This document shows positions 1 to 64,000 of a stretch of DNA of 64,000 nucleotides, in pieces. The notes beneath the pieces were generated by a model. It had not been told where the DNA came from, did not search any database, and worked only from the letters and a program-made list of their open reading frames with translations. The position numbers were made by a program, and so were the translations under genes. The stretch's first letter is position 1. Each line of letters opens with the position of its first letter. Where the stretch lies: assembly GCA_001311805.1 (NCBI GenBank), contig BBCA01000002.1:1-64000 (forward strand), given 5' to 3'. Origin of the DNA: Lentibacillus juripiscarius JCM 12147 (GTDB taxonomy: Bacteria; Bacillota; Bacilli; Bacillales_D; Amphibacillaceae).

Positions 1-834
1 CCGACCATCCGGTGCATCAAAATAAATGGCCTGCTTTAAATGGAAATTCGTTTTTCCGAAAAAATTAAATGGACGCCCTTTGTTAAATGAAGGTTTTTCC
101 TTTTTTAGATCCATCAATTTCTCGAAGGTCGTCAACCCACGGACCAGCAGCATTCACTATTTTTTCGCATACACATGATGCTGTTTCTTGTTAATCTGAT
201 CTTCCACGATAACACCAGCTATTTTCCCGGATTGATAAATGAAATCGACCACTTTTGCGTAGTTTACCGCATGTGCCCCTTTTTCGATTGCCTTTTTCAT
301 CACTTCAATCGTAAGCCTGGCATCATCTGTCTTATATTCTACATAAAAGCCGGCACCTTTCAGTCCCTCACTTTTAACGAGGGGTTCCTTTCCCACTGCT
401 TCTTCCGGACTGAGCATTTTTCTGCGTTCCTCTTTCTTGACACCTGCCAGGAAATCATAGACACGCAATCCAATATTCGTTGTAAATGGACCAAACGTCC
501 CTTCTTTATAAAATGGAAGCATCATCCATTCAGGGGTTGTGACATGTGGTCCATTTTCATAAACGATTTCCCGTTCTTTTCCAACTTCCGCAACCATTTT
601 CACTTCGAACTGTTTTAAATAGCGCAGCCCGCCATGGACCAGCTTGGTTGATCTGCTGGATGTTCCGGCCGCAAAATCCTGCATTTCCACTACAGCAGTA
701 TTCATCCCGCGTGTAGTTGCATCAAGTGCAATCCCAGCACCAGTAATGCCACCGCCGATCACTAATACATCGAGCTGCTTGTTTTCAATCTGTTGAAAAA
801 TCGTATCTCTATGATAACTGGAAAAATTAGTCAT
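1..834 (-). CDS. glpD: Aerobic glycerol-3-phosphate dehydrogenase (3' part beyond window)
   Basis: FAD-dependent oxidation of glycerol-3-phosphate to dihydroxyacetone phosphate at the membrane. The N-terminal FAD-binding GGGITGAG motif and the family segments [13 protein letters not shown] and [13 protein letters not shown] are visible. The start at 834 (MTNFSS) lies nine bases after an AAGGAG site; the ATG at 840 is only three bases from it. The frame breaks near 157 after YAKK because a run of six A should be seven; with one A added it continues [12 protein letters not shown] to the window edge. It is the last gene of a glycerol cluster on this strand and has its own terminator-type leader, so control by the antiterminator GlpP is expected. 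The C-terminal half is outside the window. Confidence 0.93.
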
Positions 835-900
835 AACCATCCGCTCCTTTTTATCTACATCTATCATTACCCTTTTTAAAGGCTTTTCATGTATTTCCGA

Positions 901-973
901 AAAAAAAAAAGAAACCACAAACAAGGCTAATGAACGTTGCTTCATTAGCAATTTGTGGTTTCTCCATTTCTCC
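901..973 (-). promoter_or_regulatory. GlpP-type leader with terminator hairpin upstream of glpD
   Basis: On the minus strand the leader begins with GGAGAAATGGAGA (961-973), then an 11-base outer stem (GAAACCACAAA, 911-921 with 952-962) and a 9-base inner stem (926-934 with 941-949), followed by ten T. This is a strong intrinsic terminator before glpD. The 13-base motif recurs in the glpF leader with one difference, which fits the known B. subtilis mechanism in which GlpP with glycerol-3-phosphate binds the leader mRNA and prevents termination. The binding role of the motif is inferred. Confidence 0.82.
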
Positions 974-996
974 GGCACATGTATTAACTTACCTTT

Positions 997-1024
997 ATTT
1001 TATCACACTGTTATTCAATTGCAT
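997..1024 (-). promoter_or_regulatory. Putative SigA promoter of glpD
   Basis: The minus strand carries ATGCAA, 16 bases, then TAAAAT (997-1002), just upstream of the GlpP leader. The -10 is good and the -35 weak. No perfect CcpA site is seen next to it. Confidence 0.45.
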
Positions 1025-1051
1025 AGCGGAAGTTTTAGCACATTTCCTGCC

Positions 1052-1432
1052 TTATGGTGATCCAAATTCCTTCTCTACAGCTTTAATTATCTCCTGAAGG
1101 TTCTTATCCATACCGGATTCCACAGCAGCCAAATACGCTCCTTCTACCAGTGGGGCTTCCACTATTTTAACATTCACTGTCCCACTCATCTCCACAGCCA
1201 TCTCGGCATTCATTTTTGCACTGCCAATATCATAAAACATTACCACACCGTCACCTTCGTCTGCACGATGAATTGCTTCCTGCACTTTTTCCACACTTGT
1301 TCCGATTTCATTTTCTTCCGTACCCCCAGCAGTTTCAATCGGTACATCCTTGATTACTTGGCGAATTATATCTTTTACCCCATCAGCGACTTTAGGGCTG
1401 TGGGAAATGAGTACAACACCTGTATAAGACAT
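1052..1432 (-). CDS. dhaM: PTS-dependent dihydroxyacetone kinase phosphotransferase subunit DhaM
   Basis: A 126-residue EIIA(Man)-like protein that passes phosphate from HPr to the ADP bound on DhaL. The phosphorylatable His is in LISHSPKVADG near the N-terminus and the fold-typical GGTEEN and FYDIGSAKMN segments follow. It is the short single-domain form usual in Firmicutes; the HPr- and EI-like extensions of the E. coli protein are absent. The start at 1432 (MSYTG) is preceded by a GGAGG site; an upstream extension in the same frame would overlap dhaL. One base separates it from the dhaL stop, so translation is probably coupled. The frame is intact. Confidence 0.93.
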   Translation of the reverse strand: MSYTGVVLISHSPKVADGVKDIIRQVIKDVPIETAGGTEENEIGTSVEKVQEAIHRADEGDGVVMFYDIGSAKMNAEMAVEMSGTVNVKIVEAPLVEGAYLAAVESGMDKNLQEIIKAVEKEFGSP

Positions 1433-1433
1433 G

Positions 1434-2054
1434 TTATGACCTCCCTTCAATCGTGTTGGCAAGCGCATCAAAAATATAATAGGAGGAGGCGGAACCCGGA
1501 TCAATATGTCCAATAGACCGTTCTTTGAAGTACGCAGCCCGGCCTTTCGTTGCCATCATATCCTTTGTTTCCTCCATCGCATTTTTAGCGGCTTCCGTGA
1601 CTTTTTCCGCATCGAAATCCGTTTCCTGCTGGAAGTGAACAGCCATCCTGGACCATACATCGACAAGTGTTTTTTCACCCTCCGATGCCTTCCCCCGCTG
1701 TTTCACACCATTCACCGCTTCTTCCAGCCCCCTGGAAAAAGTTTCATGGTCAATCATGTCATTTCCTTTTACCGCCATAGACATTTTTAAAAATATTGTC
1801 CCAAATAAAGGCCCTGATGCCCCACCAACCTTTGACATTAACGTCATAGCAGCATCTTTCAAGACATCGGCTGCGTTTGCATAGTCCTGCGCTGATAGTT
1901 TATTCACTGTTTCCTGAAAACCACGGGCCATATTAATGCCGTGATCTCCATCACCGATTGCCTGATCAAGGGATGTAAGATATTCTTTATTTGCCTGTAC
2001 TTTTTCATTTATTTTGTCAAACCAGTTAATCATATCCTGAACATGCAGTTCCAT
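1434..2054 (-). CDS. dhaL: Dihydroxyacetone kinase ADP-binding subunit DhaL
   Basis: A 206-residue protein carrying the ADP coenzyme that phosphorylates dihydroxyacetone bound to DhaK. The DQAIGDGDHG motif, with the aspartates that bind Mg-ADP, lies at about residues 31-40, and the GGASGPLFGT segment is present. It is intact and of usual length. It follows dhaK by about 20 bases and precedes dhaM, the standard K-L-M order, so the three subunits are probably translated from one mRNA. The phosphate donor is the PTS (HPr), whose kinase gene hprK lies about 8 kb away in the same window. Confidence 0.94.
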   Translation of the reverse strand: MELHVQDMINWFDKINEKVQANKEYLTSLDQAIGDGDHGINMARGFQETVNKLSAQDYANAADVLKDAAMTLMSKVGGASGPLFGTIFLKMSMAVKGNDMIDHETFSRGLEEAVNGVKQRGKASEGEKTLVDVWSRMAVHFQQETDFDAEKVTEAAKNAMEETKDMMATKGRAAYFKERSIGHIDPGSASSYYIFDALANTIEGRS

Positions 2055-2074
2055 AATGAATAAATCCCCCTTTT

Positions 2075-3061
2075 CTAACTGCGAAAGGCAGGTGCATCTG
2101 ATGCGACATCAAGTAATTCTTTCAACTCGTCATCCAGGTTCAATAAGTGACGGAACAGCCTGCCATCTCCAGCGATGTCATATATTCACCAACAAATGTT
2201 TTATAAACATTTAAGCCCTTTTCCGCTAAAATTGCTTGAACTTTTTGTTTACAATATATAACTCCATCTCCGGTGTTGAACCTAGCCCGTTCACCATAAC
2301 AGCGACATCACCAGTGAAATCAAAGTCTTCTAAAATTTTACCTGTGAGCTCAGCTGCAACGTCATCAGCTGTTGATATAACTTTGCGTTCAATCCCTGCC
2401 TCACCATGGATGCCGATGCCAATTTCCATTTCATTCTCGTCTAATTGAAAACTAGGTGTCCCAGCGGCAGGAACAGTACACGGTGTCAGTGCCATTCCCA
2501 TGGACCGGACGTTTGTGGCAGCTTTAGCAGCAACAGCCTTTACTTCCTCCAAAGTCCCGCGCTGTTCAGCCTTTGCCCCGGCCATTTTATGAACGAATAC
2601 GGTTCCGGCAATCCCCCTTCTGCCAGTGGTCGAGGAACTTTCTTCTACCGCAATATCGTCGTTTACAATTACCTTTTCCACCCTAATTCCTTCTGCTTCT
2701 GCAAGTTCTGCTGCCATTTCAAAATTAAGCACATCACCAGTGTAGTTTTTAATGATTAATAATACACCTGCTCCGCTATCGACCGCCTTAATTGCCTCGA
2801 ATACTTGGTCAGGCGTTGGTGATGTAAATACCTCACCAACAACAGCAGCATCAAGCATCCCCTTTCCCACATAGCCTGCATGTGCGGGTTCATGACCGCT
2901 TCCTCCACCACTGACAAGGCCTACTTTATTGGCATTTGGAGCGTCTGTTTTCACGACCGCCGTTGTTCCAGGTAGCTGTTTAATGTCATTAGGTGATGAA
3001 GCAACCAGCCCTTCCACCATATCTTGAACGACCTGATTTGGATCGTTAATGATTTTTTCAT
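2075..3061 (-). CDS. dhaK: Dihydroxyacetone kinase substrate-binding subunit DhaK
   Basis: Binds dihydroxyacetone covalently through an active-site histidine (GIHGEAG) and yields dihydroxyacetone phosphate. SGGGSGHEPAHAGYVG near the N-terminus and NGLGSTP near the C-terminus are family hallmarks. The start at 3061 (MKKIINDPNQ) follows a GAGGAGG site; the next Met at 3020 is internal. Two one-base losses break the frame: near 2258 (NKK then VQAIL) and near 2151 (GCSVTL then LNLDDEL). Reading through them gives a normal C-terminus ending APAFRS at 2075. It sits where glpK-glpD adjacency is found in B. subtilis, so dihydroxyacetone use has been placed inside the glycerol cluster. Confidence 0.9.
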
Positions 3062-3163
3062 ATAAACCCTCCTCGCTCTTTTCTTTTCAAAGGCTCTCTT
3101 TGTAAACTTTGTTACCTTTCTAGTGCAGTTGTTTTGTGTATTTCCTTCGCTATTGCGGCATTT

Positions 3164-3292
3164 GATTGGAGCGGAGGACAGTCGACTCCTGCGGGAAAAG
3201 CAACAGCTGAAGATCCCACAGGAAGCGGTTTTTGCTTCCGAGGAAGCTGAAGCGTTGCCCGCGGAAAGCGACTGTCCGGAGCGGAAATCGCC
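3164..3292 (+). repeat. GC-rich intergenic repeat, copy 1
   Basis: A segment of about 130 bp of the type GATTGGAGCGGAGGAC...CTCCTGCGGG...CCGCGGAAAGCGAC...GAGCGGAAATC. Arms GACAGTCG and CGACTGTC, and CCTGCGGG against CCCACAGG, can pair. A degenerate copy in opposite orientation lies at 45687-45815. From memory, elements of this kind are frequent between genes in Bacillaceae; I know no assigned function. It fills most of the 356-bp gap between glpK and dhaK, in which I see no gene. Confidence 0.7.
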
Positions 3293-3417
3293 CCTCCCGC
3301 AGTGCGTCGCAGTTTATAGAAATTGTTAAGCAGGTTTTCATCCTCTAAAGTAACGCAAAAGAACAGCCTTTTAGAAAACTTTCTCATTCAATACTATCGT
3401 TCTCACCTTCAACAAAT

Positions 3418-4922
<1,505 letters not shown>

Positions 4923-4938
4923 CTATAAAGCTTCTTCG

Positions 4939-5757
4939 CTAAAATTTTTCCCCGAAATGTCCTTTTTCCTTCCTAAGCTCCGTTACTGCGGCACCGATAA
5001 AAATAAACACGACAACAGCACTTAAGATCCAAAACAGAACCGAAAACTCACCAATAAACATGGCATTATAAAATAAAGCACCATATATACCGCCTAAAAT
5101 TGGGCCAATAACCGGGATCCATGAATAGCCCCAGTCCGATCCGCCCTTTCCGGGAATCGGCAGTAATGCGTGAGCAATTCTTGGTCCGAGGTCACGCGCC
5201 GGGTTGATAGCATATCCGGTTGTACCTCCAAGTGACATGCCAATCGCAACGATTAATAGACCAACTATCAGCGGATTAAGTCCTTCTGTAAAGTCATTTG
5301 CACCAATAAACATGAGTCCCATTAATAGAACAAAGGTACCAATCATCTCGCTGACCAAGTTGGAAAATGGGCTGCGGATAGCAGGAGTTGTTGAATACAC
5401 ATCCCGTTTCGCCACTTTATCTTCTGTTTCTTTCCAATGAGGCAAGTAGTTGAAGAATACAATGACTGCCCCAATAAAAGCGCCAATCAATTGGGCACTT
5501 ATATACATCGGAACTTTCGCCCACGGGAACTCACCTGCAGCGGCAAACCCAAGTGTCACAGCAGGATTAATATGCGCTCCTGTAAACTGGCCAACCGCGT
5601 ATACCCCCATTGTAACACCTAAACCCCAGCCGATGGTGATTAGCACCCAGCCGGTCCCTTCCGCTTTCGACTTTTTTAAAACCACACCGGCAACAACGCC
5701 ACCTCCTAAGATGATCAATATCATTGTACCAATTAGTTCAGCCAAAAATTCAGGCAT
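4939..5757 (-). CDS. glpF: Glycerol uptake facilitator (aquaglyceroporin)
   Basis: A 272-residue membrane channel for facilitated entry of glycerol. Both half-helix NPA boxes are present, INPAVTLG and INPARDLGPR; the Asp after the second NPA is typical of glycerol-conducting members. Six hydrophobic segments are visible. The start at 5757 (MPEFLAEL) is eight bases from AGAGGAG; a GTG three codons earlier is too close. First gene of glpFK, behind a terminator leader, a SigA promoter and a CcpA site. The frame is intact. Confidence 0.95.
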   Translation of the reverse strand: MPEFLAELIGTMILIILGGGVVAGVVLKKSKAEGTGWVLITIGWGLGVTMGVYAVGQFTGAHINPAVTLGFAAAGEFPWAKVPMYISAQLIGAFIGAVIVFFNYLPHWKETEDKVAKRDVYSTTPAIRSPFSNLVSEMIGTFVLLMGLMFIGANDFTEGLNPLIVGLLIVAIGMSLGGTTGYAINPARDLGPRIAHALLPIPGKGGSDWGYSWIPVIGPILGGIYGALFYNAMFIGEFSVLFWILSAVVVFIFIGAAVTELRKEKGHFGEKF

Positions 5758-5803
5758 AATGAACACTCCTCTTTATAACCATCAAATTAGAACAGGTAAA
5801 CAC

Positions 5804-5874
5804 AAAAAAACCACGCCGCAATCATAGTACTTAACCTGAAAAAGTACCATTGCAGCGTGGGTCTCCATGTCTCC
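5804..5874 (-). promoter_or_regulatory. GlpP-type leader with terminator hairpin upstream of glpF
   Basis: The minus strand shows GGAGACATGGAGA (5862-5874), then a hairpin whose arms are CCACGC.GCAAT..AGTACTT and AAGTAC.ATTGC.GCGTGG (5811-5860), then seven T. The leading motif differs from that of glpD by one base of 13 and has the same position relative to the stem. This supports joint control of glpFK and glpD by GlpP antitermination. Confidence 0.85.
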
Positions 5875-5899
5875 ACCACGTTCTTAACTTGTGGAAACA

Positions 5900-5928
5900 A
5901 TTTTACCTCAAAATGTAAACGCTGTCAA
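5900..5928 (-). promoter_or_regulatory. SigA promoter of glpFK
   Basis: The minus strand has a consensus -35 TTGACA (5923-5928), a 17-base spacer and -10 TAAAAT (5900-5905). Transcription would start near 5893, just before the GlpP leader. Confidence 0.85.
5914..5927. promoter_or_regulatory. CcpA-binding cre site over the glpFK promoter
   Basis: TGTAAACGCTGTCA matches the cre consensus TGWAANCGNTNWCA at every position. It covers most of the -35 and the adjoining spacer, so CcpA bound with HPr-Ser-P would block RNA polymerase. HPr kinase, which makes HPr-Ser-P, is encoded at 9824-10756. Confidence 0.85.
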
Positions 5929-5964
5929 CAGTTGTTGTTTACATTTTTAATTGCAGGAAAAGAC

Positions 5965-6308
5965 TCAGCTTCGCACCAGACCGTGCGGATCGATGACAAT
6001 TTTTCGATGCTCCACCATCAAATTTCTTATAACCCTCCGGAGCTTGGTCCAATGAAATCAATGTTGACGGCTTTGGCAATCTGTGTTTTGCCGCTCAGAA
6101 TCGCTTTCATCAAGTCTCTATGGCAGCGCATAACAGGTGTCTGGCCGGTCACAAACGTGTGCGCTTTTGCAAAACCGAGCCCAAATCGGATTTTCAATGT
6201 CCCCTCTCTTGCATCTTTATCTGTAGCACCTGGATCACCGGTTACATAAAGGCCCGGGATTCCCAGACGACCACCTGCTATATTTTCACTGGGTACTATG
6301 ATGGCTCC
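5965..6308 (-). pseudogene. C-terminal remnant of glutathione-independent formaldehyde dehydrogenase (zinc ADH family)
   Basis: About 110 codons resemble only the C-terminus of Pseudomonas-type FdhA: AGGRLGIPGLYVTGDPG, the FGLGFAKAH stretch, HTFVTGQTPVM, then AKAVN, and after a shift EGYKKFDGGASK and IDPHGLVRS ending at 5965. The N-terminal three quarters, with the zinc and NAD sites, are absent: the fragment starts directly at the 3' end of glpP. Two shifts (near 6035 and 5990) may be sequencing indels, but no indel explains the missing N-terminus. It is a gene relic between glpP and the glpFK promoter. Confidence 0.78.
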
Positions 6309-6844
6309 CACAAATTATGGTCAGACGTTGATACGGCTGCTGCGCCCGCCTCAAACGCAGCAGTGATCTCTTCCATGTTCCGGATGAGACCGCCGGCAAT
6401 GACCGGGATGGAAGTTTCCCTATGGATGTGGGCGATTATATCCGGAATCAGCCCTGGCAGCAGTTCCACACAGTCCGGCTGAAAACGTTCAATCAATTGC
6501 AGGTTGTGATCAACTGCCATGCTGTCCAGCAAAAACATGCGCTGAATCGCCAACAGATTATGTTTTTTCGCGAGTTTAATAATACTGCCTCTTGTAGAAA
6601 TAATCCCATCTGGTTTGATGGCGCGAACTAAAAATTCCATGCCGTATTCATCCGCTTTCAAACCCTGAATCAGGTCAAAATGTACGAGTACCTGTTTCCC
6701 GGCCCGCTTCGCATACGTTACTAGACTTTTCAGCTGGGCAAGCCGTGTCTCCAGCAATACAATTGTGCCATGCTCTGTTTCCAATGCTCTGTCAAAATCT
6801 TTCATGCTGCGGATTGCAGGGAGAATCCCAGTTGGCATGTTCAT
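6296..6844 (-). CDS. glpP: Glycerol uptake operon antiterminator GlpP
   Basis: A 182-residue RNA-binding antiterminator that, with glycerol-3-phosphate, lets transcription pass the terminators before glpF and glpD. Family segments ILPAIR, VLVHFDLIQGLKADEYG, DGIISTRG, LLPGLIPDII and IAGGLIRNMEEI follow in order, as in B. subtilis GlpP. The start at 6844 overlaps the yvoF stop by four bases. The last few residues differ from the usual end, at the junction with the formaldehyde dehydrogenase remnant. The frame is intact. Confidence 0.93.
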   Translation of the reverse strand: MNMPTGILPAIRSMKDFDRALETEHGTIVLLETRLAQLKSLVTYAKRAGKQVLVHFDLIQGLKADEYGMEFLVRAIKPDGIISTRGSIIKLAKKHNLLAIQRMFLLDSMAVDHNLQLIERFQPDCVELLPGLIPDIIAHIHRETSIPVIAGGLIRNMEEITAAFEAGAAAVSTSDHNLWEPS

Positions 6845-7371
6845 GATTCATCACCTTTATCATTATTCTCGTCGTTGGTATTCTCCATCTCTTCTTTCGT
6901 GCGGATCAGCTGCATCGGATTTCCGCCGACGAATGACCCAGGTGCTACATCTTTGTGCACCAGTGTCCCCGCCGATACAACAGCACCATCACCAATCGTG
7001 ACACCGGGAAGAATCGTGGCGTTGGCTCCAATCATCACATCATCGCCAATCACCACTTCCCCAATCCGGTATTCATGAATCAAATACTCATGTGCAAGGA
7101 TGGTCGTATTGTATCCAATCACACTGTTGGTGCCCACTTTAATTTTCTCAGGAAACATAATATCGGGCATGACCATCAGGGCAAAAGCGGTCCTGTCCCC
7201 GACATCCATACGCAACGTCCGATACAGCCAATTTTTCACACGCAAAAACGGGGTGTATCGGCCCAGCTGGATGGCCATGAAATTTTTCATGACCTTCCAG
7301 AAGGATACGGTTTCATAAATCTTCCAAAGTGAATTCGCATGGTTGACAGGATATCGTTTCGTTCTCCGCAT
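6841..7371 (-). CDS. yvoF: Acyltransferase with left-handed beta-helix (YvoF family)
   Basis: A 176-residue hexapeptide-repeat transferase. Repeats such as IKVGTNSVIGYNT, VVIGDDVMIGANATI and VTIGDGAVVSAGT form the beta-helix, closed by GNPMQLIRTK. Position between ppaX and glpP and overall sequence match YvoF. The acceptor substrate is unknown. A highly acidic tail (ENTNDENNDKGDES) ends the protein. The frame is intact; it is followed by glpP with a four-base overlap, so the two are probably translated together. Confidence 0.85.
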   Translation of the reverse strand: MRRTKRYPVNHANSLWKIYETVSFWKVMKNFMAIQLGRYTPFLRVKNWLYRTLRMDVGDRTAFALMVMPDIMFPEKIKVGTNSVIGYNTTILAHEYLIHEYRIGEVVIGDDVMIGANATILPGVTIGDGAVVSAGTLVHKDVAPGSFVGGNPMQLIRTKEEMENTNDENNDKGDES

Positions 7372-7375
7372 CGGC

Positions 7376-8011
7376 TTACACTCCCGTTATTTCCAATAAA
7401 TCCCACATATCCTCCATCATATAGGTTGGACGGCATGCCATTAATTTCTCCCGGCTTTTCAGTGACCACGCAACCGCAGCTGTTCTGATTCCGGCATTCT
7501 GTCCTGCCTCGATGTCATGGGAATTGTCACCGACCATTAAAGTTGATTCCGCACTTGCCCCCAGTTCGGTCATCGCTTTTATAACGGGCTCAGGATGCGG
7601 TTTCGCACAAGTGACGTCATCTAAGGTAATAACTGTTTTGAAATAGTGGTCAAGCCCTGTCACGGCTAAGCCCATATCCACCGTCCCCCTCATCTTTGTC
7701 GTTACGATCCCGAGCTGAACATTTTCTCTATGTAATCGATCAATGGTTTCCACGACATTCGGGAATGCTTTCACATAATCATCGTGATGCTGTTTATTGT
7801 GTTCCCGGTATGTTTCAATCATGGCATCTGCCCTTCCGGAATTATACTGAAGAAATGTGTCACGCAACGGCGGTCCGATAAATTCAATCGCTTCCTCGCG
7901 GGTGAGATCTTTGCCATAGTGGTGAAACGTATGCATAAACGATTCAATGATTAATTCATTTGTGTCAATCAGTGTTCCATCTAAATCAAAGAGTACGGTA
8001 TGAATGCTCAT
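7376..8011 (-). CDS. ppaX: HPr-Ser-P dephosphorylation-linked pyrophosphatase PpaX (HAD family)
   Basis: HAD hydrolase with the nucleophile motif FDLDGTLIDTN, the motif II VTTKMRG and motif III/IV VGDNSHDIEAG. In B. subtilis it hydrolyses the pyrophosphate released when HPr kinase/phosphorylase dephosphorylates HPr, and it lies in the same cluster as hprK here. The start at 8011 (MSIHTVLF) has AAGGAAGGG eight bases upstream; a longer in-frame start has no such site. It overlaps the 3' end of yvoD by 26 bases. The frame is intact, about 211 residues. Confidence 0.92.
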   Translation of the reverse strand: MSIHTVLFDLDGTLIDTNELIIESFMHTFHHYGKDLTREEAIEFIGPPLRDTFLQYNSGRADAMIETYREHNKQHHDDYVKAFPNVVETIDRLHRENVQLGIVTTKMRGTVDMGLAVTGLDHYFKTVITLDDVTCAKPHPEPVIKAMTELGASAESTLMVGDNSHDIEAGQNAGIRTAAVAWSLKSREKLMACRPTYMMEDMWDLLEITGV

Positions 8012-8944
8012 GTGCTGTTCCCTTCCTTTTTCGATATTCAATCCGCCTCCAAATAAATGCGACGGTCATCGTGAGTATAATCGCTGTTAGAAGCCGGATC
8101 AGCAAGAGTGGCCAAACAGGGATTCCAAGCGGTATAAATACTAATGTATCTTCCACGACCGCATGACAGGATACAAGAAAGATAAGTGCCAAATACATAT
8201 CACGTTTGGACACCCCATCTTCCTCTACCGCTTGAATCATCAGTCCCGCGCCATAGGCCAAACCAATCGTCAATCCTGCCACAAGTGTCATGGTTGTATT
8301 TTTTCCATCCCCAGAAATCTAGTGAATGGTGCCAATTTGTCCGAGAAAACGTGCAGCCAGCCTTTTTCCCGCAAATACTGCATCGCGACCATTAGTGGAA
8401 TGACTATCGCTGCCAGCTGCACAATCGCTATCAGCGCTGTCTCTAAACCATGCATTGCAATTTCCAGCGAACCACTGAGGGCCGGGTCTGCTGAGGAAAT
8501 CAGGCCATACTGCGCCTGTTCTGATCCGCCATTCCAAATTAGATTAATGACAGTTGCTGAAATCAGCGCCAGTGACAGCCGGATGCCTGAGATAAGCCAC
8601 CAGCTCACCCCTGCTTTGGAGGCCACTGTTGACTCAATGAAAAGGTTGTGAGAAAAGGACATCATTACAGCCATGATGAAGACTTGTTTAACGGTAAAAT
8701 CAAACGACACAATCGCGGCAATCCCAGCATATAAGTTAAGTGCGTTTCCGAGCACGAGTGGAACTGCTGCTTCACCAGACAATCCAAACAGACCCATTAA
8801 CGGGCTGACTTTTTCAACAATCCAGGGAAGGACTGGGGTGAACTGCAGAATGGTTACGATCAACGTAATCGGAAAAATAACTTTTCCTAGTGTCCATGTC
8901 ACCTGCAGCCCTTGCTTTAACCCACGCTGTAAGATTCCATTCAA
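7986..8944 (-). CDS. yvoD: YvoD family membrane protein (nucleoside-recognition/Gate domain)
   Basis: A polytopic membrane protein of about 319 residues related to the SpmA/SpmB 'Gate' domain group. It has many hydrophobic segments, with VPLVLGNALNLYAGIAAI and LVAGLTIGLAYGAG as conserved pieces. Function unknown. A one-base loss in an A run near 8300 splits it (EKIQP, corrected EKNTTMTLVAGL). It lies between lgt and ppaX as in B. subtilis, and its end overlaps ppaX, so the cluster is probably one transcript. Confidence 0.82.
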
Positions 8945-8964
8945 GCTAATCCCTCACTTCCACA

Positions 8965-9809
8965 TCATTTTTTATTTTTCTTTGTTTTCCGGCCATCATA
9001 CCGTTTTCGCGCCTTACCGGATTTACGGCGGTACACAATCACGGCAATTACCACAGCAATCAGTGCTACAGAAATAAACTGTGCCATTCGAATCTCTGTC
9101 CCCGGTATATAAAGACTGTCCGTCCGCATTCCCTCAATAAGAACCTGCCGGCGGAATAAGCCATCAAATAGCTCAGGAACACCTCGCCACGCAATGGATT
9201 TTTGCGCCGGAGCACCAGAAGAAATAGGAACACAGCAATATTCCAAATGGATTCATAAAGGAATGTCGGGTGATACATGACACCGCCAATACACATCTGA
9301 TTCATAATAAAGTCAGGCAAATATGTATGAAAACTGTTAAACATAGACTCCGAAATCGGTCCGCCATGAGCCTCCTGATTCATAAAATTACCCCAACGTC
9401 CAATCGCCTGTCCAAGAATCAGACTTGGTGCGGCAATATCCGCCAGCTGCCAGAAGGAAACCTTTTTCACACGAGCAAACAAAATTGCAGTCAAGACGGC
9501 ACCAATTAATGCGCCATGAATGGCAATACCACCTTCCCAGATGGCAAATACATCCCACCAGGGCGCCCCCACATACCGGTCCCACTCAAAAACAACATAG
9601 TAAATCCGTGCAAAAATGATTGACACAGGAATCGCAAAAACAACTAAGTCCGTCATTAAGTCTTTCTGTAAGCCAAGCCGGTCAGATTCCTTCGTGGCGA
9701 AATACAATCCCAAAAAGGCACCCAATGCAATAATCACACCGTACCAATAGATGGACAGCGGTCCAATTTCAACAAAAACACGATCCAACGCCGGTGCACT
9801 GCAGCTCAT
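8965..9809 (-). CDS. lgt: Phosphatidylglycerol--prolipoprotein diacylglyceryl transferase
   Basis: Transfers diacylglyceryl to the lipobox cysteine of prolipoproteins at the membrane; likely clients here are CccB and the MecA-like penicillin-binding protein. The Lgt signature [13 protein letters not shown] is present, as are [10 protein letters not shown] and the C-terminal region [11 protein letters not shown]. The start at 9809 (MSCSAP) is eight bases from GGGGGAG. One base is missing near 9150 (AGRF then FIEGMR). The tail is rich in lysine. It follows hprK by 14 bases. Confidence 0.93.
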
Positions 9810-9823
9810 ACTGATCACTCCCC

Positions 9824-10756
9824 CTACTCTATATCCGATTCCTGATCAATCATCTTTGTCAGCCGCTCGGAAAATTCCTCCGCGGCATTAACACCCATTC
9901 GCTTCAATCGGAAGTTCATTGCCGCAACTTCAATGATGACAGCAAGGTTCCGCCCAGGCCGGACAGGAATCGTCGCCTTCGGAAGCCGGACATCCATAAT
10001 TTTCATCGTTTCCTCATCAAGACCAAGCCGGTCATACTGCTTATTCTCATCCCATAGTTCCAGATTGATAATCAGCGATATTTTCTTATGACTGCGAACG
10101 GAGCCAGCCCCGAACAGCGTCATGACATTAATGATTCCCAGCCCCCGAATTTCCAGCAAATGTTCAATCAATGGCGGGGAATTGCCAATAAGCTGATCAT
10201 AGTCCTCCTGATGGATTTCCACACTATCATCCGCAACAAGCCGGTGTCCCCGTTTAACGAGTTCAAGCGCCGTTTCACTTTTACCAACGCCACTCTGCCC
10301 GGTCAGCAGGACCCCAACTCCGTAAATATCCACCAAAACTCCATGGATGGCTGTAAATGGCGCAAATTTTGCCTCAAGATAGTTCGTCAGCCTGCTTATG
10401 ACACGTGTCGTTTTTCTTGGTGAATGCAAAACCGGAACTCCCGCTTCATCTGCCGTTTCCAAAATAACATCCGGAATATCCATTCCCCTGGAAATTACAA
10501 TTACTGGAGTAATGTCGCTACATAGCCGTTCCATGCGATCTTTCTTGTTTTCCTCAGTCAGGTCAAGGAAATACGCCATTTCTGTTTTGCCAATCAGCTG
10601 GACCCGTTCTTTCGGATAGTAGTGAAAATAACCGGTCATTTCAATGCCAGGCCGATGAACATCACTCGAAAGAATTTCTCTATGGATGCCATCATTGCCG
10701 GCAACAAGTGTCAAGTTAAAGTTTTTCAGTAAATCTTCTGTGCGGACTTTTGCCAT
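9824..10756 (-). CDS. hprK: HPr kinase/phosphorylase
   Basis: Phosphorylates HPr at Ser46 and reverses the reaction, setting CcpA-mediated carbon repression. The Walker [11 protein letters not shown] and the family signature [17 protein letters not shown] are visible in the C-terminal kinase domain; the N-terminal domain contains [15 protein letters not shown]. The start at 10756 (MAKVRTEDL) has GGAGG upstream and gives 310 residues, the usual length. The frame is intact. It heads the hprK-lgt-yvoD-ppaX-yvoF-glpP cluster and links to the cre sites at 5914 and 55023. Confidence 0.96.
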
Positions 10757-10847
10757 TTTTATAGAAACCTCCAATAATGCCGCCATTACTGATTTACATT
10801 GTAGCATATTTTGACGGTATGGAATATTTGAATGAGAAAAGAAAAAT

Positions 10848-10874
10848 CGCAGGGGGGGACCTGCGAGGTGGTCT
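10848..10874 (-). terminator. Intrinsic terminator after yvlD
   Basis: On the minus strand CTCGCAGGT and the following CCTGCGA pair around a run of C, then ATTTTTC. It lies directly after the yvlD stop and before hprK. Confidence 0.7.
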
Positions 10875-10876
10875 GC

Positions 10877-11233
10877 TTATGTTATTCTGTCTTTTACAAG
10901 CCGGTTCAGCAGCAGATTGATAATCGAAAGAATCACTGCTGCTACGATTGCCGTGCCAAATCCTGCGATTGCAAATGATTCATCCATGACAGCCTGTGTA
11001 ATCATCAATGTAATCGCATTAACGACAAACAGAAACAACCCAAGTGTCAGCAGTGTAATCGGTAATGTCAGGACTACGAGCACCGGCTTCACAATTGCAT
11101 TAAGAATGCCGAGGATAACGCTGGCCAGTAGCGCTGTGCCGAACCCCTCCAGATGAAATCCAGAAAACAGCCAGGCAGCTGCCATCAGAGCAACAGCGTT
11201 CAGCACAACCGAGACAGCCCACCGTAAGAGCAT
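10877..11233 (-). CDS. yvlD: Phage-holin-like membrane protein YvlD (DUF360)
   Basis: A 118-residue protein with four hydrophobic segments and the family piece GILNAIVKPVLVVLTLPIT. Homologues in Bacillus accompany PspC-domain proteins and belong to envelope-stress loci. Its start codon overlaps the stop of the upstream PspC gene, so the two are coupled. The frame is intact and a terminator follows. Molecular role unknown. Confidence 0.85.
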   Translation of the reverse strand: MLLRWAVSVVLNAVALMAAAWLFSGFHLEGFGTALLASVILGILNAIVKPVLVVLTLPITLLTLGLFLFVVNAITLMITQAVMDESFAIAGFGTAIVAAVILSIINLLLNRLVKDRIT

Positions 11234-11427
11234 CAGCGAACCTCCTCTTTGTTAGGGATAATAAAGAGACCAATAATATACGCGTAAATGGAAGCACCGC
11301 CTGCAAAGGCAAGTCCTGCGAATAGTAGACGGACAATCGTCGGATCAATATCAAAGTACTCCGCCAGTCCACCACAAATCCCTGCTATCATACGTTCCTT
11401 CCGGGATCTGTATAACCGTTTTTTCAT
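11233..11427 (-). CDS. yvlC: PspC domain envelope-stress protein (YvlC-like)
   Basis: A 64-residue protein consisting of one PspC domain: basic N-terminus (KKRLYRSRKERM), IAGICGGLAEYFDIDPTIVRL and a hydrophobic C-terminal helix. It is probably membrane-bound and acts with YvlD in the response to cell-envelope stress. Preceded by AGGGGAAA; first gene of the pair. Intact. Confidence 0.88.
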   Translation of the reverse strand: MKKRLYRSRKERMIAGICGGLAEYFDIDPTIVRLLFAGLAFAGGASIYAYIIGLFIIPNKEEVR

Positions 11428-11449
11428 ATTTTCCCCTCCCTTTCAACCC

Positions 11450-12121
11450 CTATTCACTAAAATTCCACTGATAAAACTGTTCTACTCCTAGTTGCTCCTT
11501 GGCTGCTTCTAGCAGATCATCGGATAAGGAAGGACTTTCACTGAATTGGCCAAGAATTCCGCTCGCTTGTGATTTGTGTGCCATTATCGCTTCCATCTTC
11601 CGGTCAAACGTTGGTGTCACATCATGGACGACATCCGGCTTCCCTAGATCTTGCTTATAATTGTTGGAAATCGCCTGTGCCCAGATAACAGGACGCTTTT
11701 CATGTTCCATCTGCCGAACCGCTTCCACTGCAGCAGCCCCCATCGCATTATGATCCGGGTGCACCGCATATTCCGGATAATGAGTTATCACAAGACTGGG
11801 TTCCAATTCATCCAGATGGCGCTTCAGATTTTCCGCAACTTCCTGTTTGTTTTCAAATTCCACTGTTTTATCTCGATAGCCAAGCATGCGCAGATCCAAA
11901 TCCAATTTGCTGCAGGCATTAATCAGTTCTTCTTTGCGCACAGCCGGGAGCGTTTCCCGATTCGCAAAAGCGGGGGAGCCCATGTTCCTGCCCATTTCCC
12001 CAAGTGTTCCGCACAAATACGTGACCGGCACACCCTGTTCACGAAATCTAGCAATTGTACCTGCTGCCCCGAACGATTCATCATCCGGGTGTGGAAAAAT
12101 AACCACCACATGTTTTTCCAT
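11450..12121 (-). CDS. bshB2: Bacillithiol biosynthesis deacetylase BshB2
   Basis: A zinc-dependent GlcNAc-PI deacetylase-family enzyme that removes acetyl from GlcNAc-malate and/or hydrolyses bacillithiol conjugates. Zinc motif PHPDDE is at the N-terminus and the second motif HPDH in YAVHPDHNAMG. The start at 12121 (MEKHVVVIF) is six bases after AGGTGA. About 223 residues, intact. It follows a yojF homologue, the partner found beside this gene (yojG) in B. subtilis. Confidence 0.9.
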   Translation of the reverse strand: MEKHVVVIFPHPDDESFGAAGTIARFREQGVPVTYLCGTLGEMGRNMGSPAFANRETLPAVRKEELINACSKLDLDLRMLGYRDKTVEFENKQEVAENLKRHLDELEPSLVITHYPEYAVHPDHNAMGAAAVEAVRQMEHEKRPVIWAQAISNNYKQDLGKPDVVHDVTPTFDRKMEAIMAHKSQASGILGQFSESPSLSDDLLEAAKEQLGVEQFYQWNFSE

Positions 12122-12225
12122 TCTATTCACCTGACCCTCGTTATTTGAATAAATTTCGTTAAAAACTGTTTTCGCATAGATTGCACTATGGAACCCGCGG
12201 CCGCTCTATCACCAATAGATGCAGA

Positions 12226-12580
12226 TCACTGCCCAAGCGGTGTTTCACTGATATGCAATGCAACCATCAGCCGACCTTCCCGATCATGGCCGGCGAGCAG
12301 CAGCTGTCTATCCTGATGCAGTGTCCACTCCGTCAAACCCTCTGCGTAAACCCATCCCATTTCGAGTTTGAGGCCTGCGCGAAAATGTTTTCCCATCGCC
12401 GACTATTTTAGCCTGTGAAAAATTCACTTGTGCATTTCGAACGTAAGCACCAACATTGTAGGCTTTATCGTTAAAATGGCTCGCATAGGCGCCATTGGTT
12501 GTTTCCAGATGAATATAAACATCTTTATTAATAAAACTTTCTAATAAGTGCTGTACTTTTTCGATTTCAATTGGTTCCAT
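12226..12580 (-). CDS. yojF: YojF family protein (DUF1806), partner of BshB2
   Basis: A small protein of about 117 residues with the conserved segments NKDVYIHLETTNGAY, YVRNAQVNF and, after a one-base shift near 12385, AGLKLEMGWVYAEGLTEW and LLLAGHDREGRL. The sequence has four T where three keep the frame, so this is probably an inserted T. GGGAGG lies nine bases before the start. Function unknown; its link to bacillithiol rests on its constant pairing with the deacetylase gene, 100 bases downstream here. Confidence 0.83.
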
Positions 12581-12800
12581 CTGTTTGTACCTCCCAGCGT
12601 ATACCTTCTCATTTTAGAGTATCGGAATGGCGTGGTATCGTCAAAAGTTTTGACCAAACCAGCAGATTGCTGTGCCCGGGGTTTATATTCACCAATATGG
12701 TTAATATTTCCCCTACAAGCTGAAATTCCCACCTTGCTCGGGCGACCACCAGCCGATTAAGAACAAAAGCAGCAAACCCCTAAGGCTCACTGCTATGCAC

Positions 12801-15674
12801 CTATGTCGATTCGACTTTTTCGCGTCGCTTCCTATCTTTTTCCATCCGCTTCTGGTCGCGTTCCAGTATCGGCTTTAAATACCTTCCTGTATGAGAAGCA
12901 TCCGCTGCGGCAATTTCCTCCGGTGTTCCGGTTGCAACAATTTCACCGCCGCCATCTCCGCCTTCAGGACCGAGATCAATGATGTGGTCGGCTGTTTTAA
13001 TTACATCCAGGTTATGCTCGATGATGAGGACTGTATCACCATTCTCAACAAGGCGCTGCAATACGGTCAACAGCCTGTTAATATCATCGGTATGCAAGCC
13101 TGTCGTCGGCTCATCCAGAATATAGAAAGTCTTGCCGTTTGAGCGGCGGTGGAGCTCGCTTGCCAGCTTGACACGCTGTGCTTCCCCGCCGGACAGAGTT
13201 GTAGCCGGCTGCCCCAGTTTGATGTAGCCAAGTCCCACATCATACACTGTCTGCAGTTTCCGCCTAATTTTTGGGATATTCCCGAAAAAGTCCAGTGCTT
13301 CTTCAATCGTCATCTCCAGGACATCTGCAATGCTTTTCCCTTTATATTCCACTTCCAATGTTTCCCGGTTATATCGTTTCCCATGACACACTTCACAAGG
13401 AACATACACATCCGGCAGAAAATGCATTTCAATTTTGATAATCCCATCGCCATGGCAAGCCTCACAGCGGCCGCCTTTCACATTAAAACTAAACCGGCCT
13501 TTTTTGTAACCGCGCACTTTCGCTTCGTTCGTCTGGGCAAACACATCACGGATGTTATCAAACACACCAGTATAGGTCGCCGGGTTCGAACGTGGTGTCC
13601 GGCCGATTGGTGACTGGTCAATATCAATCACTTTTTCAATGTTTCCAATCCCATTAATCCGCTGGTGTTTTCCGGGTTTAAGCTTGGCCCGGTGTAATTG
13701 TTTGGAAAGGGATTTATATAAAATATCGTTGACCAGCGTACTCTTGCCGGAGCCGGAAACACCTGTCACAACCGTCATCAATCCAACCGGGAAAGACGCA
13801 TCTACTTTTTTCAAGTTGTTTTCTTCGGCACCAATCACTTTAACTTGCTTCTTTTTATTTTGTTTCCGCCGTTTAACCGGAATCGGAATGTATCTGTCTC
13901 CGGCAAGATACTGTCCTGTCAATGATTCTTTGTTGTGCATCACGTTTTCAGGTGTGTCGCTGGCGACGATCTGACCGCCATGTTCACCTGCACCTGGTCC
14001 TATATCAATCAGATGATCTGCCTCAAGCATCGTATCTTCATCATGTTCGACCACGATCAATGTATTGTCCAGATCGCGCATCTGCTTCAGCGTATTAATC
14101 AGACGGTAATTGTCACGCTGATGCAGCCCGATTGACGGCTCATCAAGGACGTACAGCACACCTGTCAGCGCCGAGCCAATCTGAGTCGCAAGGCGGATCC
14201 GCTGTGCCTCCCCGCCTGACAGCGTTCCTGCTGAGCGGGACAGAGTCAGATAATCCAGACCAACGTTGTTCATGAAATCCAGACGGTCCGTGATTTCCTT
14301 CAAAATCATCTGAGCAATCGTCTGCTCCTTTTCGGTCAAGTCAAGTTGAACGAAAAATTCTTTCGCTTCCGTGATAGCATTATCCGTCACTTCGCTGATA
14401 TGCTTGCCATTGACCAATACGGCCAGCGCCTCTTCCTTCAGCCGATGTCCATGGCAATCCGGGCATTTTTGTGCCATGTATTTTTCCAGCAGTTCTCGAG
14501 TGAAATCGGAGGATGTTTCACGGTACCGGCGGGCGATATTATTCAGCACACCTTCAAAATAAATGTCATTCTCCCTTACATTGCCAAAATCATTGACGTA
14601 ATGGAAATGAATTTTTTCATTGCCACTCCCATATAAAATTTTCTCCATTTGCTTTTTGGAATGTCTTTCACTGGGATCGTCATGTCAATCCCATAATGGT
14701 CACAGACACTTTTCAAAAGTTCCGGGTAATAATGCGAACTAATTGGCTCCCATGCTGCAATGGCATGCTCCTTCAGTGTCTTTTCACGGTCCGGAATCAC
14801 CAGTTCCAAGTCAACTTCCAGATTGGTTCCCAAACCATCACAGGTCGGACAAGCGCCATATGGGCTATTGAAGGAAAATAACCTTGGTTCCAGCTCCCCA
14901 ATCGAAAATCCGCATATTGGACAAGCGTGATTTTCGCTGAACATGAGTTCTTCATCCCCAATCACGTCAACGATGATGTTGCCACCACCCAATCCAAGCG
15001 CGGTCTCAATCGAGTCACTGAGGCGCCCGGCAACACCGTCTTTAACGATAATCCGGTCGACAATGACTTCGATGGAGTGGGATTTATTTTTATCAAGCTG
15101 GATATCCTCTGTCACTTCACGCATTTCCCCATCGACACGAATCCGGACATACCCTTCCTGTTTCAGCTTTTCAATGGTTTTGACATGCTCACCCTTGCGT
15201 CCGGAAACAACTGGTGCAAGAATTTGCATTTTCGTCCGTTCTGGATATTGCAAAATACGGTCCACCATCTGCTGGACGGTTTGTGAACTGATTTCAATGC
15301 CATGTTTCGGACAGGTAGGCCGGCCAATGCGGGCATACAGCAGCCGCAAATAATCATAAATTTCCGTGACCGTTCCAACGGTTGAACGCGGGTTTTGCTT
15401 GTTGTTTTCTGGTCAATTGAAATTGCCGGTGACAGGCCTTCAATAGCATCTACATCCGGCTTGTCCATCTGACCCAGAAATTGCCGGGCATAGGCAGAAA
15501 GGGATTCGACATAGCGTCGCTGCCCTTCTGCGTAAACTGTGTCAAAAGCTAGCGAGGATTTGCCGGATCCGGACAAACCTGTCAGCACAACAAGTTTATT
15601 TTAGGTATCGATACATCAATATCCTGCAGATTATGTGCACGCGCACCTTGAATGGTAATTGCTTTACTCGGCAT
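12801..15674 (-). CDS. uvrA: Excinuclease ABC subunit A
   Basis: DNA-damage recognition ATPase of nucleotide excision repair. Both Walker A motifs ([18 protein letters not shown]), both ABC signatures ([18 protein letters not shown]) and the zinc-finger pairs CPIC...CPTC and CEAC...CEVC are visible. The start at 15674 ([17 protein letters not shown]) is seven bases from the uvrB stop. Three one-base losses in A runs (near 15605, 15400 and 14660) break the frame; corrected, it is a normal protein of about 957 residues. Transcribed with uvrB under LexA. Confidence 0.95.
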
Positions 15675-15681
15675 GAACAGG

Positions 15682-17664
15682 TCATCCTTCCGCTTTGAGT
15701 TCCAAAATGATATCACGAAGCTCGGCAGCTTTTTCGAAATCCAGATCTTTTGCAGCCTGCTTCATTTCTTTTTCCATGTCCTCCACCATCTTCGTTTTAT
15801 CAGCTTTGCTCAGTTCAGCAGCATCTGCTTTCTTGCTTTCGTATGATTCATTATCTTCTGATGCGACAGTTGCACGGATGACATCTCTGACTTCTTTCCG
15901 TATGGTTGTCGGGGTGATATTATATTTTTCATTATAGGCGATTTGTTTTTCACGGCGGCGGTTCGTTTCATCCATCGCCACCTGCATCGACTTTGTCACC
16001 TTGTCGGCATACATGATGACTTCCCCGTTTTCATTCCGGGCAGCCCGGCCCATTGTCTGGATAAGGGAACGCTCTGAGCGGAGGAACCCTTCCTTATCAG
16101 CATCCAAAATGGCAACCAGTGACACTTCCGGTATATCCAGTCCTTCCCTTAGCAGGTTGATTCCTACTAAAACATCATACTTGCCGACACGCAAATCACG
16201 GATAATTTCTATCCGTTCCAGTGTCTTAATTTCTGAGTGAAGGTAGGCTACTTTGATGCCAATTTCCTTCAAGTAATCGGTCAGGTCTTCCGCCATTTTT
16301 TTCGTCAGTGTCGTCACAAGTACGCGCTCATTCCGCTGGGACCGCTTATTGATTTCCTCTATCAGATTGTCAACTTGCCCGTCGATTGGGCGCACGTCGA
16401 TCTCGGGATCCAGCAGCCCCGTCGGACGGATGATTTGCTCGGTGACATCGGGTGCATGCTCCTCCTCATACGGTCCGGGCGTTGCCGAAACATAGATGAG
16501 CTGGTTGGTCGCTTTTTCAAACTCACCGAATGTCAATGGACGGTTATCCAAAGCGGACGGCAAACGAAAACCATGATCAACCAGCACTTGTTTACGTGCC
16601 TTGTCCCCATTATACATACCCCTGATCTGAGGAAGAGTAACGTGCGATTCGTCGACAACGACAAGGAAATCGTCCGGAAAGAAATCCAAAAGTGTATATG
16701 GCGTCGATCCTGGTTCCCGGAATGTCAGGTGCCGCGAATAATTCTCGATACCCGAACAGAAACCCATCTCGTTCATCATTTCAATATCATAGTTTGTCCG
16801 CTGCTCCAGCCGCTGCGCTTCAAGCAGCTTATCCTGCTCACGAAGTTCCGCTAGCTGTTCTTCCAGTTCTTTTTCGATATTTTTAATAGCCTTTTTCAGC
16901 TTTTCTTCACGGGTAACGAAGTGGGATGCCGGGAAAATAGCCACATGCTCGCGGTCCCCGACAATCTCACCTGTCAGAGCATCGACTTCACGGATTCGGT
17001 CAATTTCGTCACCGAAAAATTCAATCCGGATACAGTGTTCTTCCCTGGAGGCCGGAATAACCTCAACAGAATCCCCGCGGACTCGAAATGTGCCACGCTG
17101 GAAATCAATGTCATTCCTGGCATATTGAATGTCGACAAGATCACGTAAAAGCTGGTCGCGATCCTTTTCCATCCCCATCCTCAAAGAAAGGACCTGGCTT
17201 TTATATTCTTCCGGTGACCCTAGGCCGTAAATACACGACACACTTGAAACAATCAGCACATCACGCCGCTCAATCAAAGCAGATGTCGCCGAGTGCCGCA
17301 GTTTGTCAATTTCATCATTGATGCTTGCATCTTTTTCAATAAATGTGTCTGTTGACGGGACATACGCTTCCGGCTGATAGTAGTCATAATAGCTGACAAA
17401 ATATTCGACAGCATTATTCGGAAACAGTTCCTTAAACTCACTGTACAGTTGTCCGGCCAATGTTTTATTGTGTGCAATAACAAGTGTCGGCCGGTTAATT
17501 TCTTCTAAGACATTGGAAACCGTAAACGTTTTTCCAGTTCCGGTAGCACCAAGCAATGTCTGATGCCGCTGACCAGCTTTCACTTTTTCGACCATTTCTG
17601 CTATCGCTTCAGGCTGGTCACCGCTCGGCTCGTACTGTGCCACAAGATCAAATTTATTTTCCAA
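15682..17664 (-). CDS. uvrB: Excinuclease ABC subunit B
   Basis: Helicase-like damage-verification subunit that loads UvrC. Walker A GATGTGKT, the beta-hairpin segment [12 protein letters not shown], helicase motifs DESHV and QTMGRAARN, and a C-terminal UVR domain ([21 protein letters not shown]) are seen. I choose the TTG start at 17664 (giving [10 protein letters not shown], the family N-terminus) because GGAGG lies seven bases upstream and the likely transcription start (near 17695) leaves no leader for the upstream ATG at 17697. 660 residues, intact. Confidence 0.96.
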
Positions 17665-17700
17665 ACCGTAAACCTCCGTTCCTTGCCTTACTCTCATTCT

Positions 17701-17737
17701 ATCATATCATTTAAATGAATAAACGAACAAATATTCG
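17701..17737 (-). promoter_or_regulatory. uvrBA promoter with LexA (SOS) box
   Basis: CGAATATTTGTTCG on the minus strand (17724-17737) matches 12 of 14 bases of the Bacillus SOS box CGAACATATGTTCG. It overlaps the -35 of a promoter whose -10 is TATGAT (17701-17706). DNA-damage induction of uvrBA is expected. Confidence 0.83.
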
Positions 17738-17840
17738 AATCATGGAATGCTCTATTTCCATTTTACCCGATTTACGCACATGAAATCACCCACCATGCTT
17801 AGGAAAACCAGCAAATACGGAAAACTGCCTCTTTCCCCAG

Positions 17841-17873
17841 CAAAAAACATTAGCAAGCGTGCCTGCTAATGCT
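17841..17873 (-). terminator. Intrinsic terminator after the ykoN-like gene
   Basis: Minus strand CATTAGCA, a 7-base loop, TTGCTAATG, then six T. The stem includes the stop codon of the glycosyltransferase gene. Confidence 0.8.
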
Positions 17874-18974
17874 GATCGGTCAATATAGTTGTAAATAATT
17901 CAGTCAGCGGCCGGTCATCCAGCTGCCGATGGTACTCTTCGATATGTCTCTGATAAGCATCCTGTTTTTCCGTACTGGAAAAAAGCGGAGCAGCTCTTGT
18001 TCCGGTTTATGATGAAGATTAACCATTATGCCCACGCCAAGCCGGTTTAGTTCCCTTGCATTGACTTTTTCCTGCCCTGGCAATGGGTCGTACATGAAAA
18101 TAGGTTTCCGTTTCATCAGACACTCACTGACGGTAACACCACCCGGCTTTGTTAAAACGGCATCAGCCTCGTCGTAGAGTGCATTCATCTCCATTTTGCT
18201 GCCAATATATGAAATGGGAGTCACGTTGTTGGGCCGATTCCGGAGCAGTTCTCTGTACAACGATTCATTTTTCCCGCATAGCACGTTGTAATGAATCGAT
18301 GGTGATTTCAGCGATGACAGTAATTTGCGTATGCTTCCAGTACCCAGACTCCCGCCAGTCACCAGCACCCTGATGTTGCTATCTGTGTTTGCCTTATATT
18401 CCATTTTTCGATAGACCGGATGAATAGGAATGCCGGTTACAAAGACCCGTTCAGCCGGAATCCCTCTTCGGACAAGAAAGGCTTTCACAGCAGCTGTAGG
18501 CACAAAGTGGTAATCAATACCATCTATCCCCCAGACATCATTAATGAAAAAATCTGTATAGGCATTGACTGTAATCGACTGCAGCTGATTATTCAGCTTT
18601 AAGCGGCTCGCCAGGTTCGACGGCAATGCATGTGTGGAAACGAGTACCTGTGGATGATGTTCGCGGACAAGCCGTCTGAAGAAGGGGATAAACATCATCT
18701 CATAAAAGAAACTGCGGCGCTTCAGAGGTTTATTATTACAAGAAGCGTGCCTGTACAGCCTATCATAGAGCTCGGGAAAGAAGCGGATCCAATTCAGATA
18801 GGCGGAAGTAACCACTCTTTCGATATTTCCATAACTGTACGACAGTATATCCACTTTATCACATACCATATCAGTACGTGCCAACTGAACTGCTTCCATT
18901 AGTGCGTCGGCAGTATGGTGATGCCCTGTTTGAATTCTCATAAATGGCAAAAACAGTGCCTTATTCGAATCCAT
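17866..18974 (-). CDS. MGDG-synthase/UgtP-like glycosyltransferase (YkoN-like)
   Basis: GT28-type glycosyltransferase of about 370 residues. Near the N-terminus FMRIQTGHHHTADAL matches the diacylglycerol glucosyltransferase N-domain, and the sugar-nucleotide side shows VLVTGGSLGTGSI and LTKPGGVTVSECL. The acceptor is unknown; lipid or teichoic-acid-like substrates are possible. One T is missing near 17985; the corrected end is RPLTELFTTILTDQH at 17866. It is divergent from a metallophosphoesterase, next to a YkoP-like gene, matching the B. subtilis ykoN-ykoP-ykoQ group. That neighbourhood, more than sequence alone, supports the YkoN assignment. Confidence 0.75.
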
Positions 18975-19076
18975 CAGTTCACCTCCATCGGGAAATCATG
19001 CCTTTGTTTGGCTTCAATTACCAATGACTTGAACAGAACAGACATGCTATAATTTTTCTCAGAGAGGAGCAATGCC

Positions 19077-19912
19077 ATGATCTATTTCATCTCAGCCTGT
19101 ACCATGATTGCTTTCATTTACTTTCTGAGAAAAGCTTACAATAATACAAAAGATATACAGGTTCGCAATATAAATCCCACTTCAGATGCTGCTGGGAACA
19201 AATCCACATTATCCATCCTTCATCTATCTGACTTGCATTTAGAGCATATTTCCATAAGCCCGGCACAGCTTGCAGCCAAACTCAGGAATGAACCAATTGA
19301 CATGATCGCACTGACTGGTGACTTTCTTGACCGAAAACGGACCATCCCGAAACTGGATCCTTATCTTCGAGTATTGCAGAGTCTGGAACCTGCATATGGC
19401 GTGTATGCCGTTCTTGGCAATCATGATTATGTACTGGACGAGAACAATCTTACTGCACTAAAAACATGCTGGAAAACTATGATGTTCGCGTTTTGCAAAA
19501 CGGGAGTGATACCATTTTGGCCAATGGACACGTCATCAATATTATTGGTATTGATGATTCCAGCACAAACCGAAGTGATCTGTCAGCTGCCTATCAGCAT
19601 GTGGAAAATGGAATGAATATCGTTCTGACACATGATCCGAACATTGTACTGGAGATGCAGAATTACAAGTTTGATTATTTAATGGCCGGTCACTTCCACG
19701 GCGGACAAATTTGTTACCCAAAAGCATATCATCTTGTCAAAATGGGCAAACTTGCCCGCCAGAATGTGATAAAAGGACTGCATTATTACCGGGAAGCACC
19801 ATTCTATATTAGTGAGGGACTTGGCCAAACTGGTTTTAATATGCGTGTCGGCAGCCGGCCTGAAATCACGTTCCACCACATTGCCTTCCGTGCAGTCGAG
19901 CACGTTTCCTAG
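19077..19912 (+). CDS. Membrane-anchored metallophosphoesterase (YkoQ/YkuE-like)
   Basis: A calcineurin-like phosphoesterase behind an N-terminal membrane helix. Metal-binding motifs follow in order: SDLHLEH, LTGDFLD, LGNHDY, LTHDPN and AGHFHGGQ, the last typical of the YkuE/YpbG-type branch. One A is missing near 19463 (ALKT then MLENYDV). The substrate is unknown; family members act on phospholipid headgroups or UDP-sugars. First gene on the + strand in this window, divergent from the glycosyltransferase gene. Its stop codon TAG overlaps the stop of the convergent gene within CTAG (19909-19912). Confidence 0.82.
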
Positions 19913-20448
19913 TCATTGTACTGCTGCAAAAGGCGCTCCTTCGACATAAAGAGATAAAACGGCTGATTCCGATGTCCCGATCCGGCAATAAAGTTGATGG
20001 GCAGAAAGGTTCCTTGTTTAAACAGGCGGTAATACGTGTTCCGGATTGGAAATGCTTCAAATCCGAGTCGGTCGATGCCTTTGTGCAGCAGTGTAATACC
20101 AAGGATCCCCTTGATTTCCGGGTATTTATGATGTCCCTCAACATAGCGTGATAAGGATTGCAAATCTCTTCGTATCGTGTGGTATAAAACGTATTGCGCG
20201 CTGCAGTTCACTCTCGTCTCGCTGCGTATCGCGGATAATACGAATATTATGCAAATGAATTTTCAGCAATATATCATTTTATTTATGGTTGTCCCATCCT
20301 GCAGCACAACCGATGCGCCTTTGTATGTTGTCGGGCGTACACGGAATATGGTGTTATTCATACGGCTGTCAGGTACGTATTGCAGTCTTGTGAGCTTGTA
20401 GTAAAGCGGGTCAAGCATATACCACATATTCAATAAATAGTTCCTCAT
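19909..20448 (-). CDS. YkoP-like protein of unknown function
   Basis: About 180 residues, MRNYLLNMWYMLDPLYYKLTRL at the start (cut here by description, not sequence end), then KGASVVLQDGTTINKNDILLKIHLHN, a basic middle and IPNFIAG-like GSGHRNQ near the end. One A is missing near 20260. AAGAAGG precedes the start at 20448. I recognise it mainly from its place beside the ykoN- and ykoQ-like genes and the KGxxVVLxDGT...LLKIHLHN segment. No catalytic motif is evident. Confidence 0.65.
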
Positions 20449-20560
20449 TTGTCTGCCTTCTTTACGGAAAAGTAGCATCATTAGTTTGCTTAAATACGTT
20501 ATTCCTAATGAAGGAAATTTTACCCAAGTTCGTTAAACTAAGTGAATATCCATTCATACA

Positions 20561-20590
20561 AAACGCCTGCCGTATCTGGCAGGCGTTTTC
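20561..20590. terminator. Strong inverted repeat, probable bidirectional terminator
   Basis: ACGCCTGCC, a 6-base loop and GGCAGGCGT are flanked by AAAA and TTTT, so both strands could terminate. It lies in the 426-bp gap between the ykoP-like gene and minJ. Confidence 0.7.
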
Positions 20591-20609
20591 TGCTTCTAGT
20601 TTTCATGTT

Positions 20610-20693
20610 TCATTCCGTTGCGATTAGTTTCCCGACTGCGCCTTTTTGTACGTGACTGAACTGGTGTGCAATTTGTTCTGCTATATCATACGA
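20610..20693 (-). pseudogene. Possible C-terminal remnant of a medium-chain dehydrogenase/reductase
   Basis: An open stretch of 27 codons on the minus strand without a start ends HVQKGAVGKLIATE. The pattern of an amphipathic helix, then a VxxGxxxGKLI strand, resembles the last residues of quinone-oxidoreductase/ADH-like proteins. A stop codon lies directly upstream in frame and a terminator directly downstream. It is too short for a firm call; chance is possible. The rest of the gap 20449-20874 shows no gene. Confidence 0.28.
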
Positions 20694-20828
20694 AATTCAA
20701 GGAGCCTACCAGTGATACAGGTCACTATTTAGAGACATTTTTTTTTGTGAAAAGACAGTTCTTTCAGTTTTTGTAGTTGTAATTATGCGAATAGTTTTAT
20801 GGAACTCACGGCCCGAGAACATTAAAAA

Positions 20829-20866
20829 GTGGCAGACATAATCAGCTGTGTCTGCCGCTTTTCGAT
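20829..20866 (-). terminator. Terminator after minJ
   Basis: Minus strand GGCAGACA, 10-base loop, TGTCTGCC, then ACTTTTT. It lies just downstream of the minJ stop. Confidence 0.75.
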
Positions 20867-20874
20867 ATGAATCA

Positions 20875-22063
20875 TTATCCATGCTCCGGTATTTGTTTCA
20901 CCTGAGAGCGGCTGTTCGCCGTTATTATTCCCAGTTCATGGTGGTCCTCTTCATAAAGCGCACTTTGCACAAACCGGACCTCCCCATTTTCTCCTAGGAT
21001 TTCCAGTTTAAAAAAACGCTCCGCTTTCCTGCAGTGCATAATAATATGCTTCCATATCATTTATCTTCGTTCCATTCACTTTCGTTACCGTTTCTCCTGC
21101 CACAATACCCAAACGATCAGCTGGCGTGCCGGGAATAACTGCCAGCACCTTGATTCCGCGTTCATTTTTATGGAAAAAAGGGACTTTCGCCCGGTCTGTA
21201 AGGCGATGTCTGTAATTAATATATTCCCTTCCGATGATTCCAGTTAAAATAGCCACCAATGACAGCCAGCCGGCATAAATACTGCCGACAGCCATGAATA
21301 GTACTGCCATAGATAGGATGAGCACCCGTCTCGCAATTGCCCCGGCGGCTTTTTGGGAAGTGTTCCTTGAACGGCATGATCAAATCCAATCACAAACGGA
21401 ACAAGTGCAAGGCTGTACACCTCTCCATTTATTGAAAAATACGGCCAAATGGTGCAAAAGCTGTGATGGGGCCTGCCGGGATCAGGACAAAAAGGAATCA
21501 GACTGACTTTTTCAATGGTGCACACCTATCCAATACCCACGGCGTCCAAGCTGCAGTTCCGGATATGTCCGGGTCCGCCCGCTGCGGGTAAGCAATAATG
21601 CCTCAGCTATTAATAGTATTGCCAGCAGTATACTTAACCCCACAAAATTTGCAGATGATGAGAAGGTTATATCGGTAAATGTCTGGTTTTCGAACACAAA
21701 TGGAAGAAATAATAAAAGCAAATAACTGATCCCAACTATATATACCGGTGAAAGCAGTGTGAAACGAAGCGATAGACTTAACAGAACGGTTACAATGGCC
21801 AGCATCCAAATTGTCTCCCTGGAAAAGACCAGCCCCACTCCAACAGCCAGCATCGATAAAAACAATCCGAAACCAACGGACAAAACCCATGTATGCCGCC
21901 ATTCCACAAATGGGTCAAACAGCTTCAGACCAAAATCCCTCCGCTCTCTTCGGATCCGTTTAAGTCCGGCTAGAACAACCAGAATAACCGTCCAGTAAAC
22001 AAGGGGATTAAGAAAGAATCTGCCTAACCCTTTCCATAATTCGATAAGCCATGTCTCTGCCAT
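20875..22063 (-). CDS. minJ: Division-site determinant MinJ (membrane PDZ protein)
   Basis: A protein of about 395 residues with several transmembrane segments followed by a C-terminal PDZ domain (VLAVIPGTPADRLGIVAGETVTKVNG). In B. subtilis MinJ bridges DivIVA and MinD and restricts division to midcell. The order ctpB-minJ downstream of ftsEX matches B. subtilis. At least five one-base shifts (near 21510, 21490, 21430, 21345 and 21025), mostly in homopolymers, break the frame; the order of domains is uninterrupted after correction. The start at 22063 (MAETWLIELW) follows GGAAGGTGA. Confidence 0.83.
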
Positions 22064-22180
22064 GATGATCACCTTCCACAACTGCCTTCTGTACATTATA
22101 CCATTGTATATTATATTCGGTATAGGACAGGTCTTTTTCCTGCATGGCGATTAGAAAAACTAAAGACCTGGGACCTCTAT

Positions 22181-22212
22181 CAAAAATTCCGCGGGCAGAA
22201 CCCGCGGAATTA
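22181..22212 (-). terminator. Terminator after ctpB
   Basis: Minus strand AATTCCGCGGG, TTCTG, CCCGCGGAATT, then TTTG. It separates ctpB from minJ. Confidence 0.8.
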
Positions 22213-22237
22213 ACTTACTGTAATACACCATGATGGT

Positions 22238-23695
22238 TTACTGATATAACTCGTTTAATGCTTTTTCCATCTGCTGATCATCTTCACCGGAACGAATATG
22301 CTCAACGATCTCGGTTTCAATCTTACCTGCCGTTTTATCATTCACTTTTCCGGTTGCCTTAAGTTCATGTTCCTTCTGGAAGGACTTCACTGCTTCTTCC
22401 GTATCCTGATTGAAGTAGCCATCAGTACGTCCCGGGTCATAGCCCAATCCTTTCAGCATAATCTGTATATTTTTCACATTATCGCCGGTATCGTTGTAAG
22501 ACAGCGGTTCAACAAGCTGGACTGGATTTGTGAAATAATAAGAAGGCTGCTCTTCTTTTATGGTTGGTTTGACGCCCTTCTCATGAATCCATGTCCCTTC
22601 TGGCGAAAGCCACTTGAAAAAGGTCAATTTAACCCTGCTTCCGTCTCCTAGCGGAAGTGCCTGCTGAACCGTCCCTTTGCCGAAACTTTTCGTCCCGACA
22701 ACATCATAGCCGGTTTCTTTCATGGCGACCGCCAATATCTCGGATGCAGAAGCACTGCCTTCATTAATCAATACACTAATTGGATATGGCTTCTTTTCAC
22801 CCAGATTGGAGTACGATTTGGATACCTGGCCATTCTGATCTTCAATCTGCACATATGGAATATCATCAGGAATAAAGTTTTTCAAGATCTTCTCGACAGC
22901 GGTCAACAGTCCACCTGGATTTCCGCGCACGTCAATGACCAAACCTTCAATCCCCTTATCTTCCAGTTCCTTCAGTTGTTTCGAGAAATGCTCAGCCGTA
23001 TTTTCTGCAAACGAGGTGATTTCCATTAACCCTGTTTTCTTGCCGTCAATAGTTTTCACTTCGGAATAAACCGTTTCAACCGGGATGTCATCACGGACGA
23101 GGGTGACATCGAAAGGTTCGGAAACTCCATCACGCTGGATTTTGATCACGACTTCCGTTCCTTTTTTACCACGAATTTCCTGAACCGTTTCCTGCAAGTT
23201 AAGTCCGGCAACACTTTCACCGTCTACACTCAGTATTTGATCGTTCGGACGCAGCCCTGCCTCTTCGGCTGGTGAATCTTTAATTGGTGACACAATAGTG
23301 ACTTTCCCGTCAACCATACTTACTTCCGCACCAATACCCTCAAATGATGATTCTATCGTATCATTAAAGTTTTTCATCATCTCCGCATCAAGGTATGAAC
23401 TGTACGGATCTTCCAAAGATGCAAGCATGCCTTGAATGGCACCTTCGATTAATTGCTTATCCTTCACATCTTCCAGGTAGTTGTCTTTGATTAAGTTATA
23501 CGCTCGTGCGACTTTTTGGATTTTGGCCGGTGGTTCCACATTCTCCTGATTTTGTTCATCCGTCTGATTCGCTGCAGAATCCTGTCCGTTATCCGGTCCG
23601 GGCTGAGCCAGTTTCACACCAGCATACGCTCCCGCAAATCCCAAAACAAGTGCAGCGAACAATAGTAGGACTATATGTTGCTTCTGCAGTTTCAT
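22238..23695 (-). CDS. ctpB: Carboxy-terminal processing protease CtpB (S41)
   Basis: A 485-residue secreted S41 serine protease. An N-terminal signal anchor (residues 8-27) is followed by a PDZ domain (about 120-200), the protease core with the Ser in GSASASEIL and the Lys in GTKSFGKGTVQ, and a C-terminal peptidoglycan-binding domain (GLGYDPGRTDGYFNQDTE). In B. subtilis CtpB cleaves SpoIVFA to activate SigK in sporulation; sporulation of this organism is inferred. Intact. It lies between the M23 hydrolase and minJ. Confidence 0.92.
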   Translation of the reverse strand: MKLQKQHIVLLLFAALVLGFAGAYAGVKLAQPGPDNGQDSAANQTDEQNQENVEPPAKIQKVARAYNLIKDNYLEDVKDKQLIEGAIQGMLASLEDPYSSYLDAEMMKNFNDTIESSFEGIGAEVSMVDGKVTIVSPIKDSPAEEAGLRPNDQILSVDGESVAGLNLQETVQEIRGKKGTEVVIKIQRDGVSEPFDVTLVRDDIPVETVYSEVKTIDGKKTGLMEITSFAENTAEHFSKQLKELEDKGIEGLVIDVRGNPGGLLTAVEKILKNFIPDDIPYVQIEDQNGQVSKSYSNLGEKKPYPISVLINEGSASASEILAVAMKETGYDVVGTKSFGKGTVQQALPLGDGSRVKLTFFKWLSPEGTWIHEKGVKPTIKEEQPSYYFTNPVQLVEPLSYNDTGDNVKNIQIMLKGLGYDPGRTDGYFNQDTEEAVKSFQKEHELKATGKVNDKTAGKIETEIVEHIRSGEDDQQMEKALNELYQ

Positions 23696-23885
23696 GTTTT
23701 CACCCCATTTAATATATTGCCCGGATGGCTTGTCCTGTTTTAAGTGTTAGAAAACTTGGCTTGCCGTTAAAGAGATACTTAGAAAGCGTTCTTTGCATCC
23801 ACAAAAGCCCCTACGCTTTGGAGTGCAAGCTTTAGGCGGTGCTCCCTAACTGCACTCATTCAGTATTTATATTTCTTAACTGCCT

Positions 23886-23922
23886 AAAAAGGCATCACAA
23901 CATTAATGTGCGATGCCTTTAA
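23886..23922 (-). terminator. Terminator after the M23 hydrolase gene
   Basis: Minus strand AAAGGCATCGCAC, 9-base loop, GTGATGCCTTT, then TTAGG. One mismatch in the stem. Confidence 0.72.
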
Positions 23923-23965
23923 TAGTATAGTTTATGCAAGCATTATGCAATAGCATTCATGTTAA

Positions 23966-25301
23966 TTATGGAAGGAATGGCATAGGATTAATACCGCCTT
24001 TATGACTCCATTTTCCATTATGCACTTCAAAGTGGAGATGGGCACCATAAGAATCGCCGGTATTGCCGACAGCACCCAATTTCTGTCCGGTCGATACGGA
24101 TTGACCAAGACTTACGGATCGTGCAGACATGTGAGCATAAACCGTTGACTTATTAAGCTTCGGATGGTACACGTACACAACATTACCATAGCTGGAGGAG
24201 TATGCTGACCTTGTTACAACTCCGGATGCGCCCGCTTTGATAGTTGTACCAATTGGTGCTGCGAAATCAACCCCCAAATGATCTCCATATGGCGCCGGTC
24301 TTGGACCGTATCCTGAGGAATACCTGCCATTTACAGGCTTAATAAATGTTCCGCTTCCTCCACCACTAAAATTACTGTTCGATTCATTTGATGAGCTGTT
24401 ATTTTCTTTGGACAATTGATTAAGTTTGCTTTTGGCTTCTTTTTTTGCATTTTCGATAACTGCTGCTTGATCTTTCAGTACCTGCTCCTGTTCACCGATA
24501 CTCATTTTGTATTCTTCAAGCTGATTTTGCTCTTCTTTCAGTTCCCCAAGCTTGTCTTCTTTCGCCCCCATTTGCTCGTCCATTTGCGCCCGCAGTGACT
24601 CAAGCTCCTGCTTTTGGTTTTCGAGTGATGCTTTTTGTTCTCTATTTCACCTTTCTTGTCTTCTATTTCTTTTTCTTTTCTTCCACTTCCGCTTGCTTGT
24701 TTTCCAGCTCTTTCTTTTCCTTCGCATGGGTTTCCATGATGTTCTGGTCCTGCTCCATTATCGTACTAACAGCGGAAGAGCGGCTGATAAAATCACTGAA
24801 ACTGCTCGATCCCATAATGACTTCTATGTATTTCATACTCCCGCCGTTTGACTGGATTGCACGGAGCCTATCTTTCAATAGCTGTTCCCGTTTTTCAATC
24901 CGTTCTTTCAGCTTTTTAATATCATCTTTCAGTTTGTCGATTTTCCCATTTAGCTTGTCCATCCGTTTTTTTAATGTTTCCAGCTGCTGGGTTGTTTCCG
25001 CAATTTCATTTTCTTTTGATTTGATGGTATTCCGGGTTTCGGCCAGATTCTGGTCAATTTCTTCAATCTCGCTATTGACGGTTGCCTGTTTTTCTTTATT
25101 TTCTTCAATTTTCTCTTCGGTGTTTTCTTTCTCGCTGTTCAAATTGGACTTTTTATCGCTTAACTTATCTTGTTTTTCTTCCAGTTCGTTTATTTCCTCT
25201 TTCACATTGCTGGCTGACTCAGCTGATACTTTGTGCCAGTCAGCCAATCCGGTTCCGAAAACTATAGTAGCAATAAGCGAATAGGCAATTGATTTCCTCA
25301 T
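23966..25301 (-). CDS. Coiled-coil M23 peptidoglycan endopeptidase (EnvC/CwlO-type FtsEX partner)
   Basis: A secreted protein of about 445 residues. A signal peptide is followed by a long, charged coiled coil (about 30-280) that contains the KYIEVIMGSSSFSDFISR segment also found in CwlO/PcsB N-domains. A C-terminal LytM/M23 domain has its zinc ligands in GDHLGVDFAAP and HLHFEVH. Two shifts near 24660 and 24635 in A-rich sequence break the frame. The start at 25301 has GGAGAGGGG upstream. It follows ftsX by 41 bases. FtsEX drives such coiled-coil hydrolases in several bacteria, so this is the likely client; that link is inference. Confidence 0.85.
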
Positions 25302-25342
25302 CACTATTTCCCCTCTCCTCGTCTATGAATAGTACATATTTT

Positions 25343-26236
25343 TTAGATCTTCAAGAACTTACGGACACTCATAACACTTCCCCATACGCCGATGAATGCC
25401 CCAATAACTAGAATGAGTAAGGAAAGCTGCCATGCGAATGGACTGAATGGGAGCAGTTCCACAAAATCGTACGTAATTTTATCACTGACATTATGGTCCA
25501 AATAGTAATACCCGGCCAGAACAGCCGTTATAGGCAAGATGGAACCCAGAACCCCGAGGAGCATACCCTCAATGAAAAAACGGCCAGCGGATGAATCCAT
25601 TTGTGGCACCAACAAGCTTCATAATACCAATTTCTTCGCTTCTGGCCATGATCGTTAGTTTAATCGTGTTGGATATCAGGAATATGGCTGTAAAGACTAA
25701 ACCGACAATCAAAATTAAGCCGATATTCCGGGCGTATTCGTTGAAGGTGAACAGCCGATGGACGACGTCTTTTCCATAGTTTACTTCCTGAATGTTTTTA
25801 AAGCTGTTAATTTTTTGGCCAGGGATTCTGTATCAGCAGGATCTGCAGCTTTCACGACGTAAGCATGGCTGAGCGGATTGTCCTGTTCAAACATCTTCAA
25901 TGCGTCGCCTTCTTCCCCCATGCCTTCAATCACCTGTTCAAGCTGTTCATCTTTGGATGAAAAGGCAACCGATCCTGCTTGGTCCATTTCCTGGATTTTA
26001 TCCCCCAGCTTCTGTATATCATCTTCTGTCGCTGTCCGGTCAATGAGCGCCTCAATCTGCACCTCTTCCTCAAGGCCGTCTGCCATATGATTAAGGTTCA
26101 GCATTAGTGCAAGGAATGCACCGACAAGTAAAAGTGTGGTCGTTACGGCACCAACGGAGGCCACTGTCATCCAGCCGTTGCGGAAAATATTTTTAACACC
26201 CTCCCGCAGATGCCGTTTTATCGTCCTAAACTTCAT
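25343..26236 (-). CDS. ftsX: Cell-division ABC transporter permease FtsX
   Basis: Four-helix membrane subunit that couples FtsE ATPase to an extracellular peptidoglycan hydrolase. TM1 is near residues 22-45, then a large extracellular loop, then TM2-4 with ISNTIKLTIMARSEEIGIMKLVGAT. Two shifts: a lost A near 25792 (ALKNIQEVNYG) and an extra T near 25580 (WPFFIEGM). The start at 26236 (MKFRTIKRH) lies inside the end of ftsE, nine bases from AGGTG, as expected for translational coupling. Confidence 0.92.
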
Positions 26237-26911
26237 AGCCATATTCACCTCGATGTTCGTCTCGCACGATCAGCCCGTCTTCGATTGCGATAACGCGCTT
26301 TTTAATCGCGTTGACTATTTCTCTGTTGTGGGTGGCCATTAGGATGGTAGTACCTCGAGAATTAATTTCCTCAAAAATACGCATAATTCCCCATGATGTC
26401 TCCGGGTCCAAATTACCGGTCGGCTCATCAGCGATCACAATTTTCGGATGGTTGACTATTGCCCGGGCAATGGACACACGCTGCTGTTCGCCCCCAGAAA
26501 GCTCGTCCGGAATGAAGCGTGCCTTATTTTTCAGACCTACTAATTCAAGCACATCCATTACCCGCTTCCGGATGCTGCGTGGCGATTCCTCAATAACTTC
26601 CAGCGCAAAGGCAATATTTTCATAGACTGTTAGTTTCGGCAAAAGCTTAAAGTCCTGAAAAATAACACCGATATCCCTGCGTAAAAAAGGGACGTGCTTC
26701 TTTTTATACTGCCCAAATCCATGTCGTTAATCGTGATACTGCCTTCGGATGGCTTCGCTTCTCGGTACATCAGCCTGATGAATGTCGATTTGCCAGCACC
26801 GCTCGAGCCGACAATATACACAAATTCTCCCTGATCAATATCAATTGTAATGCCATTAAGTGCAGTCACTCCGTTGACATATGTTTTATGTACGTCTCTC
26901 ATCTTTATCAT
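26226..26911 (-). CDS. ftsE: Cell-division ATP-binding protein FtsE
   Basis: ATPase of the FtsEX complex. Walker A GSSGAGKST, the FtsE-type FQDFKLLP Q-loop, ABC signature LSGGEQQRV, Walker B IVIADEPTGNLDP and the H-loop ATHN are visible. One A is missing near 26697 (GSIKRS should read GSIKKKHVPFLRRDIGV). AAGGTGA lies seven bases before the start at 26911. Heads an operon ftsE-ftsX-M23 hydrolase, with ctpB and minJ beyond. Confidence 0.95.
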
Positions 26912-27030
26912 CTATGGATCACCTTTTGTTCTGAAGTGTTGTTAAACATAGTTGTCGATTCTTCATAAACCGTGTTTTAATACGCCGGGGGTATTTTTAT
27001 GCGTTCCGACAAATTCAATAATTATTTTCC

Positions 27031-27039
27031 ATTATAACA
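27031..27039 (-). promoter_or_regulatory. Extended -10 promoter of ftsEX
   Basis: Minus strand TGTTATAAT, an extended -10; no good -35 at 17 bases. It would give a leader of about 110 bases. The remainder of 26912-27282 holds only the cccB terminator, and I see no gene in it. Confidence 0.45.
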
Positions 27040-27227
27040 TCTTTCGGCATGAATTTTAGACAAAATTATATTACATTTTCATTTCAATTTGTCATGTTGT
27101 CTGCGGTTTTTGTAAAACTTCGTACTATGAACTTTGAATTTGAAAGGAACACGAGGAAAGTTCCATGTTTTTTGCGGGGTGATGCCCAGAAAAGAAGGTG
27201 TTCCGGGAAAGCCTTGCAAACGTAATT

Positions 27228-27270
27228 AAAAAAGTTTGGCCTGTTTTCTCATTCGAAACAGGCCAAACTG
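27228..27270 (-). terminator. Terminator after cccB
   Basis: Minus strand AGTTTGGCCTGTTT, 9-base loop, AAACAGGCCAAACT, then TTTTT. A perfect 14-bp stem. Confidence 0.88.
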
Positions 27271-27282
27271 CTAGTCATCCAG

Positions 27283-27644
27283 TTATTTTTCTCCGCCAGC
27301 CATGATGCAAGTGTCTGAGCATCCTCTTCTGCTACATCCTGGGGAGGCATGTCGCCTTGACCATTCTGAATAATATCAACAATATCATCTTTAGAATGAT
27401 CTGCACCAACTGAAGTCAAATCAGGTCCAACTCCGCCAGAAAGATCTCCTCCGTGGCAGGAAGCGCAGTTATTTTGGAAAATTTCTTCCGCTGCAGCGGT
27501 TGATTCACCGTTTTCACCGGAAGACTCTTCCGTACCGGTGTCACCATTGTTTCCGTTATCAGTGCCACCGTCATCCCCACCGCCGCCACAAGCGCCGAGC
27601 ACAAGCGCCGTGCCGAACAGAATGGATAATAATCCTTTTTTCAT
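27283..27644 (-). CDS. cccB: Cytochrome c-551 lipoprotein CccB
   Basis: A small membrane-anchored cytochrome c. The lipobox ALVLGAC is followed by a glycine- and acid-rich linker, the haem motif CASCHGG and the distal Met in DMPPQ. As read, the frame runs on to 27249 through the terminator; adding one A in the run at 27286 gives the usual end WLAEKK with stop at 27283, which I prefer. AGGGGGA lies before the start. It lies between ftsE and prfB as in B. subtilis. Likely electron donor to a terminal oxidase. Confidence 0.9.
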
Positions 27645-27823
27645 GTTTAAATCCCCCTAACATAATGTAGTGAAAAGGTTATCAAGGATATTATAACCTA
27701 TTTCCATTATTTTAAAACCTGTACAAGAGAAATAATATCACCGGTTTTCCCTTACAAATCGCGGTACAATCAGCTTACTGGCAGATTGTGTCAATTTCAT
27801 GACTATCCTATGACCATGCATGC

Positions 27824-28925
27824 CTAGTCGATCAGGGAGCGCAAATAGGAGTCAATGAATGGGTCGATATTACCGTCGATAACACCTTGCGCATTCCCTA
27901 CTTCCTCATTGGTACGATGGTCTTTCACCATTGTGTATGGGTGAAAAACGTAAGAGCGGATCTGACTTCCCCAGCCAATTTCTTTTTGCTCTCCGCGAAT
28001 TTCATCAAGCTCCTGCTGCTGGCGTTCCAATTCCAGCTGATAGAGCTTGGACCGGAGCATTTTCATTGCGCGTTCTCTATTTTGAATCTGGGAACGTTCC
28101 GACTGACAGGTAACGACAATTTTAGTTGGCAAGTGCGTGATACGAACGGCTGAATCTGTCGTGTTGACGTGCTGTCCGCCGGCACCGCTAGCCCGATACG
28201 TGTCAATGTTGATGTCTTCATTATTGATTTCGATATCGACATCATCATCCATCTCCGGTGTCACTTCACACGATGCAAAGGATGTATGGCGTCTGCCGGA
28301 AGAATCAAACGGTGATATCCGGACAAGGCGATGTACACCTTTTTCGGCTTTTAAATAGCCATAAGCGTTATGTCCTTTGATCCACAATGTCACACTTTTC
28401 ACACCGGCTTCATCACCGGGGAGATAATCAAGAGTCTCCACGGTGAATCCTTTCCCTTCAGCCCAGCGCTGATACATCCGCAGTAGAATGCTTGCCCAGT
28501 CTTGTGATTCCGTACCGCCCGCACCCGGGTGCAGCTCCAGGATCGCATTGTTCTTATCATATGGCTCACTCAAAAGCATCTGTAACTCAAATTGATCAAC
28601 GGCACTGCGCAGTCCGGTGATTTCCTGTTCCAAATCAGCGAACAGTTCCGGGTCATTTTCTTCTTTCACCAGCTCGTAGGATACTTCCAGGTTCTCCAGT
28701 TTTTCCTCCAGTTCCTCAAAACCTTCCACATAGCTTTTCAGCTGATTTGATTCATTGATAACTTTTTGCGCTTCTTCCTGATTGTCCCAAAATTCAGGTT
28801 CTGTCATGCGCATTTCGAGTTCCTTTATCCGTTCCCGTTTGACATCTAAGTCAAAGAGACCCCCTGAATTCATTAATTCGCTTCATCATTCGTCCCAGTT
28901 CATTTCCAATCTCTGCAAGTTCCAT
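27824..28925 (-). CDS. prfB: Peptide chain release factor 2 (programmed +1 frameshift)
   Basis: Recognises UGA and UAA stop codons. The gene starts at 28925 ([10 protein letters not shown]) after AGAGGTGA, reads 24 codons to an in-frame UGA (28851-28853) and must shift +1 to continue [13 protein letters not shown]. The GGQ catalytic motif is in SGAGGQHVN and the release-factor 2 tripeptide region [10 protein letters not shown] is present. Every expected element of the shift site is seen, so this break is biological, unlike most in this window. It lies downstream of secA as in other Bacillaceae. Confidence 0.97.
28850..28865 (-). promoter_or_regulatory. Programmed +1 frameshift site of prfB
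   Basis: AGGGGG (internal Shine-Dalgarno), TCT, then the slippery CTT TGA C. It matches the conserved AGGGGGTNTCTTTGAC pattern except for spacing variants. A slow UGA lets the ribosome slip from CUU to UUU, so RF2 autoregulates its own synthesis. Confidence 0.95.
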
Positions 28926-29038
28926 CTGTCTCACCTCTAAGTTAGTTTAAAATAACAAGGAAAACACCCTCACCGGACCAGAAGTGCTTCTTTATTTAAA
29001 ACCGTCAGGAAACTATGGTCAATGCCATGGGTCCCCGG

Positions 29039-31555
29039 TTATTTGCCATGGCAGTGTTTATATTTTTTCCGCTGCCGCACGGGCATGGGTCATTCCGGCC
29101 AGTGGTCTCCGTCTTCACGTAAGGTTTGCGTGATTTTTTCTTTTCTTCCTCTTCCTGTTCGCCAGATACTGCCTGTGTATTTTGGCTACTTCCTGCCGCT
29201 GCAGATTATCCCTGATTTGGGCTTTCATCACATACTTGGCTACTTCCTCTTCAATTTCAACAATCATTTCTTCAAACATCTGGAAGCCTTCAGCCTGATA
29301 TTCCTGCAATGGATCATTTTGGCCATACGCACGCAAGTGAATACCCTGGCGAAGCTGATCCATCTGATCGATGTGATCCATCCATTTAGTGTCGACCGTT
29401 CGCAGTACAATTACTTTTTCAAATTCACGCATTTGCTCTGGTGACAGTTCCTGTTCTTTTTCATTATAGCGATGGTTGACAATACCCATAATAAAGTCAA
29501 TCATTTCGTCCGGCTCTTTGCCTTTAATATCATCGACTGAAATATCATCCGGGTTCAAGAGATTGCCATGCACATACTCAATGATGGAATCCAGTTCCCA
29601 GTTTTCGTCCAGTTCATCCTGTGTATTCGCCTGTACAACACGCTTAAGCGTAGACCGAATCATACCCTCGACAATTTCACGTAGATCTTCAGTGGCTTCA
29701 ATAACATCAAACCGCTGCTTGTATATGATTTCCCGCTGCTGACGAAGAACGTCATCATAGGATAGAACGGTTTTACGCGCATCAAAGTTGTTACCTTCCA
29801 CCCGCTTTTGTGCGGATTCCACAGCCCTTGATACCATCTTGCTTTCAATCGGCTGGGAATCGTCCATGCCAAGCCGTTCCATCATCGATCGCATATTGTC
29901 GGATCCGAATCGGCGCATCAGGTCATCTTCCATTGACAAGTAAAACTGCGTCACCCCTGGATCACCCTGACGCCCGGAACGTCCGCGCAGCTGATTATCG
30001 ATCCGGCGTGACTCATGGCGCTCAGTTCCAATGACGGCCAGACCGCCCAGCTCTGTCACACCATCACCGAGCTTAATATCGGTACCACGACCGGCCATGT
30101 TCGTTGCAATCGTAACCGCACCCCGCTGTCCGGCATTTTCAATAATTTCTGCTTCCCGGTAATGGTTTTTAGCGTTAAGGACGTTATGTGGAACACCTGC
30201 TTTTTTCAGCATCTTGGCAATCAATTCCGACGTCTCGACTGCGACCGTCCCGACCAGAACAGGCTGTCCTTTTTCATGCCGTTCTTTAATATCATCAACG
30301 ACGGCACGGAATTTCCCTTCGATTGACTTGTAAATCATATCCGCTTTGTCGTCCCGGATAATCGGCTTGTTCGTCGGAATAGCAATAACATCCATGTTGT
30401 AAATGTTACGGAATTCCTCTTCTTCTGTTTTAGCTGTACCGGTCATCCCGGAGAGCTTCTGATACATGCGGAAGAAATTCTGGAACGTAATCGATGCCAG
30501 GGTCATACTTTCGTTCTGGATCTGCAGCCCTTCTTTTGCTTCAATTGCCTGGTGCAGCCCGTCACTGTAGCGGCGGCCTTTCATCAGACGACCGGTGAAT
30601 TGGTCAACGATGACAACCTCGCCTTCTTCAACAACATAATCAGTATCACGCTGCATCGACACGTGGGCTTTTAATGCTTGGTTAATATGGTGGGTGAGTG
30701 ATACATGATTCAAGTCAAACAGATTTTCAATACTGAAATAGCGCTCAGCCTTGTTGATGCCTTCTTCCGTCAGCTGGACACCTTTCGTTTTTTCATCATA
30801 CGTATAATCCGTCTCACGGCTTAAAATCCGAACAAACCCATTTGCCTGCTGGTACATCGATGCCGATTTTTGGGCAGAACCTGAAATGATCAGTGGTGTA
30901 CGTGCCTCGTCAATCAGGATCGAGTCCACCTCGTCAATAATGGCAAAGTTCAGCGGGCGCTGCACCATCTGTTCTTTGTATAGAACCATGTTATCACGCA
31001 AATAGTCAAAGCCGAACTCGTTATTCGTGCCGTACGTAATGTCACTATAATAGGCTTCCCGCTTTTCTTCTTTCGTCATGCCATTGCCGTTAAGACCGAC
31101 AGTCAGGCCAAGAAAATTGTACAGTTCACCCATATCCTTCGCGTCACGACCGGCCAGGTAATCGTTGACCGTAATAATATGGACACCTTTTCCGGATATG
31201 GCGTTCAAATAAGCCGGCATGGTGGATGCCAATGTTTTCCCTTCCCCTGTTTTCATTTCGGCGATATTGCCTTCATGTAATGCTACTGCACCTGTCAGCT
31301 GAACAGGGAACGGACGCATGCCCAGCACACGTTTCGCACCTTCTCTCACCACCGCATAGGCTTCAGGAAGCAAATCATCAAGTGACTCACCATTTGCATG
31401 ACGTTCTTTAAATTCTTCTGTTTTATTTTTAATTCATCATCTGACAATTTTTCTATATCAGGTTCCAGCGTTTCTATCTGATCGACTTTTTTTCTGTAAA
31501 CGGTTCAGTTGTTTTTTATTTCCATCCCCAAAATCCTGGTCAGTAATCCAGCCAT
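29039..31555 (-). CDS. secA: Preprotein translocase ATPase SecA
   Basis: Motor of Sec-dependent export. Walker A MKTGEGKT, Walker [10 protein letters not shown], helicase motif RGTDI and [10 protein letters not shown] and the C-terminal zinc motif CPCGSGKKYKHC are seen. The start at 31555 ([10 protein letters not shown]) follows GAGGAG. Three shifts lie in the first 60 codons (near 31525, 31490 and 31430) and two at the 3' end (near 29130 and 29058), all in homopolymers; the stop after correction is at 29039. Normal length, about 838 residues. prfB follows. Confidence 0.95.
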
Positions 31556-31808
31556 TTAAAACGCTCCTCATATGATTTCAGCAAATATGCAATATCTTAT
31601 TATAACCCAATACTAATCATAACGCATCTGTTCTTCTGTTACAACTGATGAACACGGTAATAGACTGTCGAAACTTCCCTGTCCTGTGTGTTCACAGGCT
31701 AAAACCGTCACGTCCTGTGCGTTGAAAAATTGAAAGAACAGTCCGGGGATGAACTGTTCTTTCGAGTGAGGATTATAGAGGCTTACATGGAGGTAATGAA
31801 AAGGAAGC

Positions 31809-31964
31809 TTATGTAAGTGAATAGGTATGTGACTGCTCTTTTTGCTTCCTGTCCAATTCGGCAAGCTGGCGATTGGTCGAGGCGATGATCGCCACTAACT
31901 GTGCAATGGTCTGTTCATGCTGCTCGACCTTTCTCACCAGTTCATCATACTTGCATTCACTCAC
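31809..31964 (-). CDS. Small coiled-coil protein of unknown function
   Basis: A 51-residue open frame starting with GTG at 31964, MSECKYDELVRK at the N-terminus and ending HTYSLT. AAAGGAG lies nine bases before the start. The middle is a predicted short amphipathic helix (DELVRKVEQHEQTIAQL), rich in Glu and Gln. It lies alone between degU and secA, where B. subtilis has the flagellar and hpf genes. I do not recognise it; the ribosome-binding site and biased composition suggest it is real. Confidence 0.6.
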   Translation of the reverse strand: MSECKYDELVRKVEQHEQTIAQLVAIIASTNRQLAELDRKQKEQSHTYSLT

Positions 31965-32275
31965 ATAAATTGCTCCTTTCATCTAGTGTGATTCATTTAT
32001 AGCACGAAACCGGCAAAGAGCGCCAATTGCTATTTTTGCTTTTCAGCTTGCCATTCGACATAATTTTATGGCGAAAACACAATTTTCGACGCATCCGTAT
32101 GTATAATTCGTGAAAAATAGCGAATGAATAAACTTCAAAATTAAAAATTAGTATTCTGTGCGACAAGTTTCGACAAAACAGGTAGTCAACTGGTACGAAA
32201 GCTGATATGGCATGGTTAGGAAGGACTTTGGAATAACATTAATCCGTTCTTTCCGTGGAAAAGAGGGGCTAAAAA
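31965..32275. other. Intergenic stretch between degU terminator and small ORF
   Basis: AT-rich and without a convincing open frame on either strand. It is the position of degV, comF, flagellar and hpf genes in B. subtilis; none of these is recognisable here, even as fragments. Confidence 0.6.
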
Positions 32276-32312
32276 TAAGGAAGGCGATCCCTCGTTCACA
32301 GGGGTCGCCTAA
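32276..32312 (-). terminator. Terminator after degU
   Basis: Minus strand AGGCGACCCC, 9-base loop, GGGATCGCCT, then TCCTTATTTTT. It starts about 16 bases after the truncated degU coding region. Confidence 0.78.
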
Positions 32313-32327
32313 TCCAATCATGTATGT

Positions 32328-32944
32328 TTAACTGACATGATTTTTAACAGTTTTTCACTGATGTACAAAGTTTCTGCAACCGCGCGATTGCTTTTCCCGT
32401 CCGCAAGCAGCTGAAGCACTTCACATTCGCGGCTTGTTAAGAGATGCAGCGGTTTGTGATAGCTGATGCTTGGCTCGGCCACACCGGTACTGGCGGGGAC
32501 GCTTTCTCCGGCAAGGCGTCGGTATTCCTTGACAAGATTGTGCGTTACTTTCGGATGAAGATAGGATCCGCCTTCACGGACGACTTTAATCGCTTCAATT
32601 AAAGAATCTGAATCCATCTCTTTCAGCAAGTAGCCCTGCGCACCCGTTTTCAGTGCATGCGTGACATAACTTTCATCATCATGGATGGACAAAATAATCA
32701 CTTTCAAGTCAGGAAACTGCTTTATGAGGTCTGCTGTTGCCTGCACCCCATTCAGCTGCGGCATGTTAATATCCATCAGGACGACATCAGGGTTATATTC
32801 TTTAACAAGATTGGCAGCAACATACCCATCATCCCCTTCTGCCACAACCTCAAACGACGGTTCAAATTCCAAAATCCGTTTTACCCCTTCACGAAATAAT
32901 TTATGATCATCAATCAGTAGAATTTTTGTCTGTTTCTTTGTCAT
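32328..32944 (-). CDS. degU: Two-component response regulator DegU, 3'-truncated
   Basis: NarL-type regulator of exoenzymes, competence and motility in Bacillus. The receiver domain is complete: [12 protein letters not shown], the phosphoacceptor Asp in [16 protein letters not shown] and the Lys in LLKEM. The LuxR-type HTH begins normally ([18 protein letters not shown]) but stops inside the recognition helix. Correcting a lost A near 32358 gives [10 protein letters not shown] and then a stop; uncorrected it ends [13 protein letters not shown] at 32318. The next 25-30 residues of the family are not encoded downstream in any frame. DNA binding is probably impaired. Start at 32944 after GGGAGGAAG. 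Confidence 0.88.
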
Positions 32945-32980
32945 CAGCTAACTTCCTCCCAAATGATCACTCTATTAGAG

Positions 32981-33131
32981 GTTGTTCAAAAAATCCGGTA
33001 AAAATGACACTTCGAATTTCTTCGTTGGCTTGCTTTTCCGTTGCTCATGTATTAATTTGCATACACTTCGCTACTCAAAGCTGCGCCGCCTTGAAATTCT
33101 TGGTCCTTTTTACCCTCCTATTTGAACACGC
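32981..33131. repeat. MITE-like palindromic element between degU and degS
   Basis: About 150 bp with imperfect terminal inverted repeats: TGTTCAAAAAATCCGGTAAA at one end and, on the other strand, TGTTCAAATAGGAGGGTAAA at the other (about 20 of 26 positions agree over the full arms). The interior resembles intergenic sequence I recall from other Bacillaceae genomes. It has no coding capacity. It widens the degS-degU gap to 290 bp, where B. subtilis has a short gap. Confidence 0.65.
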
Positions 33132-33234
33132 ACTATTAAAAAATTTCACCCTATTACATTTCTATGAAAATACTGGTCTCTTGTCTTTTTCGATTTATAG
33201 TAAGTATACCTTATCTGCTGGCTAATTGTGAATA

Positions 33235-34373
33235 TTAAGAGAGGTTATACGGTACATGAATCACAATCGTTGTCCCTTCACCAATCATTGAGTTGATGGA
33301 CAATGTGCCATTGAGCATTTCCACCCGTTCACGCATACCGATTAAGCCGAAAGACTTTTCCCGTTTTATTGCAGGATCAAACCCTTTACCATTATCTTTA
33401 ATCACCAACGATATGGTGTTCGTTCCTATTTCAAGTTTCACTTTAACCAGTGAGGCGTCTGCATGCTTAATGGCGTTCTGAAGTCCCTCCTGCATAAGAC
33501 GGAAAAATGCAATTTCGTATTCCTGGCTTACCCGCTGCTCTTTGCCAATTGGTTTGAATTCAATTTGAATATCATTGTAATCAGAAATCGTTGCGATATA
33601 TTTTTGATTGTCGGCACTAACCCCAGGTCGTCCAGTGCCATTGGCCGGAGATCATAGATGATGCGCCGGACCTCATACAAGGATGACCGAATCATTTTCC
33701 GGACGCTTTTAATTTCACCAATCGTTTCATCAGTCGTTCCATGGCGGAAGGTTTTGTCAACCAGTTCAGACCGGAGCAAAATGTTAGCAAGCATTTGTGC
33801 AGGACCGTCATGGATTTCTCTGGATATTCTCCTGCGCTCATCTTCCTGAGCTTCAATAATTTTTAATCCGAATTCCTGTTTTTCCCTGGCTTCCTCAATC
33901 ATCTCATTTACCTGTCTGAGATCATCGTTCAGGTATGTAAGGATAACGGATATTTTACTCGCCAGTCCCTCTGACCGTGCAACCGTCTGGTCCAATGTAA
34001 CTAGCCGCCGCTCCAGTTCATCACGCTTATCCCGCAAAATTTTCTCTTCCTGGCGAAGCATGGCAAGCCGTGTCTGCATCGCATGTGTATTTTCGTACAC
34101 TTCGCGAATCTCACTTTCCGAATAGCGGTCAAAATACTTGCTGACTTCTGACAGGCGCTGTCTGGAAAAACGGACTTTCTGTTCCAGTGCGTCCCCGTCA
34201 TTAATATGTTTTGTAACCTTTTCTTTCGTTTCATTCAGTTCTATTTGCAGCTGCTCATGTTCACTGCGCGCTTCCTCACTGATATGAAATATTTCATCCT
34301 TGCTTTTTTGAACAACATCAATCATTTCCTCAACAACAAAATCCAATGCCTTTTCTTCCAGCTTTTGTGTCAT
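33235..34373 (-). CDS. degS: Two-component sensor kinase DegS
   Basis: Cytoplasmic NarL-group histidine kinase that phosphorylates DegU. The long N-terminal coiled coil (about 1-170, sensor part) is followed by the HisKA_3 box RRISREIHDGPAQ with the phosphorylated His, then the ATPase domain with EGLQNAIKHADAS, DNGKGFDP, FGLIGMRERV and GEGTTIVIHVP. One A is missing near 33612. The protein is otherwise complete, in contrast to its partner DegU. The order degS-degU is kept, but a palindromic element lies between the genes. Confidence 0.93.
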
Positions 34374-34522
34374 CTATCCCACCAGCCTATGCTATAATGA
34401 TTCGGAATCCTTCTATTTTTCCAGGGGGTTTTTTACGGACATTCGGGTAATTTTTTCCTGAGAAATAGATACAATGATGTATTACTCTCTAGTATACTAA
34501 TAACCAGGAGGTAAAAATCAAC

Positions 34523-35153
34523 ATGCTATCGACCTATTATACCGTAAAAAAAGAAAATTTGACCAGGTAATGATACAAAAGTCACGATTTATTGGCTATG
34601 TTAAACGAGTGGAAACGGAAGAAGATGCACAGGCTTTCGTCCAAGAGATTAAAAAAAAGCATCATGACGCCACACACAACTGCTCCGCCTACATGGTCGG
34701 AGAGCACAACCAGGTTCAGAAAGCAAACGACGACGGGGAACCAAGCGGAACAGCAGGTGTGCCGATTCTGGAAGTCTTAAAGAAAAAAGACTTAAAAGAC
34801 ACAGCTGTGGTTGTGACAAGATACTTCGGTGGCATTAAACTCGGGGCTGGCGGTCTAATCCGCGCCTATAGCAGCACGACATCACAAGCCTCGAAACAGC
34901 GGGCATCGTGGAGCGCCGGCTGATGAAAGGAATTTCAGTCACGGCCGATTATTCACTTCATGGCAAACTGGAAAACGCACTGCGCAATTCAGATTATATT
35001 GTGGACGCAATAAACTATATGGAAAAAGTGGAATTTGTCGTGTATGTGCCTGACGGGGAAGAGCAGAAATTTCATGATTGGATAGTCGACCTCACCAGTG
35101 ATCAGGTAACATTTGCTGATAAAGGAACTGCCTATGTGGAGATAGACGTATAA
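34523..35153 (+). CDS. yvyE: YigZ/IMPACT family protein YvyE
   Basis: An UPF0029/IMPACT-family protein of about 211 residues. KSRFIGYVKRV, the conserved HDATHNCSAYM, NDDGEPSGTAG and RYFGGIKLGAGGLIRAY are typical; the C-terminal ferredoxin-like domain follows. Two one-base losses (near 34560 and 34885) break the frame. CCAGGAGG lies about ten bases before the ATG at 34523. It is divergent from degS, as in B. subtilis. Role uncertain; homologues are linked to translation or stress. Confidence 0.88.
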
Positions 35154-35173
35154 AAAGTATGGTGCTGCGAACG

Positions 35174-35325
35174 GGGTGATATTTCTCGCTCACAGGTTGA
35201 TATTTCCTGTGAACGGGTTGATATTCGCTGGAAAAGGGCTGATATCCACACTTTCCGGTTGATTCCACCTGCCGTCCGGTTGGTACTCCCTTAGCTCTGG
35301 TTGATATTACCACCGATAGGTTGAT
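35174..35325 (+). repeat. 21-bp repeat array A (8 units)
   Basis: GGTTGAT or one-base variants start at 35174, 35195, 35216, 35237, 35257, 35278, 35299 and 35319, so the period is 20-21 bp. The 14 bases between the cores vary. It lies between the convergent ends of yvyE and nagB. Same family and orientation as the arrays at 52745, 62074 and 63670. Confidence 0.85.
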
Positions 35326-35363
35326 TATCGGCCGGAACCCCTGCCCCGACCTACCGGAAATTA

Positions 35364-35398
35364 GAAAAAAGCACTGTCTTAAAGCTTAGACAGTGCTC
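35364..35398 (-). terminator. Terminator overlapping the nagB stop codon
   Basis: Minus strand AGCACTGTCT, 8-base loop, AGACAGTGCT, then six T. The nagB stop TAA lies in the loop. Confidence 0.85.
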
Positions 35399-36101
35399 CC
35401 TCATCGGCAATCAGTACTACATTCTCATGTTTTTGCAAAACCGATGCAGGGAATTCTTCCGTTACTTCGCCATTTACCAGCTGACGAACCGCGTCGGCTT
35501 TTTTCTCTCCGGAAACGAGCAACACGATTTTCCGGCTTTCCATGATCGTTTCAATCCCCATCGTAATCGCTTTTTCGGGACATCATCCATTGACTCGAAA
35601 ACGTGCATTCGCTTTCCGTGTCGACTCATCCAAGTCAACAACATGTGTCCTGCTGTCGAAGGAAGTGCCCGGCTCATTGAATCCGATATGGCCGTTCAGC
35701 CCAAGGCCCAGCACCTGCAGATCCACCTGCCCTGCCTTTCGGATCATTGCTTCATAGTCCTGGCATTCCTGTTCCAGATCACTCACATCGCCTTTAGGCA
35801 AAAATGCCTGATCATCAGACAAGTCAATGTGATGAAACAGCTTATTGTTCATATAGTACCGGTAGCTGTTCGGATCATCCGATGCCAGCCCGACATACTC
35901 ATCCAGATTGAATGTCTTCACATCTTTAAAGGATACGTCTCCATTTTCATGGCGCTCCATCAGCTGCTGGTATAGGCCTTCCGGTGTAGATCCGGTCGCC
36001 AGTCCCAGCACTGGCCGCTCCAATTGCTGTACAGTCTCAATGATTAAATCACACGCCTGCTTACTCATCGCGTCATAATTAGATGTTCGAATGATTTCCA
36101 T
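35379..36101 (-). CDS. nagB: Glucosamine-6-phosphate deaminase
   Basis: Converts glucosamine-6-phosphate to fructose-6-phosphate and ammonia. Substrate-loop LGLATGSTPEGLY, VKTFNLDEYVGL, GLGLNGHIGFNEPG with the active-site residues and the end region VRQLVNG are present. Two shifts near 35605 and 35580 (ANARFF..., VPKKAITMGIET) break the frame. The start at 36101 (MEIIRTSNYD) is preceded by AAGGGATGAGG inside the end of nagA, so the genes are coupled. About 240 residues. No NagR regulator gene lies next to it. Confidence 0.92.
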
Positions 36102-36106
36102 GTTCC

Positions 36107-37266
36107 TCATCCCTTCTGATAAGCTACCTCTCCCCGGCAAATGGTGGAGTGTACATTCAACTCGTCATCCACGAGCAGCAAGTCGGCATCTTTGCCTGGC
36201 TTAATACTTCCCTTTTTATCAAATATATGTAGCTGTTTTGCCGGATTTTCCGCTGTCATCTGGATAACATTCCGGATATCGGCATCGTTGAGCTGCAGCA
36301 TCTGCCGGGCACCTTCCTGCATTTTTAAAATACTGCCGGCCAATGTGCCATCCTCCAAAACTGCCCAGTCTTCCGTTACGGTTACAGGCTGGCCGCCAAG
36401 TTCATAATTGCCTGCCTGCAGACATTTAGCCCGCATGGCATCCGTTATCAGGATCAGCCGCTCACTTCCAACATTGTCATAAATCAGTTCAAGCATTTCA
36501 GGTTCCACATGAATCCCGTCCGCAATCAGTTCCGCGCGCAGCTCCTCCAGCTGGAAGGCTGCACCAACAGCACCAATGTCACGGTGATGAATCCCGTTCA
36601 TCGCATTACAGAGATGGGTAACTTGCCGCAAACCATACGGAATCGCCTTTTTGATCGCTGCAAATCCTGCATCGGTATGTCCAGCAGAAACATTCACACC
36701 GGATTCATATAAATGGCGGATAAACTCGCCATTCTCATCAAGTTCCGGTGCCATGGTAATCGTTTTTATGTTATTCCCTGATAAACGCTGCCATTCGTCA
36801 AATTGGCGAATATCCGGTTGTTTAATATGTTCAAGCGGCTGGGCGCCTTTTTTGCTTTTTTCAATAAAAGGACCTTCCAAATGAACCCCGATTACTTCCG
36901 CCTGTCCTTGTTTCGATGTATATTTCGCCACGTTAACAAGTGCGTTCGCAATGTTTTCCGGCGCTTGGGTGATCGTCGTCGCCAGAAAGCTTGTCGTACC
37001 TTCTGCAGGCAAAGCACCGGCCATCGTATCCAGTGCTTTTTCGGTTGCATCCATCACATCAGCACCCGCTGCTCCGTGAATGTGCCCGTCAATAAACCCG
37101 GGATAACGTTGAGGCCGCTTCCATCAATGACGGTTACCCCTTCCGGCGGCGTCTGCTCTTCTTCATATATAGCTTTAATCTCACGCCCTTCCACCAGCAG
37201 CGAACCATTGATGATACCGTCCGTTTCGGTGAAAATAGCCGCATTTTTAATATAAATGCCAGTCAT
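36107..37266 (-). CDS. nagA: N-acetylglucosamine-6-phosphate deacetylase
   Basis: Amidohydrolase that deacetylates GlcNAc-6-phosphate, feeding NagB; recycles cell-wall amino sugar. The metal site residues are in GHIHGA, HLEGPFIE, SAGHTDA and VTHLCNAM, with the catalytic Asp in LITDAM. One T is missing near 37095 (NVIPGF then IDGHIHGA). The start is at 37266 (MTGIYIKNA). First gene of nagA-nagB. About 386 residues after correction. Confidence 0.93.
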
Positions 37267-37350
37267 CCAATCATTCCTTTGCATTTTCTACTCATAACGT
37301 AGCACAACGGAGGCAAGCTTGTCCATTTGAACAAAGACACATGTATCCCC

Positions 37351-37382
37351 AAAAAACTGCATCCATCAATCGGACGCAGTTT
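37351..37382 (-). terminator. Terminator after the 49-residue ORF
   Basis: Minus strand AAACTGCGTCC, 6-base loop, GGATGCAGTTT, then TTT. Confidence 0.78.
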
Positions 37383-37532
37383 CTACCGGAAATGATCCGC
37401 TGCTGACGTGTTTCGATCGGCCAGCTCTCGGACCAGCTTCTGAACCATTTCATCTGCCGATTGGATCGTCGCATTCTCTGTCTCCCGGATTAGTTTCTCC
37501 AGTAGACGTTTATAACGCTCTTGCTCTGCCAT
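37383..37532 (-). CDS. Small helical protein of unknown function
   Basis: A 49-residue open frame, MAEQERYKRLLEKLIRE at the start and RNTSAADHFR at the end, predicted to be mostly one charged helix. A GGCGGT-type site lies before the ATG at 37532 and a good terminator follows the stop, so it looks like a complete transcription unit. I do not recognise a family. It lies between nagA and the VanZ-like gene. Confidence 0.6.
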   Translation of the reverse strand: MAEQERYKRLLEKLIRETENATIQSADEMVQKLVRELADRNTSAADHFR

Positions 37533-37638
37533 ATTGATACCGCCTTTTCCATTCCCTTTTCCTTGTCTAAAAAATCATAGCACAAATTGTTTTATGATGT
37601 TGTCGAAAACGTCATATCCAGTAATTTCTTGCACTCTT

Positions 37639-38145
37639 TTAAATATTTTCGTGACAACTATTATTTTTGTCCCGTTTTCGCTGAAAAAATACCAACAGTA
37701 TCCCCGCAAGCAATGCACCTGCTGTATCCAACAGCACATCACCGGCGTATGGTGTGCGGTTTGCCGTAAAACTTTGATGAAATTCATCCATTCCAGCATA
37801 TGCAGCAGTCAGAAAAAAAGACACAGCTAATGCAGCTCGCAACCGTAGGCGAGTTGTCTGGCGAATGGCTATAAAAAACAAACACATTAAAATGAAAAAC
37901 ACACCCACATGTGCACCCTTGCGAAGAAAAAATTCAATAAACCCTTCCACACCTAGCGCAGCTACACTTACCTCGGCATGGTGATAGGTAAAGGCGATCC
38001 AGTCCACATACGGCGCCATAAAAGACAAATCAAACGTTCTTCCCATAAACGGTTTTACATCCTGCTGTTCATATGGCGTTGCCGACGAATAGAAAATAAC
38101 ACCCATCCACATTACCGGCAGCAGCCAATAAACCCATTTCTTCAT
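37639..38145 (-). CDS. VanZ-like membrane protein
   Basis: A 168-residue protein with four hydrophobic segments and the VanZ-type motif RKGAHVGVFF...GMDEFHQSFTANRTPYAGDVLLDT. VanZ gives low teicoplanin resistance in enterococci; chromosomal relatives in Bacillaceae have no settled role. Intact. It follows the anti-sigma factor gene by 47 bases and may be in its operon. Confidence 0.83.
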   Translation of the reverse strand: MKKWVYWLLPVMWMGVIFYSSATPYEQQDVKPFMGRTFDLSFMAPYVDWIAFTYHHAEVSVAALGVEGFIEFFLRKGAHVGVFFILMCLFFIAIRQTTRLRLRAALAVSFFLTAAYAGMDEFHQSFTANRTPYAGDVLLDTAGALLAGILLVFFQRKRDKNNSCHENI

Positions 38146-38192
38146 ATTTTTCTCACCTTATCCCTCATACCAGTTCCACACTTCAATGCCAC

Positions 38193-39197
38193 CTAGCCTG
38201 ACTGATAGAATTGTTCCTCTTCCATCAGTTTCTCGATTTCACGGATTGGTCCTGTCACAACAGCCCCATATACTTGCATGCCATGTTCACGTATATAGTT
38301 GAGCCGCTTTTGATCAATATTGCGGTCATTATAATTGCCGTTGTTAATCAGCCATTCGATATCTTTATAGAATTGCTCCTTCGACCTTTCTAACGTAACA
38401 TTCGATAGTGAACTTACGGAGGAAGAATGCCTGTTATTATCATCATAGACTACCTGAGGTCTTAGTAAAAAAGACTGAGCAAGCCTTGTCTGGCCGCTCC
38501 CATAGTTGGTAATGTCAAACTCAGTCAGCTCCCCGCCGTAAACTGGCATCCGGAAAACCCGAACATCATAACCTTCCAGTGCTTCCAGCATTGCTTTCGG
38601 TTTCATCACCTTTTTGACGGAAAACTGTACTTGCGCAACATGGCCATCATCTATCTTGGCTATTTGGTCTTTTAACATATCTTTACTGCCGGATTCAATA
38701 TTGGCAGGATCCCGATCCAGCAGCTTTGGTGGTATCGCAAAAGCTTTGATATCATTTCCATTCAAATACTCATTATCAAAATTCATTTTAACGTTCACTT
38801 TTCCGAAAAGGCGCTTTTTCGCTTCCACTTCACCAACCACCACATCCCACTCGCCAACATTGCGGTATAACTTTAGCGAGGTTGATTGGGTCAGAAAAGG
38901 GTTGATTTCAGCACTAGACCCGTGCATATAATCGACTTCCACTCCAGGGTGCCGTGTTTCGACAAGAGTAGTCACAAGACGGTCAAACCCGGCCTGCTTA
39001 CCGGACATATCGTAATACATATTTACCGGAATCATATAAGCCGCATAAAGCAGAAAAATAATGACCAGTGTCCGTATAACCGTAAACCCGATTGACAGTC
39101 TTGTGCGCCAGACCATTTTCCGTGCACTCTTTTTATCTAGCGTACTTTCATCCGTCTCTTTCAGCCCATCCAGTACATTATCGTTATCTTCCTTCAT
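38193..39197 (-). CDS. Anti-sigma factor with Sigma_reg N- and C-domains (YhdL-like)
   Basis: A 334-residue protein with one transmembrane helix near residues 35-58. The N-terminal cytoplasmic part would hold the ECF sigma factor; the extracellular region shows the segments typical of the Sigma_reg_N/Sigma_reg_C pair (NMYYDMSGKQAGFDRLV and VYGAVVTGPIREIEKL). YhdL, the B. subtilis anti-SigM protein, has the same layout. Its start overlaps the 3' end of the sigma gene, so the pair is co-expressed. Intact. Confidence 0.82.
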   Translation of the reverse strand: MKEDNDNVLDGLKETDESTLDKKSARKMVWRTRLSIGFTVIRTLVIIFLLYAAYMIPVNMYYDMSGKQAGFDRLVTTLVETRHPGVEVDYMHGSSAEINPFLTQSTSLKLYRNVGEWDVVVGEVEAKKRLFGKVNVKMNFDNEYLNGNDIKAFAIPPKLLDRDPANIESGSKDMLKDQIAKIDDGHVAQVQFSVKKVMKPKAMLEALEGYDVRVFRMPVYGGELTEFDITNYGSGQTRLAQSFLLRPQVVYDDNNRHSSSVSSLSNVTLERSKEQFYKDIEWLINNGNYNDRNIDQKRLNYIREHGMQVYGAVVTGPIREIEKLMEEEQFYQSG

Positions 39198-39711
39198 CAG
39201 GATCTCCTCCTTTCAGCAGCTGATCATAATACCGGAACTTTTCCGTGCACGATGCAGTGTCGTCTTGACCTGGTTTTCTGTTAGATTCATCGCAGCCGCC
39301 ACTTCCTTATAGGTAAATTCCTGTATTTCCCGCAAATATAGGATCGTCCGCATTCGCTCCGGCAGACGGTTAAAGACTGCTTCAATATGTTCTTGCTTTG
39401 TCAGCGTTTTCTAAATGCTGATCCGGATTGCCCAGTCCACTGGTATGTATTTGTTCTGCCTTCATTCGTTCCACCATCTGCTGCTCTGATTTCCTTTTTC
39501 GCGTCCGGTCAATATAAAGATTGCGGGCCACTTTGAAGAGCCACGCCTTTGCTTGGGTCATGTTTTTTACCTTGAGGGAAATCATCGCCCGGTAAAACGT
39601 TTCCTGCAGCAGCTCTTCCGCAACTTGTTTATCCCGCGTCATCTTTAGCAAGTACCGGTAAAGCGGGAGCTGGAACTGTTCGAATAGCTCTGTAAATGTC
39701 TGTTTTTGCAA
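39184..39711 (-). CDS. ECF RNA polymerase sigma factor, SigM-like
   Basis: Region 2 (YRYLLKMTRDKQVAEELLQETFYRAM and AWLFKVARNLYID) and region 4 (RLPERMRTILYLREIQEFTYKEVAAAMNLTENQVKTTLHRAR) are complete. Two shifts near 39405 and 39245 break the frame; the corrected end overlaps the anti-sigma start. I prefer the TTG at 39711, 11 bases from GGAGG, over the GTG at 39723. SigM-type identity rests on similarity, the YhdL-like partner and an ECF promoter before the LCP gene (40333). Expected role: response to cell-wall stress. Confidence 0.82.
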
Positions 39712-39740
39712 ATCAGCCCCCACCTCCCTCTATACTATAC

Positions 39741-39766
39741 AACGATTTCTCCGTTCATTTGTTACA
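39741..39766 (-). promoter_or_regulatory. Possible autoregulatory ECF promoter of the sigma factor gene
   Basis: Minus strand TGTAAC, 16 bases, CGTT, about 30 bases before the start. Near the SigM/SigX consensus (TGAAAC, N16-17, CGTC). A SigA-type reading is also possible. Confidence 0.45.
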
Positions 39767-39782
39767 ATAAATTTAACCGTTT

Positions 39783-39817
39783 TAAATAAAAACCGCAAGC
39801 GGCTGCTCGGCGGTTGT
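39783..39817 (-). terminator. Terminator after sinR
   Basis: Minus strand AACCGC, loop, GCGGTT, then TTTATTT. Short stem. Confidence 0.55.
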
Positions 39818-39819
39818 TG

Positions 39820-40151
39820 TTAATCTTTCTGCTGTGTGCGCCATTTATGAAAATCAACAAACTCCCTAAACTGTTCTTTAGTCATACCATACTTGATCGC
39901 ATCCTGAACAATCATCATCCATTCCTCATCCAGCTGCTCGTCCATCTTACTGCCTCTAGTCTCACGTATTAAGTCATCTGCGGACACACCCAGAACGGAA
40001 CTGATTTTCTCTATAAACTGGATGGAAGGGTTTTTTGGATACTGCGTTCGATGGAACTTAAATACGACTTGGCCACACCAGCCTCATTAGCAAGCTCAGA
40101 AATGGACAGGCCTTGCTCCATGCGCAGCCTTTTAATCTTTTCACCAATCAA
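39820..40151 (-). CDS. sinR: Master regulator of biofilm formation SinR
   Basis: About 110 residues. The N-terminal HTH (IKRLRMEQGLSISELANEAGVAKSYLSSIER) and the C-terminal SinI-binding/tetramer domain (LDEEWMMIVQDAIKYGMTKEQFREFVDFHKW) match SinR along the full length. One A is missing near 40040 (IQK then NPSIQFIEKI). The TTG start at 40151 (MIGEKIK) is preceded by GGAAGGTG. In B. subtilis SinR represses matrix operons and SinI counteracts it; no sinI is seen on either side, so its antagonist must be elsewhere or missing. Confidence 0.88.
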
Positions 40152-40332
40152 TTGTCACACCTTCCTTCCTTTCTATTATATCATACGCATCCTGTTAGTT
40201 CTATATAAAGCACAGCATTTAAAGCTCCAAAATTCCTCCAAAACAACCATAGTGGACCCTTCTATTTGTTCACCTCCCCAGCATATACATATATAACGAA
40301 CGGAAACGATATAGCCTCAAGCATCAAAGCAG

Positions 40333-40359
40333 TGAAACCTCAGCTCGCGTATATACGTC
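40333..40359 (+). promoter_or_regulatory. ECF-type (SigM-like) promoter of the LCP gene
   Basis: TGAAAC (40333-40338), 17 bases, CGTC (40356-40359), an exact match to the SigM-type consensus, about 75 bases before the LCP start. The B. subtilis lytR/tagU gene is also under extracytoplasmic sigma control. Confidence 0.75.
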
Positions 40360-40433
40360 TTATTATCTGATAGACTAATCAGACAGATTCCGATATTATT
40401 TTAATAATACAGACGGAAAAGAGGAGAATGTAC

Positions 40434-41378
40434 TTGGATTCCAGAGTGGAAAATAAACATAGAAGCAAACGCCGTAAATGGCTTTATTGGGCTGGTGGCG
40501 GTCTATTACTTATCGTCATTGGCATCGGCATTTACCTGCTTTACTTATATGATCAAGTCAGTGACACCGTCGACACGATGCACAATCCGCTTGATAGGGA
40601 CGACAATCCGGAACGGCAAAAGGAGCTCGATTCCATTTTCAAGGACACAAAATCCATTAATATTTTGCTGCTCGGTGTGGATGAACGAGAACATGATAAA
40701 GGCCGATCCGATACCATGATCCTTGTCTCCATGAATCCACAGACAGATTCCATGAAAATGCTGAGCATTCCGCGTGATACCCGGGTCCCTATTCCTGGAT
40801 ACGGCATGGATAAAATCAATCATGCCTATGCCTATGAAGGGGTCGGCTTATCTGTACAAACTGTCCATGGGCTGCTGGATGTACCCGTCCACTTTTATGT
40901 CAAAGTAAACATGGAAGGATTTAAGCAAGGGGTTGATGCACTCGGCGGCGTGACCGTCCAAAATGATACCGCATTTTCCCATAAAGGCAAAGATTTCCCA
41001 ACTGGTGAAATCCATTTGAATGGCGAGGAAGCACTGAAATACATCCGCAAACGCAAAGGACTTTCTAAAGGGGATATCGGCCGGAATGAACGGCAGCGAG
41101 CTGTCATTCAAGCAGCAATCGACAAAGGTTCCAGTTTTTCCAGTATTACGAAAGTCACTGACATTCTCAACATTATTGGAGACAATGTGAAAACAGATCT
41201 GCAAATGAAGCAGATGCGTGCACTGCTTGCCGACTACCGGCAGACCCGCAACAATATTGATTCTATGGAAATGAACGGAAGTGGGCAGTATATTGGGGGT
41301 TTATGGTATTACATGGTGCCGGACGAGGAAATCAATCGCATTCAAACCGAGATAAAGAATCACATGCAGGCGAGGTAA
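40434..41378 (+). CDS. LytR-CpsA-Psr (LCP) family wall polymer ligase
   Basis: A membrane-anchored enzyme that attaches wall teichoic acid or another anionic polymer to peptidoglycan. Basic N-terminus, one TM (about 15-37), then the LCP domain with ILLLGVDERE, GRSDTMILVS, SIPRDTRVPIPG, KINHAYAYEG and the Arg-rich RNERQRAVIQA. The TTG at 40434 (MDSRVENK) is seven bases from GAGGAG; the ATG two codons earlier is too close. About 314 residues, intact. Close to TagU; exact paralogue not decided. Confidence 0.88.
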   Translation: MDSRVENKHRSKRRKWLYWAGGGLLLIVIGIGIYLLYLYDQVSDTVDTMHNPLDRDDNPERQKELDSIFKDTKSINILLLGVDEREHDKGRSDTMILVSMNPQTDSMKMLSIPRDTRVPIPGYGMDKINHAYAYEGVGLSVQTVHGLLDVPVHFYVKVNMEGFKQGVDALGGVTVQNDTAFSHKGKDFPTGEIHLNGEEALKYIRKRKGLSKGDIGRNERQRAVIQAAIDKGSSFSSITKVTDILNIIGDNVKTDLQMKQMRALLADYRQTRNNIDSMEMNGSGQYIGGLWYYMVPDEEINRIQTEIKNHMQAR

Positions 41379-41499
41379 AGTCCGTTACATTCGGCTTTTA
41401 CCTTTTTAGTCTCAAAGGAGAAAAAGTTCGTCTTGTATATTTTTGCACAGAGCCCATGTTATAATAGTACGAAACAAACCATGATCGCGGGGGGTTGTC

Positions 41500-43519
41500 A
41501 TGAGAAAATCAGTTATATTCCTTATTATTTTGCTATCTATATTCGTCACCGCATGCTCTGACGATGAAGTTACGCCACAGGAACGTTTTGATACGTATGT
41601 TGATCATTGGAATGAACAAGAATTTCCCAAGATGTACAAAATGCTTACATCCAATGCAGCTGAAACATATCCAACGAAAGAATTTGTCGATCGGTACAAA
41701 AAATATACAGCGACCTGGGGATTTCAGACTTAAAAGTGTCCTATGACAAACTATCCGATGAAGCAATGGAAAAAGCCATGGAAAAAGGGACAGCACAATT
41801 TCCATTCACGGTTGAAATGGAATCTATCGCCGGATCAATCACCTTTGACTATAAAGCAACACTCATTAAAGAAGGCAAAGAAGAAGAGAAAAACTGGTAT
41901 CTTAAATGGGATCCGGGGTTTATCTTTCCAGAGATTAAGGACGGTGCAGACATCGCTCTAGAAACGACAGAACCAAAGCGCGGCGAAATCCTTGACCGCA
42001 ACCGCATGCCACTGGCTATCAATGCTATCGTCCATGAGATTGGTATCATACCCGGAAAACTGGGGGACAATCCGGAACAGGCAAAACAAAAGATTGCCGA
42101 TTTGCTCGATGTATCGGTTGAAACGATTAACAGCAAACTGAACCAGGACTGGGTTGGCCCGAACATGCACGTGCCGATTCAAAAAGTGCGCAAAAGTCAA
42201 GAAGATCTGGTAGCCCAGCTGCTTGAAATCGATGCTGTTTCCACACAGGATGCGACAGCAAGAGAGTATCCGCTTGGGAAAGCGGCAGCACATTTGACAG
42301 GCTACATTGGCAAAATCACCGCTGATGAAATGGAAGAAATGGACTCCAATTCCTATGATGCGGATGACATGATTGGAAAGCGCGGACTTGAACTCTTGTA
42401 CGAAGACCGTCTCAAAGGCGAGGAAGGTGTCACCATCTCTGCGGTGAATGAAGAAGGCGACGAAACCGTCATCGCTGAACAACCAGTCCAGGACGGAGAA
42501 AATGTCGTTACAACCATTGACGCGGATATCCAGGAAACAATTTATAACACGTATGAAGATGATGCTGGCACAGCTGCTGCTATCCATCCAAAAACAGGCG
42601 AAACACTCGCAATGGTCAGTGCACCAGCATTTGATCCGAACAAGCGAATCTTTGGCATTTCGCAATCAGGTTATGAACAATTGCAGGATGACCCGCAGCG
42701 CCCGTTGGTGAACCGCTTCCGTGCAACCTTCTCACCCGGATCGGCCATGAAGCCAATTACAGCAGCTGTTGGACTCCAAAACGGCGGCATTGTTCCAGGT
42801 GAAGGTATAAAAATTAACGGGCTGACATGGAGCAATGGCGAAGGTTGGGGCGATTACAAAGTCCGGCGCGTTTCTGAGTCAGACGGCCCGGTTGACGTGA
42901 CGGACGCACTGATCCGTTCTGATAACATTTACTTTGCCAAGAAAGCTGTTGAAATGGGCAGCGAAAAATTTGTGGATGGTTTGGAGCAATTTGGGTTTGG
43001 TGATGAGCTTCCACTTCCATATGGAATTGAAAACTCAACCATTTCCTCAAACGGATCGATTGATGATGAAGTGCTCCTTGCCAACACGGCTTACGGTCAG
43101 GGGCAAGTTCAGATTAGCCCATTGCATCTGGCATTAAGCTATACCCCGTTTCTAAATGGCGGAACTATGCTCAAGCCTACCCTGCTTGCTGATACGGAAA
43201 AGAGCCAGGCATGGAAAGAAGATCTGCTGTCAGGCGAACAAGCAGCCGTCATACGGGATGCACTCCGAGAAGTTGTTGCATCACCAAAAGGAACTGCAAA
43301 AGCGCGCGGGATGCCGATTTCCCAATCTCTGGCAAAACCGGTACAGCAGAACTCAAGCAAACCAGTGACGAAGAAGGTGCCGAAAACGGCTGGTTTGTCG
43401 GCTATCCAGCTGACGAACAGGACATCTTAATCGCCATGATGATTGAAAACACCGAGGATAAAGGTGGCAGCGGCTATACCGTCGATAAAGTCACCGACAT
43501 ATTAAAAGCCGTCAACTAA
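41500..43519 (+). CDS. Class B penicillin-binding protein, MecA/PbpC-like lipoprotein
   Basis: Transpeptidase for peptidoglycan cross-linking. Lipobox-like IFVTAC, then an NTF2-like MecA_N domain (about 25-140), the PBP dimer domain (EPKRGEILDRNRMPLA) and the transpeptidase domain with the catalytic Ser in FSPGSAMK, SDN (IRSDNIYF) and KTGTAE. Two shifts: near 41715 and near 43330. About 672 residues, the size of PBP3/PbpC of B. subtilis and of PBP2a. Such proteins often bind beta-lactams weakly; resistance here is inference only. It follows the LCP gene on the same strand. Confidence 0.9.
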
Positions 43520-43560
43520 AAGAATACACGTCTAAACTCAGCATCCTGTCTGCTGCACAG

Positions 43561-43601
43561 CAAAAAGGCCGCCACTGATCAACTATCAGGGCGGCTTTTT
43601 G
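43561..43601. terminator. Bidirectional terminator between the PBP and zinc-ribbon genes
   Basis: AAAAAGGCCGCC, loop, GGGCGGCTTTTT: A-run on one side and T-run on the other, so it can end both convergent transcripts. Confidence 0.88.
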
Positions 43602-43993
43602 CCATTTTATACCACAGACGTGACAAAAGTCTGCATCAGCCGGTACTTCGTTGGCACAGCTCTGGCAAATGATTGTTTCTGCTTCAGCTTCATCCATTCG
43701 CTCTACCTTCCTGCCGCATTCTGGACAGAACAAATCATCTTCTGCCAGCGGCGCTCCGCACGAACACTCCGGCCCTTCATTTTTCTTTCGCCTTTCTCCT
43801 TCAGTAACGCATACAGTTTCGCATCAAGCTCTTGAATCGCCCGTCCTTTCTCCTCGACAATCGGAGCAATCTGTTCCTCGCGGCGATAGGCAAGGTAAAC
43901 TTCCTGTCCCAACTCAATCAGCAGTTTGGACTTGGCAGAAGTCAATTCATCGACTTGCTGTTTTGCGTCTGTTTTTTCTTCATTCCATCCCAC
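43579..43993 (-). CDS. Coiled-coil zinc-ribbon protein
   Basis: About 138 residues: a helical N-terminus (DELTSAKSKLLIELGQEVYLAYR) followed by three CxxC pairs, CSCGAPL, FCPECGRK and ICQSCANE...FCHVCGIK. Shifts occur near 43755 and 43610; in the corrected frame the stop at 43579 lies inside the terminator hairpin. A GTG start at 43993 overlaps the end of the upstream gene. Function unknown; the ribbons suggest nucleic-acid or protein binding. It is paired with a membrane zinc-ribbon protein. Confidence 0.72.
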
Positions 43994-45424
43994 CTTTCCA
44001 TAATTTCCTTAGCAGCGCTCCAACCAACGCTGTCACGCCGGCATACAAAAGACTAATGATAAACGTCCGAAGCAGCCTGAACCCGAAAAATACCGATGTA
44101 TCTTCATGAAATTGATGGGCTTGCTCTTCCACTTGGAACGAATAATTCGTCGATGTGTAAAATGCAAAAACGTCATCATGACAGCAACGGCAAAACTGTA
44201 GATGGCAATCGTCCTGACAGTACCTCCCCGAACGTTGGCCAAAAGAAAGCCCGCACCGATAAAAAATACCGCTGTCAATACAAGAATGATAATTTCAGAA
44301 GAAGCAAAGAAATCTGGCGGTATCAGAAAAGCAATATCTGACGTTCTTGCCGCCAGTTCCCCGGATAAAAAGGAATACGTGACTGTTTCCGATTCAGGTC
44401 CAGGTATATTTACGATAAACGAATTCCCTATAGCCAGATGGAACAAATAGCTGCCCATTTTGGCCACAAATGACCAACTTGCAAAAGTGGACCGTTGTTC
44501 TTCCGCCACATCAACTGCTGGATCCGTTTCCAGCTGCGGTTCATATTGTGCATTTAAAATCACACTCACCAATACCATGAGTACATAGCCCGCCATTACA
44601 GTGAAAATTCCAAAACAGATTGCCCGGTCATTTATCGATCTGCTCTCAGGCATATGCCGATCAGAACGCAGCCCCATACCGGCATAGCTTCCTGCGAATC
44701 CTAGAAACACCCCATTTATAACCGCACTCCACATGCAAAAGTCAATTGACGTCTGGTAATGTCCATGACCGCTGACATTATCAACGCCAGCCAGCAGCGA
44801 TAGAATCCCCAGCAGTGCACCATACCGGTTGCAAAACAAGGGTGCCCTCCACGCCGTGATTCCTGGGTTTAAGCGCTTCACAAGGAATCCGCCCGGTACC
44901 AGAGCCAGTACAGCAACGACAGCCATAAACGCCAGCCCGGAGGATACATAACTGATGTGTTGCGTGAAATCATCATTGCCTAAAGTAAGTGTAATGCTTG
45001 TTAAATTGGCGAATAGAGAAAAATCCAGAAAGTTGAGCGATTCAATCACCGGCTGATCAACCGGCAGCTGGAGTTGCAAATAACCGCTGGGACGCTCTAT
45101 TTTCCCCACAAACAGAACAATTAGCTGACTGATAACGAACAAGAGACCAGCTGAGAGCAAAAACCCCGGCAGGACTTTTCTGCCAAGTTCAGCGTTAAAC
45201 GGGGTAACAGAAGCGGGGTCAGCTATTTCATATGTATCAAACGAGCTGCCGCAAGCGGTGCAATACCTCGCAGCGGGATCACTTTTTTCAGCTCCGCATT
45301 CCATACAGCTCATAGACTCTGCAGGCCATAGTCGCCCACCCTGTTCCGCCTTTAATGGATACCCGTCATAACGGCAATAGCTCGCATGCGGATCATTTTT
45401 CTTACCACATTCCCTGCAAAACAA
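43980..45424 (-). CDS. Zinc-ribbon polytopic membrane protein
   Basis: Two N-terminal zinc ribbons (FCRECGKKNDPHASYC and CMECGAEKSDPAARYCTAC) are followed by about eight hydrophobic segments. The extracytoplasmic or loop regions carry no motif I know. One shift near 44120; the corrected end KLWKGGME overlaps the start of the next gene. The TTG at 45424 gives the usual ribbon start MFCRECG behind AGGGGGAG; an ATG at 45451 is the alternative. Function unknown. The gene pair lies convergent to the penicillin-binding protein gene. Confidence 0.7.
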
Positions 45425-45499
45425 TGCACTCCCCCTTTCTTCCCCAGTCATTCTCCCACCATCATACCAAATCCAGGTTTGATGATGTTGAACTTTTGG

Positions 45500-45686
45500 A
45501 AAAAACTTTAAATGCGTGTTCCAATAGGATTTAGTCGAAGGTCCTCCATCGAAGTATCATTTCTATCGGACTTTTTGAACAATCTCTTTAATGAAGGCTG
45601 TTTTCTAAAAGATCGTTGCTATTTGCAATATTTAAGGATGAAGCCCTACTTAACAATTTATATAAAACTGCGACGTAACTGCTACG
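45500..45686. other. Intergenic stretch with repeat-like pieces
   Basis: Contains CGGACTTTTTGAACAA, like the end of the element at 32981, and AAGGCTGTTTTCTAAAAG, related in reverse to AACAGCCTTTTAGAAAAC at 3363. It is part of a 495-bp gap with no recognisable gene, filled by fragments of several intergenic repeats. Confidence 0.5.
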
Positions 45687-45815
45687 TTGATTTCCACTCC
45701 GGGCAGTCGCTTTCACCACAGGCATAAGTGCGACATCTGCTCAACCTCACGCTTTTCGCAGTGTCTTCTTTACCGCGGGCACGGCTTCAGCCTCCGTTGC
45801 GGAAAACCGCCGCTG
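45687..45815 (-). repeat. GC-rich intergenic repeat, copy 2 (degenerate, inverted)
   Basis: GATTTCCACTCCGGGCAGTCGCTTT ... TACCGCGGGCACGGCTTCAGCCTCC (segments quoted apart) corresponds to the reverse complement of the element at 3164-3292, with the middle replaced. No coding function seen. Confidence 0.6.
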
Positions 45816-45816
45816 A

Positions 45817-45899
45817 AAAGTCCGAAAGATGGCTTCTCAAGGCCAAAACCCATCCAAAAGCGGGCCGAAATGTCCGAGAGAAAGCTTCTCAAGGCAAAT
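45817..45899 (+). repeat. Imperfect direct repeat of about 28 bp
   Basis: GTCCGAAAGATGGCTTCTC-AAGGC and GTCCGAGAGAAAGCTTCTC-AAGGC are about 50 bp apart, directly after the GC-rich repeat. Confidence 0.65.
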
Positions 45900-45946
45900 G
45901 AAAATCTGCTTCCACGGTGTTCCTCTTTGATGAGTCGCGGTGTTGT

Positions 45947-46207
45947 TTAGTGCGTTTTTTCGAGCACCAGCCGGTAACCCATGTCGATTACCTTCACCAT
46001 TTTGAATAGTATCCATCCGCTCAATAATACTTGCACCACAGACAGTATAGACAAAAGCATTCCGACATCCGGCAGAACCGGCATGACCGCCAGTAAAGCT
46101 GCCTGCACGGCCGTAATCACAAACGCCCGGAGCATGAGTGTCAGTACACCTGTCAATAGCCCGACGATAAAACAAGCGCATAATTCTGCATGAATAGTTC
46201 CATACAT
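45947..46207 (-). CDS. Small hydrophobic membrane protein of unknown function
   Basis: 86 residues, three hydrophobic stretches (CACFIVGLLTGVLTLML, AALLAVMPVLPDVGMLLSILSVV, LLSGWILFKMV). AGGGAGA lies before the ATG at 46207. No family recognised. It stands alone between the repeat-rich gap and the OPT transporter gene. Confidence 0.6.
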   Translation of the reverse strand: MYGTIHAELCACFIVGLLTGVLTLMLRAFVITAVQAALLAVMPVLPDVGMLLSILSVVQVLLSGWILFKMVKVIDMGYRLVLEKTH

Positions 46208-46310
46208 GCCATCTCCCTTTTTCTTCAGTATCCGGCAGCTGCACGAACAATTCCTTGATATAGGTCAAGTTTTACAAAAAACGGCTGTTCATCTTGCCTC
46301 CCATATAACT

Positions 46311-46347
46311 ATAAGAGCCACCCCGCACAGCGAGATGGCTCTTTTTG
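46311..46347. terminator. Terminator near the 3' end of the OPT gene
   Basis: AAGAGCCA, 15-base loop, TGGCTCTT then TTT on the plus strand; on the minus strand the T tail after the stem is weak. Confidence 0.55.
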
Positions 46348-46360
46348 GCATGAAGCCTAT

Positions 46361-48232
46361 TTATTTTGTCGCCTTCTTGTTAGCAGTCCGGTACAAGATC
46401 CAGGCTACTATAGCAATAGCTGCCAGCGATACAAATGGTCCGAATATCGTCTGTTCAGGGAATGTGACACCAGCCGTAACAGCCAATGCGACAATAACCC
46501 CCATCAATGCCTCCCCGGCAATATAACCGGACGCCAGCAGAATACCGCGCTCATTTTTCTCTTCCAGTTCTTGTTTATTTTTCGTGCGGCGGTTAATGAT
46601 ACCGCGGATAAGGCCACCGACCATAATCGGTGCTGTCGTATGAATCGGCAAGTACAGACCAACAGCAAATGGCAGTGAACCAATGCCGAACAATTCAACT
46701 GTTGCAGCAGCTGCCGCACCAATAAAGATCAAGTTCCAAGGCAAATCACCATTCATAATACCGTCCACAATCATGGACATCAGAACGGCTTGCGGTGCCG
46801 GAAGTTCAGCGGAACCAAATCCATAAGCATTATCCAACAAGATAAGAATAAAGCCAATAATGATACTTGTAACTAAAACACCATACAGCTGGGCGATTTG
46901 CTGCCATCTTGGTGTCGCACCAACGATATAACCGGTTTTCAAGTCCTGGGATGTATCCCCGGCAATCGCAGCCGCGATACAAACGACGGAACCGATAATA
47001 ATCGCTGTCGTTGCCCCAGCTTGTCCAGTCTGACCAATGGCAGACAAAACAAGGGAAATAAAGATAAGTGCCCCGATCGTCATACCCGAAACAGGGTTGG
47101 ACGAGCTTCCGACAATACCAACAATCCGTGATGATACAGTCACAAAGAAGAAACCAAAGATAAACAGCAGAATAGCACCGACAATGCCAACATTAATCGT
47201 TGGATAAAGTAAGAGAATTCCCATGAACAAAACGGTCAACACCACAATCAGCGGCATCGGAATATCTCTGTCTGTACGGAGATCATTGGTTTCCCCGGCC
47301 TGCGAGAAGCCTCGGATGGAACCGGCGAAGGATGATGCAATCGTTGGCAATGTCTTAATCAGTCCCATAATACCACCGAACGCAACCGCACCAGCACCGA
47401 TATAACGCAGGTAATTATCCCAAATGTCGTGAAAGCCCATTTCCGAAATCGGCACTTCACCAGGATAGATTGGCGCTGTCGCAACATCACCGATAAAGCT
47501 GATCAGCGGAATGATACCAAGCCAGCCCAATACACCACCTGCAAACATAATCCCGGCAATGCGCGGACCAATAATGTAACCAACACCAAGCATGGCAGGC
47601 AATGTATCCATACCAATGGCCGCATTTTTAAACTTATAGATTTCCCATTCAACAGATGAAGGAAATGCTTTAACCGCATCTGTCAGCATTTTGAACAAAG
47701 CGCCGACACCGAGTCCGCCCAGCACCAGCTTTGCTCCTTTCCCGCCTTCTTCACCGGCATGAAGCACTTCCGCACAGGCAGTGCCTTCCGGATACGGGAG
47801 CGTCTCATGTTCATTGACAATCAGCGCGCGGCGGAGCGGAACCATCAATACAACACCTAATATACCGCCGGCTAGTGCAATGATCGCAATGGTCGTCAAA
47901 CTCGGTTCGAGCTGCCAGATGAATAGCGCCGGCAGTGTAAAAATAACACCCGCAGCCAGCGATTCCCCTGTTGAGGTAATCGTCTGGACAATATTATTTT
48001 CCAAAATGGACGTCCGTTTCATAATGATACGGAGAACGGCCATCGAGATAACTGCTGCCGGAATCGATGCAGAAACAGTCATACCTACGATAAGACCCAA
48101 ATAGGCGTTAGCTGCACCGAATACAATCGCCAGTATCGCACCGATAACCATCGCTACCCATGTAAATTCGGCAGGGTGTTTTGATGCCGGTACGTACGGC
48201 TTGAATTCTTCTTTATTATCCTGTTTTGACAT
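46361..48232 (-). CDS. OPT family oligopeptide transporter
   Basis: A 623-residue proton-coupled transporter with about 14-16 membrane segments. Family-typical pieces include GLIVGMTVSASIPAAVISM, NIVQTITSTGESLAAG, LPYPEGTACAEVL and DTSQDLKTGYIVGATP. Peptides are the usual substrates of this bacterial branch, but iron-chelate uptake is known in the wider family. The start at 48232 (MSKQDNKEE) is eight bases from GGAAGG. The frame is intact. Confidence 0.92.
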   Translation of the reverse strand: MSKQDNKEEFKPYVPASKHPAEFTWVAMVIGAILAIVFGAANAYLGLIVGMTVSASIPAAVISMAVLRIIMKRTSILENNIVQTITSTGESLAAGVIFTLPALFIWQLEPSLTTIAIIALAGGILGVVLMVPLRRALIVNEHETLPYPEGTACAEVLHAGEEGGKGAKLVLGGLGVGALFKMLTDAVKAFPSSVEWEIYKFKNAAIGMDTLPAMLGVGYIIGPRIAGIMFAGGVLGWLGIIPLISFIGDVATAPIYPGEVPISEMGFHDIWDNYLRYIGAGAVAFGGIMGLIKTLPTIASSFAGSIRGFSQAGETNDLRTDRDIPMPLIVVLTVLFMGILLLYPTINVGIVGAILLFIFGFFFVTVSSRIVGIVGSSSNPVSGMTIGALIFISLVLSAIGQTGQAGATTAIIIGSVVCIAAAIAGDTSQDLKTGYIVGATPRWQQIAQLYGVLVTSIIIGFILILLDNAYGFGSAELPAPQAVLMSMIVDGIMNGDLPWNLIFIGAAAAATVELFGIGSLPFAVGLYLPIHTTAPIMVGGLIRGIINRRTKNKQELEEKNERGILLASGYIAGEALMGVIVALAVTAGVTFPEQTIFGPFVSLAAIAIVAWILYRTANKKATK

Positions 48233-48324
48233 GTTGAACACCTTCCTACGATTTATTAATGAAAATGAAGACTATTTCCGTCAAAAAGTTAAGACAATTA
48301 ATAATAGAGTGATAAATTATCGAA

Positions 48325-48362
48325 AATAGAAATTCCTTACTATCCAGAAGATAGTAAGGAAT
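48325..48362 (-). terminator. Terminator after the P-loop protein gene
   Basis: Minus strand ATTCCTTACTATC, 5-base loop, GATAGTAAGGAAT, then TTCTATTTT. A perfect 13-bp stem. Confidence 0.75.
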
Positions 48363-48507
48363 GGCGCTTCATTTTTATAGTTGGCACAGGTAATCCAAAC
48401 TATATTTTTTCAATTTTAACATGAAATGTAATATCAAGAAAGAAGAAATTTCACATTGCTTTGGCAAATGGGATTTCTCTCCCTAGTCTAAGCGAACGGA
48501 TTGCTTT

Positions 48508-49620
48508 TTATGCGGCCACAATACCACTTTGGATAGCAAGGAGTTTATAATATGAAACTGCTGCCAAACAGTCAGCGGCAAGGTTGCTCTTCTTCATATT
48601 TGCAAGGACTTCGCCACGTTTTTTGACAGCAGCATTGGATACGTTTTTTCATATAATCGTCTTCCCATTTGCGCCATTGTTCACCAGCTTCTTTTAGAAA
48701 ACGCACGCCTTTCTTCATGCAGGATTTATACCGCTTATGCACATCATCAATCTCTGTTGCATAAGTTTCGTCAGTTCCAGGTGCAACAAAATTTTCATAC
48801 ATATCAATAACTTTCTCCCCGTCACGTTGTGGGAAAAATTCATGGGGATCCGTGCTGTCAAATATGCAAAAATCCAATTCACGGACAAGCACCATGTCAA
48901 TACTGCCCGGGTCAAAACTGCAATAATACATCTCCACATCAAAACCATGATCCAGACAGGCATTAGCAATCTTCTTCATAAAAACAGATTTCCCCGTCCC
49001 GGCACGGCCTTTAATATAATAGACATCCTTTATGTTTTCGATTAAATGCGGCACCACATTCACGACCCCATCCGCCGTGTTCGTTCCAAAAAGCCTGTGA
49101 AACCTCCGCGGCTCCCGCTGTTTTTTGGGCACATCAGTTAGCAGCTCAGTGATAAAATCTTCCGCAAATTCATCCGCTCGCTCAAAATCCATCTGGTTAA
49201 TGTAAATAGCTTCCAGGTCGTCATGTATCCGCAAACCTTCAGCAAACGAATCATACGCCTGCTGCATGAGTCCACTAACATCCGGCCGGGTCGTTCCCGG
49301 GGATGGGAAAAGTTGTTGAGATCATGAACATCCGTGCTTGCAAGCTGCCTCGCGATCCTTTCATCGAGGAAGGCAATGGCCTTTTCACGGATAATGATGC
49401 CGTCGAGTACGTCGTTTCCGAGTGAGCTTTCCAGTACCTCAATATTATGATTGGCATAATGGTCCATTAACTTCTGAAGGACTGCAGTTTTTAGCCTAGC
49501 TGATGGATGGTGGAGTGCAACAACTTGATCTATTCCAATCAAGTTTGTATCAAGATGATTAACTTGCCCTTCAGCAGTGTTGCCGATAACGTAATAACGC
49601 AGATTGGACAAACGGAACAC
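48508..49620 (-). CDS. Two-domain P-loop ATPase-like protein (PRK06851 type)
   Basis: About 370 residues with two related halves. The second half has a full Walker A (IKGRAGTGKSVFMKK) and FDVEMYYCSFDPGSIDMV. The first half has the matching position changed to VVALHHPSARLKTAVL, so it lacks the GxGK core, but keeps VLESSLGNDVLDGIII, the counterpart of the second-half strand. Two shifts near 49290 and 48630; the corrected end is at 48508. The start is uncertain (GTG at 49620 or a TTG 9 bases downstream). Function unknown. Confidence 0.72.
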
Positions 49621-49818
49621 ATCCTTTATAAATATAATGATATCGCCTAGATAGTATATGTGGCGAGCGGGTAAAAGTGTTAAAAAATCGGAGTATTATA
49701 TTAGATATGCTCATTTTAATTTCTTTTTATCTAGTGATTTTAGAGTTTCTATACCAAAAAGTGGGTGGTGCCAAAACAGTCCGTTATCCGCCCCCCCAAC
49801 TTTCACACCCTACAAAAA

Positions 49819-50600
49819 TTAATACCAATCTTCTTGCCGATCTTGAAATATAGGTATTTCCCGTCTGATTTCATCCACCTTATCCAGGTCGATTTCAGCA
49901 AGAACGATTTTTCGTCATGGCCCCCATCCGTAACAATTTCGCCCCAAGGATCAACCACCATCGACATACCACCGAATTCGTTATTAGGATCCGCTCCAAC
50001 GCGGTTGCAAGCGACCACATAGCACTGGTTTTCAATTGCACGTGCCTGCAGCAAAGTGCGCCAGTGATCGATGCGCTGCTTCGGCCATTCCGCGGTGACA
50101 TACATGACTTTTGCCCCATTCACGGCTGATTTGCGCATCCATTCCGGGAAGCGGATATCATAGCAGATGAAGCCTGCTGATGGGATTCCAGCCAGCTCAA
50201 AATCCGCGTGGTCCTCCCCTTTCGTCAAGTACACATGTTCATCCATCAGCTGAAACAGATGAAGCTTGCTGTACTTATGGACAAGCTTCCCATCCTGGTC
50301 TACTACGAGCATCGTATTTTTCATGCCATCAACCGTTTGTTCCGCTGCCGATCCGCCAACAATGGCAACGTTCCACTGTTTGGCCAGATCGCTCAAAAAT
50401 TCAATCGTCGCTTTTGCATCTTTGTCAGCCAGCATTTCAAACCGCTCCAGATCATAGCCTGTATCCCACAGCTCGGGCAGGACGATTATTTCCGCTCCCG
50501 ACTGCACAGCATCCATCACCCATTTGCCAACACGGGCGAAATTGACTTTCGGATCACCATACGTCACATCCATTTGAATCATTGCTATTTTTCTCTTCAT
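49819..50600 (-). CDS. mtnU: Carbon-nitrogen hydrolase, MtnU-like omega-amidase
   Basis: Nitrilase-superfamily amidase of about 260 residues. The catalytic triad is visible: Glu in LPELWDTGYD, Lys in SKLHLFQLMDEH and Cys in ICYDIRFPE. It resembles B. subtilis MtnU (YkrU), which hydrolyses alpha-ketoglutaramate-type amides in methionine salvage. One A is missing near 49905 (DEK then IVLAEIDLDKVDEIR). Start at 50600 behind GGGAGG. No other mtn gene or S-box riboswitch lies in the window, so the pathway role is not certain. Confidence 0.83.
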
Positions 50601-50789
50601 ATCATTACAAACCTCCCGAACAATACATTCCTCTTTACTATTATAATCGCATCCCAGCCAGAAAAAGTAACATTGGTCATGATGTTTTTTAGATGACACC
50701 AAAACGGTCTCAGAAATGATTATACTATTGAAAGATATATTCAAAACATCTCCCGTATTTAGAACTTACCATACAGCAGCTCTTGAATG

Positions 50790-50829
50790 AAAAAAATCGT
50801 CATCCCTATATACCGGGACAACGATTTTT
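50790..50829 (-). terminator. Terminator after the ABC permease gene
   Basis: Minus strand AAAAATCGTTGTCCC, loop, GGGATGACGATTTTT. One internal mismatch; the T-run is part of the stem. Confidence 0.75.
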
Positions 50830-50834
50830 CAAAC

Positions 50835-51610
50835 TTAGTAATGGCCAAGCAGTCCTTTTTTCATAGCGTATTTTTCACAAGCAATATAAATGAAAATGCC
50901 GATGACACCATAAACGACAGTATTTCCAATCAGCCAGGCGTAGTCACCGGTACTGAAGTCGGCCAGTGCATAGTCATGAATCATGATATGCCTTGTCATA
51001 TCAACCCCTTTCACGATGGGTGCTGCCACCATATATGGCGCTGCTGACAGTGGAACAAAGGTAAGCCCGGCAATAATAAACTGCAGAATCTGCAAGAATG
51101 CCTGAATCTGTTTAAAAATAATCGCCATGCCCGCGATAATAAAGCTTGCACCAATCAGGCTTCCAATTGTCAAAAGTAAAATTGGCAATATCGCGCCGGG
51201 TTTCACATGCAGCCATTCCCCCGCAGTCGCCATCGACACATACAACAGGACAATGACAATCAGGAAATGGATAAAAATCATCCCGCCCAGCCTGGCCAGT
51301 AAATTTTCCATGGGCTGACCGGTGACATGAACAGTTGTTCCAATGTGCCGCGCATCGCTTCTTCTGAGATGGTTCCTCCGATGGACTGGATAGCCATCAT
51401 GGCAAAATACCAGAAAATATAGTTGACGATGATGAATTGCGTATTCATTCCGGCCTCTGCCGGATTTCCGACAACCTGAATCCCATACATCATGCCAAGA
51501 AAGATAATGTAGAACGTCAAGAGCAGACTGATTGTGTTGGCAGTGTACCGTTTCAATTCAATATATTCCTTTAACGTGTTCATTCGCAGCACATTCCAAA
51601 ACGTAGTCAT
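50835..51610 (-). CDS. ABC-2 type transporter permease
   Basis: About 258 residues with six hydrophobic segments: LLLTFYIIFLGMMYGIQVV, NYIFWYFAMMAIQSIGG, and after a shift near 51300 IHFLIVIVLLYVSMA and SLIGASFIIAGMAIIFKQIQ. The EEAMRGTLEQLFMSP amphipathic stretch is typical of ABC-2 exporters. It overlaps the ATPase gene by four bases. Substrate unknown; drugs, lipids or peptides are possible. Confidence 0.83.
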
Positions 51611-52557
51611 GATGCAGCCCCCTCTTGAACAAGTCTCCGGAACACCTGTTCAAAATTTATTTCAGTCGGGTTGATTGTTTCGATTGGCGTTTCGTTTTGT
51701 TTTAGAATGTCCATTAGTTTGTAAATATCCCGCTCCTGATCCAAGTTCACTTCCAACGTGAGTCCGTCCCAATGATGAATTGGGAATTGCCGCTCCAGCA
51801 ACTCCTGCTGCTTGTCAGTCAGCATTTTTTAGCGCAATCTGATAGGCGCTCGTTTTAAACAGACTCAGCAAACTGTCGACACGCTCATCGGTAATCACAC
51901 TGCCCTGATTAATAATGACCGTCCGCTCACACAAGTCTTGGACGACCGCCATGTCATGAGTACTGATGATAATCGTTTTTCCTTGCTCACAGGCTATTTG
52001 TTTAAGCAGATCCCTCACCTCATAACTCGTTTCCACATCCAGACCAAGTGTTGGCTCATCAAGCAGCACAACATCCGTATCTGCGAGCATGGCGACGGCT
52101 ATTGCCAGTTTCTGCTGCATCCCGCGGGACAAATTGTTCACTAATTCATATTTTTGTCACCGAGGCGGAACGTGGCAATCAGTTCGTCCATTTTTGCCCG
52201 GATTTCTCGTTTGGAAACCCCACGGTTGCCGGCAAAATAAGCTAGATTTTCCTGGACGCTCAGTCGCCAGTACAGATTCCGGTTCCCTTCCAGCACGGCA
52301 CTGATATGCCGAAGTGCCTTGTTCCGCTCCCGCACACTGTCACAACCATTGATTGTAACGGAACCCTGATCCGGAACGAGCAGTCCGCAGATCGTTTTGA
52401 TTGTCGTTGTTTTTCCGGCACCATTCGGGCCGAGCAGCCCAATAATCTCGCCCTCCCCCACTTCGAATGACACATCACAAACAGCAGTAAATACCTCTTT
52501 TGATTTTCGCTTTTTGTACACTTTATGTATACCATTTACTTTAATAATACTTTCCAT
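51607..52557 (-). CDS. ABC transporter ATP-binding protein
   Basis: About 316 residues. Walker A GPNGAGKTTT, ABC signature LSRGMQQKL, Walker B VVLLDEPTLGLD and the H-loop ISTHD are present, in the order of ABC-2 exporter ATPases. Two shifts near 52145 and 51820. The C-terminal extension (about 230-316) is of the kind that regulates such exporters. It pairs with the overlapping permease gene. Confidence 0.88.
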
Positions 52558-52744
52558 TTAAGGCTGAGTCCCCTTCCAATGAGTTGTTACCTTTATTATA
52601 CAGATTTTTCAAAATCATGCATCATTATGCTAGTATTTTTACATTCATCTTCAGGACGGAGGGATGTTTATACCGGGGGACTTCGGTATTGTGTTATTGT
52701 GCCCGGGCGGATATTTGGTTTAAATGGGACATTCGTCGCTGTCT

Positions 52745-52916
52745 TGTTGATTTGGTGCCAACCGGTTGATATCCGTTGAAAACAGGATGATACTTGGCAT
52801 CGTCCGGTTGATATTTCCTGCTGTCCGGTTGATACTTTCCCGGAACCGGTTGATTTCTCTTCCGCAGGGTTGATTTTTAGTCCCGGACGGTTGATTTATG
52901 CCGCAGACCAGTTGAT
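52745..52916 (+). repeat. 21-bp repeat array B (9 units)
   Basis: GGTTGAT or one-base variants start at 52745, 52764, 52785, 52806, 52827, 52848, 52868, 52889 and 52910. Spacing is 19-21 bp. The bases preceding the core are usually CC. It lies in a 492-bp gap between the ABC ATPase start and the DUF779 end; I see no gene there. Confidence 0.87.
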
Positions 52917-53014
52917 ACTGGACCCAGAGGCAGGCCGGAAACCCGCCTCTGCAAGCATGGTTTCGCACAAAGCTTGAGCCGGGACAATGAACCTGTCCCC
53001 ACGCCCCACAAAAA

Positions 53015-53046
53015 TTACCATGCGGCCTTTTTAGCCGCATGGTATT
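53015..53046. terminator. Terminator after the DUF779 gene
   Basis: ACCATGCGGC, 7-base loop, GCCGCATGGT, with A- and T-rich flanks on both sides. Confidence 0.8.
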
Positions 53047-53049
53047 TTA

Positions 53050-53400
53050 TTAAAGTTGTGCTCGCTCTTCTTCAGTGAAGACGCGTGATCTGGTCAGGAA
53101 TCGTTTACCTTCGGGGCCTTCGAGTGAGAACATGCCGCCGCGCCCGTTTACGGCATCGATGATGAGCTGAGTGTGTTTCCAATATTCATACTGGTCTTTT
53201 GAAATGTAGAAAGGTGTTTCCCCGATTTCACCGAGCAGTACATCTGATTCACCGACGCGAAACTCCCCTCGTGGATAGCACATCGGCGAGCTCCCGTCAC
53301 AGCAGCCGCCCGACTGATGAAACATGAGTGGGCCATGTGTTTCCATCAGTGTATCTATCAGCCTTAGTGCTTCATCGGTAGCTGTCACACGTTCGACCAT
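53050..53400 (-). CDS. DUF779 protein, partner of aldehyde dehydrogenase
   Basis: A 116-residue protein with the family core HQSGGCCDGSSPMC and GETPFYISKDQYEYWKHTQL. DUF779 genes commonly lie beside aldehyde or alcohol dehydrogenase genes, as here; the conserved cysteines suggest metal binding or a redox role, but no activity is established to my knowledge. Intact. It follows the dehydrogenase gene by 80 bases, probably in one transcript. Confidence 0.88.
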   Translation of the reverse strand: MVERVTATDEALRLIDTLMETHGPLMFHQSGGCCDGSSPMCYPRGEFRVGESDVLLGEIGETPFYISKDQYEYWKHTQLIIDAVNGRGGMFSLEGPEGKRFLTRSRVFTEEERAQL

Positions 53401-53480
53401 TCGTCACACCCTTTCTAAATAGTTTTCCTTTATAATCCAGTCCGACCAACACTTGGGATGCTAAAATTTTATATAGCGTG

Positions 53481-54999
53481 TTAGAACAAACCTGCTGGAG
53501 CTTCACTGTAGCTGATCAGCAAGTTTTTCGTCTGTTGGTAATGATCGAGCATCATCAAGTGGTTTTCCCGGCCGATTCCGGATTTTTTATACCCGCCGAA
53601 TGCAGCATGGGCCGGATACTGATGATAGCAATTGGTCCAGACGCGTCCTGCTTCAATGCCGCGCCCGAAACGATAGGCGGTATTGATATTCCGTGTCCAT
53701 ACACCGGCGCCGAGTCCATACAACGTATCATTCGCGATCGACATGGCTTCTTCCTCGTCCTTAAATGTTGTCACGGCAAGAACCGGTCCGAAAATTTCTT
53801 CCTGGAAAATGCGCATGCTGTTATTTCCTTTGAAAATGGTCGGCTCAATATAATAGCCATCCTTCATATCCCCATCCATTTCGTTCACGTTCCCACCGGT
53901 AAGGACTTCCGCACCTTCCTGTTTACCGATATCCAGGTAGGATTTTATTTTTCCATTTGTTCTTCTGAAGCCTGTGCGCCCATCATCGTCTCTGTATCAA
54001 GCGGGTGACCAATCTTAATCTCGTTGACCCGTTTGATGGCGCGTTCCATAAATTCATCATAAATCGATTCGTGAACGAGCGCCCTTGATGGACAAGTACA
54101 CACTTCACCCTGGTTCAGCGCAAACATGACGAGTCCTTCAACTGCTTTATCAAGAAATCCATCGTCTTTATCCATGACATCCGGGAAGAAGATGTTTGGT
54201 GACTTACCGCCCAGTTCCAGCGTCACCGGGATAATATTTTCGGAAGCATACTGCATGATCAGCCGTCCTGTTGTCGTTTCACCAGTGAAGGCAATTTTAG
54301 AAATCCGATCATTCGATGCCAGTGGTTTCCCTGCCTCAACGCCAAATCCATTCACCACGTTGACAACACCTGCCGGCAGCAAGTCTTTGATTAAGTCAAG
54401 AAGCACATGAATCGAGGCTGGTGTCTGTTCCGCCGGTTTCAGCACGACACAGTTTCCAGCAGCCAGCGCCGGTGCCAATTTCCAGGTGGCCATCAGAATT
54501 GGAAAGTTCCACGGGATGATTTGACCAACAACACCGAGCGGCTCCTGAAAATGGTAGGCAACCGTGTCATCGTCAATCTGACTGATACCGCCTTCTTGCG
54601 CCCGGATTGCCCCGGCAAAATAGCGGAAATGGTCAGCAGCAAGCGGCATATCAGCAGCGAGCCCTTCACGGACAGCTTTCCCGTTGTCCCACGTTTCCGC
54701 AACCGCTAAGCTTTCGAGATTGTCTTCAATTCTGTCAGCAATTTTATTCAGGATGTTCGCCCGTTCTGCCGGAGATGTTTTGGACCATGTTTGCCAGGCA
54801 GCATGCCCAGCTTCAACTGCAGCCTCCACATCTTCTTTCGTCGACCTGGCCATCTCGCAAAAACTTGCCCTGTTACCGGACTCACATTGTCAAAATACTT
54901 GCCGTTTGCAGGTGGCTGGTATTCCCCTCCAATATAATTATCATACCGCTTGGCAAAATGAACGACTGCACCTTCCGTGTTCGGATTTGCGTACCTCAT
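53481..54999 (-). CDS. NAD(P)-dependent aldehyde dehydrogenase
   Basis: About 506 residues, similar to AldB/acetaldehyde-dehydrogenase-type enzymes. N-terminal [18 protein letters not shown], Rossmann part [23 protein letters not shown], catalytic Glu in LELGGKSPN and Cys in [11 protein letters not shown], and [12 protein letters not shown] near the end. Two shifts near 54855 and 53950. The start at 54999 has GAGGAGGA upstream. A perfect cre site lies 24 bases upstream of the start, so the gene is probably under carbon control. It forms a unit with the DUF779 gene. Confidence 0.93.
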
Positions 55000-55022
55000 T
55001 GTACCCTTCCTCCTCTTATTAT

Positions 55023-55036
55023 TGTAATCGCTTACA
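55023..55036. promoter_or_regulatory. CcpA-binding cre site before the aldehyde dehydrogenase gene
   Basis: TGTAATCGCTTACA is an exact match to TGWAANCGNTNWCA. It lies between the probable promoter (55074-55103) and the start codon, a roadblock position typical for repression. Confidence 0.82.
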
Positions 55037-55073
55037 AAGGTGCTGGAACATCTAGATGAAACCTCTATATCAG

Positions 55074-55103
55074 ATTATACAATTTTATTTTAAATTATTC
55101 CAA
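55074..55103 (-). promoter_or_regulatory. SigA promoter of the aldehyde dehydrogenase gene
   Basis: Minus strand TTGGAA (55098-55103), 18 bases, TATAAT (55074-55079). Transcription would start near 55066, upstream of the cre site. Confidence 0.65.
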
Positions 55104-55259
55104 TTATTTGACTTAGGAAGCGCTTAAAGACTGACCTGCTAATAATTTAGCCGAACCAAAAAGGCACTGGTTTTCCAGCGCCTATACATTAGAAAAAGAT
55201 GCCTCTGACCGACATCCCGATTTAAAATGTATTCTTTTTGATTCATTGCTGCTTTTGTT

Positions 55260-55448
55260 CTAGCTGTTGTCCAGTTCGGGCAGGACCCGCACTTCTTTAT
55301 TCATTGGAGATTGACAAAGCGGGCATTCAGGTACTTCATTGAAGCTGTATGATTCCCGCATCCAGCCGGCACAGTCCTCGTTTGTGCAGGCCCACACATT
55401 TGTATCCACTTCCTGAACCGTTTTCTTCGGTTTCCGAGAAAATGACAT
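55260..55448 (-). CDS. YdjO-like cold-inducible zinc-binding protein
   Basis: 62 residues: VWACTNEDCAGWMRESYSF and ECPLCQSPM carry two CxxxxC/CxxC pairs likely to bind zinc, ending VRVLPELDNS. This is the pattern of B. subtilis YdjO. The start at 55448 (MSFSRKPKK) is preceded by AAGGGGA. An in-frame extension upstream lacks a family match and I exclude it. Confidence 0.78.
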   Translation of the reverse strand: MSFSRKPKKTVQEVDTNVWACTNEDCAGWMRESYSFNEVPECPLCQSPMNKEVRVLPELDNS

Positions 55449-55619
55449 AACAGCATCCCCTTTCATGATATTATTACCATTATACTCCTTTATCGGAAAA
55501 TAGTAAAATTTCGTCTCCCCCATAAGGTCATCCATAGTTTGCTTTCTGACGTTAGAACAATAAAGGGATGCTGCTTGTTTTAGCGCATGATCAGGTAGAA
55601 GAACTTTTTGAACCACCTT

Positions 55620-56350
55620 TTACAGGACAAATTTTTCAATAGCTTTCCCGACACCATCCTGTTCGTTCGTCTCAGTTACATAGTCGGCAGCCTGCTTGAT
55701 GGCATCCTGTGCATTGCCCATCGCCACACCGACTCCTGCTGCCTGAATCATTTTTATGTCATTAAGGCTGTCACCTGCCGCGAGTACTTGTTGCATCGTG
55801 ATGCCAAGTTCCTCGCAAACCCGTTCAAGTGCACTCGCTTTGCTGACACCTTTAGGGTTAATTTCAATGTTGGTCGGCAGCGAATTGGTCAGTTCCAGAT
55901 CATCATAATAGGATAGTTCTTTAACAATCTCATCTAATTTTTCCGTATCATGGGAATCACAGCCGAGTTTCAGCCATTCATGGTCTGAAAAGTTATCCGG
56001 CCGCCGGTTACCGTACCATATATTATCAGTCGACACCAGCCATGTGTTGACGTCCAGTCCCCTGCATAAATCCCACATCATGTTTACCCGGTCTGGAGCA
56101 AGTAGATGACGCTCTATCAGTTTTTATCAACGGTCCAGATTTCACCGCCATTACAAGTTACCAGATAAGAGTCAAGTTTGAGTGACTCAGCGTAAGGATA
56201 ACAGGATTCTAGCCACCTGCCCGTACTGAGCACAACATACACACCCTTGTCAAGTGCTTGCGCAATCAGCTCCCGATTAACATCTGAAATTGTTCCTTCC
56301 ATATTTAACAGCGTTCCATCCATATCCAGTGCAATCAGTTTTATATTCAT
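55620..56350 (-). CDS. Cof-type HAD-IIB phosphatase
   Basis: About 243 residues. Nucleophile motif ALDMDGTLL, motif II VLSTGR, the C2-type cap, and motif IV AAGDSLNDIKMIQAAG followed by GVAMGNAQDAIKQAADYVT. One shift near 56100 in the cap. These enzymes dephosphorylate sugar phosphates or FMN; the substrate cannot be told. Its start abuts the stop of the MFS gene, so the two are coupled. Confidence 0.87.
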
Positions 56351-56351
56351 T

Positions 56352-57537
56352 TTATTCCAATGCCTCACTTTCTTTTACTCCCCGGTCATAAATCCGTGTC
56401 GTTATATACGGAATCAGCAGTAAGACCAGCAGCACAAAAAACATCGCTTCTATATTATACATATCAACAATCAAACCGCCAAGGAACGGTCCTACCATGC
56501 GTCCGGCTGAACCGACACTGTTGACGAATCCCTGGTAAAATCCTTCCCGGCCTTTTGGTGCCAGGTCATTTGCCAAAGTCGGGATTGCCGGCCATACCAG
56601 CATTTCCCCAAGCGTCAGAATCACCATCGCCACAGCGAAAAAGGTAAAGGCTTCTGCAAACATAGCAACGACATAGGAGACTAGAAATATCGTCGTCCCC
56701 ACATAGATTTGCATTTTTTCCGATGTAATTACCTTGGTTATCCATTTGATGAACGGCTGGCCGACAACAATGAGAAAACATTTAATGCCCACAGCAGACT
56801 GTATTGATCAAGCGGAATTCCAATATCCTGGGTATAAGAAGCAATGGTCGACTGCCACTGACTATAGGCAATCCACGAAATCAGCAGCCCGCTGCACAAA
56901 ATAAGCAATGCAATAAAGGCAGGTTTATCCTCAATTTTGTCACTCTGCTCAATCACGGACGTATGTACACGGTTATTCCGCTCCGTATCCATGCTCCGGA
57001 ACGTAATCAGCGTGAATAGGAAAAACATGCCAAATAGCGTTGCGTTGGCAATGAACACGTAATCAAAAGACAAACTTGCCACATACCCGGCAATCGAAGC
57101 ACCAAGCGCAACCCCAAGATTCCTCGCGACGTAAATTGCATTAAATGCACGCCGCCCCCCGTCCGGCCAGACCGATCCAGCCATCGCAAACATAACTGGC
57201 CACGTCATACCAGCGCTGAAGCCGATAATGACGAGCAATATCGAATACGGAACAATACTGTGAAAAACAGACAGCGTAACGGCTGAAGCAAACGCAGTCC
57301 CTGTACCGATCAGAACCGTCTTATACGCGCTAAATCTATCAAACAGAAAGCCGCCGACAAGGTTACCGACGATAGCGGCTCCCTGGTTCAGCGCCAAAAC
57401 GAACCCGGCAAACGCTAGCGTCCTGCCGAGTTCGTTGTGCATATATATAGTGTTTAAACGGCCACAGAAAAAGACGCACCCGTTACATTAATCGTTGTTC
57501 CAATCACTAACAGCCAAATATATTTCGGCAATTCCAT
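56352..57537 (-). CDS. MFS transporter
   Basis: About 395 residues, 12 expected membrane helices. Start region MELPKYIWLLVIGTTINVTG, loop 2-3 motif GFLFDRFSAYK, and two halves separated by a charged loop (about 185-205, RNNRVHTSVIEQSDKIEDK). Shifts near 57450 and 56780. The Shine-Dalgarno before 57537 is weak. Drug or metabolite efflux is possible; substrate unknown. Confidence 0.83.
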
Positions 57538-57610
57538 CAACCCGCTTTTTAGAATATCATCAGCTAATTGTAATATATTTCGACAGTCTAAGCAATTGTT
57601 ATTGATCGGG

Positions 57611-58107
57611 TTATTGGCGCCGGCGCATCGGTTTGATGAAAAGTGCAATTGTACCAAGCGGGACGATGAAAGCAATGATAATCAGCCATACTCCAAACCT
57701 GCGTTTCCTTGTGCCGTTTGAATCGTTTGCCAGGTTGCATACGAAAACATCAAAACTACTTGAAAATTAATGATGGCCATCATCGTTCGTGCAAGCGGAT
57801 AAATTCGCCGTGCATTCTCTTCGGTTATTTTTACCGGCAAATTAAACAAATGCGGTACTTTATTTAAAAAATACAACGAAATGAATAGAACGAACGAAAT
57901 GCCAGGCAAAAGAAAAATCGTAGCTTTATTGCCCCAATTATCCGCCTCACCCTGGGCATTAAAATGAATTGGTATCGTCTCCGGCAGGCTGGCATAGGAG
58001 CGAATCACATACAGTACCGTCACAGCAATCACAACAAGCGAGGCAGCGTTGCATACCTTCTCCCATTTGCTTGCAGGAACGTAGACCTTTGGCTGTGTCA
58101 GATTCAT
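57611..58107 (-). CDS. DUF1648 membrane protein
   Basis: About 165 residues with the DUF1648 signature SLPETIPIHFNAQGEADNWGNK after the first TM, then three further TMs. The shift near 57690 is repaired to NAGFGVWLIIIAFIVPLG and ends IKPMRRRQ. DUF1648 is found in SdpI-type immunity proteins and many small membrane proteins, but the SdpI C-terminal part is not present. GGAGGG lies before the ATG at 58107. Function unknown. Confidence 0.8.
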
Positions 58108-58118
58108 AGCAGCCCTCC

Positions 58119-58698
58119 TTACAGACACTGGATGCTAATTTTTACCGCCTGCAGCAAATCCGCGTGAGACCAGCTTGGCATCTTTTTCGCAACGGCAAGT
58201 TTGTGCGATGCAGGCATATGGATGAACCCAGCCGGCCCGTCGAAATGGTGGAGCCCATAGTACATCACATGATTACAAAGGTATGTTCCGGCCGTATTGG
58301 ATATGCTGGCTGGAAACCCGGCTTCCTGCAGGCTTTCGGCCATCGCTTTGATCGGCAGACGGGAAAAATAACCAACCGGACCGTCCTCGAAAATCTTTTC
58401 CCCATCCGGCTTATGGCCATGATTATCTTCAGGCCCATCATTACAGTTGATCGCAATCCGCTCCGGCGTAATACAGTTTCTGCCCGCTGCCAGTCCTAAT
58501 GAAACAATGGCATCTGGCTGGTGTTTTTGATTAAATCTACTAATTGAGTTCCCGTCTTTTGAAAATCAACCGTTAAAATTTCGCCGGTGATTTCAAAATC
58601 GCCGATGACGTTTTGGTGAAGTTCGTTTGTTATGTCCGTTGTTGGATTGACCGGGAATTCCAGGAAAGGTTCAAATCCTGTCAGCAATAATTTTTCAT
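58119..58698 (-). CDS. pcp: Pyrrolidone-carboxylate peptidase
   Basis: Removes N-terminal pyroglutamate from peptides. LLTGFEPFLEFPVNPT, the catalytic Cys in GTYLCNHVMY and His in GFIHMPASH are present. I place the start at ATG 58698, seven bases from GAGGTG: one A is missing in the following run, so the true N-terminus is MKKLLLTGFEPF. A second shift near 58510 (MPLFH should continue into IVSLGLAAGRNCITPERIA). About 192 residues. Confidence 0.88.
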
Positions 58699-58709
58699 TT
58701 TCGTTCACC

Positions 58710-58868
58710 TCATTTTGGTAAAATGATTCCAATTTGTGCAAGTATGTTTCCAGCTTCTCTCAAATGTCTGCAAAATTGTCCTATGGTCCTGTTCAGCGAT
58801 GGTGAAACATCTCCAGGAAACGTCACCTTCACCCTAGTTTCACCAATCGGCTGCATATTAACATTCAT
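58710..58868 (-). CDS. Small ORF upstream of pcp
   Basis: 52 codons, MNVNMQPIGETRVKV at the start and ILAQIGIILPK at the end. An AGGGGG site is eight bases before the ATG at 58868; the stop is 11 bases before the pcp start. I recognise no family. The tight spacing and ribosome-binding site suggest translation, perhaps coupling with pcp. Confidence 0.5.
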   Translation of the reverse strand: MNVNMQPIGETRVKVTFPGDVSPSLNRTIGQFCRHLREAGNILAQIGIILPK

Positions 58869-59079
58869 CCCAGACGCCCCCTAAACGTGAAATCTATTGT
58901 TATTAAAATAATAGCATATTTTCCCCCTTAAGTAATGACAGCAATAGTTGCAATCGTATTCAAAAACTAGTTGCCCAAGCTAGCATTTATCTTTATAATA
59001 AAAAGATGGAATGATAGCGATTGCACTTTTTTTTAATACGACTATTTTTCAATTTTGAATGACAAAGGAGGAATTTTAC

Positions 59080-60770
59080 ATGGTAACTGCTGCATGGGAC
59101 TGGTTATGGGAAAAGCATAATCAGGCAAAAGAACTGTTGCAATTTTTTGCACGGCCGAACGATGCCAAGCTGGGATCGGAAAGTACACATCCGGACTCGG
59201 CATCGGGCAATGGCGGAGGCGGCAATAACCGTTCCTATAAACCCGCACAATTAATCGGACTATTTTTAGGTCCTATTTTATTTATATTGACGATTGTCTT
59301 TTTCCACCCGGAAGGACTGGGAAGTGATGGACAGGCTATTCTTGCCAGCACCCTCTGGATTGCCGTCTGGTGGATGACGGAGGCTGTACCGATTCCGGTG
59401 ACATCCTTACTTCCGATTATTCTCTTTCCGCTCACTGGCGGACTGGACGTAGACGCAACAACATCATCGTATGGAGACGATACCATCTTCCTGTTTATGG
59501 GTGGTTTTATGATTGCGCTGGCCATGGAGAAATGGAATCTGCACCGCCGGATTGCATTAAACATCATCACGATGATTGGAACCAATACAGAGCGCATTAT
59601 CCTTGGATTTATGGTTGCAACTGGATTCCTGTCCATGTGGATTTCCAACACAGCAACCGCCATGATGATGGTGCCAATCGGGCTTGCCATTATCTATCAA
59701 GTGTCCGAGCAGCTGAAAGACGATGACTCCATCGATACGTCAGCTGAAAAACTTCGGATTCGGAAAAGCCTTGATGCTGGCAATTGCCTATTCCGCATCC
59801 ATCGGCGGAATTGCGACATTGATCGGAACACCGCCAAACACTGCACTCGCCGGTGCAATTGATAAATTATATGGCATAGAGTTGTCCTTTGCCAAATGGA
59901 TGCTGTTCGGGGTGCCCATCGCTTGGATTTTCATTTTATTGTTTGGTTTTATCTGGTCAAAGTTGCTTATCCGTTAAAATTCAGTGAACTGCCTGGAGGT
60001 AAGGAAGTTATCCATGAGGAAAAGGACAAACTCGGCCGGGCTTCATACGAGGAAAATTGTCATGACCGTTTTTGGTCTGGCCGCCCTGGCCTGGATCAGT
60101 CGCTCATTCGTTTTGGCGGAAATCAATGAAAATATTAATGACGCCATCATCGCTATGACGGCAGCGATCATTTTGTTTATCATTCCATCCAAAAACAACA
60201 AAGGTGATCATTTGCTGGACTGGAATACAGCTGTCAAACTGCCATGGGGAATCCTGCTTCTGTTCGGTGGCGGACTTGCGATTGCCAGTGGATTCAGCCA
60301 ATCAGGGTTGTCCGAATGGATTGGCAATCAACTGACCGTCCTCGATGATATCAATCTGTTTGTTATCTTGCTCGTTGTTGCTGGTATGGTTATTTTCCTT
60401 ACCGAAATTACGTCCAACACAGCAACCGCAAACATGATGTATCCGATTATGGCTTCCCTGGCGATTGCACTTGGCATTCATCCTTATGCTGCCATGATTA
60501 CAGCTGGTGTCGCAGCATCGTGCGCATTCATGCTCCCGGTCGCAACACCACCGAATGCTGTCGTGTTCGGCTCCGGATATTTGCGGATCCCGGATATGGC
60601 CAAAGCCGGATTTGCCTTGAATCTTCTCGGGATTCTCTTAGTCGGCCTTGCCGTCTATTTCTGGCTCCCAATCGCATGGGGCATCGATCTGGGTGAAATT
60701 CCGGATATGCTTAAAACAATTAAAAAAAGAAAGCCTCTATCGATCTGTCCCCTTCATATGAGGGAGGCGG
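59080..60770 (+). CDS. DASS family Na+/dicarboxylate (sulfate) symporter
   Basis: About 560 residues. Each half has the substrate/sodium hairpin motif: [11 protein letters not shown] and [11 protein letters not shown], with GTPPN and ATPPN further on. This is the SdcS/CitT-type divalent anion symporter layout, with a hydrophilic N-terminus of about 50 residues. At least three shifts (near 59790, 59975 and 60050) and probably one at the end. AAAGGAGG precedes the ATG at 59080. The exact stop near 60770 is uncertain and falls in the terminator region shared with the convergent MFS gene. Confidence 0.88.
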
Positions 60771-60790
60771 CATCAAGAGGCTTTCCTTTT
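60730..60790 (+). terminator. Terminator between convergent DASS and MFS genes
   Basis: GAAAGCCTCT (from 60730) pairs with AGAGGCTTTC, followed by CTTTTTT. The long loop contains the stop codon of the convergent MFS gene. Confidence 0.7.
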
Positions 60791-61964
60791 TTATGCTGCA
60801 TCATTCGAATAAACAGAACATATATAACAGGAATACAGGCAATAACTGCAACCAGCCCGAGCCAGCCGATATGATTCCATAACGGGCTCAGTGCCGAACT
60901 GCCAAGCGACACACCAATATAATAGGATACGAGATAAAGACTGGAAGCACTGCCTTTATGATGGCTCACTTCCTCCCCCGACCGATGAAGCCGTCAAGGA
61001 ATGCGCCGTAAAAAAGCCAAGGCATGTCACACAAAGCCCAGTCGCAATCATCCATAACGCCGGCCCAAGCGTCAACAGCATCCCGACAGCCATAACAAAC
61101 ACCCCGGCAAGCCGGACAGCACGCAAGCCGAAATGACCGGCCAGCCAGCCTGCTGCAGGTGAACCGACCACTCCAAGGCCATATGCCAGAAACATGTACG
61201 AGATCGTTTCCAGGGACAGCGAAAATGGCGGCGCCTCCAAATAGAACGGCAAGTACGTCCACATACCAGTGAACGACAGCTGCAGCACAACCCCAAGACC
61301 GAAAATCAAAAGCAGTACCGGATTTTTCAAATGATACGCAAAAGCTTTCAGGTCATGAGAGAATGTATCCCTGCTTGGTTCGAAAAACGGGACTTCGGCA
61401 GCATGAACACAACAGCCGCCAGAATAAGAATACCAAGCACCGCCAAAGCATAAAAAGCCATTTGCCAGGAAAAATGATCGGTTATGTATCCTGTCATCAC
61501 TCGGCCGACCATTCCCCCGAGCGCATTGCTCGAAATATACAGCGCTGTCGCCACATGCACACGCTTTTTGTCTATCTCTTCGCTCAAATAAGCAAGTGCG
61601 GCAGCGGGTAGCCCCGCCAGCGCAACCCCCTGCACAAACCGTAACGCCAGCAGCACCATAAATGAATCGTACAGCGGCATGATTAAAAAGGAACCGCCGA
61701 GCCGGCCAATGATAGTTTAATAAAATGGTCCGGCCATTGCGGTCCGACAAAAGCCAAGTACCACCAGTCCAATGATCAGACCCGCAATCGTCAATGACAA
61801 TGTAAGCCCCGAAGCAGACACCGCCACATCGAATTCCTTTACAAAACCGGAAAAAAGTGGCTGTACCGCATACATCCCAGCAAATACAAAAAACGATGCC
61901 AGAGCCAGGCTAATCGTAATCCGCCAAAATGAATATTCGTAACCCCTTGTTCCTGCTGTCGCAT
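60754..61964 (-). CDS. MFS transporter, YnfM-like
   Basis: About 400 residues, 12 helices. N-terminal ALASFFVFAGMYAVQPLFSGF and VSASGLTLSLTIAGLIIG, loop motif LSDRNGR, then RFVQGVALAGLPAAALAYLSEE and a second half with YGLGVVGSPAAGWLAGHFG. Shifts near 61940, 61760, 61700, 61360 and 60965. The N-terminal VQPL and AGLPA pieces are typical of the YnfM branch. Start at 61964 (MRQQEQ) is tentative, with a weak ribosome-binding site. Substrate unknown. Confidence 0.8.
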
Positions 61965-62073
61965 GTATTTCACATCCAATGATAATCAGTTCCTATCTAT
62001 TCCGGCACCGGCCGTCTTTTTCCTCGGGATGATGCTTTTGTGTCCCGGTTCCCAGAGGGTTTTCTCACGTTCG

Positions 62074-62227
62074 GGTTGATATTTAGTAGCGACCGGTTGA
62101 TTCCTGCCCTGAATCGGTTGATTCTTCTCGCCAACCGGTCGATTCCTGCCCTGAACCGGTTGATTCCTGCCCTGAACCGGTTGATTCTTCTCGCCAACCG
62201 GTCGATTCCTGCCCTGAACCGGTTGAT
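62074..62227 (+). repeat. 21-bp repeat array C (8 units, highly regular)
   Basis: GGTTGAT or GGTCGAT starts at 62074, 62095, 62116, 62137, 62158, 62179, 62200 and 62221: exactly 21 bp each time. Units 2-4 and 5-7 form two 63-bp blocks that differ at one base. It lies between two MFS genes transcribed from the minus strand. Confidence 0.95.
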
Positions 62228-62265
62228 TCTTCCGGCATTCCCCGCACCAGAACTAACATTCCCAT

Positions 62266-63476
62266 TTACTCAGTTGCCGTATCTGCTTCTAACACATACT
62301 GGTCACGACCGGCTCCCATTCCAAAGGCCATCACCATTATCGCCACACAAATTAGCGTAATCAGCGGCACGGTCCACGCATGGGTCATATCATACAGAAA
62401 ACCAATGAACATCGGTCCGACGGCTGCCAATGTATATCCGAGCGACTGTGCCATCCCAGACAGCTCTGCCGCATGCCGAGAATTGCGTGCGCGCATTCCC
62501 AAAAAGCAAGCGCCAGTGCAAAAGTTCCGCTTAGTGTAATCCCGATCAGAATGGTGCTTATGACCATCACCACAAAGGAGTCACCGATCTGCAAACCGCT
62601 GTAACCGCCAAGCGCACACAGCCCCAATGCCAGAACAATGCTGCGCTGTGATTTTAGCTTGCTGGCAACAACCGGCACAGCAAAACTGGCCGGAAGCCCG
62701 ATAAACTGGGCGAACGACAGCATCCAGCCGGCGGTTCCCATGCTCAATCCATTGTCATGCAAAATTTCCGGCAGCCATGAAATCGTGACATAAAATATGA
62801 ACGACTGCAGCCCCATGTAACAGGCAACCTGCCAAGCGAGTGGGGACGACCACATTCGGTTGTCGCGCACACTCGCATATTTCATATCAGCATCTTCATC
62901 TTCTTTAGCTTTTCTTGACAAATAGATCCAGACGATTATTCCCAGAACAGCCGGTGCCACCCAAACAAAAGTGCCAGCTGCCAGCCCGTACCAAGTCCCT
63001 CTGCAAACGGTATGCTCAATCCGGAAGCGGCAGCGGCAAACGTGCCCATCGCCGTCGTATATACACTCGTCATCAGACCGACTTTTGCGGGAATTTTTCC
63101 TTAATCACACCGGGCAAGAGAACATTAAGAATGGCAATTCCCATTCCAATGAACAGTGTCCCAGCAAAAGGAGGAGCATAACCGATATGGACCGTATGCT
63201 GATTCCAAACAAAAGCAGGATAAGCCCTGCAATTATCGTTCGTTCATTGGTAAAACGATTGCCGAGTCTAGGAGCAACCGGTGACATAAATGCAAAAGCA
63301 ATCAGCGGAAGACTTGTCAGCATCCCCGCACTCCAGTTAGATAAACCGACATCATCACGGATAATGCCAATCACCGGACCAACCGATGTAATTGCCGGAC
63401 GCAGATTAAACGCCACAAGCACAATTCCTGCAACAAGCAGGAAACGATATAGCTGTTTTGGATGATTATGTGTCAT
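62266..63476 (-). CDS. MFS transporter of the CynX/NimT family
   Basis: About 400 residues. AFNLRPAITSVGPVIGII at the first helix is the hallmark of CynX/NimT-type carriers; QSFIFYVTISWLPEILHDNG and SGMAQSLGYTLAAVGPMFIGFLYD follow in the second half. Shifts near 63175, 63090, 62950 and 62490. AGAAGGGA precedes the ATG at 63476. Members export or import cyanate, nitroimidazole-like or other small organic compounds; substrate here unknown. Confidence 0.85.
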
Positions 63477-63854
63477 TTTTCAAATTCCCTTCTGCAAAAC
63501 TCAGCGGACTGCAGCAAGGCCAGCACAACATATGTAAAGTGCCGCGAAACTGCAACCCACAATTTAAGGCGCTTTATTTTATTGAAATCCCGATAAAATT
63601 CCCTTCCTACTATAGCATAACGACCGTGATTCAAAAAGATAAGTGGCTAAGTTAATGGTTAGTCTTTCGGGTTGAGATATGCCGCTGACAGAATGATATC
63701 TGCTGTAAACCTGGTTGATGTGCCACGCTACTCCAGTGGATATTTTTCCCTATCCACTCCACTGCAAAAGTCTTTCACAAAGTAGAACCAGGTGCAAGGA
63801 AATTTTCCCCATACCTGGTTTCATACTGAACATAGAAAGGAGGCATCGTTACTA
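63477..63854. other. Intergenic region with repeat array D
   Basis: 378 bp without a convincing gene. It holds the short 21-bp array (63670-63719) and, near 63788-63823, an AACCAGGT/ACCTGGTT inverted repeat that may end the gene at the window edge. Confidence 0.55.
63670..63719 (+). repeat. 21-bp repeat array D (3 units)
   Basis: GGTTGAG at 63670, GAATGAT at 63691 and GGTTGAT at 63713. Degenerate, but with the same period and orientation as arrays A to C. Confidence 0.65.
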
Positions 63855-64000
63855 TCAGGAAGTCAGTGGCAACTGAATGGAAAACTTGCTCCCTGTACCT
63901 TGTTCAGATTCTACTGCTATATTCCCGTCAAGTTCTTCAACTTTCATACGTACAGCATCCAGACCAACACCCCGGCCTGAGATATCGGACACATTTTCCG
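63855..64000 (-). CDS. CheA-like histidine kinase, C-terminal end (partial)
   Basis: The last 47 codons show the end of a CheA-type ATPase domain: VSDISGRGVGLDAV (G2 box region) and EQGTGSKFSIQLPLTS, then a stop. In CheA a CheW-like regulatory domain follows at this point, but here three stop codons in a row and no open frame follow. It may be a CheA-like kinase lacking that domain, as in some Hpt-HATPase hybrids. The 5' part is outside the window. Confidence 0.65.
   Translation of the reverse strand, partial: ENVSDISGRGVGLDAVRMKVEELDGNIAVESEQGTGSKFSIQLPLTS

Follow-up and report, generated by a model that had tools for sequence, protein, structure and literature searches.

Lentibacillus juripiscarius JCM 12147 carries a DegU response regulator that ends inside its DNA-binding helix-turn-helix, after the residues TVKNHVS. 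This truncation is real, and it very likely marks one end of a chromosomal deletion that fused degU, at codon 205, with the end of hpf. The analysis covers a window of 64,000 nucleotides (assembly GCA_001311805.1, contig BBCA01000002.1, positions 1 to 64,000). The original observation of a truncated degU is confirmed, and its interpretation is partly supported; judged by L. cibarius, it overlooked that the truncation would be the edge of a larger deletion, one that took genes for DNA uptake, the flagellum and ribosome hibernation. Gene loss through deletion is well known; new here are these specific endpoints and the fact that hpf is likely lost too. In the literature searched, including the accessible part of PMC6639625, no report of a DegU truncation in L. 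juripiscarius was found.

The shortened end of DegU

The gene and its upstream neighbourhood comprise the following features.

32328-32944, minus strand: truncated degU, containing the whole receiver domain, a linker and the beginning of the GerE helix-turn-helix; it ends TVKNHVS plus TAA if the frame break in the A-run is an error (domains by Pfam on P0001)
32971-33143, no strand assigned: multi-copy, MITE-like repeat of ~160 bp with imperfect inverted arms, between degS and degU
33235-34373, minus strand: degS, with the DegS and HisKA_3 domains in the first piece, the ATPase domain in the second and a frame break near 33605

As deposited, the degU open reading frame runs from 32318 to 32944 on the minus strand, encodes 208 amino acids and stops inside the LuxR/GerE helix-turn-helix. 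The reading frame breaks by one base within the A-run at 32351-32355, which shifts the last ten residues: residues 1-198 agree exactly with P0001, and the final ten are out of register. The adjacent frame continues to TVKNHVS and then meets TAA at 32328-32330. P0001, a separate L. juripiscarius record (from another strain, or from the same strain resequenced), lacks the frame break and encodes a DegU of 205 amino acids with the identical TVKNHVS end. The frame break is probably sequencing noise, since similar breaks are common nearby, including in genes as essential as secA. As the entire explanation of the short protein it was rejected, because the neighbouring frame and P0001 both stop after TVKNHVS. 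The original statements that the helix-turn-helix ends at about this string, and that a one-base indel cannot restore the rest, hold.

The full-length proteins of L. lipolyticus (232 amino acids) and L. cibarius (230 amino acids) both extend 28 residues past the truncation point. These 28 residues were not found in the window, where the full L. cibarius DegU finds a match only to residue 204 (E up to 1e-5), in agreement with the 25-30 residues that had been described as not encoded. The comparison with close relatives proposed at the outset was also run, and a truncation common to them was rejected. P0001 is the sole DegU shorter than 226 amino acids among the best 120 of 5021 homologues, the other 119 having at least 226. 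In the family, DegU is matched in 156 of 159 genomes, and in at least 150 of these the frame is open over 229 codons or more.

The part of DegU that is kept is 90% identical to that of L. lipolyticus and 86% identical to that of L. cibarius. Pfam on P0001 finds Response_reg complete (positions 1-111 of 111), as had been claimed for the receiver domain, and GerE incomplete (positions 2-39 of 57); the receiver residues D12, D13, D58 and K108 are invariant across 11 aligned sequences. The protein resembles the DegU of the DegS-DegU system (NarL/FixJ family, GerE/LuxR helix-turn-helix) in its complete receiver, its conserved acidic residues and its place next to degS. It differs in that the known DegU has a complete GerE helix-turn-helix of four helices, whereas the one in the window stops at profile position 39 of 57 and is followed by an hpf-like terminator.

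DegS, described earlier as complete, is interrupted in the window by the frame break near 33605, which is probably a sequencing error; the DegS, HisKA_3 and ATPase domains are all present once its two pieces are combined. Such interruptions are frequent here: when 15 other genes were matched to the L. cibarius region, 8, among them degS and secA, proved to be split over at least two frames (window 14121-37257; ORFs of at least 110 amino acids with an identity of at least 55%, degU and three opposite-strand matches left out). Of these 15 genes, degS, secA and one ABC ATPase were checked by name, and the remaining names are in part those we assume. With so many frame breaks in 14121-37257, any pseudogene reading from the window needs a second record.

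The repeat at 32971-33143 is absent from the degS-degU spacer of L. cibarius. Of 60 family genomes sampled, 30 contain matches to it, with a maximum of 24 per genome, and a 39-base piece of it recurs at 45549-45587. It looks like a non-coding, MITE-like mobile repeat, and it may separate degU from the degS message.

The missing block between degU and secA

A stretch of ~12 kb with 14 genes separates degU from secA in L. cibarius: degV, comFA, comFC, yvyF, flgM, flgN, flgK, flgL, a DUF6470 gene, fliW, csrA, fliS, fliT and hpf. Of these names, comFA follows from position and helicase domains; comFC and fliT come from matches under the cut-off, to ComF for the former and a weak one for the latter. 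None of the 14 genes is matched in the window (E up to 1e-4), in which the secA ATG follows the DegU stop after 772 bases. The DNA on both flanks has the order and orientation of L. cibarius and the interior is missing, the arrangement of a deletion allele. The features on this side of degU are as follows.

29042-31555, minus strand: secA, the first gene recognised downstream of degU; in the window it is spread across three frames
31809-31982, minus strand: ORF of 57 amino acids upstream of secA, alignable to the same place in L. cibarius, with no Pfam match
31986-32175, minus strand: former hpf-secA spacer, aligning to the DNA behind L. cibarius hpf (69% of 193 columns, E 9e-15)
32270-32309, minus strand: stem-loop and T-rich tail like the hpf terminator of relatives (L. 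cibarius match weak, E 1.2)
32328-32333, minus strand: proposed deletion junction, the Ser codon AGT and, next to it, a stop codon that may come from hpf; the AGT fits degU codon 205 and a Ser-final hpf, and the endpoints are inferred

Homology of the window to L. cibarius degU runs to GTCAGT (L. cibarius position 5866). The stem-loop begins 18 bases past the DegU stop and aligns at L. cibarius 15806, a weak match when taken alone (E 1.2), and V. doumboii has a similar one. The terminator originally placed at 32276 is present as a stem-loop at about 32270-32309; what needs correcting is its identity, as it resembles the hpf terminator of relatives. Homology to the hpf-secA spacer resumes from L. 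cibarius 15899 (E 9e-15) and from 17847 (E 1e-57). The 18 bases after the DegU stop found no match in any relative compared, and with the terminator match being weak as well, the hpf side of the junction is not fixed to the base.

The junction itself can be read in two ways at once. HPF ends in Ser in 10 of 12 aligned relatives (nine Asn-Ser, one Ser-Ser) and in Asn-Ala in the other two, the V. doumboii hpf ending in Ala rather than Ser. Since HPF is mostly Ser-final, AGT-TAA in the window is readable as Ser205 of degU and as the Ser-stop of hpf together. At such a Ser codon common to both genes (CAGT or similar), microhomology or another kind of illegitimate joining would have brought degU and hpf together, and the stop and terminator now behind degU would be those of hpf. 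In L. cibarius coordinates the proposed deletion spans 5867-15730, or 9,864 bases. The same event would have removed hpf and the comF genes from the locus. The ancestor may have lost its flagella beforehand, in which case the last step would have been ~4 kb instead of ~10 kb. Copies of hpf, comF or flagellar genes could lie elsewhere in the genome, of which the 64-kb window was read.

Several further observations concern the surrounding DNA. A search with window 31300-33100 for plasmids gave no match. L. cibarius has an IS110-type transposase gene between hpf and secA (L111:2445-3758), near the deletion end of the window, and the DNA around this gene has no counterpart in the 772-base gap between degU and secA. 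Four L. cibarius genes upstream of uvrB are likewise unmatched in the window, which has other ORFs at 17904-20878; two of the four presumably resemble cytochrome oxidase subunits, and one nitrite reductase.

hpf and flagellar genes in related genomes

The probable loss of hpf is odder than the DegU truncation, because the HPF C-terminal domain is matched in 159 of 159 family genomes and the flagellum-less relatives that were read keep both a full DegU and hpf. FlhA is unmatched in 10 of the 159 genomes. DegU is present in eight of the ten, always in an open frame of 234 codons or more, so that flagellar loss alone as the cause of a shortened DegU was rejected. The degU-hpf interval was read in seven of these eight (G151 left out). 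In six of them (G003, G047, G050, G054, G057 and G155) the flagellar genes of the interval are gone or fragmentary, as the late flagellar genes are in the window; unlike the window, these genomes keep full-length degU, degV, comFA, comFC and hpf. In the seventh, G084 (L125), FlhA has no match, yet the flagellar block still stands between degU and hpf, which speaks against a simple picture. The best flgK match of G084 covers 358 of 508 residues, which may represent an intermediate of flagellar decay.

Searches of a protein database with HPF and with FliF each scored ~8000 candidates sharing most words and listed 120, some of them without a species name. No entry named L. juripiscarius appeared among the best 120 matches listed for HPF or among those for FliF; in both cases L. 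cibarius, the query species, ranked first and L. lipolyticus second. P0001 is the sole sign that the L. juripiscarius proteome is represented in this database. One HPF entry without a species name, P0130, looks closer in the alignment to the HPFs of Virgibacillus than to those of the two sister species. These listings support, but do not prove, loss of the two genes from the L. juripiscarius genome. As to motility of L. juripiscarius, no statement was found in the literature searched, including what was accessible of PMC6639625; the species description of 2005 was outside the search.

Fate and origin of the short DegU

The DNA-binding domain of DegU aligns without gaps to the Listeria DegU structure 7X1K. 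According to the paper on Listeria DegU (PMC9263151), the recognition helix, 15 residues long, is helix 9; ~64% of the dimer interface comes from helix 10, and the DNA-binding domain binds DNA less well with each of the changes R212A, T213D and V217D. With the shared KNHVS string as the register, L. juripiscarius lacks helix 10 entirely, the last part of helix 9 and the equivalents of R212, T213 and V217; at the beginning of the recognition helix, those of K194, K197 and N198 are retained. Given the missing equivalents and the missing end of helix 9, the short DegU has very probably lost DNA binding and, going by the structural literature, would be unable to dimerise through helix 10 or make full contact with DNA. 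That a receiver dimer and the remaining half of the helix-turn-helix still bind DNA is extremely improbable: the three retained residues speak for it, but the equivalents of R212, T213 and V217, where substitutions lowered binding in Listeria DegU, are gone together with the end of helix 9. DegS would then be uncoupled from the DegU regulon, and the receiver would at most accept phosphate. The original prediction had suggested that DegU may not bind DNA or that the partner has changed function; the former is now very probable, and the latter may or may not hold.

The retained stretch of DegU shows no acceleration of change. Changes found only in P0001 number three, versus six found only in P0002, with branches of 0.027 and 0.073, respectively. 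The dN of the kept degU to three outgroups is 0.098-0.103, against 0.102-0.130 for L. cibarius; dN alone was used, dS being saturated or not estimable in many pairs. Either the event is recent or the receiver is still in use. The second possibility would agree with a selected rewiring, compatible with the deletion, in which a receiver-only DegU accepts DegS phosphate or interacts with a partner, acting as a sink or a single-domain regulator. This is unlikely: the conserved receiver residues, the few P0001-only changes and a dN no higher than in L. cibarius argue for it, but a recent event yields the same pattern.

A collapsed or mis-joined contig, which would have made a false degU end in an error-rich window, seems very unlikely. 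The many split genes, secA among them, give it some ground, and the adjacency of degU and secA was observed in the window alone, P0001 covering the end of DegU and not the DNA downstream. However, P0001 has the identical end without the frame break, homopolymer slips do not delete ~10 kb, and both flanks keep the L. cibarius order and orientation. A laboratory origin is a variant of the deletion and compatible with it: the event may have been selected during cultivation of the type strain, removing DegU output or costly traits. In PMC7642357, BSP1, a natural isolate of B. subtilis, gave degU mutations in clones from all five populations when cultured, including the helix-turn-helix changes I186M and H200Y and one early stop. 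As in L. juripiscarius, the DNA-binding part was altered or the protein stopped; those changes are point changes and an early stop, whereas here a multi-gene deletion is proposed. The BSP1 mutants make a laboratory origin in the type strain a serious possibility, and the rest of degU is undecayed, as expected of a young event. Nevertheless, such an origin is doubtful on the whole, as the absence of an L. juripiscarius-named FliF from the best 120 matches listed hints at a loss beyond one deletion, and the flagellar part of the interval has also been lost in several relatives.

The deletion that joined degU to hpf, which we favour, invites a wider and rather improbable reading. The source looks like a salt-loving fish-sauce bacterium, and L. 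juripiscarius would be naturally hpf-null and comF-null, with DegS feeding a receiver-only DegU whose mRNA ends in the hpf terminator and which is kept as a phosphate sink or partner-binding regulator, the loss of ribosome hibernation being tolerated or even favoured in concentrated brine. If the proposed deletion holds, the species would be a natural knock-out of DegU output, ComFA/ComFC and long HPF; the life of a halophile without ribosome dimerisation would become directly testable, as would the question whether a receiver stripped of its DNA-binding part is still retained by its kinase. Otherwise, the locus would add to the known examples of deletions that remove genes, and would counsel care with type strains.
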